Assembly: GCF_003933965.1 (NCBI RefSeq)
Contig: NZ_RSAJ01000015.1
Coordinates: 1-38,300, forward strand
From: Streptomyces sp. RP5T
GTDB lineage: Bacteria; Actinomycetota; Actinomycetes; Streptomycetales; Streptomycetaceae
Direction of reading: 5' to 3'
DNA length: 38,300 nucleotides
Part shown: positions 1-38,300 of the stretch, in pieces
How the letters are laid out: each line of letters begins with the position of its first letter
How positions within the stretch are numbered: position 1 is the stretch's first letter
Program-made: the position numbers and the translations under genes
Notes under the pieces: model-generated
Seen by the model: only the letters and a program-made list of their open reading frames with translations
Databases searched by the model: none
Told to the model about the DNA's origin: nothing

Positions 1-1
1 G

Positions 2-718
2 TTCTGCGTCGCGGACGCGGTGATCTGCCTCGGCGCGGGCATCACCTGCGCCGACGGCGTCCCGGTCGAGACGGTCGTCGACAACCGCAACCTGGGGGAG
101 GGCGGCACGCAGTCCTTCGTCCGGGGGCCGGGCTGGGCCCATCTGGAGGGGCACGGAGGCTGGCTCGTCTCCGACGGCCTGCACGCTCTGCGCGAGGACC
201 GCACCGGCGCCTGGTCCGACATCAACACCTCCAGTACGACCGAACGGCGCACCCGGCGCTGGCAGACCCTCTGGCTCGACCACGGCACCGACCCCGTGGA
301 CGCCCGCTACGCCTACGTCCTGATGCCCGGGGCGTCCCGCCGTACCGTCGCCGCCCGCGCCGCCGACCGACACTGGCTGTCGGTCCTCGCCAACGACAGC
401 GCCTGCCAGGCCGTGCACGTCGACCGCCTCGGCCTGACCGCCGCGAACTTCTGGCGGGCCGGTACGGCCGGCCCCCTCACCGCGTCCGCGGGAGCGAGCG
501 TGCTGATCCGCCGCCGCGGCCGTACCGCTACGCTCCACATCGCCGAGCCAACCCGTTCGGGCGAACCGCTGGAGATCGTCTGGAACCGGCCCGTGCGCTC
601 GGTCGTACGGACCGACGACACGGTCGAGGTGCTCGCCACCGGCCGTCTGCTGCACCTGCGTGTCACTCCGGGGACGGTATGCGCCTCGCATGGATGTGAG
701 GTGGCTCTCACGCCCTGA
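2..718 (+). CDS. Polysaccharide lyase family 8 (hyaluronate/chondroitin/xanthan lyase-like), C-terminal part; 5' end outside window
   Basis: The reading frame is open from base 2 and gives 238 residues before the TGA. The pattern F-x-x-x-D-A-V-I-x-L-G-A-G-I at the very start, then V-E-T-V-V-D-N-R-N-L and later G-A-W-S-D-I-N, are hallmarks of the beta-sandwich half of PL8 enzymes. These are secreted lyases that split uronic-acid polysaccharides by beta-elimination. The catalytic Asn/His/Tyr of the family lie in the N-terminal alpha-toroid, which is not in the window, so activity and substrate cannot be judged. The last ~80 residues fit the C-terminal beta domain. Family call is fairly secure; substrate is open. 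It is unrelated in function to the following accB. Confidence 0.8.
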   Translation, partial: FCVADAVICLGAGITCADGVPVETVVDNRNLGEGGTQSFVRGPGWAHLEGHGGWLVSDGLHALREDRTGAWSDINTSSTTERRTRRWQTLWLDHGTDPVDARYAYVLMPGASRRTVAARAADRHWLSVLANDSACQAVHVDRLGLTAANFWRAGTAGPLTASAGASVLIRRRGRTATLHIAEPTRSGEPLEIVWNRPVRSVVRTDDTVEVLATGRLLHLRVTPGTVCASHGCEVALTP

Positions 719-869
719 CTTTGTACGACCCCTACAAGGGGCAGGCCCCCTGAGCAGTCGGAACGCCCTCCTGCGTCCAGGGTTCTGTTCGGTCGCACCA
801 GGAAAACGGGCCGGAGACTGTGAGGAGTCGACGGCTCGCTTTCCTCGCGGGTCTTCGTAAGGTCACTAC

Positions 870-2465
870 ATGACCGTTTTGGATGAGGCGCCGAGTGAGT
901 CGACGGGCGAGCCGACGGACGCGCGCGGACGCGTGGCCGAGCTGCACGAGATCCGTGCGGCGGCCCTGGCCGGCCCCAGCGAGAAGGCCACCGAGGCGCA
1001 GCACGCCAAGGGCAAGCTGACCGCACGGGAGCGCATCGAGCTGCTCCTCGACGCGGGCTCCTTCCAGGAGGTCGAGCAGCTCCGCCGGCACCGGGCGACG
1101 GGCTTCGGCCTGGAGGCCAAGAAGCCGTACACCGACGGTGTCATCACCGGCTGGGGCACGGTGGAGGGCCGTACGGTCTTCGTCTACGCCCACGACTTCC
1201 GCATCTTCGGCGGCGCACTGGGCGAGGCCCACGCCACGAAGATCCACAAGATCATGGACATGGCCATCGCGGCCGGGGCGCCCCTGGTGTCGCTGAACGA
1301 CGGCGCGGGCGCCCGTATCCAGGAGGGCGTCAGTGCCCTCGCGGGCTACGGCGGCATCTTCCAGCGCAACACCAAGGCGTCCGGCGTCATCCCGCAGATC
1401 TCGGTGATGCTCGGCCCGTGCGCCGGCGGCGCGGCCTACAGCCCCGCCCTCACCGACTTCGTCTTCATGGTCCGTGAGACGTCCCAGATGTTCATCACCG
1501 GCCCGGACGTCGTCAAGGCGGTCACCGGCGAGGAGATCACCCAGAACGGCCTCGGCGGCGCGGACGTGCACGCCGAGACCTCCGGCGTCTGCCACTTCGC
1601 CTACGACGACGAGGAGACGTGCCTCGCCGAGGTGCGCTACCTGCTGTCGATGCTCCCGCAGAACAACCGGGAGAACCCGCCGCGCGTGGAGTCCTCGGAC
1701 GCGGCCGACCGGCGTGGCGAGGTGCTCCTGGACCTGGTGCCCGCGGACGGCAACCGCCCGTACGACATGGCCAAGGTCATCGAGGAGATCGTCGACGACG
1801 GCGACTACCTGGAGGTCCACGAGCGCTGGGCCCGCAACATCATCTGCGCGCTGGCCCGTCTCGACGGCCAGGTGGTCGGCATCGTGGCCAACCAGCCCTC
1901 GACGCTCGCCGGTGTCCTGGACATCGAGGCATCGGAAAAAGCTGCGCGCTTTGTCCAGATGTGTGACGCTTTCAACATCCCGATCGTCACGTTCCTGGAC
2001 GTCCCCGGGTTCCTCCCGGGCGTCGACCAGGAGCACGGCGGCATCATCCGGCACGGCGCCAAGCTGCTGTACGCCTACTGCAACGCCACCGTGCCGAGGA
2101 TCTCCCTGATCCTGCGCAAGGCCTACGGAGGCGCCTACATCGTCATGGACAGCCAGTCCATCGGCGCGGACCTCACCTACGCCTGGCCGACGAACGAGAT
2201 CGCCGTGATGGGCGCGGAAGGTGCCGCGGGCGTCATCTTCCGGCGGCAGATCGCGGAGGCCGAGGACCCCGAGGCCATGCGGGCCCACATGGTCAAGGAG
2301 TACAAGTCCGAGCTCATGCACCCGTACTACGCGGCCGAGCGTGGCCTGGTGGACGACGTGATCGACCCGGCGGAAACCCGCGAGGTCCTCATCCGGTCCC
2401 TGGCGATGCTCCAGTCCAAGCACGCCGACCTGCCCTCCCGCAAGCACGGCAACCCCCCGCAGTAA
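870..2465 (+). CDS. accB: Acyl-CoA carboxylase beta subunit (carboxyltransferase), AccB type
   Basis: The 531-aa protein transfers carboxyl from biotin carried on the alpha subunit to acetyl-/propionyl-CoA, supplying malonyl- and methylmalonyl-CoA for fatty acids and polyketides. Both crotonase-like halves are present: the N-terminal half has G-A-G-A-R-I-Q-E-G and G-P-C-A-G-G-A-A-Y-S, and the C-terminal half has D-V-P-G-F-L-P-G and R-K-A-Y-G-G-A-Y-I-V-M. The residue after GGAY (about Ile424) aligns with the position that is Asp422 in Streptomyces PccB, a published specificity determinant. Ile there is the AccB state, which accepts acetyl- as well as longer acyl-CoAs (established for S. coelicolor; inferred here). 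The ATG follows a weak AAGG. accE lies 57 nt downstream. No alpha (biotin carboxylase) gene is in the window. Confidence 0.95.
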   Translation: MTVLDEAPSESTGEPTDARGRVAELHEIRAAALAGPSEKATEAQHAKGKLTARERIELLLDAGSFQEVEQLRRHRATGFGLEAKKPYTDGVITGWGTVEGRTVFVYAHDFRIFGGALGEAHATKIHKIMDMAIAAGAPLVSLNDGAGARIQEGVSALAGYGGIFQRNTKASGVIPQISVMLGPCAGGAAYSPALTDFVFMVRETSQMFITGPDVVKAVTGEEITQNGLGGADVHAETSGVCHFAYDDEETCLAEVRYLLSMLPQNNRENPPRVESSDAADRRGEVLLDLVPADGNRPYDMAKVIEEIVDDGDYLEVHERWARNIICALARLDGQVVGIVANQPSTLAGVLDIEASEKAARFVQMCDAFNIPIVTFLDVPGFLPGVDQEHGGIIRHGAKLLYAYCNATVPRISLILRKAYGGAYIVMDSQSIGADLTYAWPTNEIAVMGAEGAAGVIFRRQIAEAEDPEAMRAHMVKEYKSELMHPYYAAERGLVDDVIDPAETREVLIRSLAMLQSKHADLPSRKHGNPPQ

Positions 2466-2522
2466 CCCAGCGGACCCTCCGCGACACCCTCGCGGAAACC
2501 TCTCTCACGGAGACTGTGACCT

Positions 2523-2714
2523 ATGAGCACTCCTGACATCCGCGTCGAGAAGGGCCACGCCGAGCCCGAGGAAGTCGCCGCCATCACGGCGATCCTGCTG
2601 GCTCGCGCCGCGGCTCAGCCCTCCGAGACCCCGGCCCACCGAGGCCGCCCCAGGGCCGGCTGGCGCCGCCTGGAGCGCGAGGGCGGCTTCCGCGCCCCGC
2701 ACAGCTGGCACTGA
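2523..2714 (+). CDS. accE: Acyl-CoA carboxylase epsilon subunit
   Basis: This 63-aa protein sits directly after accB and matches the short actinobacterial ACC epsilon family. It starts with a hydrophilic stretch (S-T-P-D-I-R-V-E-K-G-H-A-E-P-E-E-V-A-A), then a helix A-A-I-T-A-I-L-L-A-R-A-A-A, and ends with the Trp/Arg-rich tail G-W-R-R-L-E-R-E-G-G-F-R-A-P-H-S-W. In S. coelicolor the epsilon subunit binds the beta hexamer and strongly stimulates carboxyltransferase activity (family knowledge). A GGAG in the 57-nt accB-accE gap precedes the ATG. The operon ends at a perfect hairpin 13 bp after the stop. Confidence 0.92.
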   Translation: MSTPDIRVEKGHAEPEEVAAITAILLARAAAQPSETPAHRGRPRAGWRRLEREGGFRAPHSWH

Positions 2715-2727
2715 GCCCTGTACGACG

Positions 2728-2765
2728 CTTGAGGGCCCCCTCTCGAAGGAGAGGGGGCCCTCAAG
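2728..2765. terminator. Perfect 17-bp hairpin between accE and cvnD2
   Basis: Arms 2728-2744 and 2749-2765 are exact reverse complements around a GAAG loop. It sits 13 bp after accE and faces the convergent cvn2 operon. There is no U-tract, which is common for Streptomyces terminators. Confidence 0.85.
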
Positions 2766-2773
2766 GCGTTTCA

Positions 2774-2793
2774 GGGGCGCGGGGAACTGCGCG
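2774..2793. repeat. Copy of a dispersed GC-rich intergenic element (single arm)
   Basis: The 20-mer beginning GGGGCGCGGGGAAC recurs in this window, with one mismatch, as the left arm of the hairpin at 19472-19491, and exactly as the reverse complement of the right arm at 19539-19558. Both places are downstream of converging genes. I know this motif as frequent between Streptomyces genes, but I could not count copies here. Confidence 0.6.
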
Positions 2794-2798
2794 ACAAA

Positions 2799-2849
2799 GC
2801 CACTGGGCTGCCGCAGACGGCACACAACCGTCCGTGGCAGCCCAGTGGC
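2799..2849 (-). terminator. 14-bp inverted repeat just past cvnD2
   Basis: Arms 2799-2812 and 2836-2849 are perfect complements with a 23-nt loop that can pair further in part. It lies 16 bp beyond the cvnD2 stop on the minus-strand side, so it is the likely end of the cvn2 operon, back to back with the accE hairpin. Confidence 0.65.
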
Positions 2850-2865
2850 CGCAAGAGCCGGGTAC

Positions 2866-3447
2866 CTACCGCAGTCGAGCCATCAACGCGTGCTCGACCA
2901 GCGTGATGAGAGCGGACTTCGCGTCCGCCCGGTGCCGCGCGTCCGTCGTGATGATCGGCGTGTCCGGCCCGATCTGCAGCGCTTCCCGGACCTCGTCCGG
3001 GTTGTACGGCTGCTGGCCGTCGAAGCCGTTCAGGGCGATCACGAAGGGAAGCCCCGAGTTCTCGAAGTAGTCGACCGCGGGGAAGCAGTCGGCGAGCCGC
3101 CTCGTGTCGACGAGAACGATCGCGCCGATGGCGCCGCGGACCAGGTCGTCCCACATGAACCAGAAGCGGTCCTGACCCGGTGTACCGAAGAGGTACAGGA
3201 TCAGGTCCTGGTCCAGGGTGATACGGCCGAAGTCCATGGCGACCGTGGTGGTCGTCTTGTCCCCGGTGTGGGTGAGGTCGTCGATGCCGGCCGACGCGGA
3301 CGTCATCACGGCCTCTGTGCGCAGCGGGTTGATCTCCGAAACGGCCCCGACGAACGTGGTCTTGCCCACGCCGAAGCCACCCGCCACCACGATCTTCGCC
3401 GAGGTGGTGGAGCGGGAAGGACCGCCGCTAGAGCTTGCGAAGTCCAC
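2866..3447 (-). CDS. cvnD2: Conservon GTP-binding protein CvnD (copy 2)
   Basis: The 193-aa small GTPase of the bacterial MglA/Rab-like group is the last gene of the conservon. The P-loop G-G-F-G-V-G-K-T-T lies at about residues 22-30. The switch II region reads F-G-T-P-G-Q-D-R-F instead of D-T-A-G-Q, and the G4 motif reads L-N-G-F-D rather than N-K-x-D. Both are typical of the conservon/MglA type and imply unusual nucleotide contacts. Cvn GTPases are thought to act at the membrane with the sensor CvnA and roadblock CvnB, like a simplified receptor/G-protein system (Streptomyces literature). It overlaps the end of cvnC2 by 20 nt, so translation is coupled. A 137-nt stretch is identical to cvnD1. 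Confidence 0.92.
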   Translation of the reverse strand: MDFASSSGGPSRSTTSAKIVVAGGFGVGKTTFVGAVSEINPLRTEAVMTSASAGIDDLTHTGDKTTTTVAMDFGRITLDQDLILYLFGTPGQDRFWFMWDDLVRGAIGAIVLVDTRRLADCFPAVDYFENSGLPFVIALNGFDGQQPYNPDEVREALQIGPDTPIITTDARHRADAKSALITLVEHALMARLR

Positions 3448-4006
3448 TGAGCACCCTTTCGAGCAGTGTCACGTCTGGCTGGCCGCCGGCGCTCTCGTCG
3501 CCGCCGGGCTGATGGATGGCGACCAGGCCCGCCTCCGCCAAGTCGGCGACGAGGATCCTGGCCACGCCGAGAGGAATCGTCAGGAGCGCGGAGATTTCCG
3601 CCACCGACTTGATCTCCCGGCAGAGGTTGCAGATCCGCTGATGCTCGGGCAACTGGCCCTGCATCTGGTGCGGCTGCGCGGTGGTGTGCACCAGCGCCTC
3701 GATGGCGAGCTGGTAGCGGGGGCGAGTCCGGCCGCCGGTCATGGCGTACGGACGCACCAGGGGGTTGTTCGAGGCCCCGGCGGGCGCCGGCTCGGAGCGT
3801 CGCTGCGGCTGCACGGGCTGGATGCGCGGGGCCGGCGGCTGGTCGTACGGCGACGGGCCGGGGCCCTGCGGTGCGTACGGCTGCTGACCCCGATGGCTGG
3901 GCGTGGAGGGGAAGTTGTAGCGGTTCGGGTTCTGGGAACCGTCGTTCTGGCCCTGACCGGGGCCGTACGACCAATTGCCAGATGAACCACCTGGGGGTGT
4001 TGCCAC
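3428..4006 (-). CDS. cvnC2: Conservon DUF742 protein CvnC (copy 2)
   Basis: I take the GTG at 4004-4006 as start because a strong GGAGGAG lies just upstream; this gives 192 aa. Residues 1-75 are a low-complexity Gly/Pro/Gln/Tyr-rich extension absent from cvnC1. From N-P-L-V-R-P-Y-A-M-T-G-G-R-T onward the two copies align: a DUF742 winged-helix-like domain with I-C-N-L-C-R-E (CxxC), I-P-L-G-V-A-R-I-L-V-A-D-L and the C-terminus L-L-E-R-V-L-S-G-L-R-K-L. DUF742 proteins occur almost only in such operons; the fold suggests DNA or protein binding but the role is unproven. It lies 100 nt after cvnB2 and overlaps cvnD2. Confidence 0.9.
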   Translation of the reverse strand: MATPPGGSSGNWSYGPGQGQNDGSQNPNRYNFPSTPSHRGQQPYAPQGPGPSPYDQPPAPRIQPVQPQRRSEPAPAGASNNPLVRPYAMTGGRTRPRYQLAIEALVHTTAQPHQMQGQLPEHQRICNLCREIKSVAEISALLTIPLGVARILVADLAEAGLVAIHQPGGDESAGGQPDVTLLERVLSGLRKL

Positions 4007-4106
4007 TTTCTCTCCTCCTCCGACTGTGCCGGGCACCCATCACACTGTGTGGAGCCGCGTCCCGAAACCTTACGGCCCCGGGACGCCAAAACGCACCGTC
4101 TGTCTG

Positions 4107-4529
4107 TCAGTTGAGCAGGCTGCCCTGGAGCTCCGCACGCAGATCGGGTGTGAGGACCGTACCGGCACGGTCCACCAGAAGAGCCATCTCGTACCCGATG
4201 AGGCCGATGTCCGCCTCCGGATGTGCGAGAACCGCGAGCGACGAACCGTCGGAGATGGACATGATGAACAGGAATCCCCGCTCCATCTCCACAACGGTCT
4301 GGTTGACGCTCCCGCCCTCGAAGATGCGCGAGGCACCCGCGGTCAGCGAGGTCAGACCGGAGGCGACGGCCGCAAGCTGGTCGGCTCGGTCGCGCGGAAA
4401 GCCTTCGGACATCGCCAGAAGGAGTCCGTCGGCGGAGACCACCACGGTGTGGGACACCCCCGGGGTGTTGTCCACGAAGTTGGTGATCAACCAGTTCAGG
4501 TTCTGCGCCGCCTGGCTCATCGGGCTCAC
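4107..4529 (-). CDS. cvnB2: Conservon roadblock/LC7 protein CvnB (copy 2)
   Basis: The 140-aa roadblock/LC7 (MglB-like) protein is likely the regulator or scaffold for the CvnD GTPase. Visible family motifs are A-A-Q-N-L-N-W-L-I-T-N-F-V-D-N-T-P-G-V near the N-terminus, S-A-D-G-L-L-L-A-M-S and A-S-G-L-T-S-L in the core, and the end L-R-A-E-L-Q-G-S-L-L. The GTG at 4527-4529 is chosen because AGGAG lies 7 nt before it; an ATG three codons later (4518-4520) is the alternative. The gene starts 1 nt after the cvnA2 stop, so it is coupled to it. It is very similar to cvnB1 at both DNA and protein level. Confidence 0.92.
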   Translation of the reverse strand: MSPMSQAAQNLNWLITNFVDNTPGVSHTVVVSADGLLLAMSEGFPRDRADQLAAVASGLTSLTAGASRIFEGGSVNQTVVEMERGFLFIMSISDGSSLAVLAHPEADIGLIGYEMALLVDRAGTVLTPDLRAELQGSLLN

Positions 4530-4530
4530 A

Positions 4531-7500
4531 CTAACGCTCCTGGTTGTAGGTGCTGCCAGTGCCGAAGCCCTGGCCGTTCGTTTCACTGCCTGCGTTGCGG
4601 CCCCGCTGGACACCGCGGCGCAGGTTGCTCAGCCTGCCCCGGACGTCCTCGGGGGCACGGGAGACCTGTGGGCCTCCCTGGTTGGTGGCTTCGGCGGCTC
4701 CCTCGACCAGGTTGGCCTTGGGTACCCGCCGCGGCAGACCGGAGGAGGTGACCCCGCCCGCCTTGGGCTTCCGGAGCTGGGAGGCCTGCTGCCACCGCGC
4801 GTCGTTGGCCGAGCGCCAGAGGTCGCCGCCGCCGTTGCTCTCCGGCGCTGAGGCCGGCGACTCCTGGGTCGCGTTCCGCGTGCCGTTCGAGCCGTTCGCG
4901 CCGCTCCCGGTGGAGCCACGGCGGGGGAGCCCGGCGTCGGTCAGCTCGTGACCCACGGAGGCGGGGGCCGGCCCCGGACGGTCGAAGCCTACGCGCTCAC
5001 GCTCACTCACGTCAGCGGCCTGCGCAGATTCCGCTTCCGGAGCGTACTGGTCCGGGTAGCCGTTACGGTAACCGTCCGACTGCGGCCAGTCATCCTGGTA
5101 GCGGCGCTCCTCGAAGCCCGAGAAGGTCTCCGGGGCGGCCGCGGGCACCGCCGCGGGCTCCTCCTGGACCGGCTCCGCATAGGAGGGCTCCGGGTAGCCG
5201 CCGCCCTGCGAGAACGTGTCGTTCTGCGGCAGGCCGCCGTTCTGCGCGAAGTACGGCTCCTCGTACGCCGGACGGTTCGGCTCCTCGTACGCCGTCTGCC
5301 GCTGCTCCTCGTACGGCGCCTGCTGCGCCTCCTCGTACGACGTCTGCTGGTCGTAGGCGGCGGGCTGCTGCTCCGGGTAGCCGTTGCGGCTGTTGTCGTA
5401 GCCGGTCTGCTGCTGGGCGTTGTGGTCGAACGCGTCGGTGTACGACGGCTCCGGACCCTGGAGGGCCGGCGGCTCGTCCTGGCCCTGGGCCTCCAGCGCC
5501 GCGCGGCGCTCCTCACGCATCAGGGAGCGGCCGACCGGGTCCAGCTCGCGTATGTCGTCCGGGACCTCGGAGTAGCGGCTGTCGTCGAAGCCGAGCTCCG
5601 CGGCCGTCCGCATGGGCAGACCGTTGTTGAAGTCCTCGCCCTGGTAGTGCTGCTGCTCGGGCATGATCTGCGAGACGGTGAACTCGTCCGCGGCCGGCTG
5701 CTGCTCGCCGCCGCCACCGTGAGTGATCGCGTCGGGCAGCATGACCAGCGAGGTGGTGCCGGCCTGCTCGCCCGAGGGGCGCAGCTGGACCCGGATGCCG
5801 TGCCGGTCGGACAGCCGGCCGACCACGAACAGGCCCATGCGCTGGGAGATCGCGGCGTCCACGGTCGGCGGGTTGGCCAGCTTGTGGTTGATGTCCGCGA
5901 AGTCCTCGGCGGTCAGGCCGATGCCCTTGTCGTGGATCTCGATCATGATGCGGCCGTCGGGCAGCCGGGTCGCGGTGACGCGGACCTTGGTCTGCGGCGA
6001 GGAGAACGTGGTGGCGTTCTCCAGCAGCTCGGCCAGCAGGTGCACGAGGTCGGTGACCGCGCGGCCGTGGATCTCGGCCTCCGGGACGCCGGACAGCTCG
6101 ATGCGCTCGTACTGCTCCACCTCGGAGGAGGCGGCGCGCAGCACGTCGACGAGCGGGACCGGCTGGTCCCAGCGACGGCCGGGCTCCTCGCCGGCGAGGA
6201 CCAGGAGGTTCTCGCCGTTGCGGCGCATACGCGTCGCCAGGTGGTCCAGACGGAAGAGGTTCTCCAGCTGGTCCGGGTCGGCCTCGTTGTTCTCCAGGTC
6301 GGTGATCAGGGTCAGCTGGCCCTCGATCAGCGACTGGTTGCGCCGGGACAGGTTGGTGAAGATCGCGTTGATGTTGCCCCGCAGCAGGGCCTGCTCGGAG
6401 GCGAGCCGGACCGCCTCGCGGTGGACCTGGTCGAAGGCGCGGGCGACCTCGCCGATCTCGTCCTTGGTGGTGATCGGGATCGGGGCGACCCGGGTGTCGA
6501 CCCGGCCGGGGTCGGTGCGCGAGAGCTGGTCGACCAGCATCGGCAGGCGCTGCTCGGCGATGCCGAAGGCGGCGTTGCGCAGCTGGCGCATCGAGCGGGA
6601 CATCTGCCGGGCGACCGCGCCGGCCAGGATGAACGCGAGGAGCAGCGCGACCACGACGGCGGCACCCACGATGAACGCGTCCCGCTTGGCGCTGTCGGCG
6701 ATGCTCGCGGCCTCGTTCACCGCGGTGTCGGCCAGGTCGGTCTCGATCTGGCGGTACGCGTTGTACTTGAGGGTGTTGACCGCCCACCAGTTCTCGGCGG
6801 TGATGCCGTCCTTGGCGAGCGCGTCACGGGCGCTCTTGTCCATGGACTGGAGCTGGGCGATGCCGGAGACCATGTCCACGGGGTTGGACGGCGGCGGGAC
6901 GTAGTTCGGGTTCTTGGCGGCGGCCTCCTTGGCCAGCGCCGCGCCCTCCGTCTGGATCTGCTTCTTCGCGGTGTCGAGCTTCGCCGCGTCGGCCTCGGTG
7001 CCGCCGCCGATGTACTCCTCGACGGCGATGCCCTCCAGGTACGCGTACGAGGAGAGGGCGACCTTCTGGCTGGCGAAGCTGCTCAGCCCCGGACCGGGCT
7101 TGAGCAGCAGGTGCATGCCGATGGAGCGCTGCAGCGACAGGGCCGCCTTGGTGAGCTCGATGGCGTAGACGGTACGGCCGTAGCTCGTGATGTTTCCGGT
7201 GCCGAGGCCGAGCTCGTTGGCGAACTCCGTCAGCGGGTGCGCGACCTGGGTGTAGCCCTCCTCGGTCTTCACACCGGTGAGCTTGGAGGAGGTGTAGGCG
7301 CCGGCGCGCAGTGCCTGGAGGTTCCCCTCACCGTCCCGGAACAGCTGGAGACGGCGCTTGAGGCCCGCCTTCTGCGGCATGTTCTGGGCGGCCTGGTTGA
7401 AGGCGTCGGCGGCCTCGTCGGTCTTCTTGCGGGCGGCGACCACCGTGGCGTTGTTCTGGCCCTCGCCGCTCAGCAGGGGGGCGGCGGTGCTGTCACGCTC

Positions 7501-7818
7501 GTTGTAGAGGGCGTCGGCGTAGCTGAGGGAGGCCCGCACCAGACGCGCGGTGTTCTCCGCGTCCTCGGCCTCGCGCCAGGTGTCGATCGAGCTCTTGACC
7601 TGGAAGCCGCCCATGACGAGGCCGACGATCACGGGTATGAGCAGGATCGCGTTCAGCCGGGTGGGCACCCGCCAGTTGCGCGGGGAGAACCGGCCGCCCC
7701 CGGACGTCGCCGCGGGCGTCGGTTCCGGACCGGACACAGGGGCGGGCGCCGCTCCGCGCGGCGGCGGGGTGAAGTTGCCCCGGGCCGACGGCTCGGGACC
7801 GTTCTTGCTTCGCCTCAC
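4531..7818 (-). CDS. cvnA2: Conservon sensor ATPase CvnA (copy 2): nitrate/nitrite-sensing, HAMP and HATPase domains
   Basis: This 1095-aa membrane sensor resembles a histidine kinase. Order: Pro-rich cytoplasmic N-terminus; TM1 about 54-72; extracellular NIT-type helical domain with Y-N-E-R-D-S near residue 110; TM2 about 382-404; HAMP; a helical dimerisation region with L-D-H-L-A-T-R-M-R-R-N (His about 526); and a GHKL ATPase with N-box E-L-L-E-N-A (Asn601), D-K-G-I-G-L and M-G-L-F-V-V-G-R-L. About 400 residues of low-complexity tail follow, with repeated AYEEP/PYEE units and a conserved basic end (L-P-R-R-V-P-K-A-N-L-V). Whether His526 is phosphorylated is unknown; ATPase activity has been reported for the class. 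The GTG start has GAGAGG 11 nt upstream, as in cvnA1. Confidence 0.93.
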   Translation of the reverse strand: MRRSKNGPEPSARGNFTPPPRGAAPAPVSGPEPTPAATSGGGRFSPRNWRVPTRLNAILLIPVIVGLVMGGFQVKSSIDTWREAEDAENTARLVRASLSYADALYNERDSTAAPLLSGEGQNNATVVAARKKTDEAADAFNQAAQNMPQKAGLKRRLQLFRDGEGNLQALRAGAYTSSKLTGVKTEEGYTQVAHPLTEFANELGLGTGNITSYGRTVYAIELTKAALSLQRSIGMHLLLKPGPGLSSFASQKVALSSYAYLEGIAVEEYIGGGTEADAAKLDTAKKQIQTEGAALAKEAAAKNPNYVPPPSNPVDMVSGIAQLQSMDKSARDALAKDGITAENWWAVNTLKYNAYRQIETDLADTAVNEAASIADSAKRDAFIVGAAVVVALLLAFILAGAVARQMSRSMRQLRNAAFGIAEQRLPMLVDQLSRTDPGRVDTRVAPIPITTKDEIGEVARAFDQVHREAVRLASEQALLRGNINAIFTNLSRRNQSLIEGQLTLITDLENNEADPDQLENLFRLDHLATRMRRNGENLLVLAGEEPGRRWDQPVPLVDVLRAASSEVEQYERIELSGVPEAEIHGRAVTDLVHLLAELLENATTFSSPQTKVRVTATRLPDGRIMIEIHDKGIGLTAEDFADINHKLANPPTVDAAISQRMGLFVVGRLSDRHGIRVQLRPSGEQAGTTSLVMLPDAITHGGGGEQQPAADEFTVSQIMPEQQHYQGEDFNNGLPMRTAAELGFDDSRYSEVPDDIRELDPVGRSLMREERRAALEAQGQDEPPALQGPEPSYTDAFDHNAQQQTGYDNSRNGYPEQQPAAYDQQTSYEEAQQAPYEEQRQTAYEEPNRPAYEEPYFAQNGGLPQNDTFSQGGGYPEPSYAEPVQEEPAAVPAAAPETFSGFEERRYQDDWPQSDGYRNGYPDQYAPEAESAQAADVSERERVGFDRPGPAPASVGHELTDAGLPRRGSTGSGANGSNGTRNATQESPASAPESNGGGDLWRSANDARWQQASQLRKPKAGGVTSSGLPRRVPKANLVEGAAEATNQGGPQVSRAPEDVRGRLSNLRRGVQRGRNAGSETNGQGFGTGSTYNQER
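5256..5350 (-). repeat. Tandem CTCCTCGTACG units encoding the YEE repeats of CvnA2
   Basis: On the plus strand CTCCTCGTACG recurs four to five times at intervals near 27-33 bp. In the coding strand this gives repeated (A/P)-Y-E-E peptides. Such in-frame repeats can expand or contract by slippage. Confidence 0.75.
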
Positions 7819-8220
7819 TCGACCAACAACCTCTCGGAGGGGTCGGCACCTACGTTGTGCCGCAGTCTCTCAGAGCCCAGTGCGTCATCGACTAGTGAGT
7901 ACGTCTTTGACTATTGGGCAGTTCAGGCATTCCAGCACGACGGCCTGCGCACCACCAAACAGTGGTACGCGCGGATTCCGAGTGATGTAAGCCCCAGATA
8001 AAACGGTCATAAAGAGCGAGCCCCGCCAAATGGCGGGGCTGTTGTGAGCGCAGTGAGACCGTTTGGCAACCACGCGTGGCCGTACCATCCGATTCCTCTG
8101 CCGAAACGTTATGAACACCGGGGCCGACCGTGTCCAAGGCCACAGCCGGCTCCGGGACATCTACGACAACTGCCGTATGACGATGTTGATTTGGGAGCTG
8201 GTCGACATGTCTTCGGGGCG
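7819..8220 (-). other. 402-bp region between cvn1 and cvn2: terminator plus cvn2 promoter region
   Basis: No conventional gene is seen. The right part holds the hairpin at 8019-8040. The rest (about 7860-8010) is much less GC-rich than its surroundings and probably carries the cvn2 promoter, read toward lower coordinates. A 41-codon minus-strand frame (ATG at 8008-8010, stop at 7885) includes a rare TTA codon and lacks a Shine-Dalgarno sequence; I do not call it a gene but list it as a finding. Confidence 0.5.
8019..8040 (-). terminator. Hairpin ending the cvn1 operon
   Basis: AGCCCCGCC and GGCGGGGCT pair perfectly (9 bp, AAAT loop). Read on the minus strand the stem is followed by CGCTCTTTAT, a short T-rich run, which suits a terminator for transcripts leaving cvnD1, 180 bp away. 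Confidence 0.65.
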
Positions 8221-8796
8221 TTACCGCAGACGTGCCATCAGCGCGTGCTCGACCAGCGTGATCAGGGCGCTCTTGGCGTCCGACCGGTGCCGGGCGTCCG
8301 TCGTGATGATGGGTGCGTCCGGCCCGATCTGCAGGGCCTCGCGGACCTCCTCGGGAGCGTACGGCTGGTGCCCGTCGAAGCCGTTCAGGGCCACGACGAA
8401 GGGCAGACCGCTGTTCTCGAAGTAGTCGACCGCGGGGAAGCAGTCGGCCAGGCGCCGGGTGTCGACCAGGACCACCGCGCCGATGGCGCCGCGGACGAGG
8501 TCGTCCCACATGAACCAGAAGCGGTCCTGACCGGGTGTACCGAAGAGGTACAGGATCAGGTCCTGGTCCAGGGTGATACGGCCGAAGTCCATGGCGACCG
8601 TGGTGGTCGTCTTGTCCCCGGTGTGGGTGAGGTCGTCGATGCCGGCCGACGCGGACGTCATCACGGCCTCGGTGCGCAGCGGGTTGATCTCGGAGACCGC
8701 GCCGACGAACGTGGTCTTGCCCACGCCGAAGCCACCCGCCACCACGATCTTCGCGGAGGTGGTGGCCCGCCCCGCGTCAGAGCTTGCGAAGTCCAC
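8221..8796 (-). CDS. cvnD1: Conservon GTP-binding protein CvnD (copy 1)
   Basis: The 191-aa paralogue of cvnD2 has the same P-loop (G-G-F-G-V-G-K-T-T), the same F-G-T-P-G-Q-D switch II and the same N-G-F-D in place of N-K-x-D. It differs mostly at the N-terminus and at a handful of C-terminal positions (for example H-Q-P-Y-A-P-E-E against Q-Q-P-Y-N-P-D-E). It is translationally coupled to cvnC1 by a 20-nt overlap. Bases 8534-8670 are identical to 3179-3315 in cvnD2, including synonymous sites. Role as for cvnD2; the two GTPases may be partly interchangeable (inference). Confidence 0.92.
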   Translation of the reverse strand: MDFASSDAGRATTSAKIVVAGGFGVGKTTFVGAVSEINPLRTEAVMTSASAGIDDLTHTGDKTTTTVAMDFGRITLDQDLILYLFGTPGQDRFWFMWDDLVRGAIGAVVLVDTRRLADCFPAVDYFENSGLPFVVALNGFDGHQPYAPEEVREALQIGPDAPIITTDARHRSDAKSALITLVEHALMARLR

Positions 8797-9175
8797 TGAG
8801 CACCCTTTCGAGCAGCGTCACATCGGGAGCGCCGCCGTTGTTCTCGTCGCCGCCCGGCTGGTGGATGGCCACCAGTCCGGCCTCGGCGAGGTCCGCGACG
8901 AGGATCCTGGCCACCCCGAGCGGCATGGCGAGCAGTGCCGAGACCTCGGCGACCGACTTCACCTCACGGCACAGATGGCAGATGCGCTGGTGCTCGGGGA
9001 GCAGCCCCATCAGCGCCGCCGGGTCGGCCGTCGTGCTGATCAGGGCCTCGATGGCGAGCTGGTAGCGCGGCCGGGTCCGGCCGCCGGTCATCGCGTACGG
9101 ACGTACCAGCGGCTGGTCGCCCTCATCCTCGTACGGCTCCGCGTACGGATCATGAGAGGCGGTGGGCGGGGTCAT
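8777..9175 (-). CDS. cvnC1: Conservon DUF742 protein CvnC (copy 1)
   Basis: This 132-aa DUF742 protein has a GGAGG four bases before its ATG, so the start is firm. The N-terminal leader is only ~22 residues (acidic, P-Y-A-E-P-Y-E-D-E) compared with ~75 in cvnC2. The common domain follows: Q-P-L-V-R-P-Y-A-M-T-G-G-R-T, I-C-H-L-C-R-E-V-K-S with a CxxC pair, and the same L-S-G-L-R-K-L end. Whether the cysteines bind metal is not known. It lies 110 nt after cvnB1 and overlaps cvnD1. Confidence 0.9.
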   Translation of the reverse strand: MTPPTASHDPYAEPYEDEGDQPLVRPYAMTGGRTRPRYQLAIEALISTTADPAALMGLLPEHQRICHLCREVKSVAEVSALLAMPLGVARILVADLAEAGLVAIHQPGGDENNGGAPDVTLLERVLSGLRKL

Positions 9176-9285
9176 GAATCCTCCGGGCGGGACAGCAAGT
9201 CGGTCTGGCTAGCCGTCTGGTGAGGCCGGTGGGGGGATTGTGGCGGCCGGACGGTGATTTGGTGAGACGGGTGGATCCGGTGGGG

Positions 9286-9708
9286 TCAGTGGAGCAGACT
9301 GCCTTGCAGCTCGGCTCGCAGGTCGGGCGTGAGCACGGCTCCCGCACGGTCCACGAGCAGTGCCATCTCATAGCCGACGAGGCCGATGTCGCATTCGGGG
9401 TGGGCGAGCACCGCGAGCGACGAGCCGTCCGAGACGGACATGAGGAAGAGGAATCCCCGCTCCATCTCCACGACGGTCTGGGCGACGCTGCCGCCCTCGA
9501 AGATCCGTGAGGCACCCGCTGTGAGCGAGGTCAGCCCGGACGCGACGGCCGCAAGCTGGTCGGCTCGGTCGCGCGGGAAGCCCTCGGACATCGCCAGAAG
9601 GAGTCCGTCGGCGGACACGACGACGGTGTGGGACACCCCTGGGGTGTTGTCCACGAAGTTGGTGATCAACCAGTTGAGGTTCTGTGCCGCCTGGCTCATC
9701 GGGCTCAA
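9286..9708 (-). CDS. cvnB1: Conservon roadblock/LC7 protein CvnB (copy 1)
   Basis: The 140-aa roadblock/LC7 protein is close to identical to cvnB2 in the core. The frame can begin at a TTG that abuts the cvnA1 stop (TAG-TTG), with AGGAG six bases ahead, or at the ATG three codons later (137 aa, 9697-9699). The SD spacing favours the TTG, family convention the ATG. Either way translation is tightly coupled to cvnA1. Expected role: partner of CvnD1 and the membrane sensor, by analogy with MglB/MglA. Confidence 0.92.
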   Translation of the reverse strand: MSPMSQAAQNLNWLITNFVDNTPGVSHTVVVSADGLLLAMSEGFPRDRADQLAAVASGLTSLTAGASRIFEGGSVAQTVVEMERGFLFLMSVSDGSSLAVLAHPECDIGLVGYEMALLVDRAGAVLTPDLRAELQGSLLH

Positions 9709-12700
9709 CTAACGCTCCTGCTGGTGAGTGGGGTTCGGGAAACTGCCCGTCTGGCCGTTGCCGCCGACCTGACGACCTTGCGCGATACCCCGACGGAGAT
9801 TGGTCAGCCGACCGCGCACGTCGTCAGGCGCACGCGAGACAGCAGGACCGCTTTGGTGCTGTTGCTGCTGAGCCGTACCCGGGACGAGGTTCGCCCTGGG
9901 CACCCGGCGCGGCAGGCCGGAGGTGGTGACACCGCCCGCGGCCGGCTGCCGGACGCGCTCCGCCTGCCGGACGAGGTCGTCGTTCGGCGAGCTGCGCCAG
10001 GCCGCGGAAGCCGCGGGCCGTTGCGGAGCGGCGGCGGAACTCTGGGGGGCCGGAGCCTGCTGCCGCGGCGCCTGAGCGGGGGAGGAGCCGTTGCCGTTGG
10101 CCGACTGCGCCTGTCCCTGCTGCTGGCTGCCGTGGAACCAGTTGGTCTCCAGCGTGTCGTACAGCGGCGTCCGGCCGTCCCCGGGACCCGCGGGCGGCAG
10201 CGCCTCGGGCTCCTGGCGGACCGGCCGCTGCTGCGGACGCGGCGGCACGGGCGGCCGCGGGGCGCCGAAGTCGGCGCCGTTCACCTGGGGGCGCTCGAAC
10301 TGGCCCGTGGACGAGGGGTCCTGACGGCCCGGCAGGGAGTGCTGCCCGGTGGAGCTGCCCTCGTAGCCCGGCATCGCGAACTGACCCGTGGAGCCGTTGT
10401 CGTAGCCCTGCGGGGTCGCGAACTGACCGGTCTGCGGGCCGCCGTTCTGTCCGGGCGGGGTGCCGAAGACGTCCTGGCGTACGTACTGGCCGGTGTTCTG
10501 CGGGTCGTTGGCGGCGGGACGCGGGAACTCGCCCGTGTCCTGCGGGCCGTTGGAGCCCGGCCGCGGGAACTGACCGGTGTGCTGCTGACCGCTCGATCCC
10601 GGCCGCGGGAACTGGCCGGTGTTCTGCGGGGCGTCGAAGTCCGGGCGGGGGAACTCGGAGGTGCTCGCCGGACCCTGGTGCTCCTCGATCCGCGGCATGC
10701 GGGACGTGGCGGCGGGGTCCTGCTCGTCATGGCCGCGCGGGACGTCCAGCGAGGCGCGCGGCACCGGCGGCTGCGCGTTCTCGTCGCTCCAGCTCGGTGT
10801 GCGGGGCTGCTGGTTGCCGCCGGGCAGCTCGGCCCGGGGACCACCGCGGCCCGGCAGCTGCGGCCGACGGCGCCGGCCCTGCGGCTCGGGGGCCTGGCCC
10901 GCGCCCGGGGCCTGCGGCTGCGAAGGTACGGCACCCCGGGAGCCGAAGGCGTCCTGGCCACCGAAGGCGTCCTGAGCGCTGAAGGCGTCCTGGCCCGGAC
11001 CGTTGGTGCCCGCGGCCTGCAGACCCTGCGGGGCACCCGGCGCCTGGCCGCCGAAGCCGGCACCCGCCGGAGCGGGCCGGCCCTGCGGAGGCATACCCGG
11101 ACCCTGCGGTCCGCGCTGTCCGCCCGGCGCACCGGAGCGGGGGCCCTGACCACTGCCGGGCAGCGCGGCCCGCGGTCCCTGACCGGCGTTCAGCCGTCCG
11201 CCCGAGGGGGCGCCGGCGCCGAGGGCGCCACCGCCGGGACCACCGGGCGCACCGCCGAGAGCGCCGCCGCCCTGGCCGTTGCCGCCGCCCCGACGGGCCG
11301 CGGCCACACCGGCGGCGGCCTGCGCCGCCGCGGGAGCGCCGGGGGCACCCTGTCCGGGCTTGGGCTGGGGCTTCTTGCCGCCCTGGGCGACGTCGACGGG
11401 CAGCATGACCAGCGCGGTCGTACCACCGGAGTCGGACGGGCGCAGCTGGATGCGGATGCCGTGGCGCTGGGACAGCCGGCCGACCACGAACAGACCCATG
11501 CGGCGGGAGACGGAGACGTCCACGGTGGGCGGCGAGGCGAGCCGCTCGTTGATCGCCGCGAGGTCCTCGGGGGAGAGGCCGATGCCGGTGTCGTGGATCT
11601 CGATCAGCACGCGGCCGTCGGGCAGCGCGTGACCGGTGACCTTGACCTTGGTCTGCGGGGAGGAGAACGAGGTCGCGTTCTCCAGCAGCTCGGCGAGCAG
11701 GTGCACGAGGTCGTTGACCACGCGGCCGGCCACTTCGGTGGTCGGCACGGCGGCCAGCTCGATGCGCTCGTACTGCTCCACCTCGGAGGCGGCGGCGCGG
11801 AGCACGTCGACCAGCGGGACCGGACGGGTCCAGCGGCGGCCGGGCTCCTCACCCGCGAGGACGAGGAGGTTCTCGCCGTTACGGCGCATGCGGGTCGCGA
11901 GGTGGTCGAGCTTGAACAGCGAGGACAGCTGGTCCGGGTCGGCCTCCCGGGACTCCAGCTCGGAGATGAGCGAGAGCTGACGCTGGATGAGGCCCTGGGA
12001 GCGGCGCGAGAGGTTGGTGAACATCGCGTTGACGTTGCCCCGCAGCAGGGCCTGCTCGGCGGCGAGGCGGACCGCCTCGCGGTGCACGTCGTCGAAGGCC
12101 GCGGCCACGCGGCCGATCTCGTCCCGGGAGTGCACACCGACCGACTCCACGGACGTGTCGACGTCCTGCGGGTCGGACTCGGACAGCTGCTTGACCAGCT
12201 CGGGCAGGCGGTCCTGGGCGACCTTGGTGGCGGTCTCCTGCAGGCGGCGCAGCGAGCGGATCATGGACCGGGCGACGACGAAGGCGCCGACCAGGGAGAC
12301 ACCGAGCACGATCAGGATCAGCGCACCGGCGATGATCGCGTCGCGCTCGGTGGCGCTGCGCAGCTCGCGGGCCTTCTGCTCCATGTCCTCGAGCAGCGTG
12401 TGCTCGATGCGGCCCATCTCCAGGATCTTGGTCGAGCTGTCGTCGACCCAGTCCTTGTAGGAACGCCGGTCCAGGTCGGCCAGACCCTCCGGGCGGCCGA
12501 AGGCACGGCCGGCGTACTGGTCGGCGGCCTCGATGGTGGAGCTGCCGTCCTCGATGGGCTTGAGGAGTTCCTCGGCGCCGTCGTCGCCGTAGATGCTCCG
12601 GAAGCTGTTGAGTTCGGACTCCTCGCTCTCCAGGGCGCCCTGGGCGTACAGCCGGTCGTTCTCGGTGAGCTTGCCCACGGTCGTCTTGTTGGCCGGAAGG

Positions 12701-13533
12701 GCCGCGGCGAGGATCGCGCGCTGGATGGAGGCGTACTCCTTGGCGGAGGAGAAGGCCGCCAGGGCACGCGTGCGCTGGATCATGTCCGGGTTGCTGGTGG
12801 CCTCGGCCATGTCCTGGGAGAGGTCCAGCAGGTGGGTGATCAGCCGGTGGTAGGACTCCACCGTCTGGGTCGCGTTGCCCTGGGTCTCGTAGGCGTCGCT
12901 GCGGATCTTGCTGAGCGTGTCCAGGTCGCGGACCAGGCCGACGAGGCTGTCGCGGACACCCTGGAGGTTGCCGTCCTTGCTGGAGGTGTCGATCTCCTCG
13001 GCGGCGTTGATGAAGTTCGTCGCGGCCCGGTCCGTCTTGCTGCGGAAGCCCTTGACCGTGATGTTGCTCGCCGTGGAGTTGTGCGCCAGCGGGCCCGCCG
13101 ACTGGTCGCGCTCCTCCTGGAGGGCGGCCGCCAGCTCGGTGGCCTGCTTGGTCATCTCCGTCAGCAGCTTCATGTTGTCGAGCTGCTGGATGTCGTCCAT
13201 GGAGTCGTTGATGCGCAGCGCGCCCAGCGAGGTGGCCGCCACGACGGGGAGCGCGAGCAGCGACACCAGGCGCGTGGAGATGCGCCAGTTGCGCAGGGCT
13301 ATGCGCGACCCGGGGCCGCTCGGGCCCTTCGGGGGCTTCACCGTCGGCGTGACGTCCGGGCCCGAGGACGCCGACGTGCCGAGGCGACCGGGGCCGGAAC
13401 CACCGTCGGCCGACGGTGCCGGGCCCGGGTTCTGGGCGTGCTGGGGGGAGGAACTGCCGACATTGGGGCCAGTCCCGCCGTGCCGCTCCGGCTCGGCCGA
13501 AGCGCTGCCATCCCTCTTGAAACGTCCCTGCAC
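9709..13533 (-). CDS. cvnA1: Conservon sensor ATPase CvnA (copy 1): nitrate/nitrite-sensing, HAMP and HATPase domains
   Basis: The GTG at 13531-13533 gives 1274 aa. I choose it because AGAGG sits 11 nt upstream, exactly as before cvnA2; the open frame runs back to 13785 but reads as non-coding there. Order: Pro/Gly-rich N-terminus; TM1 about 88-107; helical NIT-type sensor with Q-E-E-R-D-Q-S-A-G; TM2 about 400-423; HAMP; L-D-H-L-A-T-R-M-R-R-N (His about 544); and GHKL ATPase with E-L-L-E-N-A (Asn619), D-T-G-I-G-L and M-G-L-F-V-V-G. The ~550-residue tail is Gly/Pro/Gln-rich with TGQFPRP-type repeats and ends in the same L-P-R-R-V-P-R-A-N-L-V segment as CvnA2. Signal unknown; nitrate sensing is only a domain name here. 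Confidence 0.93.
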   Translation of the reverse strand: MQGRFKRDGSASAEPERHGGTGPNVGSSSPQHAQNPGPAPSADGGSGPGRLGTSASSGPDVTPTVKPPKGPSGPGSRIALRNWRISTRLVSLLALPVVAATSLGALRINDSMDDIQQLDNMKLLTEMTKQATELAAALQEERDQSAGPLAHNSTASNITVKGFRSKTDRAATNFINAAEEIDTSSKDGNLQGVRDSLVGLVRDLDTLSKIRSDAYETQGNATQTVESYHRLITHLLDLSQDMAEATSNPDMIQRTRALAAFSSAKEYASIQRAILAAALPANKTTVGKLTENDRLYAQGALESEESELNSFRSIYGDDGAEELLKPIEDGSSTIEAADQYAGRAFGRPEGLADLDRRSYKDWVDDSSTKILEMGRIEHTLLEDMEQKARELRSATERDAIIAGALILIVLGVSLVGAFVVARSMIRSLRRLQETATKVAQDRLPELVKQLSESDPQDVDTSVESVGVHSRDEIGRVAAAFDDVHREAVRLAAEQALLRGNVNAMFTNLSRRSQGLIQRQLSLISELESREADPDQLSSLFKLDHLATRMRRNGENLLVLAGEEPGRRWTRPVPLVDVLRAAASEVEQYERIELAAVPTTEVAGRVVNDLVHLLAELLENATSFSSPQTKVKVTGHALPDGRVLIEIHDTGIGLSPEDLAAINERLASPPTVDVSVSRRMGLFVVGRLSQRHGIRIQLRPSDSGGTTALVMLPVDVAQGGKKPQPKPGQGAPGAPAAAQAAAGVAAARRGGGNGQGGGALGGAPGGPGGGALGAGAPSGGRLNAGQGPRAALPGSGQGPRSGAPGGQRGPQGPGMPPQGRPAPAGAGFGGQAPGAPQGLQAAGTNGPGQDAFSAQDAFGGQDAFGSRGAVPSQPQAPGAGQAPEPQGRRRRPQLPGRGGPRAELPGGNQQPRTPSWSDENAQPPVPRASLDVPRGHDEQDPAATSRMPRIEEHQGPASTSEFPRPDFDAPQNTGQFPRPGSSGQQHTGQFPRPGSNGPQDTGEFPRPAANDPQNTGQYVRQDVFGTPPGQNGGPQTGQFATPQGYDNGSTGQFAMPGYEGSSTGQHSLPGRQDPSSTGQFERPQVNGADFGAPRPPVPPRPQQRPVRQEPEALPPAGPGDGRTPLYDTLETNWFHGSQQQGQAQSANGNGSSPAQAPRQQAPAPQSSAAAPQRPAASAAWRSSPNDDLVRQAERVRQPAAGGVTTSGLPRRVPRANLVPGTAQQQQHQSGPAVSRAPDDVRGRLTNLRRGIAQGRQVGGNGQTGSFPNPTHQQER
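10288..10666 (-). repeat. Degenerate tandem repeats in the cvnA1 tail (TGQFPRP-type)
   Basis: Translated on the minus strand, the motif T-G-(Q/E)-(F/Y/H)-x-x-P recurs about eight times at 13-20 residue spacing, between E-F-P-R-P-D-F-D and T-G-Q-F-E-R-P. The units differ, so they are old rather than freshly copied. Confidence 0.8.
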
Positions 13534-14029
13534 TAGCGTCGCAACCTCTGGACCAGGCGCTCCTCCGCAGAACGGCGGAGCACGGTGTCGGCGTTGTGGG
13601 GAGCGCCCTGAATACGCACCCCGGATGGTCGTGAGTGACCGGCGCTGGCTCCCCCTTCTCACCGCCGCTCGGCGCTTCTCTGCGCCCCCTGTGCGCCGGT
13701 TCGATCCCGCGGCGGTCCGTGGAATTCCAGCACAGTGCAGGATCTCCAACAAGGTATGAGGGTCAGACCGTGACCTACGTGACACCTCGTGGTGGCCGGG
13801 TCACGGGGCGTGGAAAGCTTTCTCGTCCATATCGGACATAGGTCCGCGAGTCTCCCCCAGGGGGCTGGTGTCCCAGTCGCCATGATCAGGAGCGGAATGA
13901 GGGCTTCAGGGGGTCAATGTCCGTTTCGTTAGGGTGGGTTGCGGCCGTGAATTGTCCGGTTTGCCGCTAGGTCAGTGAGCAAACTCACACGCAGATCACG
14001 GGGTCTTCGTGAGTTCGGAGGGGAATGGC
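13534..14029. other. 496-bp divergent region between cvnA1 and the small gene at 14030
   Basis: I see no convincing gene. It should hold the cvn1 promoter (minus) and the promoter of the small plus-strand gene. GTCC-ATATC-GGAC around 13826-13838 and GTGAG-CAAA-CTCAC at 13975-13988 are the clearest symmetric sequences. Several open frames cross the region but their third positions are not G/C-biased. Confidence 0.5.
13975..13988. promoter_or_regulatory. Palindrome GTGAG-CAAA-CTCAC
   Basis: It is a perfect 5-bp inverted repeat with a 4-nt centre, 41 bp before the ATG at 14030. It could be a transcription factor site or a small 5'-UTR hairpin. A further GTGAG half-site lies at about 14008. No binding protein can be named. 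Confidence 0.4.
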
Positions 14030-14285
14030 ATGTTTAGCCTGACGCTTTACAAGAAGGCCCCAACTGCCCAACCCACCACCACATCCGAGGTCGAGTACAA
14101 CCGTGAAGACGACGATGATGTTCCGCAACATTGCCAACCCGCGGCGCACGACGCTGGCGCACCTCGAGGACGCCGACGCCCTGCAGACCCCGGAGCAGCA
14201 GGAGCACCCGCTCGACCTCCCCGCCCAGACCGCCAACCCCCGTCGCACGGTCCTGATGGAGATCCCGGTCTCCGCGGCCAAGTAG
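14030..14285 (+). CDS. Small conserved-looking protein; start and coding frame are out of register (possible +1 frameshift or two overlapping ORFs)
   Basis: A strong Shine-Dalgarno (GGAGGGG) lies a few bases before the ATG at 14030, which opens M-F-S-L-T-L-Y-K-K-A-P. From about 14118, however, strong G/C third-position bias belongs to another frame (+1), ending at the TAG at 14283-14285. That frame can also start at a GTG at 14103 and then gives 60 aa: M-M-F-R-N-I-A-N-P-R-R-T-T-L near the start, A-N-P-R-R-T-V-L near the end, and an acidic middle with H-P-L-D-L-P. Reading across one extra base near 14117 would join both into about 85 aa. Either there are two coupled ORFs, or one gene with a programmed or sequencing frameshift. 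No family is recognised; a peptide precursor is possible but there are no maturation genes nearby. Confidence 0.6.
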
Positions 14286-14320
14286 GCCGGGTGGGCCGAC
14301 CAGGCCGAGCAACCGTAGCG

Positions 14321-14358
14321 CGCCCGGATCACCGCCCTTCCGGCAGGTGACCCGGGCG
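14321..14358 (+). terminator. Hairpin after the small gene
   Basis: Arms 14321-14333 and 14346-14358 pair over 13 bp with one mismatch around a 12-nt loop, 35 bp past the stop at 14285 and before the FAH-family gene. Confidence 0.6.
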
Positions 14359-14441
14359 TATCGCGCGAGGCACCGACCCCTCCCCGCGTTAGCCTGGAGC
14401 GTCAGACTCCAGCCGGCCGAGTAGAGGGGCGCCCAGATCCC

Positions 14442-15227
14442 GTGCGCATCGCCAGATTCTCCATCGACGGGAACGTCGCCTTCGGCGCGGTCGAGGGCGA
14501 CAGGCCGGACGAGCTCGTCCTCGACATCATCAAGGGCATCCCGTTCGCGGACTTCGAGCTCTCCGGTACGAAGGTCCCGCTGAGCAAGGTCAGGCTGCTG
14601 CCGCCGGTGCTCCCCAACAAGGTCGTGGCGTACGGCCGCAACTACGCCGACCACGCGAAGGAACTCGGCAACGACGTCCCGGACGTCCCGTTCGCCTTCT
14701 TCAAGCCCTCCACCTCGGTGATCGGTCCCGGCGACGAGATCCAGTACCCGTCCTTCTCCGCGGACGTCCACCACGAGGCCGAACTGGCCGTCGTCATCGG
14801 CCGCATGTGCCGCGAGGTCCCGCGCGAGCGCGTCAAGGACGTGATCTTCGGCTACACCTGCGCGAACGACATCACCGCCCGGGACGTCCAGAAGCGCGAG
14901 AAGCAGTGGGCCCGGGCCAAGGGCTTCGACACCTCCTGCCCGCTGGGCCCCTGGGTGGAGACGGACCTGTCCCTGGAGACGGCCGCCGACCTGACGATCC
15001 AGCTCACCGTCAACGGCGAACAACGCCAGCTCGGCCGCACCAGCGAGATGATCCACTCCATCGAGGACCTGATCGTCAACATCTCCGAGGCCATGACGCT
15101 GCTCCCCGGCGACGTGATCCTCACGGGCACCCCGGCAGGCGTCGGGCCGCTCACCGTCGGCGACGAGGTCGCCGTCACCATCGAAGGCATCGGCACTCTC
15201 ACCAACAAGGTTGTCAAGCGTGGCTAG
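14442..15227 (+). CDS. Fumarylacetoacetate hydrolase (FAH) family protein
   Basis: This 261-aa cytosolic enzyme carries the FAH fold: N-terminal cap, then [22 protein letters not shown], the metal-binding [20 protein letters not shown] and [10 protein letters not shown]. Members cleave acyl-pyruvate or fumarylacetoacetate C-C bonds, or decarboxylate oxaloacetate, using Mg2+. The exact substrate cannot be read from sequence and no aromatic degradation genes are adjacent. The GTG start has AGAGGGG upstream at long spacing. The stop overlaps the gltX start, so the two are co-translated, although no metabolic link is obvious. Confidence 0.88.
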
Positions 15228-16695
15228 CGCACCCGTCCGCGTACGTTTCTGTCCTTCGCCCACCGGTAACCCCCACGTGGGCCTGGTCCGCACCGCCCTG
15301 TTCAACTGGGCCTTCGCCCGGCACCACCAGGGCACCCTGGTCTTCCGCATCGAGGACACCGACGCGGCCCGCGACTCAGAGGAGTCGTACCAGCAGCTGC
15401 TCGACTCGATGCGCTGGCTGGGCTTCGACTGGGACGAGGGCCCCGAGGTCGGCGGCCCGCACGCGCCCTACCGCCAGTCGCAGCGCATGGACCTGTACAA
15501 GGACGTCGCCGCCAAGCTGCTGGACGCCGGGCACGCGTACCACTGCTACTGCTCCCAGGAGGAGCTGGACACCCGCCGCGAGGCCGCCCGCGCCGCCGGC
15601 AGGCCGTCCGGCTACGACGGCCACTGCCGCGACCTGAGCGCCGAGCAGGTCGAGGAGTACAAGGCCCAGGGCCGCACCCCGATCGTCCGCTTCCGCATGC
15701 CCGACGAGACGATCACCTTCACCGACCTGGTCCGCGGCGAACTGACCTTCACCCCGGAGAACGTCCCGGACTACGGGATCGTACGAGCCAACGGGGCGCC
15801 CCTGTACACGCTCGTGAACCCGGTCGACGACGCGCTGATGGAGATCACGCACGTCCTGCGCGGCGAGGACCTGCTGTCCTCCACCCCGCGCCAGATCGCC
15901 CTGTACAAGGCGCTGATCGAGCTGGGCGTCGCGAAGACCGTGCCCGCCTTCGGGCACCTGCCGTACGTGATGGGCGAGGGTAACAAGAAGCTCTCCAAGC
16001 GCGACCCGCAGGCCTCGCTCAACCTCTACCGCGAGCGCGGCTTCCTGCCCGAGGGCCTGCTCAACTACCTGTCCCTGCTCGGCTGGTCGCTCTCGGCGGA
16101 CAAGGACATCTTCACCACCGACGAGCTGGTCGCGGCCTTCGACATCGCGGACGTGAACCCCAACCCGGCCCGCTTCGACCTGAAGAAGTGCGAGGCGATC
16201 AACGCCGACCACATCCGCCTGCTCGACGTGAAGGACTTCACGGAGCGCTGCGCCCCCTGGCTGAAGGCCCCCTTCGCCCCCTGGGCGCCGGAGGACTTCG
16301 ACGACACGAAGTGGCAGGCCATCGCCCCGCACGCGCAGACCCGGCTGAAGGTCCTGTCGGAGATCACCGACAACGTCGACTTCCTGTTCCTGCCGGAGCC
16401 GGTGTCCGACGAGGCCTCCTGGACCAAGGCGATGAAGGAGGGCAGCGACGCCCTGCTCCGCACGGCCCGCGAGAAGCTGGAGTCGGCGGACTGGACCTCG
16501 CCCGAGTCCCTCAAGGAGGCCGTGCTGGCCGCCGGCGAGGCCCACGGCCTCAAGCTCGGCAAGGCCCAGGCGCCGGTCCGCGTGGCCGTCACCGGCCGCA
16601 CGGTCGGCCTGCCCCTCTTCGAGTCCCTGGAGATCCTGGGCAAGGAGACCACGCTGGCGCGGATCGACGCGGCGCTGGCGAAGCTGGCCGCGTAG
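15220..16695 (+). CDS. gltX: Glutamyl-tRNA synthetase (probably non-discriminating)
   Basis: The GTG at 15220 (GTGGCTAG, overlapping the FAH stop) is preferred over a TTG nine bases upstream because AAGG is correctly spaced; it gives 491 aa. This class I synthetase shows [11 protein letters not shown] (HIGH box, residues 12-22) and K-L-S-K-R (KMSKS box, about 257-261), with the anticodon-binding helical half after residue ~330. Streptomyces lack GlnRS, so GluRS loads Glu on both tRNA-Glu and tRNA-Gln and GatCAB converts the latter (established for the genus, inferred here). Five Glu and Gln tRNA genes lie about 1 kb downstream. A 20-bp perfect hairpin ends the unit. Confidence 0.97.
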
Positions 16696-16705
16696 CTCAC
16701 GCCGA

Positions 16706-16749
16706 CGCGAAAGGGCGGGACCCGGAACTCCGGGTCCCGCCCTTTCGCG
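16706..16749 (+). terminator. Perfect 20-bp hairpin after gltX
   Basis: Arms 16706-16725 and 16730-16749 are exact complements with an AACT loop, 10 bp past the gltX stop. It is the longest perfect stem found in the window. Confidence 0.9.
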
Positions 16750-16822
16750 CATCGGCCGGCGCCCACCCGGCACCCCCGGAGGCCCCGGTGTGCGGGCGGG
16801 CGCCGCAGGCTACCGTCGGCAC

Positions 16823-17557
16823 ATGAGCATCCATGCCGTGGTCTGGGACGTCGACGACACCCTCTTCGACTACACGCGGGCCGACCGCATCGGGATGGGC
16901 CTGCATCTGGCGGCCGAGGGGCTTCTGGAGGCGTACGAGAGCGTAGAGCAGGCCATCGTGCGGTGGCGGGCGGTCACCGACGCCCAGTGGGCCCGGTTCT
17001 CGGCGGGCGAGGTCGACTTCCAGGGACAGCGCCGGGAGCGCGTGCGGGTGTTCCTCGGCGCGGAACTGACCGACGCGGAGGCCGACGCCTGGTTCCGGCG
17101 GTACGTCGCGCACTACGAGACCGCCTGGACCCTCTTCCCGGACGTTCTGCCCGCCCTGGACGCCCTCGCCGCCAGTCACCGGCACGCGGTGCTCTCCAAC
17201 TCCAGCATCCACGTCCAGGACCACAAACTGCGCGTCCTCGGCGTCCACGACCGCTTCGAGGTCATCCTGTGCGCCGCCGAGCTGGGCGTCTCCAAGCCCG
17301 AGGCCGGCGCCTTCCTCGCGGCCTGCGAGGCCCTGGAGCTCGCCCCGCACCAGGTGGCGTACGTCGGCGACCATCCGGAGATCGATGGCCGGGGCGCCGC
17401 CGAGGCCGGACTGCTGTCGGTCTGGATCGACCGCGAGGGCGGCGTGCACGCCCAGGTCCCCACGCCCGCCGGACCGCGCCGCATCGCCTCGCTCGCCGAA
17501 CTCCCCGCGATCCTCGGCGCGGATACCCGTTTTGGAGCCCCGTCCACCTTCGGGTAA
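16823..17557 (+). CDS. HAD-superfamily hydrolase
   Basis: The 244-aa protein has all four HAD motifs: D-V-D-D-T (Asp9 nucleophile and Asp11), L-S-N-S-S, K in S-K-P-E-A-G-A-F and V-G-D-H-P-E-I-D. An alpha-helical cap lies between motifs I and II, as in subfamily IA phosphatases. The substrate is not predictable; small phosphometabolites or phosphoglycolate-like compounds are usual. The ATG has no Shine-Dalgarno, and TACCGT stands about eight bases before it, so the message may be leaderless. Its TAA stop forms part of the -10 box of the tRNA promoter. Confidence 0.88.
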   Translation: MSIHAVVWDVDDTLFDYTRADRIGMGLHLAAEGLLEAYESVEQAIVRWRAVTDAQWARFSAGEVDFQGQRRERVRVFLGAELTDAEADAWFRRYVAHYETAWTLFPDVLPALDALAASHRHAVLSNSSIHVQDHKLRVLGVHDRFEVILCAAELGVSKPEAGAFLAACEALELAPHQVAYVGDHPEIDGRGAAEAGLLSVWIDREGGVHAQVPTPAGPRRIASLAELPAILGADTRFGAPSTFG

Positions 17558-17560
17558 TGT
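17532..17560 (+). promoter_or_regulatory. Candidate housekeeping promoter of the tRNA cluster
   Basis: TTGGAG at 17532-17537 and TAATGT at 17555-17560 are separated by exactly 17 bp, close to the HrdB consensus. Predicted start near 17567, about 80 nt before the first tRNA. The -10 overlaps the TAA stop of the HAD gene. Confidence 0.6.
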
Positions 17561-17649
17561 TCTTCCTGCGCCGCCGGGGAGCGGGCCGAAAGGCCGCCGA
17601 CCGGAGGAGCAGAACTAGAACAAGATCCCCGTAGGGGCTTGCGTTCCAG

Positions 17650-17721
17650 TGGCCTATGGTGTAATTGGCAGCACGACTGATTCTGGTTCAGTTAGTCTTG
17701 GTTCGAGTCCAGGTAGGCCAG
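17650..17721 (+). tRNA. tRNA-Gln (anticodon CTG), copy 1
   Basis: The 72-nt cloverleaf has acceptor TGGCCTA/TAGGCCA, anticodon stem ACTGA/TCAGT around loop TTCTGGT, and a T-arm with GGTTCGAGTCC. The 3' CCA is not encoded. Confidence 0.95.
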
Positions 17722-17761
17722 CTCGCAGAGCTCATCTGCAGGCGGAGATCAACTCCGCGAA

Positions 17762-17834
17762 GCCCCCGTTGTGTAGCGGCCTAGCACGCTGCCCTCTCAA
17801 GGCAGTAGCGCCGGTTCGAATCCGGTCGGGGGTA
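17762..17834 (+). tRNA. tRNA-Glu (anticodon CTC), copy 1
   Basis: The 73-nt cloverleaf has acceptor GCCCCCG/CGGGGGT, anticodon loop CTCTCAA in stem CTGCC/GGCAG, and T-loop GGTTCGAATCC. Its anticodon stem differs from the other two Glu copies by a compensated pair. Confidence 0.95.
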
Positions 17835-17896
17835 CAGATCCTTCCCGGAGGGTCAGTCAGGGTCGCACCCACTGACTCTCACGCAGGATCGCTAGG

Positions 17897-17969
17897 GCCC
17901 CCGTTGTGTAGCGGCCTAGCACGCCGCCCTCTCAAGGCGGTAGCGCCGGTTCGAATCCGGTCGGGGGTA
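17897..17969 (+). tRNA. tRNA-Glu (anticodon CTC), copy 2
   Basis: The same structure as copy 1 but with anticodon stem CCGCC/GGCGG. It is identical to copy 3 over the full 73 nt and over the 14 nt before it. Confidence 0.95.
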
Positions 17970-17989
17970 CGCTTTTCCTTGAATCGCAT

Positions 17990-18061
17990 TGGTCTATGGT
18001 GTAATTGGCAACACTACGGTTTCTGGTACCGTCATTCTTGGTTCGAGTCCAGGTAGACCAG
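17990..18061 (+). tRNA. tRNA-Gln (anticodon CTG), copy 2
   Basis: The 72-nt cloverleaf has acceptor TGGTCTA/TAGACCA and anticodon stem ACGGT/ACCGT with loop TTCTGGT. Both stems differ from copy 1 by paired changes, so both copies look functional. Confidence 0.95.
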
Positions 18062-18107
18062 CTCGGACCTGCCGCGTTGTCCATCCAACGCATGCAGGAT
18101 CGCTAGG

Positions 18108-18180
18108 GCCCCCGTTGTGTAGCGGCCTAGCACGCCGCCCTCTCAAGGCGGTAGCGCCGGTTCGAATCCGGTCGGGGGTA
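18108..18180 (+). tRNA. tRNA-Glu (anticodon CTC), copy 3
   Basis: Identical to copy 2, including the preceding GCAGGATCGCTAGG spacer; it is the last tRNA of the cluster, 5 bp before the terminator hairpin. Confidence 0.95.
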
Positions 18181-18185
18181 CGAGA

Positions 18186-18217
18186 CGAAGGCTCTCCGCC
18201 GTGGCGGAGGGCCTTCG
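18186..18217. terminator. Hairpin between the tRNA cluster and the convergent MerR gene
   Basis: CGAAGGCTCTCCGCC pairs with GGCGGAGGGCCTTCG over 15 positions (one G-T wobble) around a GT centre. It can serve both directions. Confidence 0.8.
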
Positions 18218-18230
18218 CTGTGTTCCGGGT

Positions 18231-18875
18231 TCATGCGAAGCCGTATCTCCGGGTCGACTCCTCCTCTTGTGCCAGCCGGTGCAGCGCCTGCAGCAGCGGC
18301 TCGTTGAGGATCGCCCCCAGGATCGCGAACTCGATCCGCTCCGCCTCCGACGGATACGTCTCCATGGTGTCCAGGTCGAGAACCGCGGTCCGGTGCATCA
18401 ACTCCGCGTACGGCGCGAGCTGTTCGACCCCCCAGTCGTAGCCGAGCCGACGGAACGCGGCCATCGCCACCACCAGCGAGCGGTACGCGGGGGAGATGCT
18501 GGTGAGCTGCTTGGCGTTCTCCCAGCCGAGCCGGTCGAGGAGGGCCGTCGCCTCCTGCTGCGCGGCCCGCAGGTACGTGTCGTCCTCGTCCGGCTCCGGC
18601 ACCTGCGGCAGCGCCCACAGCGCCGCCCCGAGGTGGATCGAGCCGCCCAGGGAGTCGTCGTCCACGTGCCCGAGGACCTCGCGGACCTTCGCCACCGGCA
18701 CTCCGCCCACCTGGATCATCGCCCGCACCAGCCGCAGCCGCCGCAGATGCTGCTCGTCGTACTCGGCCGTGGTGGCGTTGACCTGGCGGCCCGGCGGCAA
18801 CAGCCCTTCGCGCAGGTAGTACTTGATCGTCGCGGTGGACACACCGCTGCGCTCGCTGAGTTCGGCCAGCCGCAT
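18231..18875 (-). CDS. MerR-family transcriptional regulator
   Basis: Starting at the ATG 18873-18875 (purine-rich AGAGGGGG upstream) the protein has 214 aa; a start 12 codons earlier is possible but has no ribosome site. Residues 1-70 are a MerR winged helix: M-R-L-A-E-L-S-E-R-S-G-V-S-T-A-T-I-K-Y-Y-L-R-E-G-L-L-P-P-G, then L-R-R-L-R-L-V-R-A-M. The C-terminal ~140 residues are a helical effector-like domain without the metal-binding cysteines of MerR/CueR, so the signal is probably an organic compound or protein (inference). It is divergent from the DUF4188 gene, its most likely target. Confidence 0.9.
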   Translation of the reverse strand: MRLAELSERSGVSTATIKYYLREGLLPPGRQVNATTAEYDEQHLRRLRLVRAMIQVGGVPVAKVREVLGHVDDDSLGGSIHLGAALWALPQVPEPDEDDTYLRAAQQEATALLDRLGWENAKQLTSISPAYRSLVVAMAAFRRLGYDWGVEQLAPYAELMHRTAVLDLDTMETYPSEAERIEFAILGAILNEPLLQALHRLAQEEESTRRYGFA

Positions 18876-18892
18876 CTCTTGCGCCCCCTCTC

Positions 18893-18909
18893 GGATACCG
18901 GCACTATCC
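18893..18909. promoter_or_regulatory. Candidate operator GGATA-N7-TATCC between merR-type gene and DUF4188 gene
   Basis: Inverted 5-bp half-sites with a 7-bp centre lie in the 80-bp divergent intergenic region. A second dyad, GCACT-N5-AGTGC, is at 18919-18933. MerR proteins bind such dyads within long-spacer promoters. Confidence 0.4.
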
Positions 18910-18955
18910 AAGCATGCCGCACTCGGACAGTGCAGCTCACCAACGAGGGGGCCCC

Positions 18956-19462
18956 ATGGTCGGGAAGAAGGTCGTCGCAGGCCGCACCACCGCGTCCGCG
19001 GAAGGTGACGTGGTCGTCCTGCTGATCGGGATGCGCATCAACCACTTCTGGGCCGTGCACCACTGGGTCCCGGTCCTCCTGGCCATGCCGCGCATGCTGC
19101 GCGAGCTGTCGCGGGCGCCGGAGCGGGGGCTGCTCTCCCACGTCCTGCTGACGGCCTCGCCGCGGACGTACTACGTCGTCCAGTACTGGGAGTCGAAGGA
19201 GAAGCTGTACGCGTACGCGCACTCACCGGAGATGTTCCACCACCGGGCGTGGACGATCGTCAACCGCAAGGAGAAGGCGGGGAAGACGCGTCAGCACGTG
19301 GGGCTGTGGCACGAGGCGTACGTGGTGCCGGAGGGGTCCTACGAGTCGATCTACGCGGACATGCCGGCTTTCGGCCTGGCGGTGGCGCACGGGCAGATAC
19401 CGGTGGAGCGCAGGGGCCGTTCGGCGAAGGAACGGTTCGCTCATCGGTCCGGGGCCGTATAA
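18956..19462 (+). CDS. DUF4188 domain protein (dimeric alpha/beta-barrel, monooxygenase-like)
   Basis: The ATG at 18956 follows AGGGGG and gives 168 aa; the frame is open 14 codons further upstream but without a ribosome site. Features seen: a central hydrophobic strand V-V-V-L-L-I-G-M-R-I-N, an aromatic segment N-H-F-W-A-V-H-H-W, Y-Y-V-V-Q-Y-W-E-S, and H-x-x-A-W followed by G-L-W-H-E-A-Y-V-V. These are typical of DUF4188, related in fold to small antibiotic-biosynthesis/heme-degrading monooxygenases. No member that I know has a firm function. The divergent MerR gene suggests inducible expression, perhaps in detoxification. Confidence 0.8.
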   Translation: MVGKKVVAGRTTASAEGDVVVLLIGMRINHFWAVHHWVPVLLAMPRMLRELSRAPERGLLSHVLLTASPRTYYVVQYWESKEKLYAYAHSPEMFHHRAWTIVNRKEKAGKTRQHVGLWHEAYVVPEGSYESIYADMPAFGLAVAHGQIPVERRGRSAKERFAHRSGAV

Positions 19463-19471
19463 CCCGGTCGG

Positions 19472-19558
19472 GGGGCGCGGGGAACCGCGCGCTCAGCCCC
19501 ACCGGCCGTCAGCCGGCCAACTCGCCGTCGTGGCTGGTCGCGCAGTTCCCCGCGCCCC
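19472..19558. terminator. Large cruciform element between DUF4188 gene and ndgR
   Basis: Arms 19472-19491 and 19539-19558 pair over 20 bp with one mismatch; the loop contains the smaller pair GGCC/GGCC around 19504-19518. The arm sequence is the dispersed repeat also seen at 2774-2793. It lies between converging genes and probably stops transcription from both sides. Confidence 0.7.
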
Positions 19559-19636
19559 TGGGGAAGGCATGTCCCCGTCGGTTCGAGGCCTGCCGCGGCG
19601 TTGAGGCCGGCCTCGTTCCACCAGGGACGCGCACCC

Positions 19637-20353
19637 TCAGCCCGTCCTGCGCAGTGCCTCGGAGAGGCGGCCCGCGGCGTCGATGACGGCCTGCGCGTGC
19701 ATGCGGCCCGGGTGCCGGGTCAGGCGCTCGATGGGGCCGGAGACCGAGACGGCGGCCACCACGCGGTTGGAGGGGCCGCGCACGGGCGCGGAGACGGACG
19801 CGACGCCCGGCTCGCGCTCACCGATGGACTGGGCCCAGCCGCGGCGCCGTACGCCGGAGAGGGCGGTGGCCGTGAAGCGGGCGCCCTGGAGGCCGCGGTG
19901 CAGGCGCTCCGGCTCCTCCCAGGCCATCAGGATCTGCGCCGAGGAGCCCGCCTTCATGGTGAGCGTGGAGCCGACCGGGACCGTGTCCCTGAGGCCGGAC
20001 AGGCGCTCGGCCGCGGCGACGCAGATGCGCATGTCGCCCTGGCGGCGGTAGAGCTGGGCGCTCTCGCCGGTGATGTCCCGCAGGTGCGTGAGCACCGGGC
20101 CGGCCGTCGCGAGGAGGCGGTCCTCGCCGGCGGCCGCGGCCAGCTCGGCAAGGCGCGGGCCCAGAATGAAACGGCCCTGCATGTCGCGTGCCACCATGCG
20201 GTGGTGTTCCAGAGCCACGGCCAGCCGGTGGGCCGTGGGTCGTGCCAGTCCGGTGGCCGCCACCAGCCCTGCGAGGGTGGCGGGTCCGGACTCCAGAGCG
20301 CTCAGAACAAGGGCCGCCTTGTCCAGAACGCCGACGCCGCTACTGTTGTCCAT
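19637..20353 (-). CDS. ndgR: IclR-family regulator NdgR (AreB orthologue)
   Basis: The 238-aa protein matches, as far as I remember it, the S. coelicolor NdgR sequence almost throughout. The N-terminal winged helix (V-L-D-K-A-A-L-V-L-S-A-L, then A-T-G-L-A-R-P-T-A-H-R-L) is followed by the IclR ligand domain (L-R-D-T-V-P-V-G-S-T-L-T-M-K-A-G-S-S-A-Q-I). NdgR/AreB controls leuCD and other amino-acid genes and quorum-related signals. The ATG at 20351-20353 is used; the frame continues upstream over leuC-side sequence but is not coding. TATCGT directly before the ATG looks like a -10, which would make a very short leader. Divergent from leuCD, 191 bp apart. Confidence 0.93.
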   Translation of the reverse strand: MDNSSGVGVLDKAALVLSALESGPATLAGLVAATGLARPTAHRLAVALEHHRMVARDMQGRFILGPRLAELAAAAGEDRLLATAGPVLTHLRDITGESAQLYRRQGDMRICVAAAERLSGLRDTVPVGSTLTMKAGSSAQILMAWEEPERLHRGLQGARFTATALSGVRRRGWAQSIGEREPGVASVSAPVRGPSNRVVAAVSVSGPIERLTRHPGRMHAQAVIDAAGRLSEALRRTG

Positions 20354-20367
20354 GAAACGATACTCAC

Positions 20368-20384
20368 GTCTCACTCTGTGAAAC
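20368..20384. promoter_or_regulatory. Candidate NdgR operator GTCTCAC-TCT-GTGAAAC
   Basis: It is an imperfect palindrome (6 of 7 matching half-site positions, 3-bp centre) overlapping the ndgR promoter. Another half-site, GTGAGAC at 20401-20407, is complementary to the GTCTCAC at 20368-20374. Size and symmetry suit an IclR-type dimer; NdgR is known to bind upstream of leuC. Confidence 0.55.
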
Positions 20385-20544
20385 GCAAGTTCCTTTTTTC
20401 GTGAGACGCGCAACCCTTGTAGGCACAGCGGCCCGCAGACCAACGGGCCTGGCGGCGGGTGCCCGGGAGCAGGGGCCGAGGGCGTCGCCTCCACAAGATC
20501 TTCTAGTTGGGTCGGCGCGGCTCTTGCCGACCGGAGGGAAAGCG

Positions 20545-21969
20545 ATGGGTAGGACACTCGCGGAGAAGGTCTGGGACGACCATGTCGTCCGGCGCGCCGA
20601 GGGCGAGCCCGACCTCCTCTTCATCGATCTGCACCTGCTGCACGAGGTGACCAGCCCGCAGGCCTTCGACGGTCTGCGCAAGAGCGGTCGCCAGGTGCGC
20701 CGGCTCGACCTGACCATCGCCACCGAGGACCACAACACCCCGACCCTCGACATCGACAAGCCGATCGCCGACCCGGTCTCGCGCATCCAGCTGGAGACCC
20801 TGCGCAAGAACGCCGCCGAGTTCGGGGTGCGCCTGCACCCGCTGGGCGACGTCGAGCAGGGTGTCGTGCACGTCGTCGGCCCGCAGCTGGGCCTGACCCA
20901 GCCCGGCATGACCGTCGTCTGCGGCGACTCCCACACCTCCACGCACGGCGCCTTCGGCGGACTGGCCTTCGGCATCGGCACCTCCCAGGTCGAGCACGTG
21001 CTGGCCACCCAGACGCTGCCGCTGGTCCGCCCGAAGACCATGGCCATCACCGTCAACGGCGAACTGCCCGACGGCGTCACCGCCAAGGACCTGATCCTGG
21101 CGATCATCGCCAGGATCGGTACGGGCGGCGGCCAGGGCTACGTCCTGGAGTACCGCGGCTCCGCCATCGAGAAGCTCTCGATGGAGGCCCGCATGACCAT
21201 CTGCAACATGTCGATCGAGGCCGGTGCCCGCGCGGGCATGATCGCCCCCGACCAGACCACCTTCGACTACCTGGAGGGCCGTCCGCACGCCCCCAAGGGC
21301 GAGGACTGGGACGCGGCCGTCGCGTACTGGAAGACCCTGAAGACGGACGAGGACGCCGAGTTCGACGCCGAGGTCGTCATCGAGGCCGCCGAACTGTCGC
21401 CGTTCGTCACCTGGGGCACCAACCCGGGCCAGGGCGCCCCGCTTTCGGCGGACGTCCCCGACCCCGCTTCGTACGAAGACGCTTCGGAGCGCCTCGCCGC
21501 CGAAAAGGCCCTGGAATACATGGGGTTGGAGGCCGGCCAGCCGCTGCGCTCCATCAAGGTGGACACCGTCTTCGTAGGTTCGTGCACCAACGGCCGCATC
21601 GAGGACCTGCGCGCCGCCGCCGAGCTCGTCAAGGGCCGCAAAGTCGCCGACGGTGTACGGATGCTGGTCGTCCCCGGCTCGGCGCGCGTGGGCCTGCAGG
21701 CCGTCTCCGAGGGCCTGGACGTCGTCTTCAAGGAGGCCGGCGCCGAATGGCGGCACGCGGGCTGCTCGATGTGTCTGGGCATGAACCCGGACCAGCTGGC
21801 CCCGGGTGAGCGCTCCGCGTCCACCTCCAACCGCAACTTCGAGGGCCGGCAGGGCAAGGGCGGTCGTACGCACCTGGTGTCGCCGCAGGTCGCGGCCGCC
21901 ACCGCCGTGCTGGGCCACCTGGCCTCGCCCGCCGACCTGTCCGACGCCCCTGTCGCCGCTGGAGTCTGA
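20545..21969 (+). CDS. leuC: 3-isopropylmalate dehydratase large subunit
   Basis: LeuC, 474 aa, isomerises 2- to 3-isopropylmalate in leucine synthesis together with LeuD. The [4Fe-4S] ligands are visible as Cys347 (G-S-C-T-N-G-R), Cys407 and Cys410 ([10 protein letters not shown]). Other aconitase-family motifs are [13 protein letters not shown] and the C-terminal [17 protein letters not shown] precedes the ATG at 20545. The open frame extends upstream to 20401 but that part is intergenic. leuD starts 5 nt after the stop. Transcription is probably controlled by the adjacent NdgR; I see no attenuator or T-box in the leader. Confidence 0.97.
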
Positions 21970-21974
21970 GAGTC

Positions 21975-22568
21975 ATGGAAGCATTCACCACGCACACCGG
22001 CCGGGCCGTTCCGCTGCGCCGCAGCAACGTCGACACCGACCAGATCATCCCTGCTCACTGGCTCAAGAAGGTCACGCGCGACGGTTTCGAGGACGGGCTG
22101 TTCGAGGCCTGGCGCAAGGACGAGACGTTCATCCTCAACCAGCCCGAGCGCAAGGGCGCCACGGTCCTGGTCGCCGGTCCCGACTTCGGCACCGGTTCCT
22201 CCCGTGAGCACGCGGTGTGGGCGCTGCAGAACTACGGCTTCAAGGCCGTGATCTCCTCGCGCTTCGCCGACATCTTCCGCGGCAACTCGCTCAAGAACGG
22301 CCTGCTCACGGTGGTTCTGGACCAGAAGATCGTGGACGCGCTCCAGGAGCTGAGCGAGAAGGACCCCGAGGCCGAGATCACGGTCGACCTGGAGGCCCGC
22401 GAGGTGCGCGCCGAGGGCATCACGGCGGCCTTCGAGCTGGACGAGAACTCCCGCTGGCGGCTGCTGAACGGCCTGGACGACATCTCCATCACCCTCCAGA
22501 ACGAGGCCGACATCGCCGCGTACGAGGCCAAGCGGCCCTCGTACAAGCCGCGGACGATCGAGGTCTGA
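21975..22568 (+). CDS. leuD: 3-isopropylmalate dehydratase small subunit
   Basis: LeuD, 197 aa, is the swivelling domain partner of LeuC. It shows N-V-D-T-D-Q-I-I-P near residue 20, then [13 protein letters not shown] and [11 protein letters not shown], all canonical substrate-loop motifs. It begins 5 nt after leuC with GGAG in the end of leuC as ribosome site. A 15-bp hairpin 46 bp downstream closes the operon. Confidence 0.97.
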
Positions 22569-22614
22569 CCCGGAGCCGTCCAACAGGTCGAATTCCGGCC
22601 ACCGCAACACCCCC

Positions 22615-22649
22615 GCCGTACCCCCGATCAGCCCGATCGGGGGTACGGC
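22615..22649 (+). terminator. Perfect 15-bp hairpin after leuD
   Basis: GCCGTACCCCCGATC at 22615-22629 pairs exactly with 22635-22649 around the loop AGCCC, 46 bp past the leuD stop. Confidence 0.85.
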
Positions 22650-22820
22650 CGTGTCTGGGCCCGGACGCCCTCGCTTCGCGCGACACGCCCGCTCAACTTC
22701 CCACGTTACGACGGGTGTTGTCGGGGTACGCGTCCCTTGTAGCCGTGACTCCCGGATGTGCCCGGAAGGCCGTTTGAGGCGGCAGTTGCACCCCTAGCAG
22801 GCGACAACTCGCCCCAGATG

Positions 22821-22833
22821 GCACAATCTGTGC
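22821..22833 (+). promoter_or_regulatory. Palindrome GCACA-ATC-TGTGC abutting a start codon
   Basis: A perfect 5-bp inverted repeat ends at the base before the ATG at 22834. It contains a -10-like CACAAT, so the transcript is probably leaderless and the palindrome could be an operator over the promoter. Confidence 0.45.
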
Positions 22834-23064
22834 ATGGAACACGACGGCCAACTCGAGCTCTATGCGGCAGTCGCGGACCAACTCAAGGAAGCGCACGCAA
22901 GAGTGCGCGCACTGCAAGTCCCGGAGGGCGTACGGATGGCGCTGACCCGGAAGCTGCTGGTCATTACGGCCGCGGCCAAGCACGACGTCGTCGAAGCGAC
23001 AAGGCGTCTGGAGGGGTTCATGGCCGACCTCGACGCGGGTCGAATCCCGGAAGAGGAACGCTGA
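22834..23064 (+). CDS. Small conserved actinobacterial protein of unknown function (76 aa)
   Basis: The product is entirely helical and charged: [20 protein letters not shown], then [21 protein letters not shown], an Asp/Glu-rich second half and an E-E-E-R end. It has no signal peptide, membrane segment or known motif that I can name. There is no Shine-Dalgarno; a CACAAT box eight bases upstream suggests a leaderless message. It stands alone between leuCD and hupS in the same orientation. I believe it is conserved next to hupS in other Streptomyces, from memory only. Confidence 0.8.
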
Positions 23065-23121
23065 ACAAGTCCAGAGCAGCCGAGTTCGTTGCGGCACAAG
23101 GGTGATAAGCCCGTTTCGTGT

Positions 23122-23150
23122 TTGATTTGCGGTATATATCTGCCTAACGT
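23122..23150 (+). promoter_or_regulatory. Candidate hupS promoter
   Basis: TTGATT at 23122-23127 and TAACGT at 23145-23150 are separated by exactly 17 bp, in a distinctly AT-rich stretch. Predicted start near 23157, giving a ~45-nt leader that contains a CGAAA/TTTCG inverted repeat before the AAGGGGAAG ribosome site. Confidence 0.6.
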
Positions 23151-23201
23151 GCGAAAACGCTTGAACACTTTCGTTCGGGCAATGTCTCCGAAGGGGAAGA
23201 C

Positions 23202-23849
23202 GTGAACAAGGCGCAGCTCGTAGAAGCGATTGCCGACAAGGTGGGCGGCCGCCAGCAGGCCGCCGACGCCGTCGACGCGGTCCTGGACGCCATCGTCCGC
23301 GCGACGGTCGCGGGCGACCGGGTCTCGGTCACCGGCTTCGGTTCGTTCGAGAAGGTCGACCGGCCCGCCCGTTACGCCCGTAACCCCCAGACGGGCGAGC
23401 GGGTTCGGGTCAAGAAGACCTCCGTTCCCCGCTTCCGCGCCGGCCAGGGCTTCAAGGACCTGGTGAGCGGCACGAAGAAGCTCCCGAAGAACGACGTCGC
23501 GGTCAAGAAGGCGCCCAAGGGCAGCCTGACCGGCGGGGCTTCTGCCACGGTCAAGAAGGCGGCCGCCAAGAAGGCCACCGCCAAGACCGCTGCGGCCAAG
23601 AAGACCGCCGCGAAGAAGACGACGGCCAAGAAGACCACGGCCACTGCCAAGAAGACGACGGCCAAGAAGGCTCCCGCCAAGAAGGCCACCGGCGCCGCCG
23701 CCAAGACCACCGCCGCGAGCAAGACCACGGCGAAGAAGACGACGGCCAAGAAGGCCCCGGCCAAGAAGGCCACCGCGAAGAAGGCGCCGGCCAAGAAGTC
23801 GGCGGCTCGCACCACCACCGCCAAGAAGGCCACGGCCCGCAAGAGGTAA
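23202..23849 (+). CDS. hupS: HU-family nucleoid protein with lysine-rich C-terminal tail (HupS)
   Basis: The 215-aa protein has two parts. Residues 1-~90 are a complete HU domain ([31 protein letters not shown], then the DNA-binding arm). From about 110 the chain is almost only Lys, Ala and Thr in KKA/KKT repeats, like the tails of histone H1 and mycobacterial HupB. In S. coelicolor HupS is developmentally induced and compacts spore chromosomes. GTG start with AAGGGG ribosome site. The repeated AAGAAG-rich DNA of the tail is prone to length change between strains. A hairpin follows the stop. Confidence 0.95.
23540..23846 (+). repeat. Degenerate AAGAAG/GCCAAG repeats encoding the HupS tail
   Basis: GCCAAGAAG and ACGGCCAAGAAG recur more than ten times in frame across the last 100 codons. 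It encodes the KKA/KKT peptide repeats and lowers local GC content. Confidence 0.8.
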
Positions 23850-23871
23850 GGGCACAGGGGCACTCACGCGC

Positions 23872-23902
23872 CGGGCCGGACTCCGCATCGGAGTCCGGCC
23901 CG
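23872..23902. terminator. Perfect 14-bp hairpin after hupS
   Basis: Arms 23872-23885 and 23889-23902 are exact complements with a CAT loop, between convergent hupS and the 63-aa gene. Confidence 0.85.
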
Positions 23903-23920
23903 CGGCGTGTGCAAGGGGGT

Positions 23921-24112
23921 TCAGAAGGTCTGGAGGGTCACCAGGGTGATCCTGTCCCCGGCCATCTCGATCCGCACCCGCTGCCCGGGACGCAGCAGTC
24001 TCAGGCCGCCCGCGTCGAACGCCGGCGCGTCGAAGGGCACCGGGGTGCCGTCGTCGAGAAGCACCTGCCCACTGCGGCTTTCGGGGTCGTACGTGTACGC
24101 GGTCGCCTGCAT
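23921..24112 (-). CDS. Small protein of unknown function downstream of cofC (63 aa)
   Basis: The chain begins [15 protein letters not shown] and alternates beta-like segments ([28 protein letters not shown]). This resembles a single small barrel such as an OB/cold-shock-like fold, but none of the RNA-binding RNP motifs are present. It starts 9 nt after the cofC stop and shares its promoter. A role linked to CofC or F420 is possible only by position. Confidence 0.75.
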
Positions 24113-24121
24113 GGCCGCAGC

Positions 24122-24760
24122 CTACTGCCCGGGTATCAGCAGCCGCGCCGCGGCGGCGGCCGTCCGGGGACCCACCCCGAGCGCGAGCGCGGCCCGCAGG
24201 TCCTCGCCGGTGTCCACGTCCTGCCGTACGGAATCCACCCCGGTGAGGGGGAGTTCCTCCGCTCCCGAGGCGCGGTGCCGCGCGCGTGAATCGAGGCCGA
24301 AGGCGGGCCGCAATTCCGCGTTCTCCCGGGCCGCCAGCAGAGTCGTGCCGATTGCCGCGGCATCCGCGAGAAAAGCGCGCGGGAATTCGGCGGCCGAGTC
24401 GAGGACCCGGGCCAATTCCAGGGGCCGCAGCGCGGGGAGATCCGCGTTCAGGGCGGCGAGGGCGCTTTCGGGCCGCGTCGACCGTACGACCGCCGCCGCG
24501 TGCGCCAGGGCCGCGTTCAGACCCCCTCGGGGCTCGTCGGGGACGATGCGGGCGCCGAGGGCCGACAGCTCCCGGCCGGCCAGGGCGTCGTCCGTGACGA
24601 CCGCCACATCCCGCACGGCCGGGCAGGCCAGCGCGGCCGCCACGGTGTCCTGCGCGAAGGCGAGGGCCAGACCCGGGCGCACCCCGTCGTCGGCGGTGTC
24701 CGAGAGCCTGCTCTTGGCCCGCGCCAGGGGCTTCAGCGGGATGACCAACGTCCACTGCAC
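24122..24760 (-). CDS. cofC: CofC/FbiD-type guanylyltransferase (coenzyme F420 biosynthesis)
   Basis: The 212-aa protein has the CofC signature [17 protein letters not shown] at its N-terminus (nucleotide-binding loop), V-V-T-D-D, G-G-L-N-A-A-L and L-N-A-D-L-P-A-L (metal-binding Asp), and V-D-T-G-E-D-L near the end. It activates phospholactate or, in actinobacteria, phosphoenolpyruvate with GTP for transfer to Fo by CofD/FbiA. Those partner genes are not in the window, which is normal for Streptomyces. GTG start, AAGGA upstream. Divergent from plsC. Confidence 0.9.
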
Positions 24761-24916
24761 CAGCGTTCCGTCCTTCTCTTCTCGCGGCCATTGTCACTCA
24801 GTCGTCACGCGCCCCATCTGGCGGTGTCGGCGGCGGGGCGTACGGTGTTCTCGACAGACGGTCGGCCCGGGGCGACACTTGTGCGGCCCCCCAGGCCCTA
24901 GAGGAAGGTGTCCCGC

Positions 24917-25681
24917 GTGCCCCGCCGCAGAATCGGCTTCTGGTACCGCCTGGCCGCGGTGATCGCCAAACCGCCGCTCGTGGTTCTGCTCAAGCGGGAC
25001 TGGCGTGGAATGGAGCACATTCCGGCTGACGGCGGATTTATCACCGCGGTCAACCACAATTCGCACATCGATCCCTTCGCGTACGCGCACTTCCAGTACA
25101 ACACCGGGCGCGTTCCGCGATTCCTCGCGAAGAGCGGTCTTTTCAACAAGGGATTCGTCGGCGCCATGATGCGCGGCACGGGCCAGATTCCCGTCTACCG
25201 CGAGACCACCGACGCGCTCAGCGCCTTCCGGGCCGCCATTGACGCCGTCGAGCGCGGCGAATGCGTCACGTTCTACCCCGAGGGCACCATCACCCGGGAC
25301 CCCGCCCAGTGGCCCATGATCGGCAAGACCGGCGCCGCGCGCGTGGCCCTGCAGACCAAGTGCCCCGTGGTCCCGGTCGCGCAGTGGGGCGCCAACGAAC
25401 TGCTGCCGCCGTACGCCAAGAAGCTGCACGTGCTTCCCCGCAAGACCTCGCACGTCCTCGCGGGGCCCCCCGTGGACCTGTCGCCGTTCTACGACAAGGA
25501 GATGACCCCGGAACTCCTCAAGGAGGCCACCGAGGTCATCATGGCCGCCGTCACCGCCCAGCTGGAGATCATCCGGGGCGAGAAGGCACCCTCGACGGCG
25601 TACGACCCACGCCGCGAGCGGATCGAGCAGCGGCGCCGGACCCAGGCCCAGAGCGGCCACGAGGGGGAGAAGAGCAAGTGA
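24917..25681 (+). CDS. plsC: 1-acylglycerol-3-phosphate acyltransferase (PlsC-type)
   Basis: I choose the GTG at 24917 (254 aa) because GAGGAAG is nine bases upstream; the GTG at 24908 overlaps that site. The enzyme acylates lysophosphatidate at the inner membrane. The catalytic H-x4-D box is N-H-N-S-H-I-D (His47, Asp52), followed by the substrate motifs G-x-I-P-V-Y-R and F-Y-P-E-G-T (Glu122). The last ~30 residues are highly charged (R-R-E-R-I-E-Q-R-R-R). Its stop overlaps the gpsA start, so acyl transfer and glycerol-3-phosphate supply are produced together. Acyl specificity not predictable. Confidence 0.9.
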   Translation: MPRRRIGFWYRLAAVIAKPPLVVLLKRDWRGMEHIPADGGFITAVNHNSHIDPFAYAHFQYNTGRVPRFLAKSGLFNKGFVGAMMRGTGQIPVYRETTDALSAFRAAIDAVERGECVTFYPEGTITRDPAQWPMIGKTGAARVALQTKCPVVPVAQWGANELLPPYAKKLHVLPRKTSHVLAGPPVDLSPFYDKEMTPELLKEATEVIMAAVTAQLEIIRGEKAPSTAYDPRRERIEQRRRTQAQSGHEGEKSK

Positions 25682-26688
25682 GCAAACCCGTCAAGGCGGC
25701 GGTTCTCAGCGCCGGTTCATGGGGTACGGCCTTCGGTGTCGTGCTCGCCGACGCGGGCTGCGAGGTCACCCTCTGGGCACGCCGCCCCGAGGTCGCCGAG
25801 GCCGTCAACTCCAGCCGGACGAACCCCGACTACCTCCCCGGCGTGGAGCTCCCGCAGAACGTCAGGGCGACCACGGACGCCGCGGAGGCCGCCGCCGGCG
25901 CCGACTTCACGATCCTGTCGATCCCCTCGCAGACCCTGCGCGCCAACCTCGCCGAGTGGACCCCGCTGCTCGCGCCCGACACCGTCCTCGTCTCCCTCAT
26001 GAAGGGCGTCGAGCTCGGCTCCGCCATGCGGATGAGCGAGGTGATCGAGGACGTGGCCAAGGTGGGCGCCGACCGCATCGCCGTGGTCACCGGACCCAAC
26101 CTGGCACGGGAGATCGCCGCCCGGATGCCGGCCGCCGCCGTGGTCGCCTGCACCGACGAGGAGGTGGCCCGCCGCCTCCAGGCCGTCTGCCACACGCCGT
26201 ACTTCCGCCCCTACACCAACACGGACGTGGTGGGCTGCGAACTCGGCGGCGCCGTCAAGAACGTCATCGGCCTCGCCGTCGGCATCGCGGACGGCATGGG
26301 ACTGGGCGACAACGCCAAGGGCTCGCTGATCACGCGCGGGCTGGCGGAGACGACCCGGCTGGGCCTCGCGATGGGCGCGGACCCCCTCACCTTCTCCGGA
26401 CTCGCCGGTCTCGGCGACCTGGTGGCGACTTGCTCCTCGCCGCTCTCGCGCAACCACACCTTCGGCACCAACCTCGGCAAGGGCATGACCCTTGAGGAGA
26501 CCATCGCGGTCACCAAGCAGACCGCGGAGGGCGTCAAGTCCTGCGAGTCCGTGCTGGATCTCGCCCGCAGGCACGGCGTCGACATGCCGATCACCGAGAC
26601 GGTCGTCGGCATCGTGCACGAGGGCAAGTCCCCGGTGGTCGCCGTCAAGGAGCTGATGTCGCGCAGCGCGAAGCCCGAGCGACACTGA
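25678..26688 (+). CDS. gpsA: NAD(P)-dependent glycerol-3-phosphate dehydrogenase
   Basis: The 336-aa enzyme reduces dihydroxyacetone phosphate to sn-glycerol-3-phosphate, the backbone for phospholipids. The Rossmann loop is S-A-G-S-W-G-T-A (residues 11-18), followed by S-L-M-K-G-V-E, V-V-T-G-P-N-L-A-R-E-I-A and the catalytic lysine in G-A-V-K-N-V-I-G (Lys194), then N-A-K-G-S-L-I-T-R-G. The start GTG lies in GTGA shared with the plsC stop. A longer open frame upstream is a shadow inside plsC. Confidence 0.96.
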   Translation: MSKPVKAAVLSAGSWGTAFGVVLADAGCEVTLWARRPEVAEAVNSSRTNPDYLPGVELPQNVRATTDAAEAAAGADFTILSIPSQTLRANLAEWTPLLAPDTVLVSLMKGVELGSAMRMSEVIEDVAKVGADRIAVVTGPNLAREIAARMPAAAVVACTDEEVARRLQAVCHTPYFRPYTNTDVVGCELGGAVKNVIGLAVGIADGMGLGDNAKGSLITRGLAETTRLGLAMGADPLTFSGLAGLGDLVATCSSPLSRNHTFGTNLGKGMTLEETIAVTKQTAEGVKSCESVLDLARRHGVDMPITETVVGIVHEGKSPVVAVKELMSRSAKPERH

Positions 26689-26770
26689 GCCACGACATCG
26701 TTTTTTGCCCCGTACGCCGCGGGGGTGGGCGCTGTCTCAGGGCACTACCAACGGGTACTCTCAACGCGAT

Positions 26771-27928
26771 ATGAGCACCGAGAACCTCCCCCAGAACCCT
26801 GAGCAGCCGCCTCGCAAGCCGCGCGTGGCCGTCGTGTTCGGCGGGCGCAGCTCCGAACACGGGATCTCCGTGGTCACCGCCGGCGCCGTACTGCGGGCCA
26901 TCGACCGGACGAAGTACGACGTCCTGCCGATCGGCATCACCAAGGACGGCCGCTGGGCGCTCACCGCCGACGAACCGGAACGCATGGCGATCACCGAGCG
27001 CCGGACGCCGGACGTCGAGGAGCTCGCCGAGTCCAGCGAGGGTGGCGTGGTGCTCCCCGTGGATCCCGCGAACCGCGAAGTCGTCTACAGCGAGCCGGGA
27101 TCGGTGCCCAAGGCGCTCGGTGAGGTCGACGTCGTCTTCCCCGTCCTGCACGGCCCCTACGGCGAGGACGGCACCCTCCAGGGCCTCCTGGAGCTCTCCG
27201 GCGTCCCCTACGTCGGCTCGGGTGTGCTCGCCTCGGCCGTCGGCCAGGACAAGGAGTACATGAAGCGGGTGTTCACCTCCTTCGGGCTCAAGGTCGGCCC
27301 GTACGTGGTGATCCGGCCCCGCGAGTGGGAGCGGGACGAGTCCGCCGCCCGCAAGAAGATCGTCGACTTCGCGGGCGAGCACGGCTGGCCGCTCTTCGTG
27401 AAGCCCGCGCGCGCGGGTTCGTCGATCGGCATCACCAAGGTCGACGACCTCTCCGGCCTGGACGAGGCGATCGCCGAGGCGCAGAGCCACGATCCGAAGA
27501 TCCTCGTGGAGGCGGCGCTGCGGGGCCGTGAGATCGAGTGCGGAGTCCTGGAGTTCGAGGACGGCCCGCGCGCGTCGGTCCCGGCGGAGATCCCGCCGCC
27601 GCAGGAGCACGCGTACTACGACTTCGAGGCGAAGTACATCGACTCGACCCCGGGAATCGTGCCGGCCCCCCTCACGCCCGAGGAGACGGCCGAGGTCCAG
27701 AAGCTCGCGGTCGACGCCTTCGAGGCGGCCTCCTGCGAGGGGCTGGTCCGCGCGGACTTCTTCCTCACCGAGGACGGCGAGTTCGTGATCAACGAGATCA
27801 ACACCCTCCCCGGCTTCACGCCGATCTCGATGTACCCGCAGATGTGGGAGAAGAGCGGGGTCAGCTACCCGGAGCTGGTCGACCGCCTGATCGAGGCCGC
27901 ACTCCACCGGCCGACGGGGCTTCGGTAG
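26771..27928 (+). CDS. ddlA: D-alanine--D-alanine ligase
   Basis: The ATG at 26771 gives 385 aa. This ATP-grasp enzyme makes the D-Ala-D-Ala dipeptide for peptidoglycan. Seen: G-G-R-S-S-E-H-G-I-S at the N-terminus, V-F-P-V-L-H-G-P-Y-G-E-D-G-T-L-Q-G, K-P-A-R-A-G-S-S-I-G, Y-Y-D-F-E-A-K-Y (the Tyr typical of D-Ala rather than D-lactate ligases) and N-E-I-N-T-L-P-G-F-T. A TACTCT box eight to nine bases before the ATG suggests a near-leaderless promoter of its own, 82 bp after gpsA. A 614-bp gap without genes follows. Confidence 0.96.
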   Translation: MSTENLPQNPEQPPRKPRVAVVFGGRSSEHGISVVTAGAVLRAIDRTKYDVLPIGITKDGRWALTADEPERMAITERRTPDVEELAESSEGGVVLPVDPANREVVYSEPGSVPKALGEVDVVFPVLHGPYGEDGTLQGLLELSGVPYVGSGVLASAVGQDKEYMKRVFTSFGLKVGPYVVIRPREWERDESAARKKIVDFAGEHGWPLFVKPARAGSSIGITKVDDLSGLDEAIAEAQSHDPKILVEAALRGREIECGVLEFEDGPRASVPAEIPPPQEHAYYDFEAKYIDSTPGIVPAPLTPEETAEVQKLAVDAFEAASCEGLVRADFFLTEDGEFVINEINTLPGFTPISMYPQMWEKSGVSYPELVDRLIEAALHRPTGLR

Positions 27929-28542
27929 CGGGGGAGCGCGACGCCTCGACGTCGGGCCGACGGGCTCCTGCGCGGCAGGGTGCCGGGCATTCGCGGCGGG
28001 TCGGGTTCAACAGCGTCGGGTGGGACGTGTCGCAGCGTCCGGTTGGGCGCTCGGTGCTGGTCCGGTAGGGCCCTGCTGGCCGGCCGGTAGGGCTTTCGCT
28101 TCACGCGGGAGCGTCGGTCCTTCCGCGTCCGGTGAGACGTGTTGTGGCCTCCGGTTGGGTGCGCTCCGGCGGTTCGGCAAGGGTTCCTGCGGCCCGGCCC
28201 TAGGGGTTCCGCGCGGGGCGGGAGCGCGTTGGGGTCGGTCGGGCGGACTTCCGCCACGGGCCTGCAGGGCTGCCGGTAGCCGGGCGGCAGGGCTCCCGCC
28301 GTGGGTCAGCGCCCACCCCGCGGAAGCGCCACCGACCTGCCACGCACGTCCAACCGACTGACCGCGGAAGCCTTGCCCAACCACCGCCGGGACACCCTCG
28401 ACGGGACGCCGTGGGCCGACCGAAGCCGTGAGCAGGGGCAGAGGTTCGGCTCTCTCGGGCCGAGACATGTGCACCGCGACGCTCGGTCGAGTCACGGAGT
28501 GACGCCAAGGCCCGCGTCGCGGTTCAAGGCGCCCCGTTCCCG
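27929..28542. other. 614-bp region without a recognisable gene, containing degenerate ~110-bp repeats
   Basis: No frame shows coding bias or a known motif. Two stretches, about 28024-28116 and 28136-28228, align along their length: both start with GACGTGT, then TCCGGTTGGG, and end in GGGAGCG. Sequence beyond is similar in texture. It lies between ddlA (+) and the DUF3515 gene (-), so it is a convergent region. It could be a decayed gene, an expanding satellite or an RNA; I cannot tell. Confidence 0.55.
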
Positions 28543-29025
28543 CTAGTCGGCGATTCCCTCGGGGATCGCCTTCTTTATGCCGGGGGCCAGGTCCACCAGG
28601 GGTGCCAGGCCGTCCGCGGTGTGGTCCTCGGGGATCGTGACCTCGACGTATGCCTTGCGCAGGGTCGTGGTCAAGCGGAACGACCCGTCGTCCTGCTTCT
28701 CCAGCAGCCAGCCCACCCCGTTCACCTCGACCCCGTCGGCCTCCGGATCGTCCATCTCGGCGGGCCGGGCGACACCGCACCGCAGTATGATCGCCGGGTC
28801 ACCCCAGCCCGCGGTCAGCGCGGACGCGGGCTCGGGATCCCGACGGTCCTGGTCGTCGACCTTGGACGGCAGTACCCGGTCCAGCTCTCGGCACAGCTTC
28901 GTGACGCCCGCCCCCGGCGAGGGAACCGCCGCCGACGCGCTGTCGTCTGCGGAGGAGCAGCCCGCGACCGTGATCAGCAGGGCGAGCGCGGACAGACCGA
29001 GTGGCCGGTGACGGAAGAAGTTCAC
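28543..29025 (-). CDS. DUF3515-type lipoprotein
   Basis: The 160-aa protein begins with basic residues, a hydrophobic stretch (L-G-L-S-A-L-A-L-L-I-T-V-A) and a lipobox V-A-G-C with Cys23, so it is exported and lipid-anchored. The mature part has two further cysteines (K-L-C-R-E-L, L-R-C-G-V-A) that may form a disulfide, and motifs A-L-T-A-G-W-G-D-P-A and V-N-G-V-G-W characteristic of DUF3515, a family of unknown function in actinobacteria. It is usually found near ddl and thiL, as here. Start is a GTG. Confidence 0.85.
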   Translation of the reverse strand: MNFFRHRPLGLSALALLITVAGCSSADDSASAAVPSPGAGVTKLCRELDRVLPSKVDDQDRRDPEPASALTAGWGDPAIILRCGVARPAEMDDPEADGVEVNGVGWLLEKQDDGSFRLTTTLRKAYVEVTIPEDHTADGLAPLVDLAPGIKKAIPEGIAD

Positions 29026-29045
29026 CGGCCAAGGGTAGACGGGGG

Positions 29046-29279
29046 CTACAGATGGACGACCGGGCAGGTCAGGGTACGCGTGATGCCGTCCACCTGCTGG
29101 ACCTTGGCGACCACCAACCGGCCCAGGTCGTCCACGGTGTCGGCCTGCGCTCGGACGATCACGTCATACGGTCCTGTCACGTCCTCGGCCTGGATGACTC
29201 CAGGGATCTTGCTGATCGTCTCGGCGACGGTCGACGCCTTGCCGACCTCCGTCTGGATCAGGATGTACGCCTGTACCAC
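29046..29279 (-). CDS. Stand-alone Lrp/AsnC ligand-binding (RAM) domain protein
   Basis: The GTG at 29277-29279 has GGAGG four bases upstream, giving 77 aa; the open frame goes on upstream to 29486 but is non-coding. The chain is one beta-alpha-beta-beta-alpha-beta ACT-like RAM domain: V-Q-A-Y-I-L-I-Q-T-E-V-G, A-E-T-I-S-K-I-P-G-V, V-T-G-P-Y-D-V-I-V-R-A and T-R-T-L-T-C-P-V-V. There is no DNA-binding helix-turn-helix. Such proteins oligomerise and may bind amino acids or full-length Lrp regulators (family inference). It lies 20 bp upstream of the DUF3515 gene and is co-directional. Confidence 0.88.
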   Translation of the reverse strand: MVQAYILIQTEVGKASTVAETISKIPGVIQAEDVTGPYDVIVRAQADTVDDLGRLVVAKVQQVDGITRTLTCPVVHL

Positions 29280-29485
29280 GGAACCTCCAGGGCGGCCACG
29301 AGGATCATGTGGGGAAAAGGAACGCCACGGTATCGCGTCGCCGCTCGCTGCGGGGAGACCCGCGGGGACGCGGACACCCGTGCCGGGGTGCGTACACGAC
29401 AGAAGTTCACGGTCCCCTCGACCGTATCGAGGACACTGATGACGCGCGACCGGGCACGGCACGGCACAGAAGGGGCGTAAGGGCA

Positions 29486-30454
29486 ATGAAGGGCACTGTT
29501 GGTGAGCTCGGCGAGTTCGGGCTCATCAGGGAGCTCACCTCCCGTCTCACCACCACCCCGGCGGTCCGGGTGGGCCCCGGCGACGACGCCGCGGTGGTCG
29601 CCGCGCCCGACCGCAGGGTCGTGGCGAGCACCGACATCCTTCTGGAGGGCCGGCACTTCCGCCGCGACTGGTCCACGGCCTACGACGTCGGACGCAAGGC
29701 GGCCGCGCAGAACCTCGCGGACATCGCCGCCATGGGCGCGGTGCCGACCGCTCTGCTGCTCGGCCTGGTCGTGCCCGCCGAACTCCCGGTGACCTGGCCC
29801 TCGGAGCTCATGGACGGCCTGCGCGACGAGTGCCAGGTCGCGGGCGCCTCGGTGGTCGGCGGGGACGTCGTACGGGGAGACATGATCATGGTCTCCATCA
29901 CCGCCCTCGGTGATCTGCGGGGCCAGGAGCCGGTGACCCGGGCCGGCGCCCAGCCCGGCGACCTCGTGGCGGTGACCGGCTGGCTGGGCTGGTCGGCCGC
30001 CGGGTACGCGGTGCTCTCCCGCGGCTTCCGCTCGCCCCGCGCGTTCGTCGAGGCGCACCGGCGCCCCGAGCCGCCGTACCACGCGGGCCCGGCCGCCGCG
30101 GCGCTCGGCGCGACCGCGATGTGCGACGTGAGCGACGGACTGATCGCGGACCTCGGACACATCGCCGAGTCCAGCAAGGTCCGGATCGACGTCAGCTCCG
30201 GCGCGATCGACATCCCGACCCAGATGACCGACATCGGGCAGGCCGTCGGTGTCGATCCCCTCCAGTGGGTGCTGACCGGGGGAGAGGACCACGCGATCGT
30301 GGCGACCTTCCCGCCGGACGTGAAGCTCCCGGCCCGCTGGAAGGTGATCGGCGAGGTCCTCAACCCCTCCGCGCTGCCCCAGGTGACGGTCGACGGGGCG
30401 CCCTGGACCAGCAAGGGCGGCTGGGACCACTTCGGCGGGGACATCGAGTCGTGA
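29486..30454 (+). CDS. thiL: Thiamine-monophosphate kinase
   Basis: ThiL, 322 aa, phosphorylates thiamine monophosphate to the active diphosphate. AIRS/PurM-family motifs: G-P-G-D-D-A-A-V-V (metal and ATP site), [28 protein letters not shown] and [13 protein letters not shown]. The ATG at 29486 follows AAGGG. The open frame begins farther upstream but that part overlaps the Lrp-like gene's promoter region. The stop overlaps the thiD start. Confidence 0.96.
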
Positions 30455-31251
30455 AGCCGCTGGTGCTCACGGTGGCCGGCTCCGACTCCGGCGGCGGCGC
30501 CGGGATCCAGGCCGACCTGAAGACCATGCTCGCGCTCGGCGTGCACGGCATGAGTGTCGTCACCGCCGTCACCGCGCAGAACTCCCTCGGCGTGCAGGGC
30601 GCCTGGGAGCTTCCGGTGGCGGCCGTACGCGCCCAGTACCGCAGTGTCGTGGACGACATCGGCGTCCAGGCGGTCAAGACCGGGATGCTCTCCTCGGCCG
30701 AACTCGTCGAGGCCGTGGCCGAGTTGGTCGGGGCCACGGACGCCCCGGCGGTGATCGACCCGGTCGGCGTCTCCAAACACGGCGACCCGCTGCTGGCCTC
30801 GTCCGCGCTGGACTCCGTACGGCGGCTGCTGCTCCCGGTGGCCACCGTCGCCACCCCGAACCTCGACGAGGTGGCCCAGCTCACCGGTGTGCGGGTCGAG
30901 TCGGAGTCCCAGCTGAGGCAGGCCGCCGAGGCCGTCCTGTCGTACGGGCCGCGGTGGGTGCTCATCAAGGGCGGTCACCTGAGCGGCGACGCCGTCGACC
31001 TGCTCACCGACGGCACCGCGGAGCACTGGCTGCGCGCGCCCCGCCACGACAACCGGCACACCCACGGCACCGGCTGCACCCTAGCCTCCGCGATCGCCGC
31101 ACAGCTCGCGAAGGGCCGGTCCGTCCCGGAGGCGGTGACGGCCGCCAAGGAGTACGTCACCGGCGCGATCGCCGCCGGGTTCGCGCTCGGCGGCGGGATC
31201 GGGCCCGTGGACCACGGCTGGGCGCTCACGCGGGACACGTCAGGCGCCTGA
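30451..31251 (+). CDS. thiD: Hydroxymethylpyrimidine/phosphomethylpyrimidine kinase
   Basis: The 266-aa ribokinase-family enzyme phosphorylates HMP and HMP-P for thiamine synthesis. It shows [35 protein letters not shown] and H-T-H-G-T-G-C-T-L (catalytic Cys/anion hole). The GTG start is embedded in GTGA with the thiL stop. No TPP riboswitch is seen upstream of thiL. A hairpin separates it from convergent rpmB. Confidence 0.96.
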
Positions 31252-31271
31252 CGGGTTCCGGGCATGCGAAA

Positions 31272-31299
31272 AGCCGGCCCACCCTGAGGTGGACCGGCT
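31272..31299. terminator. Hairpin between thiD and rpmB
   Basis: AGCCGGCCCACC pairs with GGTGGACCGGCT (one mismatch) around CTGA. It lies between converging genes and may serve both. Confidence 0.75.
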
Positions 31300-31338
31300 C
31301 TGCAGCGAACCAGCAGTGGCCGCGCGCTTAGCTGTGCG

Positions 31339-31524
31339 TCAGCGCGAGACCTTGCCGGCCTTGATGCACGAGGTGCAAGCGTTCACGCGCTTCGGCGTCC
31401 CGCCGACCACGGTACGGACGCGCTGGATGTTCGGGTTCCAGCGACGGGACGTACGGCGGTGCGAGTGCGAGATGTTGTTGCCGAAGCCCGGCCCCTTGCC
31501 GCAGACGTCGCAGTTGGCAGCCAC
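31339..31524 (-). CDS. rpmB: Ribosomal protein bL28 (zinc-binding C+ form)
   Basis: The 61-aa protein starts [12 protein letters not shown] and continues with the bL28 core [16 protein letters not shown]. Two CxxC pairs (C-D-V-C and C-T-S-C) make this the zinc-dependent C+ paralogue; Streptomyces also carry Zur-controlled C- copies elsewhere. GTG start with GGAG seven bases upstream. It is encoded alone. Confidence 0.97.
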
Positions 31525-31780
31525 GGGTCACTCCAAAGACTTCAGATGCACTTACGGTCGGATCCCGGCAAGCCTGGATCGAGATCGTAGGATCAGAGAT
31601 CGGAGTGGCGCTGCCAGGGGAATGGCCCGATCGGGATCGGGCAACCGGAGCAGCATACAACGACTGCGCCAGTAGAACGAAACTACCATGGCTGATCAGG
31701 CACTCGCTCCCGGCCCTCTTCCGGCCGGCACCCGCCCGGGGTCTACGCTGCGTCCAGTCCAGCAGCCCGAGGAGGCGCAG

Positions 31781-33493
31781 GTGGCGCAGGTGCCGCAGAC
31801 ATTCTTCGATGCTCTCGCGGTGCGCACCTGGTGCGGTCTGGCGCTGCGCGCGCTGGGCCGGGCGCGCGAGGAGATCGACGCGATCAACGTCTACCCGGTC
31901 GCCGACGGGGACACCGGCACCAACCTGTATCTGACGGCGGAGTCGGCGGCCGCGGCCGTGGAGGCGGTCTTCGAGGCCCATGACGCCCACGGCTCGGGGA
32001 AACCGGCACTCGCCGACGCCGTGCGCGCGATGGCGCACGGCGCCCTCATAGGCGCCCGCGGCAACTCGGGCACGATCCTCGCCCAGCTGCTGCGCGGCAT
32101 GGCCCAGGTGCTCGCCGCCGACGGTGAGACGACTCACACGGACGGCGAGGGGCTCGGGCTCGCCCTGCGGCACGCGGCCGACTCCGCCCGCCATGCCGTC
32201 GCCCACCCCGTCGAGGGCACGGTCCTCACGGTCGCCTCCGCCGCCGCCGACGCGGCCCGGAAGGCGGCGGGCGACTGCGGGACCGTCGCCCGGGCCGCCT
32301 ACGACGGGGCGCGCGCCGCCCTCGCCGCGACGCCCGGCCAGCTCGCCGTCCTGGAGCGGGCCGGAGTGGTGGACGCCGGCGGGCGCGGGCTGGTCGCGGT
32401 GCTCGGGGCGCTGGTGGAGACGTTCACGGGAGAGGTGCCCAGGCCGGTGCCGGTCGTGAGCGACCCGGAGCACGCGCGCGTGGCGGGCGACACGGACCCG
32501 AGCGCGGCCGCGGGCATCGCCGACGTCCTCGCCGCCTCCCCCGAGGAGTGCGCCGACGCCCCGGGCACGGGCCCCGCCTTCGAGGTGATCTACCTCCTGG
32601 AGGCCGACGACACCGCCGTCGAGCGGCTGCGGCAGCGGCTCGACCGACTCGGGGACTCCCTCGTGGTGGTCGGCGGCGACGGCCTGTGGAACGTCCATGT
32701 GCACGTCGACGACGCGGGCGCCGCCGTGGAGGCGGGCGTCGAGGCCGGACGGCCGTACCGGATCCGCATCACGCACTTCGGCCTCGGTGACGTGCACACC
32801 ACCGGAGCCGAACGCCCGCCCCGCGAGCGCGCCCAGCGGGCCGTCGTCGCCGTGGTGCCCGGCGAGGGCCTGGCCAAGCTGTACACCGAGGCCGGGGCGA
32901 CCGCCGTGCTCGCCCGCCCCGGGGAGCCGCCCGCGAGCGGTGAGCTCGTCGAGGCCGTACGACGGGCCCACGCGCGCGAGGTGGTGCTGCTGCCCAACGA
33001 CGCCGACCTGCGCCACACCGCGGCCGCCGCGGCCGAGCAGGCCCGCACGGAGGGGATCAGGGTCGCGCTGATCCCGACCCGCTCCGCGGTCCAGGGCATC
33101 GCCGCGCTCGCCGTGCACGAACCGGAACGCCGGTTCGACGAGGACGTCGTCCAGATGACCTCGGCGGCCGGCGCGACCCGCTACGCCGAGGTCGCCGTCG
33201 CCGAACGCCAGTCCTGGACCATGGCCGGCATCTGCCAGGCCGGTGACGTCCTCGGGCTCATCGACGGGGACGTGGCCGTCATCGGCGCGGACGTCACCGG
33301 CACCGCCGAGACCGTCCTGGACCGCATGCTCTCGGCCGGCGGCGAGCTGGTCACCCTCGTCCTCGGCGACGAGGCCCCCGAGACCGTGGCCGAGCACCTG
33401 GAGGCGCGCGTACGGGAGTCGTACCTCGCCGTGGACACGGTGGTGTACCGGGGCGGGCGACAGGGCGCCGTGCTGCTCATCGGGGTCGAGTAG
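31781..33493 (+). CDS. DAK2-domain kinase, FakA-like
   Basis: The GTG at 31781 (570 aa) is preferred because GGAGG lies five bases upstream; the frame is open to an ATG at 31688 but that part is Pro-rich and likely leader. Domains: N-terminal DAK2 with N-V-Y-P-V-A-D-G-D-T-G-T-N (residues 36-48) and G-A-R-G-N-S-G-T-I-L (91-100); a middle domain; and a C-terminal FakA-type domain with D-G-D-V-A-V-I-G-A-D-V. FakA proteins phosphorylate fatty acids bound to FakB/DegV carriers; no degV gene is nearby. The name dihydroxyacetone kinase is therefore probably wrong for this protein. Only 12 bp separate it from the convergent TPR gene. Confidence 0.85.
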   Translation: MAQVPQTFFDALAVRTWCGLALRALGRAREEIDAINVYPVADGDTGTNLYLTAESAAAAVEAVFEAHDAHGSGKPALADAVRAMAHGALIGARGNSGTILAQLLRGMAQVLAADGETTHTDGEGLGLALRHAADSARHAVAHPVEGTVLTVASAAADAARKAAGDCGTVARAAYDGARAALAATPGQLAVLERAGVVDAGGRGLVAVLGALVETFTGEVPRPVPVVSDPEHARVAGDTDPSAAAGIADVLAASPEECADAPGTGPAFEVIYLLEADDTAVERLRQRLDRLGDSLVVVGGDGLWNVHVHVDDAGAAVEAGVEAGRPYRIRITHFGLGDVHTTGAERPPRERAQRAVVAVVPGEGLAKLYTEAGATAVLARPGEPPASGELVEAVRRAHAREVVLLPNDADLRHTAAAAAEQARTEGIRVALIPTRSAVQGIAALAVHEPERRFDEDVVQMTSAAGATRYAEVAVAERQSWTMAGICQAGDVLGLIDGDVAVIGADVTGTAETVLDRMLSAGGELVTLVLGDEAPETVAEHLEARVRESYLAVDTVVYRGGRQGAVLLIGVE

Positions 33494-33505
33494 GGCCCCT
33501 TGTGA

Positions 33506-36433
33506 TCAGCTGTCCTGTTCCTCCATGAGGCCCAGCAGCTGCTCCGCCTCGGTCCGCCGCGCCTGCGCCACCTCGTCGCCCGCGCCGTCCGTGTTGCCGT
33601 AGGCGTCGAGCACCGCACGCGCGCGTGCCGCCGCCTCCGCCGGCCGGCCCAGGTCGGCCGCCAGCCGGCCCGCCGCGAGTTCCGCACCGGTGCGGGCGTC
33701 CAGGGCGCCGTCCCCGAGCGAGGCGAACACGACGACCGCCTCCACCACCTGGGTCAGCGCCTCCTCCAGCACCGCCCGGATCGTGTCGTCCTCGGCGTCC
33801 TCGGGCACGGCACGGGCGAGCAGGTCACCGAACTGCCGGTGCGTGTGCCCGAGTTCGCCGACCAGTCGCTGCCGCGCCTCCTCGTCGGCGCGCGCGTCCC
33901 CCAGCGCGGTCTCGCACGCGCGGACCGCGTCCGCCATCAACTGCCGTGCCGTGTCCGCCCCGTCCCGCGCGCGCAGCGCGAGCCAGGCGCGGGCCCGCAG
34001 GGAGCGCACCAGGCCGTGCACATGGCCGATCTCACGCCACAGCGCGCCCGCGCGCGCGTACGCCTGGTCGGCCTCGGCGGCCAGCCCCGCGGCTCCGAGG
34101 GACTCGGCGGCGAGGTGGGCGAGCGTGGCGTGGTCGTGCTGCTCGGGCCAGTGCCGGGCGATCTCGGCGGCCTGCAACCGCCGTTCGGCCGCCTCCCGGT
34201 GCTCGCCCAGCTCGGCCAGACAGTCGCCGAGCCACCACTGCGTCTGTACGACCGCCCCCTCGCCGTGCCGCTCCGCGCTCAGGTCGGGCAGCGCCGACTC
34301 CAGCACCTCCGCGGCCTCGGCCCACCTGCCCAGGCCGAGCAGGAACCCGCCCAGCTGGTGCCGGGCCAGGGCACCCAGCGTCTGCCCCTCCCCGGCCTCG
34401 TCGGCCCAGTGAGCGGCCTCCAGGGCGTGCTCGGCAGCCTCCTCGGCGAGCCCGCGGCCGCCGACCACCTCGGCGAGCTGGAGATGCAGCTGGGCCCGTC
34501 CGACCGGCTCCAGGTGGGAACCGCCGTGCTCCAGCGCCGCCCGCAGCGCCCGCTCCGTCCCGTCCAGGTCGCCCAGGTGGTGCAGGAGCCCGGCGAGCCG
34601 CGCCTCGTACTCCACCGCGAACCACGGCAGCCCCGCGTCCACGAACGCCGTCGTGGCCCGCGAGAACAGCTCGGCCGCCGCCGGGAGCTCCCCGGTCCGC
34701 GCGGCCAGTTCCGCCAGCATCGCCTGCGCCTCGGCGACCCGCGCGGCGAGCCGCACGTCGTCCCCGGCCCGGCCCTCGACGAGGGCGAGCACCTCCCGCA
34801 CGGCCGACCCGGCCTCGCTCAGGCACGCCTCGTCGTCGCTCTCGTGCACCCGTCGCATCAGGATCCGCGCCCGGGACATCAGCACCGACGCCGTCTGGAG
34901 CACACCCGTGCCGTCCGCGGAGTGGAGCGCGAGGACCTCGTCGTACGGCCCGGCGACCGCCGCGAGGGCCGCGTCCACCCCGCCCGCCAGCGCGCGGACG
35001 TACGCGGCACGCGCGTGTGCGGCCAGCGCCTCGCCCGGGTCGCCCGCCTCCGCGTACAACTCGGCGGCCCGCTCGAACAGTTCGAGACCCTCGGGCCCCC
35101 GGTCCATCGCCTCGTGGTCGGCGATCTCCGCCCGGTCGCGCGGGTCCAGCTCGACCCCCTCGGCGGCCCGCGCGACCGCCGCCCACGCCTCCACGGCGTT
35201 CGGGCGGAGGGTGTCCGACAGCCGCCGGGCCTCGGCGACCAGTGCGGGCAGATCGGGCTCCTCGGCGGTCGCGGGCGCCGCGGGCACCGGCACGGGAGCG
35301 GCGACGGTCCGGACCGCCCGCACCCCCAGCGGCAGCCGCTCCACCAGCGGCCGCTGCGCCATACGCGCGCGTACCTGTTCGCCGACGTGGGCCGTGCCGT
35401 TGCGCTCGTCGAAGCGGGCGGCCAGCGCGAGGGCCTCCCCGCGCGCGTGGGCGGCGAGTGCGGCCGCGGTCCAGGACCGGCCCGCGGGTCCCGGCACCGG
35501 CCGCTCGCCCAGGCCCAGCACGGTCAGCCGGTCCATCAGCAGGGCCACCACGGCCGTGAAGTCCAGCCTGCTGCGCGGATGGCCGTCGTCCGTGAAGTAC
35601 GCGGGACGCTCCGCGAGCAGCTCCAGCGCGCGTGCCTCGTTGCCGCTGAGCGCGCAGAACTCGACGTGGTCCGCGTAGGCGCCGCGCATGCTCTCCATGG
35701 ACCGCACGAGCCGGAAGCCCCGCAGATGGTTGGCGCGCGCCTCGTCGAGGCGGCCCAGCCGCAGCAAGGGCTTGAGGGAGGACGCCAGGACCGCGTGCGG
35801 CTCGTGGGCGCAGCTGAACTCGCCCGCCAGGACCGGCGCCCACAGCTCCAGTGCCTCCGCGTCCCGCCCGCGCTGCGACTGCCACCAGCCCTGCTCGTGC
35901 AGCTCGCAGGCGTGGCAGTCGGCCATGGCGTCCCGGTCGGCGGCCAGCCACGCGGCGTACGCGCGCTCGGCCCGCTCCAGGTCCCCGACGTGCGCGGCCA
36001 CGCTGTACTCGGCGCTGCGCACGGCCCGTTCGGAGTGCCCCGCCAGCCGGTAGCGGTGCTCCATCTCGCCGAGCCACTTCTCCATCGCGGCGAGCGGGAT
36101 GTGCGGCTGGTCGAGCATGCCGCTCGTCATCCACTTGAAGACCCAGTGCAGGGCGTGCGTCTCGTACTCGTCGAAGTCCTCGGGGTGCTCGTCCCACAGG
36201 CGCAGCAGCCGCGCGAAGGGGACGAACATCTTGGCCTTCTCGGAGCTGTAGTTGTAGACCTTCAGCTGGTGTCCGAGCGCCTCGATCACCGCGAGCGGGA
36301 TGTTCAGCTTCTCCGCCTCGGCGAGCAGCTGCTCCGCGCGCGCGTTGCGGGCGGGACCCTCCGGTTCCTCGGCGTTCTCCGCCATCGCCCGGCGCAGCGC
36401 GTCGAAGGCCGCGTTCCCGTCGACCGAGCTCAT
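33506..36433 (-). CDS. Large TPR-like helical repeat protein encoded with an HSP90 homologue
   Basis: The ATG at 36431-36433 overlaps the HSP90 stop (ATGA) and has GGAGG upstream; it gives 975 aa. The chain is nearly all helical, with paired-helix repeats spaced 34-40 residues, for example A-Y-A-A-W-L-A-A-D-R-D, E-L-W-A-P-V-L-A-G-E-F, L-R-A-A-L-E-H-G-G and A-E-A-A-E-V-L-E-S-A-L. The N-terminal ~150 residues (L-K-V-Y-N-Y-S-S-E-K-A-K-M-F-V-P-F) are less repetitive and end in W-V-F-K-W-M-T-S-G-M. There is no enzyme motif, signal peptide or membrane segment. By analogy with eukaryotic Hsp90-TPR co-chaperones it may bind or deliver clients to the adjacent HSP90; that is inference. Confidence 0.8.
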   Translation of the reverse strand: MSSVDGNAAFDALRRAMAENAEEPEGPARNARAEQLLAEAEKLNIPLAVIEALGHQLKVYNYSSEKAKMFVPFARLLRLWDEHPEDFDEYETHALHWVFKWMTSGMLDQPHIPLAAMEKWLGEMEHRYRLAGHSERAVRSAEYSVAAHVGDLERAERAYAAWLAADRDAMADCHACELHEQGWWQSQRGRDAEALELWAPVLAGEFSCAHEPHAVLASSLKPLLRLGRLDEARANHLRGFRLVRSMESMRGAYADHVEFCALSGNEARALELLAERPAYFTDDGHPRSRLDFTAVVALLMDRLTVLGLGERPVPGPAGRSWTAAALAAHARGEALALAARFDERNGTAHVGEQVRARMAQRPLVERLPLGVRAVRTVAAPVPVPAAPATAEEPDLPALVAEARRLSDTLRPNAVEAWAAVARAAEGVELDPRDRAEIADHEAMDRGPEGLELFERAAELYAEAGDPGEALAAHARAAYVRALAGGVDAALAAVAGPYDEVLALHSADGTGVLQTASVLMSRARILMRRVHESDDEACLSEAGSAVREVLALVEGRAGDDVRLAARVAEAQAMLAELAARTGELPAAAELFSRATTAFVDAGLPWFAVEYEARLAGLLHHLGDLDGTERALRAALEHGGSHLEPVGRAQLHLQLAEVVGGRGLAEEAAEHALEAAHWADEAGEGQTLGALARHQLGGFLLGLGRWAEAAEVLESALPDLSAERHGEGAVVQTQWWLGDCLAELGEHREAAERRLQAAEIARHWPEQHDHATLAHLAAESLGAAGLAAEADQAYARAGALWREIGHVHGLVRSLRARAWLALRARDGADTARQLMADAVRACETALGDARADEEARQRLVGELGHTHRQFGDLLARAVPEDAEDDTIRAVLEEALTQVVEAVVVFASLGDGALDARTGAELAAGRLAADLGRPAEAAARARAVLDAYGNTDGAGDEVAQARRTEAEQLLGLMEEQDS

Positions 36434-38268
36434 CCGCGGTCCTCCTCGCCGTTCGTGGCCCACTCCAGCAGACCTATGAAGGCCCGGTTCAGCAGCGCCG
36501 AGTCCGCGGGCCGCAGGGGCCGCTGGGCCATCAGCAGCGCCTGCCCGTAGAGCGACTCGGTCGCGGTGCCCATCAGCTCCGGATCGCCAAGCGAGCCGAT
36601 CCGCCGTACCAGCGGGTTGAGATGGTTCAGCACGAGACGCGCGCGTGGGGCGCTCCCGCGCAGCGAGCCGAGGATGCCCGCCCACAGGTCGTCCGCCCCT
36701 TCCTCGGCCTCCGCCCGCGCCTGTTCGTGCCGGGCGTCCCGGTCGTCCAGGTGCAGCGCGGGCACGGACAGCGGCCGGAAGGCCCGCAGGACCACGTCAC
36801 AGCCCAGCGGGTCGAGCCTGGCCCGCGCGGCCGCCAGGAAGCCGGACAGCGCCAGCTCCTCGGCCGGGTCGACCAGGTCCATGTGGGCGGTGACGGTGTC
36901 CGCGTCCAGCTCGGTGACGACGGTCCCGGGCCGCACCGAGGGCAGCGCCTCGACCAGGTCGCTGTCGTAGGTGTAGCCGCCGTTGACCACCCCGACGCCC
37001 TGCGCGGAGGCGATCGGCGCGACCTGCCGGTACTCCTCGACGGTCCGCGTGAAGTGCACCACCGGGTGCCGCCGCGCGAACTCCTCCAGCGACAGCCGCC
37101 CGTCGGTCGTCTCGAACGGCAGCCAGGGCAGCATCGTGCGCAGCATGTCCCTGTCGTGCCGCGCGAGCGACTTCACGCCCAGGTGGTGCACGGACAGGAA
37201 CGCCGCGAGCCGCTCCGGGTCCCCGGCGGCGAGCCCGGTCAGCCAGGACCGGATCCGCTCCCCGAGGGTCTCCCGTACGGCCGCCAGCGTCTCGTCCTCG
37301 TACAGCGACTCGCGCGAGGCCGTGGGCCGCAGGCTGTCGGTGTCCAGGACGCAGCGCACGAAGAACGCCCAGTCCGGCAGCAGCTGTTCGGCCCGCTCGG
37401 TCAGCAGCATGCCCTTGAGGTGCACGCGATGGGTGGCCCGCTGGGCGGGGCTGACCGCCGAGGGAAGGACGTACGCCACGCCCCGGATCCCGGCCAGCGG
37501 CACGTTCAGTTCGATCGAGTCCAGCGGGGTGAAGCCGAACAGCTCGTGACAGTGCCGGGCCAGGGCCACCCTGCGGGTGGCGGGGGAGGGGTAGGGCCGG
37601 TCCCAGGGCGCGGGCAGATCGGTGACCGCCTCGTCGCCGACCCGGACGTCGTACGGCAGCAGCGCACCGAAGTCCCGGGCGAGCCGGAGGACCCGCTCGG
37701 GCGCGAGCCACTCGCCGGCCCCCGCCCGCGCCACCAGATGGACCGTGGTCCCCGGTTCCGGACGGGCGTCGTGGGGCAGCGTCCGCACCAGGTACGAGCC
37801 GTCGTCGCTCGCCGTCCACTCGACGGGCGGCGCGTCCGGCGTACGGGCGCTGCGGCTGACCACACGGATCCGCTCGGCCACCACGAAACAGGCGAGCAGG
37901 CCGATGCCGAACTGCCCGAGGAAGTCGGAGCGCACCTCCTGAAGCCCCTCGGCGCGCTTGGAGCTGCGCCCGATGGTGGCCAGCAGGTCGTGCACGTCCG
38001 ACTCGGTGAGCCCGACCCCGGAGTCCTCGACGCGCAGGGTGCCGTCCTCGGCGTGCAACCGCACCCGGGCCGGGGCGTCCGGCTGCTCGGCCCGCCGGGC
38101 CGTGATCGCGTCCACCGCGTTCTGCAGCAGTTCGCGGAGATAGACCTTGGGGCTGGAGTAGAGGTGATGGGAGAGGAGGTCCACCAGACCGCGCAGGTCG
38201 ACCTGGAACGTATGAGGCTGCTGAGGCACCTGGGGTGTCTGGGATGACTGTGAGGTCTGGGAATCCAT
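36430..38268 (-). CDS. HSP90/HtpG-family chaperone-like ATPase, divergent
   Basis: The 612-aa protein has the GHKL ATP site of Hsp90: L-R-E-L-L-Q-N-A-V-D-A-I (Glu46, Asn50, Asp53), E-D-S-G-V-G-L (Asp82) and L-G-Q-F-G-I-G-L-L-A-C-F-V-V (117-130). The middle domain retains V-H-L-K-G-M-L-L and the catalytic-loop Arg in T-A-S-R-E-S-L (Arg319). It departs from canonical HtpG at several fixed positions (Q-N-A-V-D for S-N-A-S-D; L-L-A-C-F for F-Y-S-A-F), and the C-terminal dimerisation third is poorly recognisable. The first 18 residues are Gln/Ser/Thr/Pro-rich. It is the first gene of the operon; its promoter lies at or beyond the window edge. Chaperone function is likely but untested. Confidence 0.85.
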   Translation of the reverse strand: MDSQTSQSSQTPQVPQQPHTFQVDLRGLVDLLSHHLYSSPKVYLRELLQNAVDAITARRAEQPDAPARVRLHAEDGTLRVEDSGVGLTESDVHDLLATIGRSSKRAEGLQEVRSDFLGQFGIGLLACFVVAERIRVVSRSARTPDAPPVEWTASDDGSYLVRTLPHDARPEPGTTVHLVARAGAGEWLAPERVLRLARDFGALLPYDVRVGDEAVTDLPAPWDRPYPSPATRRVALARHCHELFGFTPLDSIELNVPLAGIRGVAYVLPSAVSPAQRATHRVHLKGMLLTERAEQLLPDWAFFVRCVLDTDSLRPTASRESLYEDETLAAVRETLGERIRSWLTGLAAGDPERLAAFLSVHHLGVKSLARHDRDMLRTMLPWLPFETTDGRLSLEEFARRHPVVHFTRTVEEYRQVAPIASAQGVGVVNGGYTYDSDLVEALPSVRPGTVVTELDADTVTAHMDLVDPAEELALSGFLAAARARLDPLGCDVVLRAFRPLSVPALHLDDRDARHEQARAEAEEGADDLWAGILGSLRGSAPRARLVLNHLNPLVRRIGSLGDPELMGTATESLYGQALLMAQRPLRPADSALLNRAFIGLLEWATNGEEDRG

Positions 38269-38300
38269 CGTCGCAGCGCCGGTGGGGGGAACGTTCGCAC

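Follow-up and report, generated by a model that had tools for sequence, protein, structure and literature searches.

We propose that an overlapping gene pair at the edge of a Streptomyces contig encodes an obligate two-component chaperone, in which an all-helical protein of 975 residues serves a non-canonical HSP90 as its dedicated co-chaperone or client adaptor; we put the probability of this reading at roughly 0.6. If it is true, bacteria may own a dedicated HSP90 helper, usually regarded as a eukaryotic feature. The evidence comes from the 38,300-nucleotide stretch that we analyzed (the window, which is the whole contig, C414; Table 1) and from comparison of the pair over at least nine phyla.

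Table 1. Features of the HSP90-partner pair and its convergent neighbor (window positions).
Feature	Position	Strand	Basis
fakA-like/DAK2 gene, convergent neighbor, left edge of insertion site	31688..33493	plus	TIGR03599 YloV
Partner protein, all-helical, 975 aa	33506..36433	minus	ORF from overlapping ATG, AlphaFold2
Partner TPR superhelix, residues 395-975	33509..35251	minus	structure model and comparison, locus scan
Partner core, residues 1-360, equivalent to the entire partner (mostly 320-400 aa) in other phyla	35354..36433	minus	
Partner FDxRN motif, F341-N345	35399..35413	minus	partner-core alignment
Partner C173, C176, C208 (DCxACE ... C), candidate metal site	35810..35917	minus	partner-core alignment
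ATGA stop/start overlap, HSP90 and partner genes	36430..36433	minus	sequence
HSP90-family protein, NF010683/PRK14083 type, three-domain, 612 aa	36430..38268	minus	ORF, profiles, structure, tree
HSP90 R319, SRE arginine, middle domain	37312..37314	minus	invariant, 41 aligned rows
HSP90 N-terminal ATPase domain, about residues 17-220, approximate limits	37609..38220	minus	alignment

The HSP90 protein and its clade

The HSP90 scores 861.7 bits against the NF010683/PRK14083 profile "HSP90 family protein" (curated cut-off 455) and only 171.6 bits against canonical HtpG (NF003555, curated cut-off 371), and the label "divergent" or "non-canonical" given to it by the first-pass annotation is therefore correct. 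NF010683-type HSP90s form one clade in our tree (support 100/99), separate from eight canonical HtpGs of the window's genus. The window HSP90 nevertheless shares with canonical HtpG the three-domain fold and the ATPase residues: the GHKL positions E46, N50, D82, G84, G86, G118, G121 and G123 are invariant in 41 aligned rows, as is R319, which aligns with the SRE of TRAP1 and which we take to be the counterpart of the HSP90 catalytic arginine. An AlphaFold2 model (pLDDT 88.5) has the full-length N-M-C architecture, and its best Foldseek match is TRAP1 (7exp_B; E 4.1e-32, 638 columns, TM 0.65/0.66, rmsd 13.1). These features are consistent with an ATP-dependent three-domain chaperone, presumably dimeric, in a clade separate from canonical HtpG.

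Earlier work recognized three groups of HTPG proteins, of which A and C include Actinobacteria, and placed the two Streptomyces coelicolor copies, one of them 615 aa long, in different groups (Chen et al., 2006; PMC1525184). Judging from the available text of that paper, the window HSP90 is most likely of the second S. coelicolor type, belonging to Group C; the same text mentions no partner, and the term "TPR" is absent from its main text.

Only 32 bases of contig precede the HSP90 start, leaving the promoter region unreadable here. Across 107 upstream regions there were no CIRCE-, HAIR- or CtsR-like boxes within 4, 3 and 2 mismatches, respectively, of the consensus sequences, and none in shuffled sequences; we therefore see no sign of classical heat-shock control.

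The partner protein and the gene overlap

The partner gene was first annotated as encoding a giant TPR-like protein, a description that holds for the tail but misses the conserved part, which is an N-terminal helical core of about 350 aa. The 975-aa frame begins at the ATG that overlaps the HSP90 stop codon, and a 1059-aa frame is the same frame extended upstream. No NCBIfam model matched the protein, and Pfam gave one weak match (TPR_12, 20.5 bits, cut-off 30.1); in the core there is no family match beyond weak TPR ones. The AlphaFold2 model is an all-helical, confident solenoid (mean pLDDT 95.2). Structure comparison, which covers residues 404-975, established a TPR fold in the tail, with residues 602-956 superposing on LGN (4wne_A; Z 25.3, rmsd 5.9, 316 aligned). 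Among the loci scanned, this tail of about 580 aa is restricted to actinobacterial partners; the cores are homologous to one another.

Within 84 aligned cores, C173, C176 and C208 occur together in 73, and all three are absent from 10 of the 11 exceptions. The three cysteines probably lie together at one end of a single helical hairpin, by predicted secondary structure, and may bind a metal; H213, a possible fourth ligand, is present in 38 cores, and the fourth ligand is not fixed. In the FDxRN motif, R344 is conserved in 82 of the cores and N345 in 83.

The ATG of the partner (36433-36431) overlaps the TGA of HSP90 (36432-36430), in exact agreement with the ATGA overlap first reported. The arrangement recurs: of 95 measured pairs, 44 show a four-nucleotide overlap of the ATGA type and 12 more a one-nucleotide stop/start overlap, or 56 in all. 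Such overlaps would couple translation of the two genes and keep HSP90 and partner in step.

Co-occurrence and genomic site of the pair

The pairing is close to absolute. Across 61 genomes of the window's genus, all 44 HSP90 loci over the cut-off adjoin a partner and all 44 partner loci adjoin an HSP90, with both families in 38 genomes and neither in 23. A second order (119 genomes, 116 of which have some HSP90 match) contains the HSP90 in 37 genomes, with an adjacent partner in 37/37, and one genome with a degenerate partner only; an intact partner lacking an NF010683-type HSP90 was found in neither sample. In a broad scan, 73 of 80 diverse loci spanning nine phyla hold the partner; of the seven others, three lie on contigs that break off at the HSP90 end or no more than 170 bases from it, and four come from genomes that encode the partner at another place. 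The partner appeared in none of 20 canonical-HtpG neighborhoods used as a control, a further difference from HtpG. The two families are thus tied together, as the first-pass annotation had suggested, and do not occur independently in most of these genomes. No other gene accompanies them comparably: neighbor clusters at the 80 loci are led by the HSP90 (72) and the partner (71), followed by an ABC transporter (10).

These counts leave out two NF010683 fragments below the cut-off, one (G028:C587, 230 bits) at a contig edge, from a genome that yielded no partner, the other (G000:C1147, 242 bits, covering positions 3-150) probably representing the front of the HSP90 copy on C419. The HSP90 of G010 is in two pieces, one over the cut-off, and was counted once; the two pieces in G605 were treated as one locus in the 119-genome count. 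The whole 975-aa query matched 41 of the 61 genomes, but three of these (G004, G015 and G055) match only from position 380, in the TPR tail, and are uncounted.

The distance matrices of the two proteins agree closely (Mantel r 0.906, 94 pairs; highest of 2000 shuffles 0.18), an agreement that any stable operon would also produce through shared descent. Loci of the Listeria, Myroides and Ruminococcus type combine a single HSP90 with two to four tandem partners, and this fits an adaptor role of the partner. In the 61 genomes, canonical HtpG (from a list read by hand from an HSP90 profile search) occurs in 25, the window-type HSP90 in 38 and both in 13 (p = 0.19), and we therefore see no link between the two.

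In the window's clade the pair sits as an insertion at the fakA-recG junction, as the first-pass annotation had proposed given that in S. coelicolor recG follows the DAK2 gene. The neighboring fakA-like gene scores 449.8 bits against TIGR03599 YloV (cut-off 396.1); fakA and recG both flank the pair in 7 of the 8 clade-A loci that we looked at, and in 16/16 genus genomes examined at this junction recG comes after fakA without an intervening pair, at a distance of at most 100 bases in 14. Streptomyces-type clades of the pair sit at different sites, and copies are found on megaplasmids.

Functional readings and known systems

We suggest that it is the partner core, bearing the triple-cysteine site and the FDxRN motif, that acts with HSP90, probably in a physical complex that would modulate the ATPase cycle. 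The long TPR superhelix of actinobacteria, an addition to this core, probably captures clients or further proteins. A wider generalization is more tentative, and we would give it slightly less than even odds: a whole HSP90 clade, present in at least nine phyla, would depend on an obligate co-chaperone from an undescribed, metal-binding helical family, work without an EEVD clamp, and have its client range set by added TPR arms or tandem partner copies. Bacteria would then have their first example of an obligate co-chaperone of HSP90.

The near one-to-one co-occurrence, the stop/start overlap, and the loci in which the partner is duplicated and diversified beside a single HSP90 would also be expected if the partner were the sole dedicated client, with HSP90 only folding or holding it and the partner doing the work. 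We consider this unlikely: retention of a chaperone over nine phyla for one client would in our judgment be unusual, and specific motifs (DCxxC...C and FDxRN) are among the best-conserved positions of the partner. The partner model is a confident helical solenoid, although this alone is no proof of easy folding. Still less probable is a role as assembly machine, in which the pair would build one metal-dependent or multi-subunit target and the partner's cysteine site would carry the metal. The joint presence and joint loss of the three cysteines, and their predicted position at one hairpin end, would suit such a role, but no conserved target gene adjoins the pair at the 80 loci and the fourth ligand is variable.

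The first-pass annotation also raised a signaling or defense module, in which the HSP90 ATPase and helical partner would respond to stress or phage by switching an effector. A patchy distribution (38 of 61 genus genomes, and 8 of 246 in a phylum sample at E<=1e-100), the differing sites and megaplasmid copies, and a distant Pseudanabaena HSP90-like protein that has a TIR-like region (E 0.001) and lies beside a TIR gene all point this way. Neither protein, however, has a full-length match to a PADLOC anti-phage model: the HSP90 matches eight families, all partially, including TmtA and REase_II through its N-terminal ATPase region (best TmtA, 35.6 bits, residues 22-139 of a 1302-position model), and the partner matches none at E<=1. 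Nor does a defense family stand out among the genes that immediately flank the 80 loci (simple gene calls of our own, 90 to 700 aa; 131 listed and 130 used, dropping one beside the upstream partner of L122): among the 25 of 58 families listed, none occurs in more than 3 of the 130 at E<=1e-10, a purely descriptive count, and Pfam finds 3 protein kinases, in line with this maximum. No effector gene recurs among neighbors of the 80 loci, and viral contigs returned four partial matches (about 106-197 query residues) and no full-length relative. A role in signaling or defense is accordingly improbable, though we rank it above the assembly machine, and residence in defense islands finds no support among these first neighbors.

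The Hsp90-TPR partnership is a eukaryotic theme. Our proposed co-chaperone scheme resembles eukaryotic Hsp90 with its TPR co-chaperones (Hop/Sti1, FKBP51/52, PP5) in joining an ATP-driven HSP90 to a helical TPR protein, and the tail of the window's partner has the TPR fold. It differs in that the conserved part of the bacterial partner is a separate core with weak TPR matches, that the partner is co-encoded and found with one HSP90 clade only, and that a motif search for MEEVD found an EEVD-like tail on none of 108 HSP90 C-terminal ends; the eukaryotic MEEVD-TPR clamp is therefore not the contact. Two papers state, in their available text, that bacteria had no identified obligate co-chaperone or that E. 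coli HtpG had none (PMC3708813, 2013; PMC4428384, 2014). We found no earlier description of the partner family in the open-access literature. A co-chaperone of this kind would define a family for proteins currently annotated as hypothetical and offer, in two proteins, a simple system in which to study why co-chaperones are needed by some HSP90s; it would bear on the role of a widespread second HSP90 clade, and on whether the alliance of HSP90 and helper arose more than once.

A comparable pair occurs in Pseudomonas aeruginosa and Xanthomonas vasicola, where an HSP90-like ATPase gene is immediately followed by a long gene of 764/774 aa with weak TPR matches. The HSP90-like protein, in contrast to ours, lies on a separate tree branch; our core profile had no match at E<10 in the Pseudomonas and Xanthomonas partners (L052-L054), and hhalign of partner against core gave 19% probability (E 0.0012). 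The P. aeruginosa pair is presumably PA1068/PA1069. In the available text of PMC9995270, PA1068 is a strain name. The available parts of two further papers mention lmo0942/lmo0941 without a chaperone role (PMC3534079; PMC6901971). After heat, according to the accessible text of another study, PA1069 is lower and htpG higher (PMC4957987).

The overlapping gene pair and its HSP90

The HSP90 gene and the gene for its partner share a stop/start ATGA in the window sequence, bearing out the first-pass annotation, which had described them as an overlapping operon. Such overlaps recur among the 95 pairs measured, 44 being of ATGA type and 12 of one base. The window is the entire contig C414 (38,300 bases) from a draft assembly, and its sequence and neighbours suggest Streptomyces. 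It also holds two adjoining four-gene sets resembling conservons, each combining a NIT/HATPase sensor kinase with a roadblock protein, a DUF742 protein and a small ATP/GTP-binding protein; Pfam identified seven of these eight genes and clustering the eighth.

Features of the window
Feature	Positions	Strand	Remarks
HSP90-family gene	36430-38268	minus	612 aa; right end of window
Partner gene	33506-36433	minus	975 aa; ATGA overlap with HSP90 gene
fakA-like/DAK2 gene	31688-33493		convergent with pair, 12 bases apart
Conservon-like set	2866-7818	minus	four genes
Conservon-like set	8221-13785	minus	four genes

The window HSP90 is a member of NF010683/PRK14083 (861.7 bits, cut-off 455) and scores under the cut-off of the canonical HtpG model (171.6 against 371 bits). 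Its top PDB sequence match is TRAP1 (E 2.4e-33), and its AlphaFold2 model (pLDDT 88.5, pTM 0.81) matches full-length TRAP1, Hsc82 and HtpG. Across a 41-row alignment the ATPase residues do not vary, nor does the SRE arginine of the middle domain; the intact ATPase residues argue for a functional HSP90. In a 49-row tree, for which the program warned that long branches meet, 38 HSP90s of the window type form a single clade (support 100/99), eight canonical HtpGs of the window's genus group separately (100/100), and a Pseudomonas/Xanthomonas/Pseudanabaena group is separate with weak support (90/64). For four of the 38 (loci L082, L098, L111 and L113), the partner is encoded at another place in the genome. 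A Pseudanabaena plasmid encodes an 877-aa HSP90-like protein (L052:8926-11559 (+)); a region close to its C-terminus is TIR-like (CAP12-PCTIR_TIR, E 0.001, under the family cut-off), and genes for a TIR and a TPR protein lie nearby.

Co-occurrence within and across phyla

The gene pair is genuine and general. Among 61 genomes of the window's genus, counting HSP90s above the NF010683 cut-off and partners detected by core profile A5 (E<=1e-10), each family occurred at 44 loci in 38 genomes; the two genome sets were identical and all loci adjoined on the same strand (Fisher p 2.7e-17, which overstates independence as the genomes are related). Two HSP90 fragments under the cut-off were left out of these counts, one of them (genome G028, contig edge) from a genome without a partner match. 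Six of the 38 genomes carry two pairs. The window's own genome is one of them, its second pair (G000:C419:5-1177 and G000:C1147:22301-22750) probably being divided between contigs C1147 and C419, which hold HSP90 model positions 3-150 and 209-600.

The association held in a second order, that of genome G376, which its matches suggest is Paenibacillus-like: 37 of 119 genomes had this HSP90, and all 37 had an adjoining partner. Scores were clearly separated (lowest whole match 641.5 bits, next best 160.8), with one locus, in G605, split into pieces scoring 371.8 and 294 bits. In G557, which lacks an HSP90 of the type, the partner is degenerate, with two stops; two genomes carry additional partner copies. 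As a control, the 25 genus genomes with a canonical HtpG match supplied 20 neighbourhoods of that gene, 19 spanning 10 kb and one 6.3 kb; the partner was absent from all 20 even at E<10, while HSP90 itself was detected in every one. Presence of this HSP90 showed no link to presence of canonical HtpG.

For a broader view we scanned genome_contigs, described by the tool as covering 84,980 species genomes, using an HSP90 alignment headed by Paenibacillus; of 586 confirmed places we kept the 80 best, which are biased to the Paenibacillus side of the family. The partner was present in 73 of these 80 loci, and in 70 it lies on the strand of the HSP90 gene and starts -60 to +400 bases from that gene's stop; in L122 it lies immediately upstream and in L089 on the opposite strand. 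Three of the seven partner-less loci are truncated by contig ends, and the other four all have the partner elsewhere in the genome, in a search covering seven genomes other than that of L089. Adjoining partners occur in Actinomycetota, Bacillota, Planctomycetota, Myxococcota, Acidobacteriota, Bacteroidota, Deinococcota, Pseudomonadota and Thermodesulfobacteriota. The distribution is patchy (8 among the 246 genomes of one phylum sample, E<=1e-100), and the partner was found in 3 of 199 genomes of another phylum, counting the sample centre G307.

The partner as a probable co-chaperone

The partner's first ~350 residues, its core, are homologous to entire Listeria proteins of 324 and 320 aa and to an entire 353-aa Paenibacillus protein, all encoded directly downstream of the same HSP90 type. 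The first Listeria partner (L048:9791-10765) is, by gene order, probably lmo0941, a hypothetical protein reported, in the passages available, to show signs of selection among neuroinvasive strains (PMC6901971). The window core and three others had no NCBIfam match, and Pfam gave the tested cores only weak TPR matches, one (Listeria) barely above cut-off (26.1 against 25.7 bits). The 975-aa model (pLDDT 95.2, pTM 0.89) is almost entirely helix, with core helices up to residue 358, a linker of lower confidence, and from 395 a TPR superhelix similar to the repeats of LGN, Ctr9, Ski3 and OGT. Among the best 80 of 586 loci, partners of at least about 880 aa occur in Actinomycetota alone, and those of other phyla are mostly 320-400 aa. 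Ruminococcus/Oscillospiraceae-type loci (L103:6519-8786 (+), L119, L121, L124) encode an additional partner-core protein of 756-780 aa, with DUF4026 domains in the one scanned (L103).

We suggest that HSP90 and partner would act as a two-protein machine, because of their mutual dependence, the stop/start overlap, their matched divergence (Mantel r 0.906) and the lack of a third widely common gene: in the best 80 of 586 loci the neighbour clusters of HSP90 (72) and partner (71) are followed by an ABC transporter (10), a histidine-kinase-like (9) and a response-regulator-like (7) cluster, named by eye, and no family apart from HSP90 and partner recurs widely. The best supported reading is that the partner is a co-chaperone of this HSP90 (probability about 0.6), which would contact it and take part in client handling. 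A fixed enzyme subunit fits less well than an adaptor where one HSP90 has several diverged partners. As we found no EEVD-like tail on these HSP90s, a co-chaperone's contact would differ from the eukaryotic clamp.

Of 84 cores, C173 is present in 74, C176 in 73, C208 in 73, R344 in 82 and N345 in 83. All three cysteines occur together in 73; ten of the other 11 have none and one only the first, and nine of these 11 come from loci with multiple partner copies. Because the cysteines share one end of a helical hairpin in the predicted secondary structure, they may form a metal site.

In the passages available, Chen et al. 2006 describe three groups of HTPG and, for S. coelicolor, one HTPG of 638 aa and another of 615 aa, and mention no partner (PMC1525184). 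Obligate co-chaperones are described, in passages of two papers, as unidentified in bacteria or for E. coli HtpG (PMC3708813, PMC4428384), and the HtpG, bacteria and prokaryote passages of a 2024 review mention no bacterial one (PMC11687934). We did not find the pair described as a pair in the open-access literature searched, outside which most subscription papers lie.

Genomic sites of the pair

The Streptomyces-type loci form clades A, B and C, at different sites. The pair lies between fakA and recG (RecG identity confirmed with NCBIfam) in seven of eight fetched clade-A loci, and in all 16 genus genomes examined without the pair at this site fakA is followed by recG on its own strand, with no HSP90 or partner match in between (match gap <=100 bases in 14, 398 in L178, 656 in L175). 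The first-pass annotation's guess of an insertion at this junction is therefore right for clade A. Neither gene occurs in the stretches of L034 (the eighth clade-A locus) and L051 (megaplasmid, clade-A-like), nor in the fetched clade B and C stretches (L036-L047, L049, L050). RecG of L030 (12440-15721 (+)) has 1093 aa, against about 745 usually; an insert following its GSGK motif resembles an intein by eye.

Immediately upstream of the clade B HSP90, on the same strand, seven loci (L039-L043, L049, L050) carry a gene for a protein of about 316-337 aa (cluster c3); two of these had no Pfam match at E<=0.1, a third matched TPR_14 at E 0.72, and the one tested had no NCBIfam match. Upstream of the clade C pair, four loci (L044-L047) carry a gene of one cluster, an RNA 2'-phosphotransferase in the one scanned.
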